Below, one piece after another: positions 1 through 64,000 of a stretch of DNA of 64,000 nt (position 1 is its first letter; each line of letters starts with the position of its first letter). This stretch comes from Physcia stellaris (lineage: Eukaryota; Ascomycota; Lecanoromycetes; Caliciales; Physciaceae): the NCBI GenBank assembly GCA_018902385.1, contig JABSSW010000012.1:620001-684000 (forward strand). The letters run 5' to 3'. Made by a program: the position numbers and the translations under genes. The notes under the pieces were generated by a model. The model searched no databases, had not been told where the DNA came from, and was given only the letters and a program-made list of their open reading frames with translations.

Positions 1-570
1 CGCTCTGAGAGGCGGGTAGTTGCACCGGCTTTTTGGTATGCACGGCGAGCCTGACGGAGTGTTTGAGGGCGAGAAGATACTGCGGAGGGGGGCATCATGG
101 ACTATCGGAAGTGAGGATGGAAGGCTCCCATGAGATAGAGGTTGGGGCTATAGATCAGGAGCTGTAGTAGTAGATGCGGTCCACGTGAACAGCAGTGCGT
201 CGCTTCTAGCGGGGTTGAATCGCCTCGTCATCGCCGCCGTGTTTACGAGTTAGTATGCTCAAGAGAGTAGCGCAGAGTCCCTTGATGCTAACGAGCGGAA
301 AGCTTGGCAGTGGACATGAGGGGTGCCTCGTCCGCCACCCCATCTGCAATAAAAACCACTTGGATCATCTCACCACTCCTTGCCCAGAAAGCAGTGATCA
401 CTCCAAGTATTGGCGACGATAATGTTCATCATGATGGGTCAGCCGATGCCAGTGAGAGATCGCTTCTACAAGACAATCTCAACGCTGAGGTAGTCTCTTG
501 AGATCCTAAGGTGACCTTTCCTCATAACACACCAATTGAATTACATTCCTGTTCAATTAGAAACAGTACA
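1..570. other. Left edge, no supported gene
   Basis: A short open frame at 304-501 (+) lacks codon or motif support. It could be leader sequence of the next gene. Nothing else recognisable. Confidence 0.4.
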
Positions 571-1425
571 ATGGAACCCGGAGGCTTTCTCCAACCCCAT
601 TTACCCTCTCCACCGCAATCGTCTCACGGCTCCCCGGCTCTACGTGGCCCAATCCTACCCGAAACCCGTTCATACCCTCTCAAACGCGGAAGTGGAAAAG
701 AAAGTGCAGTGATCGACCATGTCGATGGGAAGCTCCTCGAAATTTCGAGGCGGTATGAGAAACGGTTCAATTCAGAGAGTGAGCACAAATCAGCGTCAGA
801 TGCAAAGTCTCGAGGGTACGAAAATTTCGGAGAAGCCGCTAAAGACTTGGAATCGATCACTGATGTAGTTTGGGTGACTGGCACACGTATATTGTTCGAG
901 GCAAGAAAAGACGATATCTGCTAACGGCATCGCATAGCTATCCTGCAAACTTCCTACCTTCTCTCCATCGCCCTCGCCGTACTCACATATTTACCTTCGT
1001 TCCCATTCCATCCAAGACCCACGTTTCGGATACTGAACAAGCTTGACTTAGCATTCTCTTCGCTCCTGCAGGGCTCGAATGTACAGACTGGACAGAGACT
1101 TGCCGGTTTCGAAGGTCTCTTTGGCGCCAGAGGCATTGACACAACTAAGCGAGTCCGCATGAGGGGTATTGTTGAGAAAACTCGGGTTGCCGTGGTTGAG
1201 GTAGCTTCAAAAGGGAGCAGCATTACTGACAACGGCAATATACAGCAGTCTTCAACCGATGAAGACATGGTCTTGGAGGACGAGACCGGTGACGATAACG
1301 AATACCAAGATATAGCTGGCGAAGATCGAAGTAATTGGGAAATGGAGGTTGCTAGAGTGTATGAGAGGACTATTGTGCTACTGGGAGAGTCACTAGAGCC
1401 TTCTGCTGCTAATACGTTGGAATGA
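571..1425 (+). CDS. Conserved-looking fungal protein, function unknown (2 exons)
   Basis: Two exons, 571-886 and 938-1425, give 267 residues. The intron (887-937, GTATAT...TAG) carries a perfect CTAAC branch point (920-924), and the reading frame continues exactly across it. I chose the ATG at 571 because the protein then starts MEPGGFLQPHLPSPPQSS, a typical disordered fungal N-terminus; an in-frame upstream start at 511 is not excluded. The N-terminal third is Pro/Ser-rich. Just after the splice junction lies a compact hydrophobic, probably helical block (ILQTSYLLSIALAVLTYLPS) followed by a Pro-rich turn and an LDLAFSSLLQG helix. The last 70 residues are acidic and end in a charged helix. 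The pattern looks like a folded core with disordered ends, possibly nuclear. I do not recognise the family. Confidence 0.65.
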
Positions 1426-1858
1426 GTGTCAACGACATCTACGATTAACCTCTTATTCATTGGTTAACCCAACCGTTTCTGTACGGTAGGTGACCTGAAA
1501 TTTTGATTGTCGTAGTAACTCCTGTGATCTGTATTCTTCCATATGTAGATGCATTTTGGATTATCCATTCAACCACCGGCATGTCCCGCTTTTATTACCG
1601 GTAGCGGGTAGCAGCGCACATGTCGATCTTCAATTGACTCGTTTCGATGACGATCCAAAACCACTGCTAGAAGGCATGGAACTGCAGTAGGAACAAATTG
1701 GTTTCCTAGATGATCCAGTAGGACGATAAATATCAAGAAGCATCTCTCCTATGGAAGACCTTACTCAATGCCTTCAATCCAAACAATTTCATCAGACAAC
1801 CAGTTTTTCTTCCTAACTCCAATCTGTTTATTATTTTCCCCTAACAACGCCATCTCCA
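1426..1858. other. Intergenic region
   Basis: 433 bases between two same-strand genes. Pyrimidine-rich sequence before 1859 is compatible with a fungal promoter and leader. No other signal seen. Confidence 0.5.
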
Positions 1859-3826
1859 ATGCCTACTTTGTACAGTAGAAGTGTTACCACGCAAGCATCT
1901 GTTGCAGATCTAGTCAAGACAACAGCAGAGCTCAATTCTTCAGGCGATGTAGATCAACTTGAACAAGCCTTCAGCGAGGGCGCGAAAACGGGAACTTTGT
2001 GGGAAACAGCACTTCTCTGCCGTGATGATGACACGGGACTGCAATTCATTGGGGATTATCAATACATACCGTTTCGTACAGTGCATGCTGGAAAGCAGTT
2101 CTTCAACATTCAGCCTGAGGTGCACCGCAGCATACCGCCTCGACGAACACCTGACGCGTTGGATAGGAAGGTAGTTACTTGCCACAGTTTTCGGTTTTGG
2201 TAGCTGCTTATTGGAATTTGAGAAACTGATAGTAAACATAGCAGTCCTTCGATTCCGAGTCTAGTGAATTCAAGGTATGTACCGTATCTTATTCATCACT
2301 CTGCAATCAACGAAGACAATGTCTAATGAATAATGATATCTCTTCCCCTCTGAGGGTTCCCCTTATCGGGTGAACGTCAGCCTGATCATATGGTAGACTG
2401 ACACACACTTCCTAGAACCAATTGACACCACCTCAGAAGCCTCACGCACTGGCAATTACCGTATTCTTATCGCCACGATCCTTCGAAGCCCACCCAAGTT
2501 GCAAGCTCCAGAATTCTGCGCAACCAGATGACAGCTTGTGTGATATCAAGATTGCTGCATACTACAATGGCGCGCTCCTGTCTTCCAAGACTGTGGCTAG
2601 GAAATTTGCGGGAGAAGAGCACAAGAAAAAAGAACAGATTGTGCGCATAACTGGACTTCCTAATTCAGGGCAGAGAGAGCAAGCACTGGTCTTTGTGCCA
2701 CCTGGTCAGCACCCGGATGGAACTCTACAAACGAATAAGAGAAACAAGGAAACTGCTGCAAAGAGATGGAACACAATCTCGATGATGCTAGATAAGGAAG
2801 CTCTGGAACTTTCGTCGTCCGGTGCGGCGATTGCAGAGGGTCTGCGAGGTCTGGCAAAACTTACAATGCCTTCAGAGATGGGGCGAATGCACAAAGGCGG
2901 GCGCACTTACTGTTTTGTCGACGTCGTTGTAACTTCAGGAACGCTTCAAGAGACGGTAGAACCTACAGTTTCTGGAAGCCAAGAAGGCACGAACCCAGCT
3001 CTAATTAATGGTGTCAAATCACCCCTTTTACATCCTATGACCACTCCATCAGAGTCCCCTCCCGAGTTCTCGGGTAAACGCTCTAAAGGACCTAGGCTTT
3101 CTAACAGAACTACAATCTCTAACATGCGCCCGCGTTATGGTTATGTACTTACCATCGAGCCACCACAGAAGACGGTAGAGCAGCAATTCCAGGAGATCCA
3201 GACGGCTGCTAAATCCCCGACTAAGGACACAACAGGTGATGAATGGGATTTCAGAAAAGAAAGATTTACTCGTTCCAAAACCCCGGGACTGTTGATCAAT
3301 GATGTGGGTAGGTATTCCCAAAGCCTTCCATAGGTGCTGATGATTAGAAGTTTGCATCGAGTCCAGAGGATCAGGCTACAGTTAAAAAACGTAAAGAGGG
3401 AAGGGTCAAACCTACTGCTGTACCTGAGCCTATGCGTCCTATGTCGAGACATGGTAAGTCAACACGTCCTTCTTCTTTCTCATGACCAAGGCTTGGTAGA
3501 TTCACGAATCTATGTGTGTACGACACAAGGGCTCTAGGTTCATGGTTCTAATCCTTCATCTGGCTCTAGGATCCCCAGCCCCGAGCATGACAAGCTCACT
3601 CTCATCCGCACCTTCCACACCCATCACGATCCAACCACAGCAAAGTCAGCCAAAGCGCAAACGTGATGATGCAGATGACATCTCCGTACAACGGAAAAAG
3701 ATTCTCACCGAGGGCGGGTGTGCCCTTACGTTGAGCAACCACTTCCGCGAGATTAGAGAGAGTGACCCAGGGGAGTATTTCTATGCAGATACAGTGCTCT
3801 GTATTAACCGCTTTGTATTTTATTAA
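1859..3826 (+). CDS. Unrecognised protein, probable 5-exon gene
   Basis: Best model: exons 1859-2170, 2242-2274, 2416-3303, 3348-3453 and 3570-3826, about 531 residues. Phases agree at every junction. Exon 2 is a 33-base microexon bounded by CATAG and GTATGT. The intron after it may hide another 15-base exon (about 2354-2368), also in phase. The third intron uses GTGGGT rather than the stronger-looking GTAGGT four bases on, because only that keeps the hydrophilic frame (KFASSPEDQATVKKRKEG) open. The large third exon has a beta-like start (HALAITVFLS) and a GGRTYCFVDVVV strand. The C-terminal part is Ser/Pro/Gln-rich with a basic KRKRDD patch that could act as a nuclear signal. A nuclear role is only an inference. 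The start and first two introns are the weakest parts. Confidence 0.5.
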
Positions 3827-4652
3827 TGTTTGAGATTTTTTCTTGCTTTGTTCCAGCTCGAGTATCAATAGGAGCATCATTTTGTTGTATCATGATTAGA
3901 GCTTCCTCCCTCTAGCAAACTAGAATAGACTAGGTACTTCGGAATCATATATATTTCAGCCGAATTCTTTCGAGTATTGGAGATTCGTATGTTTTTGTCG
4001 CAAGTATTCATAGACCGGATTAATCATTTAGCACGGAGTACCTTATATCTATCATCATCCCAGAAAGAGCTCGGAATATCATGTTTGTTGATTATGATAG
4101 TACGGGGGTGGCGCAGCCCAGCCACTTTTGATTTTCTCCTGCATTCCACAAATCTGCCTGATCATCGGGCTCTTAGATCTGCTAAAATTTTTATACTATT
4201 CAACTGCCAACATCTTGACCTTGACAGCATATGCTTTATCTCCATTTCCCCAGCTCGCTTTCGAGATCGCAGCACTCGGTACATTGCAGCTGCGGTTCTT
4301 TCGGCCCCTGGTGGTGGTGGCAGAGAACATTGTCCTTTGGGAATAGCGCTATGCAGTTTCCCACGCAGCACACCTCCCTCAACTTCTCCTTTAGCGCCTT
4401 TATCGCAAAGGCGTACACCTATTTCATCTCAGAGTGCATGTACTTGGGGGCCGGGCGCCAAGGTCCACGGCTTGAGTGGCCAGCTCGGGCAGATTAGCCA
4501 TGGATGGAGCCTCGAGATTGTGCAGCCTCGTCCAGTCTAGACTGCTAAACCCCGGTAGGTGAACTGTCGTCTCTGTCGTAGATAAAGACCGCGAGGTATC
4601 AAAACATGTGTGCACGCCTTGCCTTCCTCCTACGTAAACTGTATCCTACAAA
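3827..4652. other. Intergenic region without recognisable gene
   Basis: Several short open frames overlap on both strands (for example 3977-4540) but show no consistent codon pattern, splice logic or motif. Probably 3' sequence of the upstream gene and promoter of the next. Confidence 0.5.
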
Positions 4653-5504
4653 ATGTTGTCGAAACTCGAGCTCGTAGCAATAATTCTCTTTGCGTCTGGT
4701 GTGTTCTCTGATACTTTCCCACTCACGGCTATCTCTCACTACAGCGAGCTTGCTCCCTGTGCTGCGTCCCATCTTACGAATGAATTAATTAGCCTCCACT
4801 ACGATGGCTGTAGCGCTGCACAGTTGGGACTCTCATCATACGGTTCTTGCATATGTGCTCAGCGACTCGGCAGCATGCAAAGGATGATCAGTATCGACTT
4901 CGAGTTCGACACAGAATGTAGCTCTACCTCGGTGCAGCCGTTCCTGACCGCGTTCTGTAATAGATGGGGTGTAGATATCGGAGCCGTTGGTGGGGGAACA
5001 TCAGCGACAACGACAGCAGCAAGGGGAACTTCAGCGACAACGACAGCAGGGAGAGGAACATCTACGAGTCAAGGTAGCCTAACTTTTCCATCCTCGGTAT
5101 TCTACAGAAAGTGCTAATAGTGTTAAATCGTAGCGACACCTGGTGGAATCGGGAACACAAGCCTATCTGCGCCAACCTCCGCTCCGACTTCTTCGAGTTC
5201 AACCCCAACTAATTCATCAGACGGGGACCACGATAACAGAATCACGGTCATTGCCAGTGTGGTTGGCTCGGTGGCAGGGGTTATAGCTGTCGTGATCGCC
5301 TGGTTCACATATCGCCACATGACAAAAGGAAAACGACATGACCCGCATGAACTTCCAGCAACCTCGCCAGGCTATGGGCATCCAATGCAACAGGCACAGA
5401 GTCCACCACATGGGTATGCGCCCTACTCAGAAGGATACCGACAGAATTCTCAGCGAGGCTATTTCGCGCCGCAAGAGCTTCCAGGAGGACAAGGGCGATA
5501 TTAG
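4653..5504 (+). CDS. Secreted-domain, single-pass membrane protein (cell-surface type)
   Basis: Exons 4653-5073 and 5134-5504 give 263 residues. The 60-base intron has a GCTAAT branch site and TCGTAG acceptor. The protein starts with a signal peptide (MLSKLELVAIILFASGVFS). An extracellular region of about 100 residues follows with at least seven cysteines (C-A-A-S, DGCSAA, GSCICAQ, DTECSS, AFCNRW). Then comes a Ser/Thr/Gly linker with a repeated TSATTTA motif, likely O-glycosylated, then one membrane helix (ITVIASVVGSVAGVIAVVIA), then a basic stop-transfer KGKRHD and a Pro/Tyr/Gln/Gly-rich tail of about 65 residues. This layout matches fungal surface sensors and related wall-associated proteins. 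The cysteine pattern is not one I can assign to WSC or CFEM, so ligand and pathway are unknown. Confidence 0.75.
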
Positions 5505-5727
5505 CATTGAGTGTCGTTATAGCTTGAATGCGCAAGATGTCCAAGTTTTATCTCTCACTTGAGAATGTGTGCAATGAGGAGGAAAATTTGAACATCAGTA
5601 TTCCCATGGTGGATGCGTGTGGGAATGTTTACTTGATCTCGATTCCTCTATTACCACCCATCACACCCATTACCAAATCCGACTATGCTTAACTTCACCC
5701 GGCGGTTTCCCAGCTAGCAAGGAGCAT

Positions 5728-6390
5728 CTATCCGAACAGACCTCGTCGCAAAGCTCCAGCCCAACCCCCTGCTTTCACAACCTTCTCCGTTATGGATTCG
5801 CCATCGACATCTTCCTCCTTCCAATCAATCATTTCCCAATCTTTGTCCACGGTGGTGTTATTCCGGATTTTGGCCACCAGCTCCACTCGATCAGCGCGAA
5901 GCGCTCGGAGGCTTGGCGACGAAGTGCTGTAGTCACCCCGAAGGATTAGGAACGGGTGCGTGGGCCAGGACAGCGTAGCCTCAAGCCTGGCTCCAGGATA
6001 GAGAGAGTACGGACACGGACCGCTCATGGCTCTCCAAACGATCGATATACCCTGATTGCAAGGTGGATTTTCCAGGAGACCTTCGAGGTACCACAGCGCT
6101 TCAATGGCCGTCTGGATCCAGACACCAGCTCTCCTCACCATTGATACTAGATTTTTCTCTTCTTGTTTTTCGCGGCAGGCAATGAAGATGCAGGCTACTG
6201 CGAAGGCGTCTTCTCTCCAGATTTCTGGGACGCTGGCTCCACCGGTTTGCTTCACGAGACCCTTTGCACGAGCCACAACAGCCGGCGAGAGTTTCAGTGC
6301 TTTGCGGTACTCCTCGATCTGATCATACTTGAGTTGGAGAGCTCCACGGCCGTTGTTTTGTGTCCAGGCGTCGGTCTTTGATGGATCCAT
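5728..6390 (-). CDS. Small protein with TFIIB/cyclin-like helical segment
   Basis: Uninterrupted minus-strand frame. I start it at the ATG at 6390 (MDPSKTDAWTQNNGRGALQ); the longer open frame begins at a non-ATG codon. That gives 220 residues. Residues about 25-80 (ALKLSPAVVARAKGLV ... DAFAVACIFIACREKQEEKN) resemble one helical repeat of a TFIIB-type cyclin fold, where a conserved small-residue helix reads AACLYIACR. The middle (about 95-150) has an odd Trp/Pro-rich composition and may be an unspliced intron that stays open by chance, with candidate donor GTATAT inside. The end is acidic then Gly-rich. A transcription-related role is suggested only by the fold resemblance. Confidence 0.5.
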   Translation of the reverse strand: MDPSKTDAWTQNNGRGALQLKYDQIEEYRKALKLSPAVVARAKGLVKQTGGASVPEIWREDAFAVACIFIACREKQEEKNLVSMVRRAGVWIQTAIEALWYLEGLLENPPCNQGISIVWRAMSGPCPYSLYPGARLEATLSWPTHPFLILRGDYSTSSPSLRALRADRVELVAKIRNNTTVDKDWEMIDWKEEDVDGESITEKVVKAGGWAGALRRGLFG

Positions 6391-6562
6391 CGTGGTTTGG
6401 TCTTCGACGTTATGATGAAGCCTTGTTGATGACCAGGAAACAGGTCGGAGTTCTGGAGCTGGAGAAGTATTTCCAAGAGGTGATGATTGAAACAAATAGT
6501 TGACAAGAGTATTGAGAATATTATACTTTCTTAATTTGAATATATACCTTCTAAGTATTGAG

Positions 6563-6695
6563 TCACTAGTGATGAATGCTTGAAAAAGCAGTCATCAGAA
6601 ATGAACACTTGTTGACACTCATAATGATGACATTAAATTTTATGTCAGCGAGATTTGACTTAGTGTCATGAATACTGTCATGGATTCATGACACT
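6563..6695. repeat. Nested inverted repeats with TGACA/TGTCA cores
   Basis: In 133 AT-rich bases there are: palindrome TCACTAGTGA (6563-6572); arms GTCATCA (6591-6597) and TGATGAC (6625-6631); near-perfect palindrome 6628-6647; and perfect 12-base arms 6662-6673 and 6684-6695 around a 10-base loop that itself contains TGTCATG. They lie upstream of both flanking genes. They may be a miniature transposon remnant or a cluster of binding sites. Confidence 0.6.
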
Positions 6696-7315
6696 CGTGC
6701 TTTGATATAAAGAGCCAACGGTATTTAGCTGTGAGTGACTGTATGTCTGATACTTAGACTTAGACATACTACTATTTTCTTAAGCTTCTGTCTCTACCTA
6801 GAAGCATCATCCACGATAATATTAATACACCTATATATTGAGCGGGTTGGCGCGTTTCTGACCCACCACAAGGATTGAAGTGCATTATTGATATATAATG
6901 GTCATATCAATCAAGGAAGTCACACTGAAAGCAAAGATCATGGAAAAACTCTCGTAGACTTCAAGAAAAATAAACGAAGAGAAAAGAAAAGGAAATGGGA
7001 CATCGCTCAAAAAGACCCATAAGGGTTCTTCGAGAATTTCTCCCTTTACTTTCAAATTGTCCCTAATGTGATAGACGATTTTCGGATTTATGAATAGCAA
7101 GCTGAGCTACATCCTCTGAACCCTTGCATATCTACCTTTTATGACCTAGGCTCTTCATTCTCATCGCTCGACCTACATCTTCCAATTTGATCTTCAGCCT
7201 CCTGCCTGAAATCTGTCTCTTCTTCAGATATCTCATGTTGATTCCCTTCTCTTTTTGACCGACGACACGCTCTCCTCGCATTGACTATCCTACATTACAC
7301 GTACGTATTGAATAA

Positions 7316-7720
7316 AAGAGGGTGCTCGACTTGAATGGTCTAAATGTCCTCCGAAAATGCAAGAAGCCTGAGGTGGGGCTATCAATGGTAGCGAGGAGAC
7401 TTTTACGGACCTGCTTGCCAGTGGTACCTTGCGAGGAGTATGAAGTATTTGAGAGGGCTATGCTGGCTTTGAAGGTGATCGAGGCTTGCAAGGCGACTGG
7501 TGAAGGGAACAGACTTTGGCATGCCGCTGTTCTGATTCTTCATGGACGCTGTGGAGCAAGCAAACGTATGAGGCGCGCATGTTGTGGGGAAATACCGAGA
7601 CATGGGAGACAACGCCCAAAGGACCTCCCTCTACGATGAACTTGACATTCAAGAGCACCAGAGAGCTCAGAGTCGGAGTGCAGAGAGTGCAAAGTCGGAA
7701 AAAGCTCCGAGATAGTCGAG
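7316..7720 (+). pseudogene. Possible decayed or unresolved gene
   Basis: Protein-like segments occur in different forward frames: MSSENARSL from 7344, then an acidic SEETFTDLLASGTLRG piece, then EEYEVFERAMLALKVIEACK, and a C-terminal DELDIQEHQRAQSRS stretch ending at the TAG near 7719. They are co-linear, but consecutive pieces need frame changes and I could not find GT-AG introns that join them. Either an old pseudogene, a gene with poor sequence, or chance. A single frame is open at 7316-7639 but looks less protein-like at both ends. No family recognised. Confidence 0.25.
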
Positions 7721-7917
7721 ATAGTATGACAATTCAGGGTTAGGGGCACATTCGGGGCCTACTTACGTAATCAATCTCTTAGCTCGGATCGTTAAAATTG
7801 CTCCCAACCTTCTTCCCCTTCGACCACCCATCCGTCGTTCACCCATTACACTTGAGATCATCGCTACGACTAGTCCCATACTTATCGTCCTTCATCACCC
7901 TCACACCAGTCATCACA

Positions 7918-8545
<628 letters not shown>

Positions 8546-9613
8546 ACGGCGCTGGTGGTGGGAGATGAGAGCTCGGCAATGGCTATTTGAGAAAAGATCG
8601 GTTGTTGGACTTTTGAGCTGGTGGACTGGTGGTGAGGTGGTGATAGGTGCGTGTGGACTTCTGAGGCGCTAGGTACGAGCCCGATGTAGCAGTAGCTTGG
8701 CAAAGACATCAGACATAGAGGGAGAGCCATGCATGTAAATTTCAAGCTCTCTGTTGCCACCCACTTACTCTGACTTTTGCTTTTCAACATTCTCATGGTT
8801 TCGACCGAAACAACTCTATCAGTCCCGAATTATAGGATACAATTTGACAGTGAACAGCCTCTTCGAAGACCTTAGATATGAACTTCTTCTCTTCCCTCTC
8901 CCTCGCCATAAACCATAAGAACACGGTCTGATTTTCCAGCAGGAGAATTACATATACTCCTTGGAGACCTGCCTTCCAGAGTCAGCATCTTCTGCCTAAG
9001 TTAGTTTTTCTCCTCAACTATTTCCCCTCGCTACATCCATTCATCCTAATTCACACCCTTAATCCCCTGTCAAATCTCAACTACCTCATCTCATCCCACT
9101 TCTATTGCTCCTCTCTTTTATTCTCATATTTGTCCTACCTTTCCTTCCTCCAAACCCCATCCCCTCAACCGTGCAATCCACCACGAAATCCTCCCCTTAC
9201 CCCATCCATCCCACTTAGCACCATCCATCCCCCTCTCCCATCAATTCTCTCCCTGGAAACTCTCCAACGTCAAATATTGGCAATGCACACCGGTATCTAC
9301 AATCCTCGAATGAATGGGGCCGGCTAGAATTATGACGCTCTCACTGGGTAGCGGGATGCTCGATACCGTGCTTTTTGTAGGTGTGATGGGCTTTGGGGCA
9401 TGAGTGAGGGGGTTTCATCAGGGGTCGGGTGTGGACCATTTGGATACATGTATGTCAGGGTAGGGATTTCGGGACTAGGGATTTTCACTGGGTGTTTTTG
9501 TTTCTTTTGTTATGTTTTGTTTTTCGTTCATCCATTAATTGGATGGGATTGACACGAAAGGACTATGAACGGGTTTTTCTTTCTTTTTTTCCTTGGGAAG
9601 CCAAAGAATTAAT
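8546..9613. other. Intergenic region, strand-biased composition
   Basis: After atp9. About 8990-9260 is strongly C/T-rich on the plus strand; an open frame there (9130-9327) is just low-complexity Pro/Ser and not credible. About 9330-9600 is G/T-rich. No gene supported. Confidence 0.5.
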
Positions 9614-9789
9614 TTTTGGCCTCCCCATTAATTCCTCGAGATCATCGGATAGGCAAGGATACGAGGAATGGTCGTTGGCAATGAATGAAACGAGTTCCTG
9701 TATTGGCCTACCCCACTGGTTTCTTCGAGATTATGGGATAGGCAAGGATGCGAGGAATAGGCGTTTGCAATGAATGAGACGAGTTCCTG
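9614..9789. repeat. Two-copy degenerate tandem repeat, about 88 bp
   Basis: Unit 1 is 9614-9700 and unit 2 is 9701-9789. Both run from TTGGCCT through GGATAGGCAAGGAT and CGAGGAAT to AATGAATGA and CGAGTTCCTG, with scattered substitutions and small indels. It lies in noncoding sequence just past the 3' end of the minus-strand gene that ends at 9979. No terminal inverted repeats seen. Confidence 0.85.
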
Positions 9790-9978
9790 ACAGAGAGTCT
9801 CGAAGCCAGGATCAGCTTTGAGTCAGGAGAGCTGCTGATAAAAAGGATTAGGTATTCCTCCCCAACTCCTCCTTCCGATCCAGCATCCAGGAGAGTCACT
9901 ATGCCCCAGCAAGCCGACCATTCCAAACTCCCGACCGCAAGCTACGGACTGAACTATATAAAGCGTAAAACGAACGCA

Positions 9979-11459
9979 TCAATAAGGCCAATGAGCCTTC
10001 GGCGTCCTAACTTCGTTCCACCCCGCTTCCTCCTCTTGCGCCATCTCTTCCGGCGTCTTATACCTAGTCCTACTCTTACTCCTACTCCTATCTCTCCCCC
10101 TCAGCGAGTCCTTTCTTGTTGGCCATGTCTCTCGAGTGTACTCGCCTTCCAGGTCCACCCCAGCGTGAGGATTTCCCACCGTGTCGGCAGGAACAGGTAC
10201 GAAGGTATTAATTTCCACCAAACTCGTTAGGATATTGCCTTCTGTTGCTCCGCTTGCTATGGACCGAGCTACCGGTATGGGGACTCGGAACCTGGCATCG
10301 AGATAGAGATCTGGGCCAGTTGCGTTTGGTGAGGCTCTAAGCGCTGCTTTTATAGCGTTCGTGAGGTGGGTTGCGAGGTCATCTGTGGGTATACGATGAG
10401 GATCATGGGGGAATGATCCTGGTGGTGGATAAGGTGTTGAGTCTGGTTGGTAAGTTGTTTGTTCCCAGCTTGTTGCTACTGGCGTATTGTTCGTTGGGGT
10501 GGTATTTCTGGGGATTTCCCACGACGCTTGTGCTGGATTTGGCGTGTAGTCGATACCGAAAGTAGGCTCTGGATGATATCGATTGGGCTTGGCTGGGCTT
10601 GCAGGCGGTGTATACCCTGTATGAGGCGTCTGCATTGCGTTGAGCTGTGCTGCGCTCAACTGAACGTTTTGCGTCGGGGTCTCATTAGTTTGATTTCCTC
10701 GTCCCCCGAGACGACACTCTGGAGCATCGTATTCCCATTGCGTCCAAGGATCCCTGAAATCTTCGTGCTTTGGTTGGACCGAGTACTCGGCGTCTCGCAC
10801 GCCAGCCTCAACATCTTGCCACCTATAATCTACTTGAAATTCTGCTATAATCTGGGCATCCTCCTCATCGATACCTCGGACTTCGACTAGCCACTTAGCC
10901 CATCTCCAGATGATAGCCGCTCTTGGCTGGTCCTGGAGATGGGCAGGCGGCGGAAGATTCTTGAAATGTTGATACAGGTCGTCCTCGCGGGTTTCTGCTT
11001 GAAGAATGGGGCTTGGTGGTGATGGTCCATGAGGAGATGTGTAATACCGCCCAAGAGGTGGAGGCCGTCCATCCTGAGGATATTGGTATTGGTTGGGCGA
11101 TCTGGGTCTCAGTGTGCTCGTTGTGGGATTGATTACCTGATGAGACGTGTCTGGCATTTTGTAACGTAGTACTCGGGCCCCGGCTTCATCTAGGTATTCG
11201 ATCCATCTCTCTCCCGACCGACGCCTCACATGGCGCCACCCTTTCGATCGGCTTCGTGACTGCACTCGTGGAGGTGATTGTAGAGTGGTCGGTTGCTCGG
11301 CTGATGGTCGATGTGTTGGTGTTGCAACATTCTCTGCTGTTCGACGTCAGCGGTAACACCTAACGCGAGCATTCGGGGCCACATACAGAAGCTCACTCTG
11401 CGACCAGCTGCTTTGGAGCTAGAAGATCGACTGATATTGGGGGTTCGGGGCGATGACAT
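9979..11459 (-). CDS. Proline-rich disordered protein, function unknown (2 exons)
   Basis: Exons 11459-11387 and 11336-9979 give 476 residues. The intron (GTATGT...ACAG) has a GCTGAC branch site, and phase 1 to 2 is consistent. The start MSSPRTPNISRSSSSKAAG is an ordinary fungal ATG. A central segment (HLQDQPRAAIIWRWAKWLVE) plus an acidic helix (EEDAQIIAEFQVDYRW) is the most folded-looking part. Most of the rest is Pro/Thr/Asn/Tyr-rich. Near residue 320 DDLATHLTNAIKAALRAS could be another helix, followed by a short DLYLDARFRVPIPVARS element. The C-terminus has an RGRDRSRSKSRTR patch. No known domain recognised. Confidence 0.7.
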
Positions 11460-12780
11460 GTTAGCGATGAGCTTGAGTGAGTCTTAAATATATAAAGGCG
11501 AAGAAAAGTCAGGAGATTGAAGGAAGATGAGAAAATTATCCGTCATCTATGGCAGGGCAAATGGTAGAATACACGGTATAGTGAACCATTTATGCTATAT
11601 GCTACACTGAAACGTATGACAAGAAGTAGTGTAGACAAAGATTGACGATGACGTGTCGAGCATTGCTGGCACCATGGCCCAAAGTATACATTTATGTGTC
11701 ATAGAACTCTGTGAATGACCGACACTAAATACATGCTCTGAGTTCCAGGGCTACCTGGTTAAAGTAAGATCCATGAGGAGAGAGTCGAAAAGACCTGTTC
11801 CGGCACGAGAAAAGAACAGAGGAGAAGTGTCTGTCGCCCAGCTTCACTCGAAAGCCTTGATCATATTGCCACCCTTTTTACTTGCTTTCAAAATGCCATC
11901 CGCTTACCGTCCATACTACCACGAGATTCCTTGTGATAACCGTTGTTCTAAGGGCAATCCCGAAATTTGAGCTGGCTTGAATCTCAAGATGTGGGAAATG
12001 ATAACTTGCGAGAAGGCTAATGGTAGCACTGGTACGAGAATGTATCAAAGACGGGATGCAACAATCCTCGAGAATGTCAAGATTGCTCTCTGGAGAGGCT
12101 CTTACCGTGACCGGACAAGCGCTGGGCCACACCTCGACCATTTTACAGCCGATAGAATACCAGGTTGATGAACCAATCTGAAAGTCTGTAATTGATATTC
12201 AGAGAGATGGAGAGTCTGTGATATTTAGTGCCGAAGGTTACCACTGGGCGAAAGGGGGTTTGCTGCAAAGGCTAGTAAGACATGTGAGAATGAGCATTCG
12301 GCAACCCTTCTAGACATCGCGAGACGTGAAGATAGAATATGTTTGAGCATTTTATAGAGAGCAACCTTGGATGCGCAATTACATAGCAGATTCAAACAGA
12401 AACGCATGGGGAGAGATTGGTTTGCGTTGATACTGTATCATGCACCGCGGTTACCGCGGCTGCGTGTAAATTTGGGAGCTAGACGGCTGAGGCCCTAAGA
12501 CTCCGAATTATCGATACTCCCTGAAATACTCTATGATTGTCGATGAAAGGTCTCTCTTGCGAGGTTCTTATCCTTATTAATCGTCTTTCATGGAAATTTT
12601 CACTGCGTCAAGCCAACTAGGATGCTGATGAGCTTTTCAGCATGCCTGACTAGCAGGGATTGAAATAGCCACGTGCAACTGGCGACATAGATCGAGTATT
12701 CAGGCTCCAGCAGCTTGCAGCAGCAGGACCCGATGCTGGCTTAAGGCTTTCCGAATACTCACCCATACCTACTATAGACA
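11460..12780. other. Intergenic region between divergent genes
   Basis: 1.3 kb upstream of both the minus-strand gene (start 11459) and the plus-strand gene (start 12781). A TATA-like ATATATAA lies near 11488-11495 on the side of the minus-strand gene. Short open frames at 11773-11970 and 11977-12168 have no support. Confidence 0.5.
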
Positions 12781-13450
12781 ATGGACAGCTCTCGAGAGCT
12801 TGAGCAGCCTCATTCCTCATCAGAGCGCCTCAATCCTCCGTCTGCCCTCTCCTCAGATCGCCTTTCATTACCATCCCCAATCCGCATCGCTTACGGTGTC
12901 CTAGCGGCGACCTTCACCGGAATGTTTCTTGGTCTCTCTCATGGCAGTAAGTCAGCCGCCATGAGATTCCGTGCAGAGAACGCACATCGCTTTCCCACGA
13001 CGCAGAAAGGATGGTACTTATACCACAAGAGCAAGAATTACCACTCAATGCTCGGAGGTATCAAGGATGGCCTGAAAATGGGCGGCAAGCTCTCGTTCTT
13101 GGCGAGTTGCTTCTTCTTCGCTGAGGTAGCTGTTGATGTAGCTCGAGGCGGTAACAAAGATTTTGCTTCAACGACTATTGCTGGATCGACGGTTGCGGGT
13201 GGCTTCAGCGCTTGGAGTAAGTTGAGAGATGCAATAGTAGCAGCTAGTTGGATGCCTTTTTAACGTAATACTAGATCGATTTCCACTGGCAACTACCGCA
13301 CGGACCATCAAATTAGGCCTTTACGGTGGTTTGATATTCGGATTAGGACAAGACCTTGTGACTTATGCTAAGGGCGGAAGATTACGTTATATTGATTATG
13401 TGCTTGGGAAGAGCCACGACACTCATCAACAGGCTTCCACAAATGGCTGA
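12781..13450 (+). CDS. Tim17-family-like mitochondrial membrane protein
   Basis: Exons 12781-13216 and 13275-13450 give 203 residues. The 58-base intron runs GTAAGT...CTAG, and phase 1 continues into NRFPLATTARTIK. After a disordered Ser-rich start there are about four weakly hydrophobic, Gly/Ala-rich helices: IRIAYGVLAATFTGMFLGLS, KLSFLASCFFFAEVAVDVA, ASTTIAGSTVAGGFSAW and LGLYGGLIFGLGQDLVTYAK. This arrangement, with the FFFAEVAVDVARGGNKDFAST segment and the GG(L/F)IFG motif, resembles Tim17/Tim22/Tim23 proteins and TIMMDC1-type relatives. A role in inner-membrane protein handling or complex I assembly is inferred from that resemblance only. An overlapping frame at 13365-13766 is a shadow of exon 2 and its 3' flank. 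Confidence 0.7.
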
Positions 13451-14053
13451 ACAAAGAAGAAGATCAGGTTGTAAGGCCGTTTGTAATCTTCCTAAGAGCA
13501 GAAGTTTGGAGCTAGCTCAGCAACCCTTCGCATTCATGTTTTTTTTACAAACGCCGTGGCCAAATCCCACGCTCAAGAATTATTCCAATAAATCGATACT
13601 ATGCCAAAGAGGCTGCTTCGTTGTCAAAGTCAAGCAAGTTTGGCTTCGTCTGGGATTAGGCGGATTCGAAAAGACTTTGCTGGCTTGCACAAAAGCAGAC
13701 AGCATCGAAAGTAGAAAAGCGGTTGAGGGAATTGTGTCTACCCTATCCTACGGTGTCGCGGCATAAGTATTGTATACTTCATTTTGCTTATCTGGATGAA
13801 CGTATTGGAATTGGCACCATCACAGACCTTACATACGATGTAAAAGCTTGCAGGCCGTGATGAAGCGTTGGCACTCATAAGGTTGGACGTATCCGGTGAA
13901 TGTACAACATTGTCACTAGTTTTTGATATGCAGCAAGTTCATGCCATGTGAGTACAATGCACGCTTAATTTTGAAAAATGACTGAAGGTTGTAGAGTCAT
14001 GAGAGAGAAATGCTCAGCGGTATATACAGTCAAAAGAACCAACGCCCGTAGCC
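13451..14053. other. Intergenic region
   Basis: The 3' flank of the Tim17-like gene, then promoter sequence. An open frame to 13766 in another phase lacks motif support. Nothing else seen. Confidence 0.4.
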
Positions 14054-14087
14054 TGAGTCAACTGTGGTTCCCAAATGTCTATATAAA
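14054..14087 (+). promoter_or_regulatory. TGAGTCA site and TATA box
   Basis: TGAGTCA (14054-14060), a bZIP (Gcn4/AP-1 type) consensus, lies 19 bases before TATATAAA (14080-14087), followed by CTGCCTCT. The ATG is 220 bases downstream. The paralogue at 16166 has the same arrangement. Confidence 0.6.
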
Positions 14088-14306
14088 CCTGCCTCTGGCT
14101 TCTCTATCTCTGTTATTTTTTTTACATTCCAAACTACACTGAACATCCAAAGCCTTCCTCCAACCATCAGATTTCCAACCACCGACCACCGTTCGCATAT
14201 CAGACCTCCACCCTTGCTGGACTATCAGATATCCTACAACTAGACACTAGCTAGCTTCGCGGACCAAATAAACCCCCTTCCACCAAAGTAGGACTCCACA
14301 ATAGAA

Positions 14307-15180
14307 ATGGCTCGTCATCATTCCGAAGATTTCGAAGAATATGAAGGAGATGCCGTGGAAGGTTTGTGCAATGCAGTCTTCCTAGACTTACAACTACTGA
14401 CCACACACAGTTGTAAAGAAATTGAGCGTTCGTAAGGAAAATGGTCGCAGTCGTAAACCGCGCGACGAGGACGAGAGACATGGCAGTAGTCATCACCACC
14501 GCCGCTCCGATGCAGACGACGGTGACCGCCATGCTAAACACAACCAGCTTGTGAGGCGCGGCAAACCCGAATACCCCTCAGACTCTGAAGCCTCCGACTC
14601 GGATCGTGAAGACAAGAAGTCACGGAAGAAGAAGATTGCAAGGCGTAGCAAGTCGAAGGACAGCTCAGAGTCCGAGGATGACCGCAAACACAGGAAGTCC
14701 AAGTCAAAGGACAAGAAGGGCAAGGGAAAGAGTAAGAAGCGGCAAGACTCCGACGACGAGGACTCCGATGACGAGGTCATCGTCACGAAGACCAAGAAGT
14801 ATGAGGACGTCGATATAAGCGAACTTCCACCAATGTACCTTATGTCTCTCAGGAAAATCTTCGGCGCAAACAACGAGAAGATCGCAAAATGGTGCCATAA
14901 CGGCCTTATACGACTTGACATATCGACAGGCTTATTCAATGCGGACAAGTTGCTGAAGAAACAGAATGACGATGACGAGATCAAGGAATGGGCGGTATTC
15001 GAAAAAAGGTATAACCGGACGATAGGGGATCCAAACGAGGCACCTATTAGGCGTGGAGGACCTAGCATTTCCTACGGGGGCCCATGTTACGGATCTCGCC
15101 CCAGGATTGGACGAGGTTACGATCCATATGATTGCTACCGTTGCAGAACGCTTGGCTATTACTGTGGGCACCCGCGATAG
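14307..15180 (+). CDS. Charged Lys/Ser/Asp-rich protein, copy A of a tandem pair
   Basis: Exons 14307-14361 and 14411-15180 (49-base intron with CTGAC branch site) give 274 residues. Residues about 25-140 are a highly charged, Arg/Ser/Asp/Lys-rich disordered segment (SDSEASDSDREDKKSRKKK). A compact C-terminal domain of about 70 residues follows (SLRKIFGANNEKIAKWCHNG, LIRLDISTGLFNADKLLKK, EIKEWAVFEKRYNR). The tail has four cysteines among aromatic residues (YDCYRCRTLGYYCGHPR). The C-terminal domain and gene layout match the protein at 16166-17292, so the two arose by tandem duplication. The SR-like stretch resembles RNA- or chromatin-associated disordered proteins, but I see no RNA-binding domain. 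Function unknown. The TATA box and bZIP site suggest inducible expression. Confidence 0.8.
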
Positions 15181-15965
15181 ACTAGAAGGGAAGAGACTGC
15201 TACGACTCTGGGGGAAAAGGGGTGTCTGCATGTCAGGATAGCTAGCTTGCTCAGATGTTGATTTTCCTAGACGATTTCTACATGTGCTTTGCAAGCAAGC
15301 ATTTTAGCTTAGTTGAAATTTGTTTTGCGGAATCCTATCAGTATTATCTAAAAAGTGCTGAACAAACCTATCCTACCACCGTGAGACCTTGAAGCCGTCC
15401 CGAAGCCTTCGATTACCCAACTTGGGAGCCACATGGTCATAGACAAACCTCGTTGCTCCGCCTGTTTGCACGCAAACAAAGAGAGGGTTGATATTGCATT
15501 TTCTCGTTTGATTTCTAGCCAACGAGGCCGTTTCTCGATGACACTTGGACTTAGTTGACGTGAACAGCGAGCAAGCCTGCGTAACGGCAAACATGGATGA
15601 TAGTCCTCGACAGCCATATAAAGCTTAACGAGGAAAGCTGTCTGACGTTTTGAACAGTCTATTCGTTAACTTGTACCTCTACATATATCGTCATTACAGA
15701 ACATCATTGCGAACCACCTCGACCTTTATCTATGCGATGCCTCGCTACATCCATCATTCGATATCCCCTCCGCAGTGATGCACATGACTGACTTTACTTC
15801 TTTCCGCGAGTGATTTGGCAAGAGAGAGAGGAGATGTGACTGTATCATACCTTCGTCATCAACTATGTAAGTCAGCCTGTAAGCAAGCTCTCACACTCAT
15901 GGGATAACGTCATGGAGATAGAGTCTTCGTCTGCAAGAGTCATCGACTATTTCATTACCCCTGGC
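15181..15965. other. Intergenic region between the tandem paralogues
   Basis: About 785 bases. A minus-strand frame at 15348-15617 has no ATG-supported, protein-like content. No other gene seen. Confidence 0.45.
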
Positions 15966-16000
15966 TGAGTCAAGGGCAGACCTCCCATCATGTATAAATA
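15966..16000 (+). promoter_or_regulatory. TGAGTCA site and TATA box
   Basis: TGAGTCA (15966-15972) lies 20 bases before TATAAATA (15993-16000), followed by TCTGCCTCT. Spacing and flanks nearly match the element at 14054-14087. The ATG is at 16166. Confidence 0.6.
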
Positions 16001-16165
16001 TCTGCCTCTTCTAAGTTGCTGTTCTGTTCCTCTTTTATATCCACACATACCACCAATTCAAATATCCTTAGCCTAGCGACCAGCCATTCAACCATCAGCA
16101 TCCCACCAACAAAGGCACCCACATCCGCTCAGTATATCATACAACCTTGGAAGCTTGCCTTTTTT

Positions 16166-17292
16166 ATGGGTAAACTTCAGCAGAGCATTCTCAACACCTT
16201 GAAGCAGGGAGCGTCTCCTTCAAGGAGGGAAGACTCGAAGGGGCAAGTGCCACTTCCGAAGACGGAAAAGAAAACGGTTCCACCAGTGCAAAAGCGACCA
16301 ATATCTCCACCTCCAGCGTATACCTCCCAGGCACCCGGAGTTATGCCTGCCGCACCTTCCAAGGAGACAGGCAGACAGGAGAAGCCCCTTTATAATCCAT
16401 GGGCTGCACTCAAAGGTGAGTCTTTAATACCTTCTCTAAGTCTTCTCATCGACCTGCTTACATGATTTCAGAGGCTGAAGCTTCAAGCAGCCGCAGGGAT
16501 GGAGATCGCGGCAGAAAATCCAGGGATGACGACGTCGGGAGATATGGCCAACCTTCACCTCGTCGTAACCGTAATCCCTCTGAGCATAGTCGTGATCGAG
16601 GGAAGGGGAAGGGGAAGGAAGCCGCAAGGCGCAAGAAGTCTCGCCGTGACGTGTCTGACTCAGAGTCTGCGTCCGAATCTGAGTCCGATTCCGAGCAAGA
16701 ACGCAAGAGAAGGAACAAAAGCAAGAAGAGCAAGGGGAGAGAAGAAAAGGCGCTTGTAAGACGCGAAGACGTAAAAAAGGATAAGAAAGGGAAGTCCAAG
16801 AAGAAGTACGAGTCTGAATCAGAAGACGACTCCGACGCCGAAATCGTCGAGACACGCAAACGATACGAAGCAATCACGAATCACGAGCTCGAAGTGGAGT
16901 GCGCCGAAGCATTGATGGATATCTTCCAAGTAAATGATAGCAGGATCGAGAAATGGTGCGACCAAGAGCTCATCCGCTTGGACACGAAGACGGGATATTA
17001 CAACATCGACAAGCTAGTCAAGTCGGGCAAAGTGGAACCGGACGATGTAAAGAAATGGGCCATCTTCGAGAAAAAGTTCAAGAGGGGGCTAGAAGCTGAA
17101 GGATGTGAATCAGGAGTGATGTCGTCTATCCCGCGCTTCCGGAAGTACACCAAGGCCGCAGAACCTGACTATTATGCGGAGAGGAGTGGACCTCGAATTC
17201 GAGGGGGATATCCGGCGTACCACGAGGATTGTGTGGATTGCTCCTTTGACGAAAGGTACTGTGGCGACAGGTACCACAGAGATTTCCAGTGA
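16166..17292 (+). CDS. Charged Lys/Ser/Glu-rich protein, copy B of a tandem pair
   Basis: Exons 16166-16415 and 16472-17292 give 356 residues. The 56-base intron runs GTGAGT...TTTCAG. The first exon encodes a distinct N-terminus (MGKLQQSILNTLKQGA, then Pro-rich sequence ending YNPWAALK). Exon 2 mirrors copy A: a long Arg/Ser/Glu/Lys-rich segment (SDSESASESESDSEQERKRR), then the shared domain (DSRIEKWCDQELIRLDTKTG, NIDKLVKSGKVEPDDVKKWA, IFEKKFKRG), then a Tyr/Cys-rich end (CVDCSFDERYCGDRYHR). Conserved anchors are W-C, LIRLD-TG, DKL and KW-A-FEK. Copy B is longer mainly at the N-terminus. Function unknown. Confidence 0.8.
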
Positions 17293-17684
17293 TTCTAGAT
17301 TGGCCTGTGGTAGCCTTGGGCGCCTGTTATCAGACATTTCAAAGCGATCGAGGTGTAGAGGTAGCGGAGTGGATTACTCTTTGTATACTTTCATGGATCT
17401 CGCATATTTTGAAATTGTAGTCCTTCCAACCGTCTGCCCTATCAAGTACAGTATATACGGAGTACGAGTACAGTAAGACATAGATGCTAGGGTCACGTTA
17501 CCTCGTGATATAGTCGTCATACCAACTGCAGCCCCATTAGTTATCCTTATGCCCACACCCCTTTGGACGGCTTCAACATTTCAGCAATTCAAAGAGCGAG
17601 CAGACCGCTAAAGGCCACAGATCTTTCACATAATATGAGGCATTGAAGGTGACGCGCCTGCCAATTCGCTGGCGCTCTGCCAAA
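17293..17684. other. Intergenic region
   Basis: About 390 bases between copy B and slx4. Short frames in it are not convincing. Confidence 0.45.
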
Positions 17685-20490
17685 ATGGCAGCTGCGGACG
17701 CCATCGTGCTTCTATCGTCTTCGCCACCGCAGCGAAACGTCAACACAACTCCGCTGACGCAACATGCCACCATGTCGTCGTCCCCAGCGCTACCATCGCC
17801 CTCAGACTTGTTCTCACGCAAAACCTACAGACCGAGTAGCGCTGGCAGAGGAAATCCAATTCCCACGGATACGGCGCTGGGCTTTGCAAGTGCGTCGAGC
17901 TTGTTGCGACATTCACAAACAGTGGATGCCGCTGATGATGATGTCAACAAAGCAAACAAAACAAATGCTCTGGTGACAGAATCGAGGCCCAAAGAATCAT
18001 CGAAGGAAGCTGCGGAAACTCGTACAGCCGTAATAAACGCCATGCCAAAGACCAAAAGGACTCGTCCGAGACTAAGAGGGCCAAGGCACCAGGAAAGAAG
18101 GCCACTTTGGCAAAAAGAAAGTCAGGCGATAAGACAAAGTCTACGGATCCCAATGACAGTGTTCTAACAGTGGTGGAGGAGCCAACGAGTAAACCTCGGG
18201 TTACAAAGATTAAAGAAACGACGCAAACTACAATCAAGAAAACCAAGGTTACTAAGGTTGGCTCCGCCAATGGGTATACGAAAGACTCAAAAAGTAAAAG
18301 GGCAACAAAGAAGAGCTCTGATATTGCTGTGACTACCACTGAGCCATCAGTAACAGAGCAGGGAAAGACTTCCACAGCACGTGACGAACCTCTCGATCTG
18401 TGTGTAGAAGAAGCTGTACGACGAAGGACAGATTGGACGCCTACCAAAGATACTAGAGATGCTTTTGTAGGCACCAAAGACAGTGAGGGAACCCTTACAA
18501 TTGTTGATCAGGGTACACCAGCGACCAGCAAACGGATCAACCACTTTGGAAATCTGCTTGGCGATTATGGTTATGCAAACATCACCAGTTCAGTCACGGC
18601 GACTTCTGAGATTAAGCGGGCCTCTACTGGCGAAGCGTTGACAAAAAGGCGAAAAGTTGAAGTATGGCTAGACTCTGCAAATTCTGGTTCTTGATGCTAA
18701 ATTGTTTGTAGCTTGTGGCTACCAATATTTGCCAACCGCCGGAGCCTGCTAAACCCAAGAGAAGCAAATCGCCAAAGAAGAAGCCTCAGACGGTTACTGC
18801 CAAAGCGACTGCGCCTTTCGCGGCGCTCGAGAAAACACCCGCGAATAATTTGTTACAATACCTAGCCCCAGATACACCATCTGATTTGATTAATGGGCGA
18901 GATGAACAGCAACCGGCCGATAAACCGAAGCGTAGATCCAGTACGAAGACAGCTTCAAAACTCAAAACCGCCACGGCCAGAGCAACTAAGGCTAGCAAGC
19001 AGGCACCCATCTTGCTACCTCCAGACAAAGCTTTGCAAAATGCAATGGACCAAGAGCTACTGTTTGGTACCTCCAGTCAGCTTGCACGGGACGACTCGCC
19101 AACATTTGTCAGGGACCTACAGCACGCTATGAAAGAATCAGAGTCAATCATTCTAGATACTCCTGAAGCCAAACTGGGAGGTATGACGGCCAGCGTTGAC
19201 TCGGGGTCAACTAATGGATCTACTTTATCTCTGTTCACGGCATCCAGAAATCTTTGGTCAGCTGCTGCGCGCGATTTAGGTGGTTCATTACAAGAAGCTG
19301 AAGTCGTTGATTTATCCATAACACCTAAACCGAAACCGCTCAGGAAGGCCGCAGAATCACCATCGAAACCACACTTACCGATAGAGCAGACAAAAGCCGT
19401 AACAAAATCTGACCTTGGTGCAGGCACGCCTGATGGTTGGACTAACGTAGACGACATCCCAAGCCCTGAGCATCCGCAATTTGAGACCGATGCAGAACGA
19501 TTAGTACCTAAATCCCTAGCTGAAGCAGCTTTGAGGAGCCGTCCGAAAAGTCGATCACCAGTCAAGAAGTTAAAAGCAGCGGAGAAAACACAAAAGGAAA
19601 CCGCTGAAAAGGTGCCTCCCGGAATGCCCAACTACAAAGGCTTCACGGCCTCCGATCTTGCTAAAGAGATCAAGTCGTATCATTTCAAGGCTGTGAAGAA
19701 AAGGGAAGATCAGATCGCGCTTCTTGAAAGATGCTGGGAGAGCAAGAACCGCATCGCCCTACAGTCGCTAGAACCCAACGTAAACGTACCGCAGCCGAGA
19801 GATGATGCTGTAGATGCAGTCGAGGCTCCTGCAGATCCACCCAAGGACGCAAGCCCTCTCAAGAAGAAACGAGGACGACCACCTAAAGCAGCTGAACCCG
19901 CTGACGCGCCGGCGGACCGTGATTCCAATAGCATGATCTCACCTCCAGCAAAACAGCGTGGCAGGCCAAAGAAAGCTGCCACCGAAAAGACAACACCAAC
20001 CAAGAAACCAGCAAAAGCTCCAAGAAAACCAAAAACGCCTCCTACGACCTCAACCCCAACCAAGCAAGCCCAACCCCAAAGACGTACCGAAATCCCAGAT
20101 TCAGACTCGGAAACCACTCCCCGCCCTCCCTCCCACCACTTCTCCGTCCCTTCTCAACCACCTGGCATCAACCCCCCAATACCCACGTCCTCTGCATCCG
20201 CGCCCCCAACACCCCTTTCGCGCTCTAAACTCCTCAGCAAAATCACGCAAGCGATAAGCACCTATCCGCCCACCCACTGCATGAAAAACCTGACATTCTA
20301 CGAGAAAATCCTGCTCTACGACCCCATCGTGCTCGAGGATCTGGCGGCGTGGTTGAACACGGTGGGGTTGGGGCGGGTCGGGGTCGATGAGGAGGTTAGT
20401 GCCGCGGTGGTCAAGGAGTGGTGCGAGAGCCAGAGCGTTTGCTGTTTGTGGCGGGAGAATTTGAGGGGTGGGGAGCGGAAACGGTGGTAG
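17685..20490 (+). CDS. slx4: Structure-specific endonuclease subunit SLX4
   Basis: Scaffold of the SLX1-SLX4 nuclease, which cuts branched DNA during repair and fork recovery in the nucleus. I start at ATG 17685 (MAAADAIVLLSSSPPQ). One clear intron, 18662-18711 (GTATGG...TGTAG), joins KRRKVE to LVATNICQPPEP. A second change of frame near 18054-18058 is best explained by one missing A in an AAAA run: restoring a base would give about 918 residues and consistent phase. Family marks: the Lys-rich disordered N-terminal half; KPKRSKSPKKKPQT; the block FTASDLAKEIKSYHFKAVKK with ALLERCWESKNR; AT-hook-like RGRPPK and RGRPKK; and the C-terminal SLX1-binding domain (LTFYEKILLYDPIVLEDLAA, WLNTVGLGRVGVDEEVSAAV, VKEWCESQSVCCLWREN). 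Ends 187 bases from the convergent peptidase gene. Confidence 0.9.
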
Positions 20491-20677
20491 AGTGGTACTG
20501 GCGGATTGGGTTGGTATGATTTCTTTTTAGCACTGGGGCTTCATGTTGAGCTGTGGTAGGCGAGTGAAGTTACATGTACAAGAAGTCAATTTGCTTCGTT
20601 ATGCATTTCATCATTCCGCATTCATAATCTACAAAGCCGTCCTTCCTCTCCTCACCTCACCACCATCAAAACAAAAT

Positions 20678-23261
20678 CTATCCTCCTAACAGCTCCTCCG
20701 CCCCCTCCACCTTCCCCCTCACAATCTCACACCACCTCTTCACCCCAGCCTCATCCCCAGCCTCCACAGCCTCCACAATCCCCGCAAACCTAACCCCAGA
20801 ATACCCCATCCACAGCCCCGGCGCAAAAACAACATGCTTATACCAACTCCTCCCATCCAAGCCCTCGGGATACAAAAACTGCCTCTCGAAGTACTTGTAC
20901 TTCCTATTCACGCTCTGCACGGCGTAGTAGAGCTGAGCGCGCTGCCACCACTTCCACCACGGGACGCCGGCGCGGATCTGCGTCTCGAGGGCGGAGGCGT
21001 GCGCGTCGAAGGAGATGGCGGTACGTTGGAGGGCTGCGATTGCGGATTCGAGAGCCGAGAAGGGGGAGGAGGTGGTGGAGAGGGGATGGGTCAGGGAGCG
21101 AATAGATTCGTTTTCTGATTTCCCGGCGAGGTGCTTCACGCTGTCGAGGTAGCTGACCAGGGCTGTAGCGTAGTCCGTGGCGTTGAAGCCTATGATGGGC
21201 GACTCGAGCAGCGATGCCGCGAGCAGAGCCCAGACTTTCGTGACGGTGATGTGGTATTTGAACCCTGGGTCGCCGAACTTGTCCATCCAGTGGAAGCTGT
21301 CGTAGTTGCTGTGATAATGGTACACCGGCGAGTCATGTGCAGGCGCGAAACCGATATCCACGCTGGGGATCCCGGCGAAGTCCTGGAAGGCGGTGAAATC
21401 GCTGCCGGCGCCTATGGTGCTGATATGGCCGTTCCAGGAATCCCTTACCGTCTGGCCCGGTACCGTCTGGTTGGGCGACGTTACCAGGGATGTAACTTCG
21501 TACAGCGCTTTATTCAGCAAAGGCGAAGCAGAGAGCCTGAACAGCGGACCCCGCGCACCGACATCGACGTTTATGTACGCGATTGCGGCGGAGGACAGCC
21601 AGGGCAGGTATTCCTCGACCCACTCTGTCGAACCCACCAGCCCATATTCTTCCCCGTCCCAGCTCGCGAAGACGATTGTGCGGAGGGGTTTCCAGCCTTC
21701 TTTGAGCGCGGCGCCGAAAGAGCGGATGACTTCGTTAAGGGCGGCGGAGCCGCTGTTCGGGTCCCCGGCGCCGCCGGCGATCCAGGCGTCGCGGTGGTTG
21801 CCTAGGATGAGGACTTCGTTGGGGAGGGAGCCATTTATGATGCCGATGACGTTCCACTATTCGTGATTTCGGAGTCAGCATTTCTATACTCGGGCAAAGG
21901 TTGGGGCCACAAGGGTACGTTTCTCGAGGAAACCACTGCTACAGTATGTCCCATAACAGAAAGAAAGGCAAACACAATTTGTGAGAAAACGTACCAGGGG
22001 GGTTGTAGTGTAGGATTGTTCATTGAGGAGATTGAGGACGACAGTAGGAGGTGAGGGACCAATGTTGTAGGAGACGTTTTTGTAGCTCAGCCCGCCACCC
22101 TGCCAGTATTTGTTGAAGGATGAAGCTGAGGGGCCGTGACCGTTAAGGGCTTGGAGGAGGGGGAGGGCGTCACGGTAGGAGATTGGAAGCGAGGGGATCT
22201 TCGGAGTGATGAGGTGAGGATCTCCACGATGAACGCCGGGCTTGGATGGGTAGCCAGGGGTTGTGGGATCCCCTGGTGCTATACCTGCGTATGTCAGTGG
22301 TTAAGCGGGTCTCACTATAGTTGATGTACATACTCAGATATTGGGTGCTGCCCCTTTCAACACTGCTCGGATTCCTCGCTGGTCCGTCAGGGTACGCTTT
22401 GTACCCATACACTTCGGTAATGTTGCGGTCCTGTTGCGGATCGGTGTACATAACTATACCCACCATACCCAGCTCTTGTGCCCGCTTCGTCTTTAGACCC
22501 CTAAATATACGTCCGTTCTTCACAAGAGCGATCTTGCCCTCCAAGCTGACGTTGGCCTTCTCAAGGTCCTCGAAATCCTTGTAGCTTCCAAAATTGGCGT
22601 AGACATACTGTGCTGTGACATTACCGCTAGCCGAATAGCCATGGAAGGTAGGCACGCGACTATCCAATCCAGTCGTGCTATCCTCCTCTAAGACATCCTC
22701 CTCGAGCTCGCATTCATATTTGACCGTATACGCGTGCTTCCCCTTTCCAGCAGAGGAAACTGATGTAGAATCTGATCTTGTTTCCAACAGTGCCAATCGG
22801 TGTCCAAGGGGATAGTTAATGTATACATCATAGGAGGCGAGTGAGGAGCTGACACCCCACTCCTGCCATCTCTCCCTGGTCCAGAGTGCCTGACTCAGAT
22901 TCTTGCCAGCAAGGTGCGGCCCAGCCGTATAATACTGACTCCATTCTCTTGCTTTCTCTTCCTTTGGCGTCTCCAACAGTACCTGCTGAAGCTCTTCATA
23001 AGACAGGCCCTGACTTTGCGGCCATGACTTGTGCGGATATGGCGAAGCCCACGGTAGGAAATCCCCAACTCTACGGCCGTCCTGATCGTTTCTTCGGGAT
23101 GGCAGTAAATCAATGGGCAGAAGAAACAGTAAAAGAACGATGAAGAAAGAGCATGCCAATGTTATGGTACAAAACCGCCTTAGAGTGCTGTGAGGGTAGC
23201 GTTGCTTTTGTCTGCCTACGACGACGGTGGTTACGAGGGGCGTCCGCTCGGAGGAAGACAT
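20678..23261 (-). CDS. M28-family peptidase, glutamate carboxypeptidase II-like, membrane-anchored
   Basis: Exons 23261-22334, 22284-21995 and 21856-20678 give 798 residues with consistent phases (introns of 49 and 138 bases). The N-terminus is cytosolic, with one signal-anchor helix at about 30-53 (FFIVLLLFLLPIDLL), so type II topology. A protease-associated (PA) domain follows. The M28 catalytic domain carries the two-zinc site: His in GNHRDAW, Asp in GDPNSGSAA, the Glu pair in WDGEEYGLVGS, Asp in INVDVG and His in HYHSNYDSFHW. The last 120 residues match the transferrin-receptor-like dimerisation domain. Relatives trim C-terminal glutamate from peptides; here it may act at the vacuole or cell surface. 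Substrate is not readable from sequence. Confidence 0.9.
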
Positions 23262-23885
23262 AGCAAGGGCTACTCAAATCTGTTGCCGAGAAGGGACGTG
23301 CTTGTGCATGGTACCGATGGCACTCTCCGGCGCAATAACAGGTCGCGCGGATTTGGGTTGTTCGTGAATCTGAATGGTGACGAACTATCAGATAGAGCAG
23401 TCTTGGCAATAGCGACGGAGTATCTTATGACTCTACTCATATGAACCGGAAGATGGAAGATGAACTACAATGAACGCAAGACAGCTAGAGAGTGCAGAGC
23501 AGAGGTATCGGGAATCAAGTTTGATTGTTCGATTGCAGTTCGCTATCTACCGTGGTATCCTTCGGCTCCATTTGTGAATCCGGACACTTCACATCTCCGC
23601 TGTCCTCCCTGCTTCGGGTACGTCTTCCTTCCATCCCCTTCAAAGGATAAGCCAGACATTAGATGCCTGTTTCCTGATTGCCACATGGAGATCTGCCAAG
23701 CTGGTATGCTTGATTCTCCATTGTCATCCAATCCAACCTCCCCAAGCGGCGTCTCTTGCAACAGAGCAAAGAGATATCCGGATGCACCGCTGGTTTGGTT
23801 GAGTGGTCATCTTGGACCGGCCCAGATGAAATTGAATAATGAGCGAACTCAAAGAAATTGACCTCTTCCCTCGATTGGTCTCCAT
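23262..23885. other. Intergenic region between same-strand genes
   Basis: Promoter of the M28 gene and 3' flank of esdC. A plus-strand frame at 23460-23861 has no homology-like features. Confidence 0.45.
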
Positions 23886-24778
23886 TCATCGGCGTCTCCT
23901 TGTCTCAACGCGTTGTCGTGGCCGAATCTCCTGGTAGCGTGGTCGCTCGGGCTCAATTTCGCTGTCCGAGTCGGTTTCCGAGCAGGCTGAGGAGCTATCG
24001 TCACTGTAGCCACATCTGCTTCCACCACAGTCAAGCTTCACTCGATCGCCCTTTCGGGTTACTCCCCATCGATTGCAGCGGCAAGATCCACTGGACTGGT
24101 CACTGAGTGATGACAGCGAGCTTGGTGAACTGCCGCCTGAACTTCGGCTTGATAAGCTGGAACCAACGGAGGATGGCGGGCTGACGTTGCGCATCTTGGC
24201 ACTGTATAACGAAGCTTGCTCCAGCTGGCACGCCAAGTCATCGATACCAGGAGACATGGAGTAGTCGGCCTCTCTCACATGGCGGGATGCGTACGGCTTT
24301 GAAGGCTTGGGGTGCGCGATCTTGGACGGTGATAACGATCGACCCTTGGGGATTTCCATTCCAGGATAACCTGAAGCACGCTTGTTGATGCTTAGCGTGG
24401 AGGCAGGTGTGGCTCCACCGCCGGAGCGTGGTACATCAAGAATGTTGAGTGATCGTCCGGTCGTTGGCTCTCTCGTCGAAGGTTGAGCGGGATCATGTGA
24501 GACATGATAACCATCCATAATATACTGTAACACGATGAGCATTGTGTCTCATATGTGCAACGCTGGCAAACAGAGAAAGTACTTACGTAATACCAATATC
24601 GTTGACCCGGTTTTAGTGTTGAGCTCGAGAAGCGGAAGGTTCCCCTCCAAGCACCAGCCTTGATGCTATCCTTGGAAAGTGGAAGTTGGCCTTTGTATCC
24701 GTCCCATGAACCGAGGAGATGGGCGGTCTTGACATTTGAGGAAGTACGAAGGGTGAATGATAATTGAGTCGTCGACAT
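23886..24778 (-). CDS. esdC: EsdC-like protein with glycogen-binding (AMPK-beta type) domain
   Basis: Exons 24778-24587 and 24524-23886 (62-base intron, GTAAGT...TTACAG) give 276 residues. Residues about 1-85 form an AMPK1-CBM / E-set glycogen-binding domain: SFTLRTSSNVKTAHLLGSWD, GYKGQLPLSKD, WRGTFRF and KPGQRYWYY followed by YIMDGYHVSHDP. The rest is Ser-rich and disordered, with a DDLACQLEQASLY helix, a cysteine motif (SCRCNRWGVTRKGDRVKLDC, then CGYSDD) and an Arg-rich end. In Aspergillus nidulans the esdC product is needed for early sexual development. The domain suggests carbohydrate or kinase-complex binding, not catalysis. The intron interrupts the carbohydrate-binding domain just before its last strand. 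Confidence 0.85.
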
Positions 24779-25981
24779 TATTGTATTGTTGTAAATAGAT
24801 TAATAAAAGTAAAATATGGGGGTAGTCCTCGGCGGTAAATCGCGAGGTTAAAAGAAGTGAATATCGGAGTGGCTTCGCTTCTTACGCGAGAGTCTTGACG
24901 GTGTTACAAGGCTGCCAGAGCACTCGTAAACTCCGAGATGTTGGGGTTGAGAATAGAAGGGGCAGAGACTACGACTGCCTCAAAGACTGGCAAGTACGTA
25001 GGCGCGAGCGAGCAAAACTTGAGCTATCCGCAGAGTCGACCAGCGACAAAGGCAATTCGAAATTCCCAAGAGGAAACGGTACTGAAGGGACGAAAGACCG
25101 AGCACAGCTCTTGGAAAACAGATGCAAAAGCACGAATTACTAAGGATAGCTCAAGGAGATTGGAGGAATTGCTGCTGAGGAAAGAAAGAGAGGGAGAGGA
25201 GGGAGGTGGGCGCTTCTTTATGTTTAGAAAAGCGCTGGAGGGGAAGAGATCGAGGGTCGGAGGAGGATAAGTGGACAGTGATGACCCGCATGGCTGCTGC
25301 TGCAGCTGGAGTGCAGAGCATTGCAGCTCGATTGCAGAACAGGGAAAGGGAGAAGGCAAGCGATTGAAGGCCGGGCGCTTAGAGGTCGAGCTGGAGAGAG
25401 AAGTGAGAGGAGGTTGGACGATCAAAATAGCAACTCTGAGCTAGCATGTGATTGGGCTAACTGGATCTGTCCGCAAGCGAAGCTAGCCCTAATGCGAGCA
25501 TCCATCATCGAACATGCGCCCAATCAGAAGCTCATGAAAGATGAGAGTCGGCGTTTACCTGCAGATGTCACATCCCATCCAATACCGACCATCACCTCGA
25601 CTTTCTTCCTCACGCGAATTGACCTCCTTCAAAGCGGGAGCCTTGCTATATCATCTGTCATATTCGATGATTTCCCCGAGTATCCTAAGGCAGATGAAGT
25701 AATAGTGTACAGTGATCAGATGCGACACTGCAGATGATCGAATCATCCCTGCCTGGGCAATGCCATGCTATATGCAGCTAACCTTGGGACCTATCACCCG
25801 ACCCTGCGCCGACGCTATGCTGAAGATATGCTGAACAATCCTTCCTTGGTCCGTGCAGATTCAGAGATAGCAGAATTGCTAGCCGATTCCCACAGGCCAC
25901 CGAGACTGGAATGAGATGCCGCGTGACATGATCCATCAGAAGTGTAGCGAGCCTGTCGAACTCGAGAAGGCGACATCTGAC
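24779..25981. other. Intergenic region, purine-rich in part
   Basis: 1.2 kb between the esdC promoter and the rpb2 3' end. About 25140-25260 is G/A-rich on the plus strand, and 25290-25335 has CTGCTGCTGCAGC-type sequence. The open frames here look like composition effects. Confidence 0.5.
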
Positions 25982-28900
25982 CTATCGGACCGAAACCCCA
26001 GATCGCTTGGTGTACATTCGGGCGGCGATATTCATCGACTGAAGCTCCTGGAAAAGCAGTTTGGCCGCATAGGGCAAGAATACTTGCGAGATTCGGGTCT
26101 TGTTGTGGCACGGTCGGCACTCGAATGTCTTTTTCGTGTAATTCCTGTGGTCACAGTCAGCCCAAATCCGTCAGCCTTGGCGTTATCTGGGTCCACTTAC
26201 ACTATCGGGGTCATCAAGCCACAGATGTCGCAAATGTGTACTCGGTAGGCGTCTGACACCTCGAATAGCCGCTCCTTCAAGAAAGCACTTGCTCCATGGG
26301 CGATCATACAATCCCGCTCCATCTCCCCGAAGCGGAGTCCACCGTCTCGAGCTCGTCCTTCCACCGGCTGCCTGGTCAAGATCTGCAGCGGGCCTCTAGC
26401 TCGGGCGTGAATCTTGTCATCCACCATGTGCCGTAGCCGCTGGTAATAAGTTGGTCCAAGGAAGACTTGCGCTACCAGCTTTCGCCCAGTGTGCCCATTG
26501 TACATGATCTCGAAACCTCGAGATTGGTAGCCATGCTCACGAAGGAGCCGGGAGACGGAATCGACGGTAACTTCCGTGAATGGTGTCGCGTCACCTTCAA
26601 AGCCTCGCAACGACGACACCTTGCTCAATTGACACTCGATTAAATGGGCGATAGTCATCCGGGAGGGAATGGCGTGTGGGTTGATGATCAGATCTGGCAC
26701 TACACCTTCGCTAGTGAACGGCATGTCCTCCTGGCGGTATGTAATGCCAATGGTTCCTTTCTGACCGTGCCGCGATGCAAATTTATCCCCAATCTGCGGG
26801 ATTTTGGTAGTTCGCATACGTACCTTGACAAACTTCAAGCCTTCAGCGTTGGTAGTCAGAAGCACCTGGTCGACCAAACCGCTCTCAGTGCTTCGCAGTG
26901 GAGTTGACGCGTCTCTCTTGGTATGAAGCTTAGTCCGTTGACCCATCTCCTCGGCATCCGGTGCGATAGGGGCTGTCTTGCCAATGATGATATCTTCGCC
27001 AGATACCCGAGCTCCAGGCACGATGAGACCGTCATCATCCAACTTGTCATATGTCCCGTTCTTGGTTCTGAGGGTGTCGCTCCGCATGGGCTTCTCGAAT
27101 GCTTCCACGACATGTGCGCCGATCTTTTTTCTTGATCTGTATAGGATCGATAGAATAAGCTTCTAAAGAGGCCACGGTCGATACTGCTTTGATTCATGAT
27201 GACAGAATCTTCCTGGTTGTAACCCGAATAACAAGCGATAGCTACAATCGCATTCTGACCCGCGGGCAATTCACGGAACTTGAGGTATTCCATGGACCGT
27301 GTCGTAGCAAGAGGCTTCTGGGGATAGTAGAGAATGTGCGACATCGTCTCCATACGCTGGTCATAGTTGGTAAGAAAAACGCCCATGGCTTGCTTGCCCA
27401 TGGCAGATTGGTACGTATTACGAGGCGACTTGTCTTGATTTAGCGGGAGCAAACCAATATGGAAACAGTAGACATACCTGATTATGATCCGGAAACGGAA
27501 TGATACTTGCGCAAATACCCAAGATCATGCTTGGATGGATTTCGCAATGAGTCCATGTGTGTGCTGTAGGATTCATAGGGGCTGTCACTCGTCGGTTGGG
27601 TTCGTCAGGATCTGGCTGGTCGAGCGTATATCCTGCCCGTAATTGTCTCGACATAGCAAGATCTTGCGGTGTCATGACAATCATCACCGTTTCCTCTTCC
27701 TCGGCATCTACGTATTCCACGACACCCTCGTCGATGAGTCCATTCCACCCAAAGGTTAGCTTCTCACGTACCTCTTTGTCCATGTCATAGGGGACAGTAT
27801 CATCATCATCTAGTTTCTGACTGTGTTCCTTACTGAAGACAAGCTCGCCACATTTATTGCTCTTCGGATCGTTGTCGACTACGAACAGAGGCCGCAAAAC
27901 GCGGCCTTGATCTGTAAGAATTCTGAATTCGCGTTCTCGTATATCACGGATCAAGCTGACCTCCGGCTCGAGCACATGCTTTCTTCGAAGAGACTGGACA
28001 GCGTTGACAAGATGGGCGGGGTGGCGATGAACGCCTACCCACACGCCGTTCACGAATATTTTGGTTGCGTTCGGAGCCGTGTGAGGTTCGTATTCTTCTA
28101 GAGATTCCATTTGCCTTTGGAGCAGGAAGGGAACAATCCCATCGCTTGGAGTCCCAACGGATACATGACACATCAGAGCCAGATTCTTGACTAGACCACA
28201 TGCTTGCCCTTCGGGCGTCTCAGCTGGACAGACGAGACCCCAATGGGTATTGTGCAGTTGTCTGGGTTTGGCTATTTTGCCGTCACGACCTATCGGCGTG
28301 TTGGTTCGCCTCAGATGAGACAGTGTAGAGGCAAACGTAAAGCGGTTGAGCACTTGTGAGACTCCTGCTTTAGATGATGCTGCCTTTTTTTGCTCTCCCC
28401 AATTGCCTGTCGCCAGAGAGTATTTAAGACCGTTCGTCAAAGTAGCAGACTTCACGCCCAATGTTAGAATGAACTCCTTGTTAAGCTCTATGCATGTCTT
28501 CAAGTATTTTTCAACATCCTTTGTGAGCTTATTGAACAGGGTCCGGAAGAGTCCAGCGAGAAGTGGACCAGCCAGATCAAGCCGCTTCTTGCCAAAGTGG
28601 TCCCGATCATCTACTTCTCTACGGCCTAACGCACATTGTAGCATTTTATGTACCATGTAACCGATGAAGAAAGCCTTCTTGGTCTCGTTGCCGGGGTTTT
28701 GAGACACGTGCGGTAGTAGTTCCTTAGTCAGTACATCTTTGGCAAACTTGACACGTTTATCATGAGTCATGAATTTGCCATTGCCACGTTTTCCTATAAA
28801 ATCCAAAGCAACCTCCTGATCTTGAATCACAAATGCTTCCTCGAGGCAAGGTTTAAGCATCTCCATCATTTGAGTATCGTTTCGGTCAAAGCAAATGTGA

Positions 28901-29880
28901 TTGAGGATATCCTCATCGGAGACGACACCAAGAGCCCGGAAGACAACGGCTATCGGGATATCAGACTTGATATAGGGTAGAGTGCATCTGATGGTCGATC
29001 CTTGAGCTTTGCCCCCACCACTGGAAAGCAGCTTTACCTGAAGACTTGAGATGAGTCTCGAGCCTTTTTCCAGAGCACTTCGAATTTCAGCAACGTAAGG
29101 AGTCGCTGTTGGTTGAGCTTTCTTGAACACTTGCACGATGTTTGCTGCACTCCGCTCTTGGGCGATCAAAACTTTCTCACTACCGTTGATGATGAAATAG
29201 CCACCTTGATCGTAAGGGCATTCGGAGAAGTTGTACAGCTCTTCATCCTTCAAATTGTAGAGATGGCAATATTTGGCTTTCAACATCATGGGAAGTTTCC
29301 CTATGAAGACCTTGAGCCCCTTCTCATGTCCTTCGTCGTCCTTTTCCGGTTCATCTTCCATTTCCCACTTGAGGTACGTGCCATTGTTTTGCTTTTCAAT
29401 GTGGGCTTCGTCTTCCATATCTGCACCATACTCTTGGTGAAGTTCGGATGCCGGGCGTTCACGGGCCACAGATACCCGCTTCGTCATCTCAATGTACATC
29501 GGAGCGGAATAAGTCAGGTTACGCAACCGCGCTTCCTGCGGTAACAGATAGCTGGTAGTCCCATCGCCTTCAGTCATCGCTGGCTTAGCGAGAATGAGGC
29601 GTGTGAATTTGATCTCGTATCTGCGCACCACGATCGGATCCGAGTCGTCGTTTGACGGAGGTGACTTGTGATCAACGGTGACGGTGGAGTTCGCGTCGAC
29701 TATCTCCTGCATGGTATGCATCATGAAATCGTTGAAAGAGTCAATCTGTTGAGACACCAGGCCTTTGCTCTCAAAGAAAGCAGAGATGACACGCCAACAG
29801 TCCTCAGATGTGATTCCCTCATCTTCCTCCTCCTCGGGATCCAGATAGTTCTCATCATACTCGGCTCCATCAGTATCCAT
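25982..29880 (-). CDS. rpb2: RNA polymerase II second-largest subunit RPB2
   Basis: Nuclear polymerase core subunit that forms, with RPB1, the catalytic cleft. Exons 29880-27478, 27428-26201 and 26144-25982, with introns of 49 and 56 bases. Start [19 protein letters not shown] fits the acidic RPB2 N-terminus. Marks: the SSEDCW-type start ([20 protein letters not shown]), [15 protein letters not shown], the fork and hybrid-binding regions ([20 protein letters not shown]), the active-centre loop [33 protein letters not shown], and the C-terminal zinc site (CDICG...CRPCHNK). One base is missing in the A6 run at 27125-27130 (T6 on plus), where [19 protein letters not shown] is expected. Counting that base, phases agree and the product is about 1,264 residues, normal for fungi. 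For an essential single-copy gene this is almost surely a sequence error. Confidence 0.95.
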
Positions 29881-31229
29881 GTTTGCGAATACGTAAGCAG
29901 AAGATCGCAGCGTGCGCTACACCGGTCGAGTCGGAAGGGGAGACAAGGGGCGTAAACTTCGGCTGACAGCCAAAAGTGCAGTCTTGGAAGATGATTCTTC
30001 GACAATGATTCCGCCGAGGATCATGAAAGAATGCGCTCGTGCAGCACGCGTGCAGGCATTCGCGATTAGTGAGTGAACACAGGAATGTATCAAGAGTGGT
30101 AAAGTGAACAAGAAGTGAAGCAAGCCCATTCATCCTTTTTTTGGCATGACGCTAGCGCGTAGCATCGCCGAGGCTAGGCTGCCGCTAGGCTGAAAGAGGA
30201 TGTGCGTCGAGCCCCACAGCAGAGCCGCATCTAACTTTTTTCTATTGCGACATGTGAAGCATCAGTGCAATCGCCATACAGCATCATCGGAAGCTTCACT
30301 ATGTACAGCACGATAGTGTTGAGGGAAGGCCCGGGATTGAAAGAGGAATACACATCAGACGAGCTTCTGTGCCTCTAGCCAAGGTCCTTTCATATACAGT
30401 CCACATCTAGCGTCGCATGTCTGCGATATCCCACGGCGAGAACAGGGTTGGGAAGCATAAGATCTGCATATCGACCGCTGCCAGGTTACTACCAATACAA
30501 CTCCACGGCCTCACTGGTAGAGCCCATGCCGTTTGCTATCGGTCACAACGATAATTAGGACAAAGCCATTGCTTAGAGGTCCATTGACAAGCTACAAGAT
30601 CCATAACATAAGCTGGAAGGTATAGTCACTTGATACCTTAATATGAATTCAAAGACAGTGATGGAACCAAATGGCTCCAACGCTCAGAATCAGTCTCGGA
30701 ACATGGTTGGTCTCGCGTTGTAGCCTGTTTTCTTCCTCTCTCACCCTCGAATGGAAGAAAACTCAGATAGATGTTGGCGCATTCACTCATGTGATTTTCG
30801 AGAAAGCCCACACTCTTGTTGCGATTGTTAGCAAATCGGGTTTGTTCAGATAGTTCTTCGCAACGATTAGCTATGTATCAACGATGATCATGACCATTAT
30901 CTCTATCTTGTCTCCTTGAGCATGAATACCAGCACTACTGCTGAGAATTGTGCTATGGGCACATGGCTATTAACTTTAGCAATTTGCAGAACGCTGAAGT
31001 TGGCTGTACTGTCAATTGAAGCGCTCTATCAATATCTCATTGATCTAAGAGTCGTGAATCGTCATCTGGCTGTGAACTGTGAGGACGATATTGTTACGGC
31101 GACACACTAGGGCTGGCTGTATCTGGACTAGTGGATTATCCAGGCTAAGATCTTGAGTTTAATGTAGCTGGTGAAATCAGAGAGCTTCCATTGACCTCCT
31201 TCAACCACCCAATCCTCTACTCCACAGCT
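29881..31229. promoter_or_regulatory. Divergent intergenic region, rpb2 and cox4
   Basis: 1.35 kb shared upstream sequence. Open frames at 30671-30853 and 30916-31110 are unsupported. No obvious TATA box next to either start, as expected for housekeeping genes. Confidence 0.5.
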
Positions 31230-32241
31230 ATGCTTCTACGACGGTCAGCAATCAGTCTTTCGCGACGGGCAGCCGCCCACTCGGTCGCATCTCGCACCTT
31301 CGCGACCTCTGTTATTCGCCGTAAGCCATACAATGGCTGCACTCCGTACAGATACCATCAACCGCTAATTCACCACTTCGACAGGAGACCAAAAGTCCGG
31401 CGACCCAGCTCCAGGCCAAGCAGAGTCCAAGATGGTTCCTTTCGAAGGTATCGCTCTACCTCCCTCGAAGAAAATAGCAGAGACGCCATGAAGGTCGAAG
31501 CTAATCCCTTGTAGAGGTAAAGGGAGAAGAAGATTTGCTCCCACCTGGCGCACAACCCGGCACGGTTCCCACAGATCTTGATCAATCGACCGGCCTAGAA
31601 CGGTTAGAAATATTAGGGAAGATGCAAGGCATTGACATCTTCGATATGAAGCCGCTAGACGCCTCGCGATTAGGTATGAAGCTCCCAATGTCGGCTTGGG
31701 CAGATTATACGCCCAGAATCGTTGCAATAACCTCTTGCTTCCTAATCCTTTCCTGCTATCCTAGAACCGGCGTCAAGAGTGAGAATCGGCGACTGACGTT
31801 GTTTCGCCTGCAGGGACCCTCGCGGATCCGATCATGGTTAAATCTTTTGGGGATGAGCAATATTGTGGCTGCACCGGCTTTCCAGCAGACTCACATGTCA
31901 CTAAATGGCTTACGGTATGATTTAGGCAGCTATTCATTGGAGTGTACGGCTAAAACCGATCGTAGATTTCCCGCGGTCGCCCGATTGAACGCTGTCCAGA
32001 ATGCGGCAGTGTGTATAAGATGGAATACGTTGGTCCACCAGACGATCCGCATGCACATGAGCGTTAGTTCCCCACTGCTCTTGCCACTCGCTACTTAGCC
32101 CTATACACATCGGGCTATCCTCGTGTTGCATACGCCATTCGACTCTAGGGCTAATGAAGAACAGATCATGATGGCCATCACAACTACGAAGAGCCGAAGA
32201 CCTTCGCAGACTACGTCAAGGAAGACTATCGGTGGACATAG
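31230..32241 (+). CDS. cox4: Cytochrome c oxidase zinc-binding subunit (yeast Cox4, mammalian Vb)
   Basis: Six exons: 31230-31320, 31385-31447, 31515-31673, 31814-31914, 31966-32062, 32165-32241; 195 residues. All phases match. The first 30 residues (MLLRRSAISLSRRAAAHSVA) are a mitochondrial presequence. The mature part includes GTVPTDLDQSTGLERLEILG and KMQGIDIFDMKPLDASRLG, then the zinc site: C-x-C in YCGCTGFPADSHVTKW and C-x2-C in ERCPECGSVYKMEYVG. The C-terminus has a His-rich stretch (DPHAHEHDGHHN) and ends KTFADYVKEDYRWT. The protein lies on the matrix side of complex IV. Introns fall about every 20-50 codons, unusually dense for this window. Confidence 0.95.
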
Positions 32242-32885
32242 TAAATCCATCACAGCGTTACAACTACTCAGGTGCAATTTAGTCGTGCAAGAATATTTCG
32301 AAGGAGAGTAACGAGAACGTGACCGTAACAACATGTGTAAAATGGGACTTTCCGCGCCGTCATTAGGAAAGTTAAGCATCCCCTAACGTTGGAACGTCAC
32401 CTATTTCTCCACGCTTTGCTCGAATTTCTTTACTGAGAAATGTTATATCCAGACTTTTTCGTGCACTCTTCCATGCAGTGCACTGTCTCTCAGCTGGTCT
32501 GAGACCTCGTCAGGAACAGGCCTCTAGATTTCTTCTTGTAAGATTAACGTGTTATATTTGTCCCTTACATTACTGTAGTAGTGGCTCAAGACATTGATTC
32601 TTTTACTTAACGTATATGTTTCACCTGCCTGCTAAGTTTGTTAATGGTACCTTATGAATACTCATTCAACCTTCCTAATTCTCCGGCCCGCCATCATTCC
32701 ACACGCCCTTATTCAACCACGCATCGTCAGCTTCTTCCCAATTAATCGACGCTATCCTCCCCCCTTTTCCATGCAAGCAAATAGACAATCCGTCCTACAA
32801 GTACCGCGAGCATTACGACAGTGCGAGCCCCCAGCGTTGCGCTGGCTCTTGGCCGCTACGGCTGGACTATCATCTCCATCACCAC
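32242..32885. other. Intergenic region, no clear gene
   Basis: The 3' flank of cox4. Forward frames from about 32654 overlap the next entry and are discussed there. Confidence 0.4.
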
Positions 32886-33551
32886 TTATACGGCGCAGCC
32901 CCTGGTGTACGATATCATTTTATCACAATACATCGTCGTCAGCGAGCCAAGCGTCGAAGAAACTGTTCTGGCGATCTGTTCTCCCCCCCCAACGTCCTCA
33001 AAGACCAAGCTCGACCGCTGGTGCTCGATCTGATATCCGACGAAATCTTCTCCCCACACGACGCCATTGTCTTTGCGGGGTTGGAGTAGGTGGTTGAGTG
33101 CAAGGCCTCCAAATTTAGGTTTGCGGCAGGCGAAGTTCGCTTCATCCATATACTTCTTGTTGCTGTTCTCATTCGAGGATTCTGCAAAAGCAGACGCGTT
33201 CGAGATTGCTGGCTTCCTTTTTCCGTAGCCCTTTGGAATTTCCCAGGGATGCGTGGAGGAGCTTCGAAGTTGCAGGTTTGGAGACGGAGGAGGAAGGTAG
33301 GTCGCTGCGGTGCTTGAGCCTCGAGACAGATACGGGGGCTTGATCGGCGTCCGAGGTAGCAATCGGGGAGGTGAAGGTGAAGGGAAGCTTGAGGGTAATG
33401 GAGAGCGATTAGGCGTTGTCCCAGATTGAGAGCGAACATTTTCGAAAGAACGGAATAGTGTCAAGTGCTTGCTCAGCAGGTATACACAAGATAGACACCA
33501 ACGAAAGTTTCCTTTTCGCTGGGATAATTGACAGCGTTGGAGGGAAAACAT
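32886..33551 (-). CDS. Doubtful 221-residue hypothetical protein
   Basis: Uninterrupted minus-strand frame with ATG at 33551 (MFSLQRCQLSQRKGNFRWCL). Contains a Ser/Pro-rich middle and a more folded-looking end (KFGGLALNHLLQPRKDNGVV, WGEDFVGYQIEHQRSSLVFE). A competing plus-strand reading across 32790-33091 also looks protein-like (GRYGWTIISITTYTAQPLVY ... VEETVLAICSPP), but needs one extra base in the C8 run at 32983-32990 to continue into NVLKDQARPLVLDLISDEIF and end at 33091. Only one strand can be right and I cannot decide. No family recognised in either. Confidence 0.35.
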   Translation of the reverse strand: MFSLQRCQLSQRKGNFRWCLSCVYLLSKHLTLFRSFENVRSQSGTTPNRSPLPSSFPSPSPPRLLPRTPIKPPYLSRGSSTAATYLPPPSPNLQLRSSSTHPWEIPKGYGKRKPAISNASAFAESSNENSNKKYMDEANFACRKPKFGGLALNHLLQPRKDNGVVWGEDFVGYQIEHQRSSLVFEDVGGGEQIARTVSSTLGSLTTMYCDKMISYTRGCAV

Positions 33552-34455
33552 TGCTTGAAAGTCATGATCTCATTTATGCATAGTCTTCAGGAAAGTGTGA
33601 TGCGTGATTGGGTTGTGTTCGTTGGCGACTTCGTTTCTTTCTACATGGTGTCCGAAAGACCCGTCATGGTTGACAAGTGTTACAGTGCTTAGGTTATCAG
33701 TGAAGGAGTAGATGCATCGGATGTCCGAGGGTCTGGAATCTAGAACAAGAAAGGTCACTACAATGCAATGCATTTACTAAAAGGGGGTAACAAGGCTCCC
33801 CTCTCCTTCTTGATCCACTTCATGCATTTATCGTCTCCGGGCTTGCCCCATCATGCGTGATCTCCTGCCTTGGTACTTCCTTTATAAAGTCATCCGCGTT
33901 TTTCCAGAACTGGTCGCCGTAGCCCCGAGCCCGGAGACTGGCGGCTGGAGTACGATGAACGGGGGGATGTGTCCCCGTAATAGAATCCAAGAGGATGACA
34001 GGGGATGAGGATGGGGCGAGAGAATGGACGTCGGCACAAGACGAAGGTGGAATCGGCTAAATAGCGGTTGTGATGTCTGTGGATTTCGATAGAGGGATTG
34101 AGTTGGGAGAGGGAGCTCAAGAGAGGAATAATTTAGTAGAATTAGGAGAGAGAAGGCATAATGGTCCTGTTAAAGAGGATGTAACAAACGAAGATGTCTT
34201 CTCGCGGGCTCATAGGTAATACAAATTGACAAATGTACAAGCTGGCAGTTATCTCACCGGCTAGCTTTAACGAAGCTTTCGATTTTCATGTTGTTTTGAA
34301 CTACTAAATACCATTTGAAGTCCCTCCAACACCCGCCCTTGAGAAGTCTCCAGACGCCCCTAGATTCGACATCGTTTTCATGAACGCTCCAGACCAATCG
34401 TTGTTCTACGCCATTTGTCACCGCCTATTGGATGAGAATTTTGCCATCTCCCACC
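33552..34455. other. Intergenic region, no supported gene
   Basis: Small minus-strand frames (33570-33773, 33890-34120) have no motif support. The region includes the prp8 3' flank. Confidence 0.5.
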
Positions 34456-37400
34456 TCAAGCAAAGTTATCGCTCCTATCAACCCAAACATCCTCTAGCTC
34501 TGCAAAATTCTGGAAATGCAAAGGCCGATGCACGTCCGCGTAAAAGCCCACAGGAACATCCATTTTGACACCCCACGGTTTCTTCTCCACGCTGCCAAAG
34601 CTACTACCCATGAACGCATAATTCCATACCCCCGCATTACCCTCTGGGACCAGGAAATAGCCTCTAATCTTGTCACTCAGGAGCAATTGGCATTTCTCGC
34701 CCATACCAGAAGTGCTGAAACCCTGAGGCATCTCAGAGGAAAGGTCCTTGTTCTCGCTTCCCCATTTGTAGCCTTGAGGTGTCAATCCCCACGAGGCGAG
34801 GGAAACAGAGCCGGGCGTGAAGGAGACCGTCAGGGTGATGGTTTTCTTGTCCCAACTTGAATGTGCGGACATTAGACGCGCGTGCTGAGTGAGGTCCGCA
34901 GCGGTCATGTAAGGGGGTTCGTTACCGCTGACGGTGTGAATGATACCGAGCGGTTCCATAGAAGCGAGGTTCGGGTGTTGTGGGAGGTGCTGTGCAAGTT
35001 GTACGTCGCGCGTATTGCCTACTTGAGGTACCATTACTATAGTCCGGATCTCTTTCACTTGGTCGTTGTCGGGTGGGGAGCTGCCGTAGAGGTAGCCGGC
35101 GACTTGCACGCGGAGGTCGGCGATGGTAATGAAGCGCTTCAGAATGTTTTTGGGCATGATGTAGGTATAGTGGCCCTCTTCGCGGACGTCGTCAGAAGAA
35201 ATATAGATGTTATTTGCACGCGTGCGAAGATTGGAGGTTGCAATCGCGCGGGTACGCCACTCAGTCTTCGAAGCAAAAGACTGCTGCTCGAATTGAGAGG
35301 TAGTCGTCACGATAATATCTTCGCCATGAACATTCTGCGTCTTTGTAGTCACAGCGGTGAGCTGTTGCTGTTCTTGTTGCTGCTTTTCGATTTCCGCAGC
35401 TTGTTGACGCTGCATAGATGGGGCGCTAATTTCCATACCAAGGATGATATCACGGACCTCACTGCTCGTCAAGCTAGACGTATTGACGTTGTTTTTCTTG
35501 CCATAGTCATTCAAGATGAGATCTCTTAGTTGGACCTCGACCTTGATCCAATCCTCGTCAGAAAGAGTGGGCCAGATGTGATGCTCCTTGGTAATCACGG
35601 TTTTGTCCGGACGTAGCAACAGCTTTGTCTTGTCTTGATTGACATGCAAGGCACGGAGGATCAAGATGAGCCTTGAGAAGGCAGTATATGATGATATTGT
35701 CTTGAGCCATTCATCGTAAAGGTTGTACAGCATCATCTTGGGTTCTGTGGCGCGTAGGATCATGTCACCGAGCTTCTCGACCTTCATTGCCGCCTGGAAT
35801 GGCAATTGGAGCTCAGATGCTCGGATTGAGATATTGGGAAAATCAAGAAGATGGACCTCAAGTGGATCCAGCAAGCCCTTCCTCGTTACAATCAATTGTT
35901 TCGGTTGCTCTTCGACAGGCAGAGAGCGGATCAGAGCAGCCACTTCTTCTGCCGTTTTCCACTTTGCTAATTGGCCAAGTCGCTTTTGTCCTGCCCATAC
36001 ACTGGTATGAATGATCTTCAGGAAGAGCTGACCGGTCCTAGGGTTGAAGATGAAGATCGCTCCATTTATCGGTTTGGTTGTCAAATTACCTTCAAACGTT
36101 TTGTGTATTGTTACACGGTAGACGTTGGTATCGTCGATAAAAAGCTGGATTTGATTGCTGAAGAGCTCTGAGTAATTTTGAGAATTTAAGAACTCTTGGT
36201 TGCTTTCCGATGCGTAGAGTTGTAGACCCTTCCGGATACGCTCCCTCAGTACGTACAATGCAGGGTTAGCTTTCATCACTTTGGCCATGGCCTGCTGTAT
36301 TAGAGTCTTGAGTCCAGGGAAGTACTGCCCGTAAGCCGAGTACAGATTATAGGCAAGATCGATACCAATCATCAAACCGGTCGCAGATGGGTATATACTC
36401 ATACTATCCTGGGTGTAATCCAGGTATTTTGCTCGTACATATCGTTCAATATCGTGAGAATCATAATCGCCGTATCTCAGCTGTACATCAATCCAGAACT
36501 TGTTGGTAGTTGTGGGCTCAGTGATGTCTTTGGTGTCGAATAGTATTGAGGGTCTTGTGACATTCCATTTGTGCGTAGCGAAGAGTAGAATATCAGCACA
36601 AGAGCTATTCATTTTGTAAGATTTTCTAGGATGGATCGTCTCTTTTTGCACAGTCTCGATGCCTAGTTGGTCGAGTTCCTGATCAAAGACTTGGCAAAGA
36701 TCCATCACGACAGATTCATGAATCTTCTGCCACAAATGGGCACGGAAGATCTGGATCAGAGATATCTTGAGGGTAGGGATTTTCCCGTGCAAAAAGATAC
36801 CGGTGAGGTCGAGCTGTACCTGGAAGCCGACGTAGACATTGGCACGATTGATGGTAGGAGACCACCACAAAGTGAAACGTCGATTGGGGATCTGATTAAG
36901 ACCAGATCGTTGGGCATTCGTAAGCTTCTTGAATTTCATCTATTGCAAAAGTCAGAGTCAGCATTGCGAGACTGAGATAAGCGTTGAGATGTAAGATGTC
37001 TGTCTCGCGATGTCTTACAGCTCCAGAAGAAATCTGGATGAGGAAAAGATTGCTCTGAAAAGGCTTACCGATTCTTCAAAACCGCTGTTATGGAGCACAA
37101 GATAATCGTGACGCAAGTACAGCTGGTCTTTATCCACTCGGAAACCTGCCCAATCCGTGGCTTGAGCTTGAAGGACGATGTCCTTGACCACGAAGCTGTG
37201 GTTTTGAGGAATACACCGTTCAACTCCGTTCTTGCGCGCAAGAAGACAAGGAACTTCAGCTAAGTTGCCGAATATCTGAGCGCACAGATGAGGAGATTGC
37301 TGCGTATGGCATGGGTCCCACCTCATGCGCCGCTTAGTCCTGACGCTGAAGCCTAACGACCGCGCCAGGCCGACAGTATCCCAGAACAAAGCAGAGTGCC

Positions 37401-40400
37401 ACAGCTCGCTTTGAGAAAAGCCAAACGTTCTCTGAGGAGATACGAACCAGCCGTTACTATCAAGCACTCCAGCAAGGACGGCAAGACGAATGGATCGTGA
37501 ATTCCTCAGGTATACCGATGGAATACGATTCTTGTCAGCCGCCTTCTCGTCCTCTAGTCCGCCATACAATCGGCGACTAGTCTGCAATCGAGTCCCCTCA
37601 CCCAGCCAGAGTCCAAGAAAGTAAGGATCAACCGGCACAGCCTGCTCGGGCAATTCAAAGCCAGGAGATCTAAAAAGCCTATACTTGCGCCTTTCTTTTT
37701 GGTCGAGGGCCGCGAATACATCAGCTCTCATTTCGACAGTATCGTAGCGCTCAGCTGCCAAGATCTCTGGGGAAGCCGGCTTCTCGTACTGATTCCCACC
37801 TATTCTCTCCTTGTGTAGGGTCAGAATGTGGTTTGGCGTAACGAGGAGTGGCTCTTGGCGGTTTCCAATCTCGATACGATAGAGTCGCTCACTGCCTTTC
37901 ACAATGTTGGATGCACGTCGACACCCTCCGTCTGGCCCAAGCAGCAAATTTCCTTCTTCGACGTCTTCGACTGCGATCTGGGTGCCGTCGTACCGCAGTA
38001 GTTGAGTCCCGTAGGCAAGACAAGCTTTTTCCCAAAAGAGGCCTTCCCAAGATGGAAAAGCAGTAGCCTTGAACAGCGTGTGCTCGAGGATTGTCTCAAC
38101 ACCACCTAAGGCCTGAATGACATCTGTTCGATAAGCGTTCAGATTCCACAATTTGCCGTCATGTCGTTGGCTAGTCCACCAGAACGGGTTACTCTTCATC
38201 AACTGGTAGGTCTTGAACTCTGTGCGAGCTCTAAAACCTTTGTCGAAACTTAATGTGCTCCTGTCTTTCTGGAACAGCGTGTTGATCCGAGGCAGACCTC
38301 GATCCCAACTATCCTCAAGATCTTCCAGCGTCAGGCGCCGATTTTGTTGATTGGCTTCCTGTCGCTTCTGCGAGTATTCGGTCCAAACGCGTTGCGAGTC
38401 GATGAACTCCGCCTCCCACGGGATGATATATCTGAAGATGTTCGGGATGAGGGTCTCTTCATCGTGGCTCATACCGGCTCGATAATGAGTGACACCTGTG
38501 TCTGTCTGTTTTGACCACCGCTTGTCGCTCGTAGGGATGAGAATATGTGACCCAGAGATCATGCCAAGACCACCAAGCTCTTTCGGCGTGTAGAAAACGG
38601 CAGGGGGGAATCTAGATGGCATCTTCGAGTTCAGACCAATCTTGACCCGAGTCTGAATCTTGGTTTCACATTTGACGATAGTATCTAACAGATTGACAGT
38701 CGACACTGCTGCTTCTCGATAGTAGGTGAACAGGGCAATTAGACTAGTGTTCCACTTGTTAGCAATCTTCGTGAATGTCGTAGATCCGGAAGACATGAGA
38801 ATCTGCCGTATACGGTTATTGAACTTCTGGATGTCCTCTTCTGTGACTTGTAAGAAAGCGTGGGCAGTTCGCTCTTTGCTAGTATTATCTACCAAAGCCC
38901 AGACACTATCCTTGATCTGGAATTCGTCGTTTTGGTTGCGGATCTTAGGAAGTATTCGAACTTCGAACCCACTCATCGAGAACAGTAAGTTCGGGTTATC
39001 CCTACTGTAGACACTGGCAAAGGTGTCATCCCATTCAATCGTGGTTATGGACCGCGGAAGTCGGTTCTTCAAGTCCCAGAACACTGCACGGCCAAGATTG
39101 ACATCGTGTCGCATGAGCCTCATTCTCGAATCACGAGGCCAGCACTTCTTGTTTCGATAACCAATAACGTTCTCGAAGTTGGGATCAGGCTGTTCAGTCA
39201 AAAATCGCTGAATGAGATCTCGCGACTCCTCGGCTGAAAACCTCAAAAAAACCCATATGCGGTCTATGTACCTAGTGTAGAGCCGAATAGGGTGCTTAGT
39301 CTCTGTCTTTCGATCTCGGAATTGCAAGAAGTCGTTGGGACTTTGCGGTGGACCAGCGATCTCGCTTGCCCTCTGGAGCCCAAGTAGCAGTAAATCGAGA
39401 ACCAAGCCGTAATACTGGAAAACGAATGCTGAAAATTGCAGGCCGCGGATCATGCCGTAGCTGTTCGTATGATTCATGTCCTTGTAATTTAGCTGCACAT
39501 TGTTCTTGGAAGAAATATAGTCAGCGAGATTATGGTCCATGATCAAGCGCAGGAGACGATTCAGAAGCGTCAAGTCTATCTTCTCATAGACCTTGGATAG
39601 TTGAGTTTCAATCATGACGTTGCACTCGCCATCAGAAGTCTCCCAAACGCCACCGAGATTGTTGATGCCTTGCGCCCATTTGTAAGTCAGAAGTGGTGGG
39701 ACCTCGGAGTCAGACGGCTTGATCCAAGCAGGGAAGAGATGTCTCTGATCGGCCTGATACCACAGGTACTGGTCAAGGTACGCGTCTGTAATTTTCTCAA
39801 TGGGCTCGATATCGTAAACAGGGTTGATGCTGCTGTAGTTATCATTCATGTCGATACCTACTTCTTTGAAAGCGCGCTGTGTGAGTAGGAAGCGCTTAAT
39901 ACGGGTGAGGGTAGTTCCTGGCGAGTCGTATGCTTGTTCAATAAGAGCGAGTTCTTCTCGTTGACTTTGATTTAAGCGTCCCTTGACCGAGTACGCTTCT
40001 CGCAGTCGCTCTAGAGCTAGGATCAGGATCTTTGTGTCATGCTTGTACGATACCGCTGGGAACGGTATTGGAGAAAACTTCCTGGACTCAAGCCAGTGGA
40101 CAGTGGTTGTATATATGGCGACTGCTTCCTCTGACGAGACGTAAGGGCCGTCTTTCATGTAATTATGCTGCCGCTCTTGCTCGGCTTTCAGCCATAGTCT
40201 GGTCAGTCGACCGAGGTTCTTCTTTGCAACAGTTTTGTCTACAGTGGCGCCACGCCTTATACGTTCGCGATTATAGTGGGCAACAGATATCCACCAGTCA
40301 GCCTTACTCTTCACATAACGTAGGATAATATTCTCGATAGGAGCAGGCAATCCAGGGACTTTCCATGGAATATTGCTCTTCCAGCATCTCCAAGCTTCCG

Positions 40401-42594
40401 AGAGATGTTGCAAGACAGTGTTGACTTTGTTTTGCTTGATGCCTTCAGGCATCATGTCCATGAGGTCTGCCATAACAGAAGCACGCAGCTCAAGATCAAA
40501 GTGCGACTCTACTCTCTGCTTCGTAACCGTCTTCGCTACACCTTTGCTATGCCGGCCTTCAAACTGCCTCGAAAGCAGATTGCCCAGCCATCGTTCGAGC
40601 AATGGAATGATGCCTCGCATAAAGAAAAGCCAGACTCTCCATGCAGGTGCCCAAAAGCCGCAACCCGGACCCTTTCCCACTGGGCCAGAATTGAAGCGGT
40701 AGTAGATTAAATGCTTCAAGTCTTTGCAAGATCGGATTTGGTGCATGAGCTTGTACTTGTATCGATACATCCCGGTCAGCTGTCCAACATGGTTGAAGGC
40801 ATACAAGATACCATCTGCGAGCTGGAAAGCATCAATATTGCCCAGTCGATACTGAACTTGAGCGTCTACAATCAGCTTCGTCAGACGGAGGATTTCTCGC
40901 ATCAAGTGGAAAGCATTTCCGAATCGTGACTTCTTACGCTCCTTTGTTGTCAGCGTCTTGACCGGTTTGAGATTGAAGTTGTAATCCAGATGCAGGTAGG
41001 TCAAATTTTTGCGATGAATAAGCAAGTTCAACATATTAAAACCTTGCCGGCAAACCTGAAGACCAGCTTCGACCCAGTCGATCGTGGTTTGTTGGAAGAA
41101 TTTAGTCGATCGTAAGGACTTCATGAGATCTTGTTTGTTCTGTGCCTTGGGCTTCTTTTTATGTAGTTCATTCAGGACAAAAGTCTTGAGCAGCTTCTGG
41201 TAGGAGACCCGAACTTTGACCGGCTGGCCTTGAGGAGTGTGCTCCAGGTACCATTGCTTTACCAAGGGCACGTCTTGAGCACGCACCATACGACCAGATC
41301 TTCGATCGAAGGGAAAGGGGGCCCACCACAACGCGATAGCAGATGACGTCTCATTAGTGTATAAATCTTCGTCGGCCATGAAAGGCTCAACGTCCTCAGG
41401 TAGCATGAACTCCTCATCCTCATTGTTACCGTAACCAAATATCTCGTCTTCATGGCTGACTGTGATGTTTTTTGGTGCGACCGAGCGTGACGAGATTGGG
41501 TTGATTATAGGATCGAAGTAAAAGGCGGGTAAGCTTGGATCTTCGGCTCGGACATACACCACCTGCGGATACGAATACCAAGATAGCTTGACGCTGCGTG
41601 GTAAAGAATTGTAGAGGAACGGAAAAGACACGCGGTATTCAGTCCTAATCGGCGCTCGAAAAATGATGCGATCGATAGCATTGAATTCGCCAAAGTCTTC
41701 GTCGTTCGGATCCACGTCTTTGTATAGGGGCTCAAACCTTGGTCCACCGGGTATAGCAACATTAAGAGCTTTCGCAGTCAAAAAGCTATTCAGATCAAAC
41801 ATATGAAAGTAATTTTTGTCGACCAAGTCGCTCAACAATTGATGACTTAGCCGATATAATGTTGCCATTTGCGGTAGCGTCAAATTCCACTCTTTGTAGC
41901 TGGGTCCGTTGACGTGTGGGGTGTCCAGAAGTGGTCGGTGCTCGTAAAGCCAATCATAGACAGGTCCATCCTCAACTTCATCAAGCTCCATCTGAATCGG
42001 TTCAAGTGGTTCCACGTCTTCAATATTCTCTGACCAGGATAATGGGGGCTCCTCGTCGTCGAAGGGAGGAAACCTCATACGTTTGAAGTGTCTTCTATCA
42101 CTCTTCTCCCTTCGCATACACACCCACATGGTAGCCCACTGTGCATGAAACACTGGCTCGATGACTCTTGGGGTTTCGTTGACCATTGTCAAGCACCCGT
42201 TCACGTGGTAGAGCACTTTGACTTCTCGTGAGGACTCCCAAGGCATTGGCATGTTTTCTAGTAGTTTCAGAACGGCATGTGGCATAAACTTCAAAGCACC
42301 CAGGTAGCTTCTCTTATCGCTGCTGAATTTCTTCTGCGACACATCGCCAATGTCTTTGACAATTTTTCGTAGATGCTCTGGTGGCATGTCGGCTTTTTGG
42401 GTTTCGACAAATCCACCTTTGCGCTTCTCTCCAAAGCGATTCCGCTGTATCCGTAACCATTCCTTCTTTTTCTGTGCAAATTTGGCAACCTGGGGATCGG
42501 AAGGTGGTTGATAGCCGGGTGGGGGTGGTGCAGACGGCATTGAGTGAGACCCAGCGCCCCAGCCGGGCGGTGGAGGAGGTGGTAGAGACGACAT
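34456..42594 (-). CDS. prp8: Pre-mRNA splicing factor PRP8, intein-containing precursor
   Basis: Largest U5 snRNP protein, at the heart of the spliceosome. Exons 42594-37069 and 36939-34456 (129-base intron just after SGFEES) encode 2,669 residues; without the 312-residue intein the mature protein has about 2,357, normal for fungi. Start [13 protein letters not shown] is the usual Pro-rich N-terminus; an in-frame GTG upstream is ignored. Family blocks: [20 protein letters not shown], the RT-like core ([20 protein letters not shown]), [20 protein letters not shown], the linker and endonuclease-like region ([20 protein letters not shown]), the RNase H-like domain, and the C-terminal Jab1/MPN domain ending [20 protein letters not shown]. 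The intein splits FWEKA from SGFEES, a classical fungal insertion point. Divergent from rpl34. Confidence 0.97.
37087..38022 (-). mobile_element. PRP8 intein, 312 residues, degenerate LAGLIDADG endonuclease
   Basis: In-frame insertion at residues 1525-1836 of the precursor. Splicing residues are intact: Cys1 ([13 protein letters not shown], block A), TPNH at about 62-65 (block B, TxxH), and the end [11 protein letters not shown] with penultimate His and terminal Asn before Ser+1 (blocks F/G). Between them lie endonuclease remnants: LGLWLGEGT at about 136-144, where the acidic position is Glu instead of the usual Asp, and LAGVLDSNG at about 183-191, where the catalytic Asp is Asn. The two motifs are only some 45 residues apart and little follows the second, so the endonuclease has lost sequence. 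Intermediate in size between mini-inteins (about 170) and full PRP8 inteins (500 or more). Expected: self-splicing active, homing inactive. Confidence 0.93.
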
Positions 42595-43055
42595 CTCGAC
42601 AAAAGAACGTCTCTCCAGGTGCTCAGCTGTGAATTCAATCACATTAAGAGCCTACCGTATAGATTGGGCGCTGTACGATGCGCTACTGAGGGTCCCAAAA
42701 CCTATCACCGTAGCAAGGCTTTCCTTTGACTTCAGTCACTCGAAGTGATTTATGGGCCGAGAATGCGTGTATCACGTCCAAGGCGGGATAGTTGTTCGAT
42801 GACCGGGGAGATTATCCGGTCTCAATACCGACCTGGAGCAATTTAATGCTTCAACTGAGGCGAGTCTCTTGCATTGTCGTGTTTTGCGTGCACCTCGAAG
42901 TGGCGGCTCTTCCAAAAACCTTGAGGCTAGTCTGTTTCGTACTAGCGGGGGCTCGGTTCTAGCCCTTCAAACGCACAACCGCCTCACTACATTTTGATGT
43001 CGTCAATTCAATATTGAGCTATCACCTCTACGCAAGCTCATAGTCACTATTGAAG
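42595..43055. promoter_or_regulatory. Divergent promoter region, prp8 and rpl34
   Basis: 461 bases drive both genes. A possible prp8 leader intron end (TTCACAG on minus, near 42627) lies upstream of the chosen ATG. No clear TATA box. Confidence 0.5.
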
Positions 43056-43670
43056 ATGGCGCCCACACGGTTGACCTATGTGAGTGACTTGAACCAAACC
43101 TTCGGAGATGCGCAAGCTAAATCAACGTTAAACAGCGTCGCAATAACCCGTAAGACTTTCCCGTCAATCCCTGTGATGCTGCGAGCTTCTGGCTAGAAAT
43201 TTTTTCTCTAAAAGCCTTGTCAAAATGCTGACATATCACAGCTACAATACTCGATCAAACAAAGTTCGCGTGATCAAAACCCCAGGCGGAAAGCTACGAT
43301 ATCAGCACATTAAGAAGAAGGGAAGCCCACCGAAATGTGGTGATTGCGGCACCAAGCTTCCAGGCGTCAGTTGTTCCCCTCTACCATGATTTCAACCACG
43401 CAATCCCCTTTAACCAGCCTAGCTGGCCGTTTGTATCGTCACAGTTACTTTGCATGAAGGGGGTACTGATTTTATGTAACGTTATAGGTACCCGCACTCC
43501 GCCCACGCGAATACGCCAAGATCTCAAGGCCCAAGAAAACCGTCCAGAGAGCCTACGGAGGATCGAGATGTGCGAGTTGTGTGAAGGACCGAGTGGTTAG
43601 AGCATTTCTGATTGAGGAGCAAAAGATCGTAAAGAAGGTGCTCAAGGAGACACAACAGAAGAAGCGATAG
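43056..43670 (+). CDS. rpl34: 60S ribosomal protein L34 (eL34)
   Basis: Four exons: 43056-43079, 43136-43149, 43242-43365, 43488-43670; 114 residues. Exon 2 is a 14-base microexon coding RRNN plus part of Pro. The third intron starts GTCAGT. Reading: MAPTRLTY, then [47 protein letters not shown] and [20 protein letters not shown], ending [12 protein letters not shown]. The zinc-ribbon cysteines CGDC...CASC are present. Many introns near the start are typical of fungal ribosomal-protein genes. Confidence 0.96.
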
Positions 43671-43972
43671 AGGTCGGGAATTAAGTGGTGATACTGCAGG
43701 CGTTAGATATTCTCTGACGTAGGCTTCTTGAAGGGCATGGCTTGAGGCTAAGTCATCGGGAAATGCTAGCACTGCCAATTTTTCGAGCATCTTCCGGTCT
43801 CAATTCATTGACACCATAGTGATCGACTCTCTCCGAAAGCTTGCCCGAGCCAGAAGCCGTAGGTTCCCTCAAACCAACAGCATTCTAGACTGCACAGTCT
43901 GGATCAATGACACTCTTGTCACTCTTCTAACAAGCAATATAAAGATCTAGGTACCTGCTTATTGACAAATTG
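43671..43972. other. Convergent 3' region, rpl34 and cgi121
   Basis: 302 bases between two converging stop codons. No gene. Contains both 3' UTRs. Confidence 0.5.
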
Positions 43973-44989
43973 TCATGCCTGCCCCCTCAAAGCCATCATA
44001 CCCAAAACAACTACCTCCATCTCCTTCCTGTCATCTACTTGGTCTTTTTCACTTACAGCCTGTGCTTCATCAGCACCCCTTTTCTTTGGTTGCCTGGCAG
44101 CTTTTGTAGACTCGTTGAGCTTGTAAATCTTTCTCACCTTTCCCAAATCTGTAAATTTCGAGATGTTATCATCATTGAAGTCGATAGTGGTTCCTTCAAT
44201 CGAATCGGTAAGATGTTGGGAGATATCCGACGCTGTAACGGAAGGGTCCGTCGTGATTTTAACGACGATAAGGGACCTTGTTGCTGGGAGAATACCGAAA
44301 GTGCGAAATGAAGATGCAATCTGCACAATTATGGGTCAGTCGTCAGTTCTAGCGAAGCCAAGCTGATTAATTCCTTTCTACGATTACATATTGCGTGAGT
44401 TCACAACTAAGGCTTGTCCTTCAGGACCTCCAAGCCCCCTTACTACGCTTCGATATGTGAAGCATATAATCACACTGGACCCCAAGCATCATTATCCAAC
44501 CCTTGTAGTAGGGCTATATGTATTCAAGTACGTAGACCCTTTCGAGCTATCTGTTGTCTTGTATGTTCAAGTTCTTTACACCAGTAGACGCGCAGGTATT
44601 GAACACAGTAGAACCTCTGGTCGAAAGTTCGAAAGCTACAAACGGGAGGACTCACATTATTGTTTGAACTTAAAGCGAAGACTATCTCCGAATGTACATT
44701 ACGAGATTTGAGACGGGTGTTTTCCAAATCATTTGCAGCCCTGAATACTGCTGCCAGTATATGGTTCGAGGAGAGGATCTATAAAATTAATCTTTATGCT
44801 GGTAACCTGTAGTAGTAGACGGCCTGAACCTACAACACTTGCATCCACAAATGCATACTCAAAGTCTGGGTTACCCTGCAATAGTTGTTGTTGAAGAAAT
44901 TCTGCATTTTTTAAGTCTTGATAGAGAACGACATGGATTGCCAAGGATGGTGGAAGGTGAGCAAGAGAAAATGTTCGAAGAAGCGCCAT
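43973..44989 (-). CDS. cgi121: EKC/KEOPS complex subunit CGI121
   Basis: Exons 44989-44834, 44778-44656 and 44320-43973 give 208 residues with phase 0 at both junctions. The start [20 protein letters not shown] fits the family; an in-frame ATG at 45007 would add six residues. Family blocks: [65 protein letters not shown], then [30 protein letters not shown], and a Lys-rich C-terminal extension. The complex makes the t6A base next to anticodons in tRNA, and Cgi121 binds Bud32 and tRNA. The second intron is 335 bases, several times longer than most here. The acceptor GTGCAG at 44321 is clear, as is the donor GTGAGT at 44655. Confidence 0.9.
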
Positions 44990-45463
44990 AGTAGCACGTA
45001 TCTTCATTTATCTGTTTAAATCTTTAAAGGTCAAGATCGACTTGTACATTCGAAGATAGCAATAAGATACCTTAGAGAATTTTCGAGATAGAGATGGATA
45101 TTAGCCAAAACTGCATCTAGAAGTGAAAGGCAAGAAAGGATCTGGTGGGATTGCCCCCAAATCACACTTAGAAGTCCTTGAACCCTAACGGGTGCATAAC
45201 CCTAAGGTAAAGCAGCCGTCCTCCGCCAGTTGCCGCGCCCCTGATGCACCTGCACGCCGAAAGCTGAGCTTTTGTGGGGTGTGCTTGCCTGTATCGCAAA
45301 TGCTTGCGCTTTTTCATGGTACCGAAACAGTACGAAGTAGTCCACGTTCTTCTTGCATGCTTGACTCGGTGAGCGGAAGACTTCAGATGTGTGGCCCTAG
45401 AGAATAAGACGATCCTGCTGGGATACCTCCAAGAAGCCTCTTGTTGGCAAGTCCTATTCAGAA
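44990..45463. other. Divergent intergenic region with two AACCCTAA motifs
   Basis: Between cgi121 and the Zn2Cys6 gene. AACCCTAA occurs at 45181-45188 and again at 45197-45204. The minus-strand frame 45168-45506 is not credible. Confidence 0.45.
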
Positions 45464-48353
45464 ATGCCCTCGAACAAGCGGGCTGCCCGTGATGACCCAT
45501 CTTCACTTCCCAATGGGAATAGGAAAAGGGTCAGACAGGAGGCTGCTACTACTGACTACTCGAGCGATGTTCGCAAAAAGCTGCAATCGTCAAATCGGAC
45601 AGGTCAGGCTTGTGACAGATGTCGAGTCAGTATTGCCGAGATCTTGTATATGATCCATGCTGACCCAATCCTTCAGATGCGGAAAATGCGTTGTGATGGC
45701 CGTCCTGACGGCTGCGGACCGTGTATGCAGAATCAAACACCCTGTAGGACCACAGACCGTATGACTGGTATCGCCAATGAACGAGGTCATGCGAAGAGAC
45801 TCGAGCAGCGGATACGGGAACTTTATAACCACATATGCGGCTTGGAAGGACAACTAACTTCGCTCGGAGCTGATGTTAAACCCTTCAACACCGACTCAGA
45901 CCCCTCTATTGCCCCTTTGCTCCAGTGGAACAAAACCCAGGAGCAGGGCGCCGGTCAAGACTGGGAAGCCGAAGGGTCTGAGGCTAGTGATAATGGGAAC
46001 GAAGCCCCTTACACGCCTTCGCAGAATGGCAAGTCGACCTCACCAAGCTCGGATGGCACGAATCGCCTTCCTGAATTTCGTGACGGTCTTGCTGGGGACA
46101 ACTACCTTGGTGTATCGTCCGGAAACAGCTTCATCAGCTCCATCCGTGGAACGGCCATGAATGTTTTAGGAGCCGAGATAGACCTCGCAGACTACATGTC
46201 GCCTGATATGGACGAGCCAGATTCTTCGACCTTTGGAGCCGAGTATCCACTGAACAAATCCTACCGTGCCTTCGTTCAAACAGCTTACAATTCAGGCCCA
46301 AAGCCTCCGAAAGTCAAGCTGCCAGTAGAGAAAGAAGGTCGCACCTATGCCGAGTGGTACTTTCGAGTGATCAATCCGTATCTTCCGATGCTTCATAAGC
46401 CAAGTTTCCTCGCTACGGTAAGGCTCCATCTACCTCTTGTGCCTCCCCTGCTAATGCTGGGACAGCTTTCGAGATTCTATGATCATAAGGATGATTTTGA
46501 GCCATCAACTGCCGAGACCGTCATGGTACACATGATGTTTGCCATAATGTACTTCCAGTATGCCTCACGGAATGGAGAGAACGCTAGCCACTCGTCCGGG
46601 CTGAATGATCTCTCCAATCGCCACTATCACTATGCTTTGAGCTTCTTCCCTCGGTTGATGGCTAGCCATACTCTACAGGATGTGCAAGCGCTGACTATGA
46701 TATCACTGCACCTTCGTAGTTTTCCAAAACCAGGTGCTTGCTGGATGCTTAGCGCAACGACGCTTAATTTAGCTATCGAGCTTGGTCTTCACAGATCGGC
46801 GAAGCGATGGGCTCCAATGCTCCCCAAGCGCAGCTTTCTTGAAATAGAGATGCGAAAACGAATCTTTTGGTCAATATATACTATTCACACAATTGTAGGG
46901 GGTAAATTGGGTCGACCGATGGCACTTAGCCATGAAGATTTCGATGTTGAAATACCTCAAGCAGTGGATGACGAGCTTCTCACCGCGGAGGGTATTGACA
47001 ATCCTAGGGAGGGTAAATGTGGCTTCTTGGTCGGTATCGAATCATTCAAGGTTACTACGCTCTTCACGGATCTGTACAGCAACATCTACACTGTCAGGCG
47101 ATCTCCAAGCACATACATCGATACAGTCCGTCGATTGGAGAAGCGGATAGAGGAGTGGTGCGAGCAATGGCCTCACGAGTTGAAGATTGGAGACGCATCG
47201 CGAGATGAACAAGGCAGAGTTCATGCTCAATACATGAATGTTTCCAATATGGAGCTTCGTCTTCTACTCCGGCACCCATCAATTTCTCTCACCACTTCCA
47301 AAGAGTTCAACGAGGAGAACCTTACTAAATCCATGGATGCGTCACGACGGATGTTAAAGCACGTCAAAGTGATACAGAAGTACAGGAGCCTCGACACCAA
47401 TTGGCAAACAGGTGCTCTGTACGTCCTCGCCATATCCACAACGCTGTTCGGTCAATGGGAGCGTGTTGAGCAGATAACCGAAAGCGGTCTAACGGAGTTG
47501 AAACAAGACATGAACGATTGGTTGAGCATCATGGGAGATATCGGTGAGCTTCTGGGTAAGCTTAAAAATGCGATCCTCCCGTCTCTCGCCTGGCTCTGAC
47601 ACTGCCACAGGATCCGGGAAGCGCTTACAGGACGCAGTTCGGGTGACGGTTGACAGAACCTTGACCTCTATTGAGCAGCATCTTCGAGCCAAGGCAGCAC
47701 CTGTCACCTCTCAACCTTCAAAGAAGAGAAATGTATCCAAATCCGCGACTAGCGGTCTCTCGCAAGTGAAGTACGAGCAATACCAAGTAGCAGATGGCTA
47801 TGGGTCCTACACGAAGCAAGCAAACGGTGTCGTGAACGGTGCAGACAGCCAAGGCAAGGTTCGATCTACAAGAGACATCAGCATTCCCACGCAACATGAG
47901 ATGCCATATGCGCCTACGGCACCGTATCCATTCCTCGGCCCTAGCAGTACGTACGTCCATACTCAAAGTCCATATGCCCCGACAGCCTACACGGGGACTG
48001 AAGCTGCATCTTCCGTACCTCAACAAGCCGGTGGTGCTGCTGGAACGGCCTATCTCTACTCGACCCCCTCGTCGTCAACGGACGCAGTCTACCAGGCTGC
48101 AATGCCCGTCAATTTCGGAGCCGGACCGCAAATGTCCTGGCGCAATTGGGCAGGAAGCATGGCCGGTAACATGCCTACCAACGCGTCACCGCACGAATAC
48201 ATGAGTTCGGCCAGCGCGCTCATGCAGCTTGGGAGTCCGCAGAATAATCCGGCTGGTGTTTCAACTGCCACGGGCATGCAAGTTGGAAGCAATATTGAAA
48301 CGGCCCAACAGTGGCCACTGATGATTTTTGACGGTAATCAGCCTGGGGGTTGA
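45464..48353 (+). CDS. Zn2Cys6 fungal-specific transcription factor
   Basis: Exons 45464-45625, 45677-46417, 46466-47555, 47611-48353; 911 residues. Two introns (51 and 48 bases) are multiples of three and stop-free, so a naive frame reads through them. The first lies inside the zinc cluster: TGQACDRCR is joined to MRKMRCDGRPDGCGPCMQNQ. Six Cys fit C-x2-C-x6-C-x6-C-x2-C-x6-C. A linker and a short coiled coil follow (HAKRLEQRIRELYNHICGLE). The fungal-trans regulatory domain spans about 240-600, with AETVMVHMMFAIMYFQYAS and RKRIFWSIYTIHTIVGGKLG, RPMALSHEDFDVEIP. The C-terminal 240 residues are Tyr/Pro/Gln/Ser-rich and may activate transcription. Such proteins bind CGG-type sites as dimers. Target pathway unknown; the cluster resembles sugar-related regulators only loosely. 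Confidence 0.9.
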
Positions 48354-49653
48354 TTGCTCGAGGGCTCGCAGAAGCCCTGAAACATTGACGTTGACATATT
48401 TTTAGAGTCTCACGGCACTTTCCCTAGGTTGCTTGGGAAGCCAATTGTGTGAGGATTGGAAGTGCGTCATGGGATTAGAGGGATATGAAGCGCAATTCTT
48501 GAACCATGTATGAGTCACAGCATGGTCAAAGTACTGTATGCCAACAATTGGGCCTTGGTGGAAGGACTTTGGCGTCGGGGGTTAGAGGGCATTACTGGTA
48601 AAGACTAAAGAGGTACCATTTGGTGTATCTACAGTATCTGTAAATATGATACCTATCAATACATGCATGTCACGATTTAATCGAGATCCAAGGCCAAAGG
48701 GGTGACTGCTTTCTGTTCCTATTAGCTGGGATGACTGTATCATCACGATCGATCTGATAGATCGCATTATTATACATCAGCTGAGATGACTTGAAGATTT
48801 TACCCCTCCCGATCTACAACGTCCAATCCACGAACCAGGAGGTCGGGTCCTTTTTCTGGAAGACTGATGATCTCCCGCCCAACGTCCCTGTGCTATTCTT
48901 ATCCCTTGATGCTGCCAACTTGTATGAGATTGATCAGAATAGAATGCTGACCTAGGTCATCCATCCCGTGCACGTTTCACCATTCTTTGACTCTTGCCAG
49001 CCATACGTTATCTAAGCGAGTCCCGACGTCGCATCTACACTCCTCGACCTTCTGTGTGTTTGAAACGAATGGGAGCCTTTCAATCCACTTGACTGGCTCA
49101 CCCTTACAACTCTTACGTCTTTGCTCGCATGGGCCTACTCGTCTCTAAACTTCGGGCATATTAGTGTCTTCGCGTTGAGAGATAATTGCAACCGTCGGCC
49201 TCCTCAGTCGCGCGCCTGGACACCGTCTGCTTGTTAGACTCTTCTCCACCATCTTCGGGCTGTTCTACATCTCAAAAATCCGCGAGAGGGCGCCTTTATC
49301 AACGTGCTCTTGGACTACGGGAAAGATCCGCCCACGCGACCCTTCAACTTAGCTTGGATTCTATCAAAAGCCCGTGTGGCGTCCGTCAAAGAGAGCAAAC
49401 ATCTGATTCACTGTTATAGTTCCACCAAGGCTTCACTAAGGCGAGGGAAATAGTGCTCAAATCACGTCCTGGGGTTTGTTGGCCAATCACGAAAGAGCTG
49501 GATAGGATCGATATCGAAACATATCCTGCAGCTGCTTGAGAGCAAACATCTGCACCTCCCTGGACAAAGACATGCCACCAAGTGACGGCTTCTACATATC
49601 TTTTCAGGACCAAAACCTAGCCATCTTCTTCCAAATTCTATAACAGTAGGACC
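48354..49653. other. Intergenic region
   Basis: 1.3 kb, 3' flank of the regulator then promoter and possibly a long leader of the next gene. Small frames (49186-49419, 48582-48767) unsupported. Confidence 0.5.
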
Positions 49654-52600
49654 ATGCGCTCGAGAAGACATGGCAGCAGTGGTGGGGGCACAACGTTTGC
49701 CAGCAGAGCAAATGCGGCCCCCATCCCGGACGCCCTGACCTTGATCAGGACCTTCAACTCGGAGAGTAACCCTTCAAGACCGATCCGACCGTCTCCTCTA
49801 ACAGCATCAACCATACATGACATACCGCTTGACATATATTACCGTCTCCAGACCTTTCCTTTGTTCCAGTCGGCTCCAGAGTCTTTTTTAGTGGCCATAG
49901 GAAAGCACTTGAGACCTCAAGTACATGCACCTCACGATTATATCCTGACTGAAGGCGAGGATGCTAAAGCGATGTACTGGCTGGTCCGAGGGGAAGTAGC
50001 GGTAACATCGAGAGACGGGGAAAGCATATACGCTGAGCTTCAACCCGGGGCCTTCTTTGGGGAGATCGGCATCTTGATGGAAATACCGCGAACTGCGACC
50101 ATATTGGCCCGCACCAAATGCATGCTTGTCGTTCTGAAAAAGGAGGATCTCGTCAAAGAACTTCCCAATTTCCCTGAAGTGGAGCGAACCATAAGGGATG
50201 AGGCTTCCGAGAGACTATCGATCCTCCAGCGCAAAAAAAAGGAGAAGCTTGCATCAAAGCAGCCTACACCTCTGCCAGCGGCTGCGCGGGGGGGCAAGAG
50301 GGCTAGAGACGGGGAAGATGGGGATACCATCATGACGGACGGCCTCAGTGGCACCTACATGAATGGACATTCAGTCAGCAAAAAGCGGAAGTCTCCATCA
50401 CCGGGCCTGATCGAAGCGGCTGGCTCCAGTGCGCTGGGCGATGGCTTAGTCAATGTGAGACAACTGCTTAAGGAACTGCCCCTTTTCGCTGGATTGCCGC
50501 CTGACCTCTTACACTTCTTGGGACTCAATGCGCAGCCTTGCAATTATGCACCGTTCACGGATATCATCTTGCAAGGTTCTCAAGGCCAAGAGGTGTTCTT
50601 TATCGTGAGAGGGGAGGTCGAAGTTCTGAAGGACGATGACAACTCGTCACGACTCAGAAACGGGGCCAAAAGAAATAACATCAAGCGCGAGTCACACGTT
50701 AAAGCGCGACTAAAGCCAGGGCAGTATTTCGGTGAACTGGCTAGCTTATTATTAGCCCCTCGAAGGACTGCTACTGTGCGATCTGTAAGCTCGGTTGAAT
50801 GTCTGATGATAGGAGGAGATGTCCTACTTAATTTCTGGGAGAAATGCCCTCCAACGCTCAGAGACCAGGTCAAGAAGACCGCACACCAGCGCCTTCGGTC
50901 CCAGACTGATGAAGATATTGACATGCCCGATGTAACAGATACGGCGCCCATTGGTAAGCTTGCGATTCAAGAGCGGGCAAAAACGAACCCAAGAAAGAAG
51001 TCTGTCCCAAAGGTGGTGGCCTTCACCAAACCTGAATATGGCCATAAGCCTAATCGCGTTGAAGATCGGCCAATCATCCAACCCGCGGATCCCGACCCAT
51101 TTCTGAACGTGGATTTGGATAACATCCGTTCAAGATCACGTCGTTCATCGCTCGCTCCTCCACCTCCCGACGGTGCAAATATCAATGGCTCTGAAGCCAA
51201 TGATAGAAAGGTTTCGCCGACAGGATTGAAAGCAAGTAACTCTGTACCATCACACATAAAGCACGAAGTCACACCTCCCGAAATTGCGTCTCGACCCAAG
51301 CGACCGAAGACAATTCAACGTCGCCCCCATGAGCCACCCAAGTCCTCTCTTCCCGATAATGTCCTTACATTAATCTTCTCCCACCTTGAATTACACGAAC
51401 TGATGCGATTCCGGCCTGTTTCAACACATTGGTGCAAAATCCTCAAAGAAACTCCCTCACTACTACGCTATCTCGATCTTTCCAAATACAATCGATTCAT
51501 AACCGACAACGCTCTCATCAAATCCATATGCCCCTTCGTTGGCCTCCGCCCTCGCACAATCGATATCTCTAACTGCTTCCACATCACCGATGAAGGTTTT
51601 GCAGCGCTGGCCAGAACCTGCGGTGCAAACGTTATGACCTGGAAGATGAAATCAGTCTGGGACATCACCGCACAAGCCGTACTCGAAATGGCTAACGGCG
51701 CCAAACAGCTCGAAGAAGTCGACCTCAGCAACTGCAGAAAGGTCTCCGACAATCTCCTTGCCCGTGTAGTTGGTTGGGTCGTCCAAGGCTCACCACCTAC
51801 TTCATCACACGCCCGCGCCGCCCAACGTGCCGTCGGGGCACCCGCTCCTCCGCAGCAGCCCCATCCGCCGGGGACGGTCTTTGGATGCCCGAAGCTCAAG
51901 AAACTGACGTTGAGTTATTGCAAGCATGTCACTGATCGGAGTATGGCCCATATGGCCTATCATGCTGCCGGCCGGCTTGAACAAATTGATCTGACGCGGT
52001 GCACGAGCATCACAGACCAGGGCTTCGCGCACTGGGGACAATTCCGCTTCGACAAGTTAACGAAGCTGTGCTTGGCGGACTGCACGTATCTGACGGATAA
52101 CGCCATAATATGCCTCGCGAGCGCGGCGAAGGGGCTGAAGGATCTAGATTTGGTAAACACCCGACTTTCTTTTTCTTTTTCGTAGATGAACCTTCCTTCT
52201 ACTAAACCTCTTCTTCTGCCGTTTGCACCGAATCAACAGTTTCCCGACTTGGGATCTTCCGTCCCCCATTTCCCACTCCTCAAACCAAAAATCCCAGAAA
52301 CAGTCAGCTAACCCCCTTCTCACAGTCCTTCTGCTGCGCCCTCTCCGACACCTCCACAGAGGTCATCTCCCTCGGCTGCCCGCTCCTCACAACCCTGAAC
52401 CTCGGCTTCTGCGGCTCCGCCGTCTCCGACTCCTCCCTCCGCTCCGTGGGGCTACATTTGCTGGAACTGCGCTCGCTCTCGGTGCGCGGCTGCGTCCGCG
52501 TCACGGGCCAGGGCGTCGAGAATATCGTCGAGGGCTGCATCCGCTTGCAGCGCTTCGATGTCAGCCAGTGTCGCAATTTGGGGGGCTGGTTGAATCAGGA

Positions 52601-52655
52601 GGGGGGTGGTGTGGGGAGGTATCCGAGGGTGAGGTTTAAGACTGTTGCTGGGTGA
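49654..52655 (+). CDS. Two cyclic-nucleotide-binding domains fused to F-box and leucine-rich repeats
   Basis: Exons 49654-52152 and 52326-52655 give 942 residues. cNMP domain 1 (about 68-180): FPLFQSAPESFLVAIGKHLR, LTEGEDAKAMYWLVRGEVAV, and phosphate-binding cassette FFGEIGILMEIPRTATIL. cNMP domain 2 (about 274-400): LPLFAGLPPDLLHFLGLNAQ, FFIVRGEVEVLKDD, YFGELASLLLAPRRTATVRS. Both keep the FGE Glu and the Arg expected to hold the cyclic phosphate. A basic Pro-rich linker leads to an F-box at about 563 (SSLPDNVLTLIFSHLELHEL) and AMN1-type leucine-rich repeats to the end (LEEVDLSNCRKVSDNLLARV; LKKLTLSYCKHVTDRSMAHM; LRSLSVRGCVRVTGQGVENI). The layout suggests an SCF ubiquitin-ligase adaptor controlled by a cyclic nucleotide, probably cAMP. 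That link is inference. Confidence 0.9.
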
Positions 52656-53439
52656 TTTTGGTGGGTTTCTTGAACATTGTGGGGTTGGGTGGAAGGGGAG
52701 GGGGAAGAATTCTTGGGAATAGGATGATGGGTGCATATATCGAGAGCTGTTAGGGCGTTCGAGGACGTGGTTGCACTACTTACCCACCCCCTCCTTACAT
52801 CTTCTTCCCCCCTTTCTCCCTCCACGGAGTTGGCTCATCCGATACGGGCCTTCTGGAGCTCATCCATTGCCATGGGTCTTGCGCTTGCGGCATTTACAGC
52901 TTGGAGAGCTTTTGGCCTTGGATTCTGATTTATTGATTTATCTATTCATCTTTTTACTCATAGGGGAAATGTGGATATGGGAGTACTTTTTATTTTCTGT
53001 GTGACATCATAGGCAATATCAAAATAATAGATTCTTTGGCATCTTGAGGCTTTTATTTTTTTGATGTATATTTGAGGGGGTTTGGGAAGCGGGTTAGATG
53101 TGCAGATGTGCTTCGAATTGTGACTCTTGCTTGAGGCAATAAGTATGAATCTGTCGGGGGTTTTAGTGCTGAATTGAGGCCGATGGAAGAGGTGCGGGCT
53201 CTGTTGCTTGGAAGTGCACATATTACATATTGATACTCGTCGGATGAGGACTGGATCCAAGCCAACAGTAGAAGTGGTGAAGAGGATAAAGGAGAGGAGA
53301 GCACTCTATTGATACTACCACCCACGTAGGTTACCATATCATAATAATGCCGGATTCCAGTCTCCACCGCCATCGCCTCACATAATTCCGAAAATCTCAA
53401 TTTAGAAAGCATTATTTTCAAGCTCCACTCGAACCTCTC
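52656..53439. other. Convergent intergenic region
   Basis: 784 bases between two converging genes. Low-complexity G- and T-rich stretches. Frames such as 52958-53260 (minus) and 53053-53421 (minus) have no support. Confidence 0.5.
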
Positions 53440-54563
53440 CTATCTCCTATTATTCCCACCCCTCATCCCCAGAATCTGCACCATCCGAATGAAAATATTC
53501 AAAAAATCGAGCTCCAACCCAATACTCTCATTAACCGCATCCCTCTTCACGACACCCCTCTCCGCCAACCTAGCATGATGCAGAATCTTCTGCACATCAT
53601 ACAGCGTGAAGCCACCAAACACCGCCAAGCCACCATACAGCCAGATGCGCTCGCTCCACATCAAAGTGCGCGCGGCGGTGGCGGGGAGGGCAAGGGGAGC
53701 GAGACCGGAGACGGCGACGATGGCCACGCCGGCGAGCAGCGGGCCGCCGAGGTAGAGGTATTTTTCCTGCTTGGCGGTGGCGCCGACGAAGGCGATGCTG
53801 CCCATCATGGCGAGGGTGTAGAGGCCTGCGCGGGCGAGGAGGGCGGGTTGGAGGAAGAGGAGGGGGGAGAGGATGCCGGCTTGGGCGACGTTGAAGGCGG
53901 TCCAGAAGGCATATTTCGGGACGTAGCTACATTGGTGCTTTATTAGTACCTAGATCTAGGAGATGGCTACGGAAAGGGGGGGAATGATGAGGAGGGAGAG
54001 AAGTAGCGGGAGGGAGAAGGGGCGTACTTGGAGGGATCAGTAGATCGGCACCCGATCATGCTTCCGATACTGAGTGCTAGACTGCCACCGAGCACAAGCC
54101 ATGGATTCATGCTCATTAGTCGATAGCTCCATCCCGCGTTGTGCAGTGCCTTTGCGGCTACACCGATCATGCCGATGCCAACTCCGGTGTGGAGGAAGGT
54201 CTCGTTCAAATATGCCCTTTCGAAAGGTGGCATTCCGCCATCCTCTCGAGTCTCGCGGTTGAAGAGAAGGTTTGTGGCGAGAATCGTGCCGCCTACGATG
54301 GCGCCGCCGTAGAGGAGTTTGGAGGCCATGTTGCCCGTATCTGGCCGGCTGGCCTGGGCTGCTGGCTGGATGTAAGTGCGATGGAAGGCATTGCGGGCTT
54401 TGGTGAGGGCCGAGAGTGGTGAAGCTGGTTTTGAGGATGATGTAAAGGTGGTTTTCGGGGAAGTGTGGATAGCGCGGACGGCGCTTGTGGTGGTCGAGGT
54501 GGGTTTAGGGATTTGTTTAATAGCTGTAGTGAGGGCAAAGGGTCGCCGCAGTATGAAAGCCAT
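53440..54563 (-). CDS. Mitochondrial Bax inhibitor-1 family protein (GHITM/MICS1-like)
   Basis: Exons 54563-54028 and 53926-53440 (101-base intron, GTACGC...GTAG) give 340 residues. The first 75 residues are basic and Ser/Thr-rich (MAFILRRPFALTTAIKQIPK), a likely mitochondrial presequence. About seven hydrophobic segments follow, including KLLYGGAIVGGTILATNLLF, TGVGIGMIGVAAKALHN, PWLVLGGSLALSIGSMIG, LYTLAMMGSIAFVGATA, LGGPLLAGVAIVAVSGLAPL and IWLYGGLAVFGGFTLYDVQK. The end (NESIGLELDFLNIFIRMVQI) fits the BI-1 family signature of an Asp-containing last helix. Animal relatives in the inner membrane affect cristae shape and ion exchange. The fungal role is inferred from family. Confidence 0.88.
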
Positions 54564-54742
54564 GATGAAGGATTACAGTAGTGAGGATTGAGTGAGGTTG
54601 AGGCTTGGGGAAAGAGGGTTCGATATAAAGGTGGAGAGGCGGATATGGCGCTAGTGTCGACGTCACGTGCATATTTACCGAGCATTCTGGAAGCAGAGAT
54701 GGAGAGATGGCATCTGCGATGACTACCGTCTGACAATCGCAA

Positions 54743-55291
54743 TTATCTTCTGCAGATCATATTCCTGTAATACCAATGTATAGCTCGTGCAGCACCCATG
54801 TCTGATACTCGATGATTGAGAGCGTTAAACTCCTCCTCTGCTAGAGTATCGGCAGCTACTAGCACCCACTCATTTCCTCCCACTGCTTCTTTCTCAAAAA
54901 TGTGTGACCCTTCATTCTGCTCATTTGGTCTGTTCAACAGCTCATCATCATCCATCTCGGGCTGGAATTTTGCGAGATCTGGCCCAGACAGTCCTATTGA
55001 AAGCTCGTTTTCGCGACGACTAACAGTATCGAAATAGTATGGATTAATACTTAGTCTTCTAGGCGCCGGTGGACTGTGATCTCTATCCCTGTATCATATA
55101 GGTCAGCTTACGCGATGGACGGGTAGAGGGATCATCAGCTCTTAATTTTTCAGTAAAAATGTTTCCACGCAGAATATGGGCCCATTAAATGGAAGATATG
55201 GCATCATTTGAACTTACTGTGACACTGTAATTAAGGTATCTGCAGAGCTCTTCATAAATTCCAGAGTCTCGTCATGTTCAAAGGGCGGCAT
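54743..55291 (-). CDS. Small acidic protein, function unknown (2 exons)
   Basis: Exons 55291-55218 and 55088-54743 give 139 residues. The intron (129 bases, GTAAGT...ATACAG) joins TLITVS-Q to DRDHSPPAPRRLSINPYYFD in matching phase. The protein has an N-terminal helix (FEHDETLEFMKSSADTLITV), an acidic middle (EMDDDELLNRPNEQNEG) and an end with hydrophobic and aromatic residues (GNEWVLVAADTLAEEEFNAL; AARAIHWYYRNMICRR). Directly upstream in the same frame lies another coding-like exon pair (55298-55644) separated by a single TAA, so the two could be one gene. Confidence 0.6.
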
Positions 55292-55297
55292 CTTCAA

Positions 55298-55644
55298 TTA
55301 TAACCAACTCAGGTAGCCAACACGTGCTTTGTGAGCTAGATACTCGGAGCTTGATAGGGGCTCGTCGCTGAGGCGCTGAGCTATTGATAGCCTTCCTGTT
55401 AGCTTGCTATATGCTACGTGCATTTGAAGGGCCTACCGTAGTTCAAGGCCCATTCGTTCAGTGCCACACCGTATTGCCTCACCCAGTGTATGTAGACAGA
55501 CCCTGGATCCATCTCCGCTATTGAAAAGCAGGAAGCCAGTCGTTGGCCTTTGTTTTGCATTTGATGATCGTCCGGGATTGTGAGATATCTGACTATGTCG
55601 GAGCTAAGCCCCAGGTCCGGTGTATCGATGATTTGTTGTCGCAA
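55298..55644 (-). CDS. Coding-like exon pair, possible upstream part of next gene or remnant
   Basis: Minus-strand segments 55644-55437 and 55395-55298 join in frame over a 41-base intron (GTAGGC...CTAACAG). They read DTPDLGLSSDIVRYLTIPDD, then FSIAEMDPGSVYIHWVRQYG and NEWALNY, then GRLSIAQRLSDEPLSSSEYL before a TAA at 55298-55300. The first in-frame ATG is inside (MQNKGQRLASCFS), and a TGA precedes the segment. Either a small gene of about 70-80 residues, the 5' part of the 54743-55291 gene broken by one stop, or a remnant. No family recognised. Confidence 0.35.
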
Positions 55645-56670
55645 GATGGATCAAAAATTGGAGATGTCAGCACTTGACCAAGCCAGACTCGAGCTGTCTG
55701 CTATGGGGCATTCACCCAGGAACGTTGCTCTTGGGGTTTGACACGTGATTTTTGCCGAAGACGTGTTGTTACTGAGATTGCTGAGGATTTAGAAGATAGC
55801 CAAAATGCCGGAAGACCACATGATTCATTGTTGAGAGAATTTGCATGTGTAAAATGAGAATGACAATGTCACAAAATCAGTCTGTCTTGCTTATGACGAA
55901 CATTTATTCACAGAAAATGTGTTCATTTCCGGAATCACCTTGAGCCATTCAAGAGCAATATGAGAAAGACGTGAAATCTACTAAAGTGTAAAGAACTCGG
56001 TCATAACCTATGAGAAATTGGTTTCCATTATCTTGATATGAAGTATCGGTGAGAAAGTTGAGCAGCAAACATTCAACGACAATAATTTTCCATTTAGTGA
56101 CCCTCTGAATATGGTATTGAAGCAACTGGATAACTAGTGGCTGAGCTTCGTTCTAGAGTAGTCTTCTTGACCATAGATATGTATGAATTTGGTCTTTCCG
56201 ACAAGAGTCCCTCATAAGTGAGAGTCATGGTCCATCTCATTTAAAGGAGGTTTCCACGCTCTACCAGTCCATGCCACTCGTGCCAGTTTCAAGAGAGGAG
56301 AGATCATAACGCAACAAATGGAAGGAGCGAGAGCGGTACGCATGTTCTGATATGATGAACGGTCAAATCATCGGCTACGCTATTCATCATTGAAATTGCA
56401 GATTATAGTCACTGTTGCTCAATGTCAGATAAGGCCGTCCATTGTAGCATTTACCGTTAAGGCTCTACGTGTGTCACAGGTTCCAAAAGTGTCGATCAGA
56501 TACAGAATACAGTGGTGTCTAGCAATGTGATGTGTACACCCAGTAACATCGATATCACTCCTCCAATGCCTAGAGGGATCCATGCATCATGTCACGCTAT
56601 TTCAACCTAGTAGAGATAGTACTCACGAATATGCTTCCTCCTAAACCGACATAATCTCACAGCCAGCGTT
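55645..56670. other. Intergenic AT-rich region
   Basis: About 1 kb with few and short open frames on both strands. Nothing recognisable. Confidence 0.5.
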
Positions 56671-57614
56671 ATGAATGGGCCTAATCCAGGTGGAATACTC
56701 CCAGCCAAGGTACTCCCAATGCTCCCGACCAACGGCCTTATGACGGAAACAGTACCAGTCGGTGTAGATGCAAAACCTCTGCAGCCAGTCCTTGTGGACG
56801 TAAGACATCCGCAGCAGATCCGCAGGAATGCGAAGCCTACGCTGCCGGTCTATGTGAACACAAGACCTCAGCAGCCAGTGCATATGAATGCAGGGCTTCT
56901 GCAACAAGTCCACACGAACGTCAAGCCTGCACGGCCAGTACAATTGATCGCAAAGCCTCAACAGCTGCATACTGGACTTGCCCCCATGGTACGCAATGCA
57001 TCTTGGAGCACCAGCCACGTCCTTGCACCGACGATGACGCTCAATGGCTTGTGGAGGAGTTTATGGGTGTGTTTTCCCCTGTGTGGATATACAACGGCGG
57101 GCGGGCCCTAATGCCTCCTGGCTCTCAATCCCATGCTGACGAGCCGCACCCACAATCATGGCCGCGTCTCGAGATCGGTATCACGGAAACCGTGTACTCT
57201 TTCTCTGAAGTTGATCACCCCCTTTCGAGGCAAGCCCGCGCGGCCACAGTCGGAAGTACGTTGAGAAGGAGAATCGAGTGCTGGCTTGAGGACGTTGAAA
57301 CGTGGCGACTGCCAATAGTGCATGATTTGGGGAAAGAGCAACTGCCAATAGTGCATGGAAGCGAAGAAGCCAATAAAGCGGTCCTTGAGAGATGGAACTG
57401 GGTGGGCGCGGATCAAGGCAGACCTTCAGCTCTTCTCAAGGTGATCAAAGCCGCAGAACTATATTCAATTCGGAATCCACCGGGAGTACTAGAGAACAAT
57501 GGGGAACAACAGCGAGCAGCGCTCTGGAGACAGCAAACTTTGACGGGGTCGAGGTCGCAGACAGGAAGAGCTCTGGGGGCAGGAACGGTAGGGGATCCGA
57601 TGATGATAGATTAG
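56671..57614 (+). CDS. Protein with 10-residue tandem repeats, function unknown
   Basis: Reads MNGPNPGGILPAKVLPMLPT, then seven or eight tandem 10-residue units (see repeat). It then changes frame at the C5 run 56981-56985. Adding one base there would join GLAP to HGTQCILEHQPRPCTDDDAQ, and the frame stays open to 57614, about 314 residues. The second part looks folded: QWLVEEFMGVFSPVWIYNGG, RLEIGITETVYSFSEVDHPL, RRRIECWLEDVETWRLPIVH, EANKAVLERWNWVGADQGRP. A 15-base internal near-repeat (LPIVHDLGKEQLPIVHGSEE) occurs there. No intron with good sites explains the frame change. Family not recognised. Confidence 0.5.
56743..56982 (+). repeat. 30-bp tandem repeat, about 8 units, coding
   Basis: Units start every 30 bases at 56743, 56773 and so on to 56953. 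Each encodes ten residues of the pattern (K/R)P-x-Q-P-V-x-x-N-x, for example KPTLPVYVNT, RPQQPVHMNA, KPARPVQLIA. The length is exact while sequences diverge strongly. The first unit (TETVPVGVDA) is the most diverged. Confidence 0.85.
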
Positions 57615-57839
57615 ATCACGTGGATATGAGTAGGTTCTAGCTGAGATGGGAATGGTGAGATGGACCCTGTTTGCCAAGTTATCTCCGACTTTTCTACCTC
57701 GCCTCGCTCGCTCATCCCAACCCTGAAGCAACCTCGTTCCACCTTTGAATCTGCTCTAGCAATAAATGATCATGTAATAGTAATTATCAACTCGGAATCG
57801 AAGAGACTTTTTATGAGCAGATCCTTCTCGACGATCCCA

Positions 57840-58265
57840 TCACCAGAAGCCAACTGGATAGAACTTGCCATTGACCCAAGAGCCAGCCGGCTGTGCCTCG
57901 TCATTCACCTTCACACGCTTGAGCTTCTTTCCCGTCAGAAGCCAATCTTTTGTCTCCTCTTCACTCAACTTTCTTTGGCCCTCATCGAACCCGCTTTCGG
58001 GCACATCTCGGAGCCATTCATATATCCGATCGTCCAGCCACCTTCTCTGTATCCCTTTGACTTGGAATTCGGCGACTGAGAGGTCATCTTCAATGTTCGG
58101 TTTTTGCGTAGCAAATTGGCCCAGAATCTGCTCACTTCTCTTTCTCGCGGCCAGTGCACGGGCGTAGACTTCCTTGAATGTCGGTTCTGGAAAGATAGGG
58201 ATCTTGATGGGCCTTGGTCTCGGGTCTGCAGAAGTGACTGCCCGTCCTGACATGGAGTTCTTCAT
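57840..58265 (-). CDS. Small basic/acidic protein, function unknown
   Basis: Single open frame from ATG 58265, 141 residues (MKNSMSGRAVTSADPRPRPI). A helical, charged middle (FKEVYARALAARKRSEQILG) is followed by DDLSVAEFQVKGIQRRWLDD and RIYEWLRDVPESGFDEG. The end (SWVNGKFYPVGFW) is aromatic. The protein-like composition across the full length supports a real gene. Convergent with the repeat-protein gene. Family not recognised. Confidence 0.55.
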   Translation of the reverse strand: MKNSMSGRAVTSADPRPRPIKIPIFPEPTFKEVYARALAARKRSEQILGQFATQKPNIEDDLSVAEFQVKGIQRRWLDDRIYEWLRDVPESGFDEGQRKLSEEETKDWLLTGKKLKRVKVNDEAQPAGSWVNGKFYPVGFW

Positions 58266-60486
58266 GACTTCTACCTAGCAAGAAACACACTCATTAGCGT
58301 CTAGCCAGTTCTTTGCAGCCAACCAATCAGCAAATGCAAAATACTTGCGAACGGACAACACTTGGGCCCATTTTTTTCATCTCAGACATGGTTTGGAATG
58401 TCCCCCACGAGAATTCCCGAACATCGGTATCTAGCCGAACTAGCACCGTCAAAGGTTTGGATTGCCTACCTTTGCGACGTTCGTCCAGACATTGGCCTTT
58501 CTCAGCGCGGCATTGCCGGATTTTCTTCCTTTCCAGAGGATTGTCTCCTTCTCATCCTCTGATTTCGGCATATCGCTCACTATATGCGCCATACGGACTG
58601 AAGCTTCAAGTTTTAATTGCCGGCTAGTATTCGACGCCTGTGCTTGACTTCGCTTACCTCGAAGTCATCAGTATTGGGCCATGAGCTAATGGGACAATGG
58701 ACTTACTTGGTTTTCTTATCAGCACGAAACAATGTGCGCGACTCTGCTCAGTATCATGCGATGCTCTCGGAGCAGTACTGAACATGCTGGGAGAGTGTAT
58801 ATAATAGATGCAAGAGTTCAACGGCAGGTACGACTTACATGCATCTCTAAAGCCAGCCGTGTTTCGGATAGAGCCATGTGAATGTCGCTGGTGAAGTAGT
58901 AGGTCACCATGTCTGGATGGAAGCAATGAAGCTACGTGAATACAAAGACAGGATTTTCACTTCACGAGACTTTCATTATGCACACCTCTATCAGCTACTT
59001 CTCGAGCGATAGGTTCTCAGCCTCCGCTTTCTCGTCAAACCAGATCCGTACCAGGTTCCAAAATTAGCATTGAGCGAAGCCGTACCAGCATGATGCAAGC
59101 TTCGATTTGGACTTGCTTGGAGCTAGCTCGGAGGCAAGTCCCCTGTCAAGGACGCTACGGTCACCAACAAAAATTGTACGCTCTACTTGGATCTTCTATA
59201 GCTTGTCTAAAAGCAGCAATAAGTCTTTGCGAAAGGCTATTCAGCAGGTCTTACAACCTGGTATGGAGTAAGAAGGAGAAACATCGTGGGTGCGTTGTAC
59301 TTGGCAAAGACGAACTCTGAAGCTATCTGCTCAAATCTAGGAGTACGACGGTCTCTGTACAGTACAGAAATCCCACGCAGATTAATGAGATTAAGAACAC
59401 TTTCTCACTCGTCCTTAAAGTCACTTTCTTCCAAAGACTTAGCCACCCTCTCAACCTCATTCTCACTATTGGTCGTAACGTGGCCATGAAATCTCGATTC
59501 TGATATCAAGTCGCCATGGAAGAGGGCCTGGTGCCGCCGTTTCGTTGTCAAAACCTTAGCTCAAGGATCCAGGCTGCTGCAGCCGACCAGACTCAACAGA
59601 TGGGCATCTCCTAGGGGCGTAGCGAGTTTTCAATCTTTGTAGAACGCGGGTTGAAAACGACGTTCCCATAGCTGAGAGCTAAGGCAATTGCATATGAGAT
59701 GAACGGTTAGGATTGGTGCACGTTCGACAAGGGGCGGTTGAGCAGCAATGACCAGGGATCGGCGACCGGAAGGGCAGTCAAAATTATGAGTGGTAGTGCT
59801 ACACGGGTAGCCAATTGTCCTTCACTGTAAGGCGTGGGTCGGTCAATCATCTGGCGTCCACAACTATGCTGCTGCATACGTCTTCGAGTGTCCAATGCGG
59901 GTGTTCCGTCCCGCTAGTAGGTTGAGAAGCAAGGCTACAAAATACCGTTGACTGTGATAGGTCGACGATGGATCTCCGATCTTCAAAGTGACCACTTGAG
60001 AGGCAGGCTGCTACCACCTCCGACTCTGATGCGCTGGCATAATACCCCAGCGTTCATTCAGGACCAAATTCAACAAGCAATGCGGCTCACATAGGTCACG
60101 AGTGGATAGATATGTCCGCCGTTCTCCAGCCAGCATAGCCTTCTATACTCTCTGATTTCTCGGATACCAACAAGACAGAGACATCTCGGAAACCCGGATC
60201 TTGTTCCTTTAAGTACTGAAAGGAGCACAACCATTGAACTTCAGTGAACACATTGGCCCAAGATGTCTAGCAATCGTAAATGACGCCTTTTTGCATTAGA
60301 GACTCCTTCGCAAATTTAAAGAAACCATCTGCCACTCCGAAGCCTTGAAAATCCCATTTAAACACCCTTAAACATGATCCCTCGTCGTTATCATGTGTCC
60401 GGAAGTACCTAAAAGCTTGATATCCATCGCTGACCCTTGATTCGCAGAAATGATTCCATTCAATCAAACTCAACCCCCAACTTCAG
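58266..60486. other. Long region with no supported gene
   Basis: 2.2 kb. Many short frames, none with splice logic or motifs. Possible 5' exons of the 60487-60759 exon may lie at its right end, for example near 60374 (ATGATCCCTCGTCG). Confidence 0.5.
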
Positions 60487-60759
60487 CGCTACGGCCCCCA
60501 TCAACTCCTCCACAACACCGGCTCCATATTCGTCGACCGCGAGACAGCCCCTAATCTCGCCCCGGGAGGCACCGTCAGCATCATCGCCAGCGGCGGCGGC
60601 AGGTATCATTGCAGTCAGCACAACATGGGGCTCGATAGCTGGCAGGAGCACATAGCTGCTTACAATCATGGGTACTGTCCCAAGCCGGGATGCGCGAAGA
60701 GCGGAGTGGATTTCGGCAATGATAGCAGGTTCTGTCAGCATTGGACAAATAAGCATTAG
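60487..60759 (+). CDS. Probable terminal exon of a Cys/His-rich protein (5' part unresolved)
   Basis: After a plausible acceptor (CTTCAG at 60481-60486, branch CTGAC at 60430-60434) one frame is open for 90 codons to TAG: RYGPHQLLHNTGSIFVDRET, GGTVSIIASGGGRYHCSQHN, then DSWQEHIAAYNHGYC, PKPGCAKSGVDFGNDSRFCQ and HWTNKH. The spacing of Cys and His (C-x4-C, FCQHW) suggests a small metal-binding or disulphide-rich fold. It has no ATG of its own except an internal one. A competing Ser/Thr/Pro-rich frame (60437-60655) looks like low complexity. Upstream exon not identified. Confidence 0.4.
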   Translation, partial: RYGPHQLLHNTGSIFVDRETAPNLAPGGTVSIIASGGGRYHCSQHNMGLDSWQEHIAAYNHGYCPKPGCAKSGVDFGNDSRFCQHWTNKH

Positions 60760-61511
60760 GGAGTAAGATTGACGATCGGGTTGCAGGTAGCAGGTAGATA
60801 TGGTGTGGCCCAGAAGCAGAAGTGTAGCTGGATCGATGGAATTCGTTTGGATGGACCTGTGTGATATGAAAGGAAACTTCCGCTTGATTTCTTTTTCTCT
60901 TTCTGTTTCTTCTCCTATTTAATTTTCAAGGAACGTAGACCACACATCAGGCAACCGATCGCGTCTATTTCCCTCATTCGTAGGCAAATCGAAAATCGCT
61001 TCAGTCGCTACTTACTCCACGTAAAGTAGGCCCCAGTAAGGTCGTCCACCCGTTTCTATGATAGGGTACAATGATCTCCAAGCACCGAAACGCAGTTTGC
61101 AGTCAAATGGCTCCCATGGTGAGGGACTTGCCACCTCATCAACACCTCCACGGAAACCAGCACTCGTTCGCTTGGCCGTTGTTTGCTCGCACGTTTGTCG
61201 ATAGCTTCATTCGTATCCTTAGCGTGATCTTGAGCGGGAGCAGGAAAAGACTTAAGAACCTCCTTGGCCCTAAAAATGCGTAAATTGAGAGGTAGTAAAT
61301 ATGTGTGTACTTGGTGTTTGACTCTTCGCGATTTTTTTATTTTTCTTTATGTATACTACTACATTTGACATTAATCACTGTTTGTATTAGTCAGTGAGAA
61401 CATGCTTCACTTATTGTCATTAAGCCACTGAATGCCAGTCAAGTAGGAACCGTCATGCTGTTCTCATCATAGTTCCTTGGTCAGAGCGTGGTGCGAAATG
61501 GCTCATGGGTA
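60760..61511. other. Intergenic region
   Basis: No supported gene. The frame 61071-61283 is short and without features. Confidence 0.45.
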
Positions 61512-61552
61512 TGAGTCCTAGTTCTGGGATATGATGGGAAGTAGTATAAATA
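61512..61552 (+). promoter_or_regulatory. TGAGTC half-site and TATA box
   Basis: TGAGTCC (61512-61518) and TATAAATA (61545-61552), 134 bases before the ATG at 61686, with a CT-rich leader. Similar in plan to the promoters of the 14-17 kb paralogues, but the bZIP core differs at its last base. Confidence 0.45.
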
Positions 61553-61685
61553 CCGCCATGAAACTCCTCTTCTTCTTCTCTTTCTTTCTCTATACCGCAC
61601 CAAGTCTTCAGCTCGGACTACCAAATACTATCAGCAACCTGCATTACATACAACTATTATAAGATATCCCTCTTGAAAAAGAACA

Positions 61686-62433
61686 ATGAGTAAATACATC
61701 TGGGCCTTCCCGGAAGGAGCCCTCGCGAACATGGCTCGCGGTATCTACGACGAGCAGATTCAAGCGACGTTGGTGGATAGGACTGTCACTAAGGTTGGTG
61801 AACCTTATCTCTCATCATCATCATCATCAACCGCATCAAGGATACCACCTAACACAATCTCAGATCGCAAAAGCGATGTCATTGCAGCCACCGACGGTGA
61901 TAGTGACACCTCCACCACCCGAGCATTCTGCCCGGTATCAGGAGAGCCACGTCGTGGAAGAGGGTGGGAGACCTCACCAAGCGGCGAGCGCAATGACGGC
62001 CGAATGCAGAGCTCGAGAGGGGGACTACGCCACCCCTGCCGGCCTCCTGGACCAAGCACTCGTGCAGGAGGGTTTAGAGCAGTGTTCTCTCGATGGTCGC
62101 GTCCACCGGGAGGAGAAAAGGGAAAAGAACAGGAGAGATACCCGTGAGTTCTTCGAGGAAGAAGCACTGAAGATGGACGCTGTGAAGCCCCCACCAGAGT
62201 CCGAGTCGGACCTTCCAGAGCTTGCGACAGGATCGAAGAGCGCTCGGGAAGAAGGCTCGAGTCCGCAGACCCATAAGAAGATCAGGAAAGCGAACGGAGG
62301 GATATCCGCTCCAAAGTCTCGGGAAGATGACGGCTGGGTCAAAGTCAAGGCCCCTCCGAAGGCTTCTCCCATAAAAGACGACTGGGAGTTTATAGACGCA
62401 GATGAGAGCGATGAGGAGTGGACTCTGGTATAG
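61686..62433 (+). CDS. Acidic-tailed protein, function unknown (2 exons)
   Basis: Exons 61686-61793 and 61864-62433 give 225 residues. The intron (70 bases) begins with a weak GTTGGT and ends CTCAG. Without splicing the first frame stops at 62147 after an unlikely Arg/Ser/Gly-rich stretch, so I prefer the spliced form. It reads MSKYIWAFPEGALANMARGI, YDEQIQATLVDRTVTK, then Pro-rich and charged disordered sequence, and ends in an acidic, Trp-containing motif (DDGWVKVKAPPKASPIKDDW, EFIDADESDEEWTLV). The repeated D-x-W pattern is distinctive but unknown to me. Confidence 0.6.
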
Positions 62434-62817
62434 AGATCGGGAGTGGAATAGTCAGCTTGCGATAATTGCGTATAATCGTAGCATTTACCCACTGTGACTT
62501 GTTATCGGCATTTTCGTGTTGAAACTTCTTTCGAGCGCGTGATGATCGTTTCTTTCGTAAAATCCTAGACCGAGGATATCTTTTTTTCTTTCTGCTTTGC
62601 ACTTAGATTCGCACGCGTTTTTGAAGTGATCACGTAGACCCCCGCCTAATACTCTTCTACCATGCATGCAAATCTTCCCCTCGTCTCTGACTCCAATGCC
62701 TTCAGTTTTTGCCTTTCGGCTCCTTGCTCTTACCCTGGTCTACCAGCTCGACAGTTGAAAAAGAAGACTGTGCGAGCTTCTGCCCATAAGCTTATATTCG
62801 AACATTCAACACACTAG
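62434..62817. other. Intergenic region or unresolved 5' exon
   Basis: An open 52-codon frame from ATG 62664 (ending QLKKKTVRASAHKLIFEHST) may belong with the next exon, but it stops at TAG 62815-62817, which also forms the acceptor I propose. Confidence 0.3.
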
Positions 62818-62971
62818 ATCAAGTCTCGAATTCAGACCCGGCGATAAAGATGTCATTATTGAAGAGCTTGCGAAAAGGGATTTAAGCGCGGCAGCTTTGG
62901 AGGCTATCAAAAGCAAACGCCAAATCAAAGAATACGGGAAGAATTATCGCAAAAGGACGGAGATGATTTGA
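62818..62971 (+). CDS. Possible small terminal exon
   Basis: Reads SSLEFRPGDKDVIIEELAKR, then DLSAAALEAIKSKRQIKEYG and KNYRKRTEMI before TGA 62969-62971. The helix-rich, charged content is protein-like. No ATG at its start, so it needs an upstream exon, perhaps via acceptor CACTAG at 62812-62817 with phase 2. The gene is incomplete in my model. Confidence 0.3.
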
Positions 62972-64000
62972 GATCGTCGAAAATGTTATAAATGGGGTTT
63001 TATAGTGATCGTGTTAGGAGTTGATATGACATGAGTGTATGGTAACAGACAAGTTCTCCTGTCGAGGTATGACCCTTGTAAGCGACTGGAGAGATTATAT
63101 GTACGCGTACCGAAGGACTGGAGATTTTTTGGAGTCCCTAGAAACCAAAGTTCTTCCATTGAATTGCTTGGCATGTTTTTTGTATCACGTAGTAGTTATA
63201 CCTAGGAGTACTGAGTAATTATCAATCTTACGCTGTACACACGTTTCCGTCTGACCTTGTTTAATCCTCCATGCTGTGCTATCAACACTAAGTCTGAGCT
63301 GATTTCGCAGGAAGCAGGAATGGTCCACACCAATTGAAAGAAACTGTTGAAAGATCTATAGGTGATTACTATTGTATCACTCTGAATCTCGTTGTTTTTG
63401 TAAGGTACAGACAGGTGGGACCATTTTTGTGTCCGGGTGCCAAGGCGCTAGTCCCAATGAGCCGGTCTACAACTGGACCCTGACTGCAGCACCTGCGGAG
63501 GCTGTACTTTTCAACAAAAACCTGTTATTTTGTTCATGTGGCATATATTTTGTATGAGATCAAGCGGTCGGAGTTCACGAATATATAAATGACATAAAGA
63601 CATTTTGGAATCAATAGCCAGTCCAGTAACCAGTCTATTGAATTGGACCTGCTAAATACATAAAGATATATCTATCGTGAACCCCATTCATCGGTGCCAC
63701 AATCGCACAAAGGTCTTCAGCCTTTCGAGTCCAGTTCTTTCGAATGCTCGAACCTCCTTCTCAGCTTCGGCAACAAGACCTCAAATGGTAGAATCATCAA
63801 TAGTTACCGCGGATCGCTGGTCCCTCTGCGTCACCTCCCTTTCAAAGCAATGATTATTAAGGACTCTCGTATTAATTTGATTTTTCCGATCAAAGCTCCC
63901 GTATATCGTATTGATTCCCCCTTTTTAAGTCTTTAAAAAAACCACATGCCGGTCGATTTGTGATTGAAAAACTCTCATTTTGATCTCATTGTTGTCAAGA
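62972..64000. other. Right edge, AT-rich, no supported gene
   Basis: Frames at 63372-63557 and 63694-63936 lack support. Several TATA-like runs (63581-63586, 63660-63672) without a following gene. Confidence 0.45.

Follow-up and report, generated by a model that had tools for sequence, protein, structure and literature searches.

Results

A 312-residue intein in Prp8

The window, a 64,000-nucleotide stretch of Physcia stellaris contig JABSSW010000012.1 (positions 620,001 to 684,000), holds the one Prp8 locus found in this assembly. An intein lies in frame within its first exon. Read on the plus strand, 37087..38022 contains six stops, and the gene was therefore placed on the minus strand, with the following parts.

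37069..42594, minus strand: Prp8 exon 1, starting at the frame's first ATG and covering N-extein, intein and SGFEES
37087..38022, minus strand: the intein itself, 312 aa, continuous with the Prp8 frame
37642..38022, minus strand: residues 1-127, the N-terminal splicing half with Cys1, block A and block B (TPNH)
37186..37641, minus strand: LAGLIDADG endonuclease remnant, residues 128-279, delimited by the alignment of relatives and a predicted model
37087..37185, minus strand: residues 280-312, the C-terminal splicing half with block F and with block G, which carries the terminal His-Asn
36940..37068, minus strand: GT...AG intron of 129 bp, six codons past the intein, predicted from the sequence
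34456..36939, minus strand: Prp8 exon 2, encoding the C-extein and open as far as the stop codon (Prp8 chains, E 0)

The initial annotation had described a Prp8 intein with Cys1, TxxH, a His-Asn end and Ser+1. Translation of the minus strand bears this out: Cys1, TPNH at residues 62-65, His311-Asn312 and the +1 Ser are all present and, together with a Hint fold, are those of a class 1 type intein. Both splicing halves align with the Prp8 mini-intein of Cryptococcus (4.9e-42), and the best match to a phage intein spans the whole length (9e-25); as sequence similarities, both are far beyond chance. The C-terminal part of the host protein scored highest against Prp8 chain 9l5r (1614.5 bits), and host and similarity together place the element in the Prp8 intein family. 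Its flanks, WEKA before and SGFEES after, would be consistent with insertion at Prp8 site a. Codon use and GC3 revealed no clear difference between the remnant and the extein. Introns of 51-177 bp adjoin several Prp8 inteins listed in Table 1 of Butler 2006 (PMC1508164).

Relatives of the intein

The intein was compared with 91 relatives from phages, viral contigs and plasmids (in helicase, terminase and other genes), which can be aligned with it over the full length. Of 443 confirmed candidates, drawn from at least 600 pattern matches, the alignment-based search of contigs retained the best 80. The viral loci were found in part via a block-E pattern allowing D or N, and this biases the set towards relatives whose block E is intact. 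Counts over the 91 include near-identical rows; 81 are left below 90% identity. The matches of L056, L071, L072, L077 and L081 stop short of the intein's last residue, and in L063 the column at block C contains a gap and is uncertain. All counts exclude L006, a portal-gene match whose frame 1 was full of stops, and L015, a partial match from a Pantoea phage. L098-L103 lie outside the 91 and were inspected by eye, and a motif search found no block C in L103.

A single-protein search of viral and genome contigs returned no relative. NCBIfam gave one match only, at chance level (E 0.21), and Pfam Hom_end_hint and Hom_end scored just under their cut-offs. No further intein was found in the Physcia genome with PF05203 or PF14890, a weak absence, as PF14890 also misses the Prp8 intein. 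A Hom_end match elsewhere in this genome (G000:C21, E 0.58) was taken as chance, the first 600 bases of the locus having been inspected.

Catalytic residues of the endonuclease remnant

Blocks C, D and E of the LAGLIDADG domain are recognisable in the remnant, as is the interval between the first two.

37591..37611, minus strand: block C, LWLGEGT, residues 138-144, with Glu142 where 88/91 relatives have Asp
37525..37596, minus strand: shortened C-D interval, residues 143-166, where spacing and the predicted model place the missing DNA-binding sheet of the first half
37519..37533, minus strand: block D, KNRIP, with Asn165 where 81/91 relatives have Lys
37450..37476, minus strand: block E, LAGVLDSNG, residues 183-191, with Asn190 where 90/91 relatives have Asp

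Both LAGLIDADG motifs read as initially annotated, and the claim that Glu and Asn occupy the two metal-binding acid positions held up on alignment. In a profile alignment, the check that the annotation had named for whether these motifs are the catalytic ones, Glu142, Asn190 and Asn165 fall on the columns of PI-SceI D218, D326 and K301 (PI-SceI positions counted by hand on the printed alignment). PI-SceI, the active yeast VMA intein, keeps all three residues and a complete first half-domain. Asp, Lys and Asp are all retained in 79 of the 91 relatives, and both Asp are reported in all ascomycete full-length Prp8 inteins but PbrPRP8 and ClaPRP8 in the wording of Butler 2006 (PMC1508164). The block-D change from Lys to Asn165, a third loss, had been missed in the first reading; Lys164 precedes Asn165 by one position.

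According to PMC10849329, blocks C and E may carry either Asp or Glu, and the block-D Lys is the putative active-site Lys. Glu142 alone is therefore no proof of a dead endonuclease. An active LAGLIDADG enzyme has an acid at both motifs, the block-D Lys and a DNA-binding sheet in each of its two half-domains; here Glu142 is an acid and Asn190 is not, Asn165 replaces the Lys, and the first sheet is absent from the predicted model. Asn190, Asn165 and the lost sheet are stronger evidence than Glu142. Judged from the sequence, the endonuclease is very probably dead. The LAGLIDADG domain can still be recognised although its catalytic residues are gone, a feature shared with degenerate-endonuclease inteins of the PhoVMA type.

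Spacing and predicted fold

The motifs had been described as closely spaced, with a short stretch after them as well. The first part stands: 24 residues separate block C from block D, compared to 55-84 in 85/91 relatives, a shortening of 31-60 residues, and the interval is at least 50 in 75 of the 81 relatives below 90% identity. The second part does not: blocks E and F lie 102 residues apart, and among the 85 relatives whose C-D interval is normal, 84 have 89-106; the match of the remaining one, L077, ends early. Structure modelling, which the annotation had called for, gave a predicted model in which helix 133-145 is followed by helix 176-190 with no intervening strand. This suggests that the DNA-binding sheet of the first half-domain is gone, while the two LAGLIDADG helices and the second half-domain in its entirety are predicted still to fold on the splicing domain.

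The intein of Clavibacter phage CN1A has only 28 residues in its C-D interval with Asp, Lys and Asp retained (its start is provisional), and for this reason short spacing by itself was no longer taken to show that the enzyme is dead. The interval in CMP1, the nearest other phage with an intein-spanning match among the matches listed, is ~63 residues, and CN1A thus looks like a deletion derivative.

Pattern of loss in the remnant

Thirty-two conserved endonuclease columns are still present in the intein; 29 are kept, and the three broken ones coincide with the three catalytic positions (P about 2e-4, on the assumption of equally mutable columns, leaving aside two conserved columns lost with the C-D deletion and with columns derived from phages and plasmids, not fungi). 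At 60-70% conservation the same test gave only P about 0.015. In an earlier count over 81 relatives the intein broke 5/33 endonuclease columns (three catalytic, two deleted), and 12 relatives broke at least as many. Of 19 columns in the N-terminal splicing half it breaks 6, which one of the 81 relatives equals or exceeds. What sets the intein apart is thus which columns are broken rather than how many.

The remnant is basic, with a pI of 9.75 compared to a mean of 9.3 in 85 relatives. Decay through loss of DNA-binding charge is therefore unsupported overall, although the net charge of the second half, +5, is below that of most relatives (mean +9.5; 9/85 are as low).

Discussion

We consider it probable that this is a splicing-competent intein in the centre of Prp8 whose endonuclease is catalytically dead, reduced to about half its size and still folded, with its core kept by selection. 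The precursor Prp8 would excise the intein and join its exteins, and the intein would have lost the ability to home. Because Prp8 is essential, stop codons and frameshifts would be kept out of the intein frame. The remaining core may be retained by selection on precursor folding, as a plug that connects the Hint halves, rather than on mobility. The initial annotation had called the intein eroding and had put its survival down solely to the need to splice Prp8 intact. That term is only partly right: it suggests random decay, but 29 of the 32 conserved columns remain and all three that are gone are catalytic. The need to splice explains the open frame; it leaves the retained fold core unexplained.

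Plain neutral decay, the reading of the initial annotation, in which the intein is fixed, homing is unselected, the endonuclease drifts and the core is intact only through recent loss, is the less likely reading, though one to be taken seriously. In the homing-cycle model degeneration follows fixation (PMC1508164, PMC8966425), the intein shows one deletion and three catalytic losses, and the degenerate yet folded PhoVMA splices without need of its domain. Under drift, however, the 29 structural columns should have been struck like the three catalytic ones, and none were; L014, a decayed-looking Pseudomonas plasmid intein, breaks 18/32 (gaps included). Against selection on the core, in turn, recent loss would equally leave it intact, and the column test weakens at 60-70% conservation and uses phage and plasmid columns. 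PhoVMA, the nearest degenerate-but-folded precedent, splices even with the domain deleted (PMC8966425), and many Aspergillus/Neosartorya Prp8 inteins, like those of Cryptococcus, are described without an endonuclease (PMC1508164); the need for the fold is therefore not general, which slightly lowers the odds of the preferred reading.

The basic character of the remnant also means that DNA binding is possible. An endonuclease disarmed and kept, with selection holding the fold core and the basic character for a role serving host or intein, strikes us as improbable; the half-domain might set the rate of Prp8 splicing, or bind the prp8 region without cutting once excised. A compact enzyme that still nicks or cuts, with Glu142, a displaced Lys164 and a second half left intact, is very unlikely. 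Glu is a named active-site acid (PMC10849329), the similarly short CN1A interval goes with intact catalytic residues and the remnant is basic, but Asn190, Asn165 and the missing first sheet argue jointly against activity, and the CN1A precedent is weakened by its being an apparent deletion derivative.

The element stands between a full-length and a mini Prp8 intein, with intact splicing residues and a LAGLIDADG remnant. The Cryptococcus neoformans and gattii mini-inteins (6mx6, 6mwy) have 170-172 aa and no endonuclease motif (PMC1508164), and at 312 aa the Physcia intein also exceeds the range of about 130-200 aa for mini-inteins. With the full-length inteins of Aspergillus, Histoplasma and Botrytis it shares Prp8 and a Hint domain plus LAGLIDADG blocks; euascomycete ones, compared by description, have a C-D distance of 212-300 (PMC1508164), and the Botrytis intein homes in crosses at 100% efficiency (PMC3158057). 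SbuPrp8i of Salmacisia buchloeana, a smut-like fungus (Tilletiales), is likewise a Prp8 intein of intermediate length (284 aa) with a LAGLIDADG domain (PMC10849329), likened here by its description. PhoVMA (Pyrococcus horikoshii, 7qst) is an archaeal VMA intein with block E truncated and an endonuclease surface pI of 5.45, whereas the Physcia loss lies in the C-D interval and its remnant is basic.

Degenerate inteins are thus already known, from PhoVMA and Salmacisia. In Butler 2006, which raised the question of the transition from full-length to mini, euascomycete Prp8 inteins are either full-length (517-838 aa) or mini (153-180 aa), with none intermediate (PMC1508164); the Physcia and Salmacisia inteins fall in this size gap, a rarely described stage between a mobile and an immobile insert. 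The Physcia intein suggests an order of loss: the fold core outlasts both the cutting residues and the first DNA-binding sheet. Should selection act on the core, the retention of a dead endonuclease for splicing in a spliceosomal protein becomes testable.

The Prp8 intein and its host gene

The Prp8 gene of the window is encoded on the minus strand in two exons, and its intein lies in frame within the first. The gene and its neighbours are as follows:

42594-34456, minus strand: Prp8 gene, two exons
37015-42651, minus strand: frame of Prp8 exon 1, one long open frame with its first ATG at 42594
37087-38022, minus strand: Prp8 intein, exactly 312 residues, in frame within exon 1
36940-37068, minus strand: Prp8 intron between exons 1 and 2, 129 bp, GT...AG
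34456-36939, minus strand: Prp8 exon 2, matching Prp8 chains (E 0)
26197-29916, minus strand: gene for RNA polymerase subunit 2, each of its two frames with Pfam Rpb2 domains
45401-47599: fungal transcription factor, ordinary neighbour
49621-52185: cyclic-nucleotide-binding F-box/LRR protein, ordinary neighbour
20678-21856: M28 peptidase with transferrin-receptor dimerisation domain, ordinary neighbour
18712-20490: Slx4-type protein, ordinary neighbour

The intein starts with Cys, carries TPNH in block B and ends in His-Asn, with Ser directly after. The coordinates and splicing residues of the initial annotation were thus correct; the strand, which it did not give, is minus. Residues 1-127 and 280-312 matched the Cryptococcus Prp8 inteins 6mwy and 6mx6 (4.9e-42 and 2.5e-40), on which the predicted model superposed at 1.4 A (138-141 residues aligned, 53-57% of them identical). 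The stretch between these segments, residues 128-279, is the LAGLIDADG endonuclease remnant.

The organism's own assembly (44 Mb, 147 contigs) contained one Prp8 locus and one intein copy, and no empty allele was seen in it. RPB2 is described as carrying inteins in other fungi (PMC10849329); no intein-like insert was evident across the two frames of the RNA polymerase subunit 2 gene. By eye, two plus-strand frames rich in Lys/Arg/Ser/Asp, 14401-15180 and 16420-17292, look alike; lying ~2 kb apart, they may form a tandem pair that encodes related proteins.

Loss of the catalytic residues

The intein was matched at E up to 1e-3 by 245 of 50,697 phage records, 212 of them covering at least 80% of the query, and by 5 of 72,556 plasmid records. 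Host genes among the 60 phage matches listed were mostly helicase, terminase or hypothetical. An alignment of the window intein with eight phage and two plasmid inteins (A1) was used to search for viral loci, and the best 80 of 443 confirmed candidates were taken; their A1-matched stretches had no internal stops. These loci, the A1 phage and plasmid inteins and the intein of Clavibacter phage CN1A made up 91 relatives.

The block-C acid is Asp in 88/91 relatives (otherwise Tyr, Gly or Asn) and Glu in the window; the block-E acid is Asp in 90/91 (Thr in the remaining one) and Asn in the window. The block-D Lys is kept in 81/91, and the window has Asn165, with Lys at 164. All three residues are retained in 79/91. 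A profile from a second alignment (A2, window plus 59 viral loci) placed the block-C acid, block-E acid and block-D Lys on PI-SceI D218, D326 and K301, with positions counted off the printed alignment; the residue name K301 is consistent with that count. Glu and Asn had been proposed at the two metal-binding acid positions, and these columns bear this out. The two Asp are described as metal-binding and critical (PMC1508164), and the Lys as a putative active-site residue (PMC10849329). Because both Asp are reported in all ascomycete Prp8 endonucleases but PbrPRP8 and ClaPRP8 (Butler 2006, PMC1508164), the state of the window is probably derived.

The interval between blocks C and D

This interval is 24 residues long in the window and ~63 in the intein of phage CMP1. 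The Makemake and Beatrix terminase inteins (genus Fromanvirus) have, by eye, a long interval with Asp, Lys, Asp, and Bethlehem is presumably a close relative. The Bethlehem TerL1-c and BAKA TerL1-b inteins are reported to cut inteinless targets (PMC5050341). The CN1A intein, which may or may not be active, combines a 28-residue interval with all three catalytic residues and shows that the interval can shrink before any of these residues is lost.

Six of the 91 relatives have an interval of 28 residues or fewer: L013 (1501-2262), L057 (1501-2295), L014 (1501-2223), L063, L037 and CN1A in L012. In the first three, the stretch that follows block E is reduced as well (77, 77 and 63). None of the 85 relatives with a normal interval is shortened there, except L077, a match ending early. 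There are hints that the first DNA-binding sheet may be lost first, in a sample biased by the block-E search pattern.

Disarmed or eroding

The pattern of loss was examined in 75 non-redundant relatives with an interval of at least 50 residues, none fungal, over the 32 remnant columns still present in the window with a conservation of 80% or more. Of these, 3/32 are broken in the window, and they are precisely the catalytic columns (P ~2e-4 in a hypergeometric test, a rough value, as columns are not equally mutable and the relatives are non-fungal). At other conservation thresholds P was 0.013-0.017 (60-70%), 6e-4 (90%) and 0.008 (95%, two of two catalytic columns hit). The remaining 29 columns are intact, as in only 19/75 relatives; one catalytic column is broken in 6/75 and more than one in 0/75. 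Two more conserved columns, outside the 32, fall in the deleted interval. The Pseudomonas plasmid intein L014 breaks 18/32, gaps counted. Agreement with relatives is below usual in the window's remnant (z -2.3 and -2.1) and lower still in its splicing halves (z -3.9 and -3.2).

The endonuclease had been called eroding. Its catalytic losses stand, but random erosion is less preferred, because the broken columns are the catalytic ones and the 29 others are kept; a disarmed but folded domain is preferred. Had selection against cutting favoured a loss in the recent past, this test would give the same picture.

The sequence itself shows that the frame is open, that the splicing residues are present, that the catalytic ones have been replaced and that the interval is short; the remnant is predicted to be still folded. 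The Prp8 precursor would splice out an intein that would no longer home and on whose folding selection would act. Splicing is reported to depend on the endonuclease domain in MjaTFIIB, where it is degenerate (PMC6801210), and in TliVMA, where it is active (PMC8966425). The degenerate PhoVMA domain is described as retaining its architecture with neither DNA binding nor cutting, and splicing persists after its deletion (PMC8966425). The Prp8 inteins of Cryptococcus and many Aspergillus/Neosartorya, reported to have no endonuclease (PMC1508164), also count against such dependence. Because PhoVMA splices after the deletion, we hold a disarmed but folded endonuclease in a splicing intein to be reasonably likely and no stronger.

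Among the titles and abstract openings listed from the open literature, none concerned this intein; a host genome paper could exist. Butler 2006 reports that neither Prp8 inteins of intermediate length nor remnants of the endonuclease were detected (PMC1508164). Inteins of this kind are already known, since Green 2018 describes eukaryotic inteins of a 200-700 aa class as containing LAGLIDADG endonucleases, the Prp8 intein of Salmacisia, 284 aa long, contains a LAGLIDADG domain and is described alongside partial motifs in other species (PMC10849329), and Phaeosphaeria RPA2 carries another fungal intein with a degenerate endonuclease domain (PMC1635734). The Prp8 intein described here is an informative intermediate.
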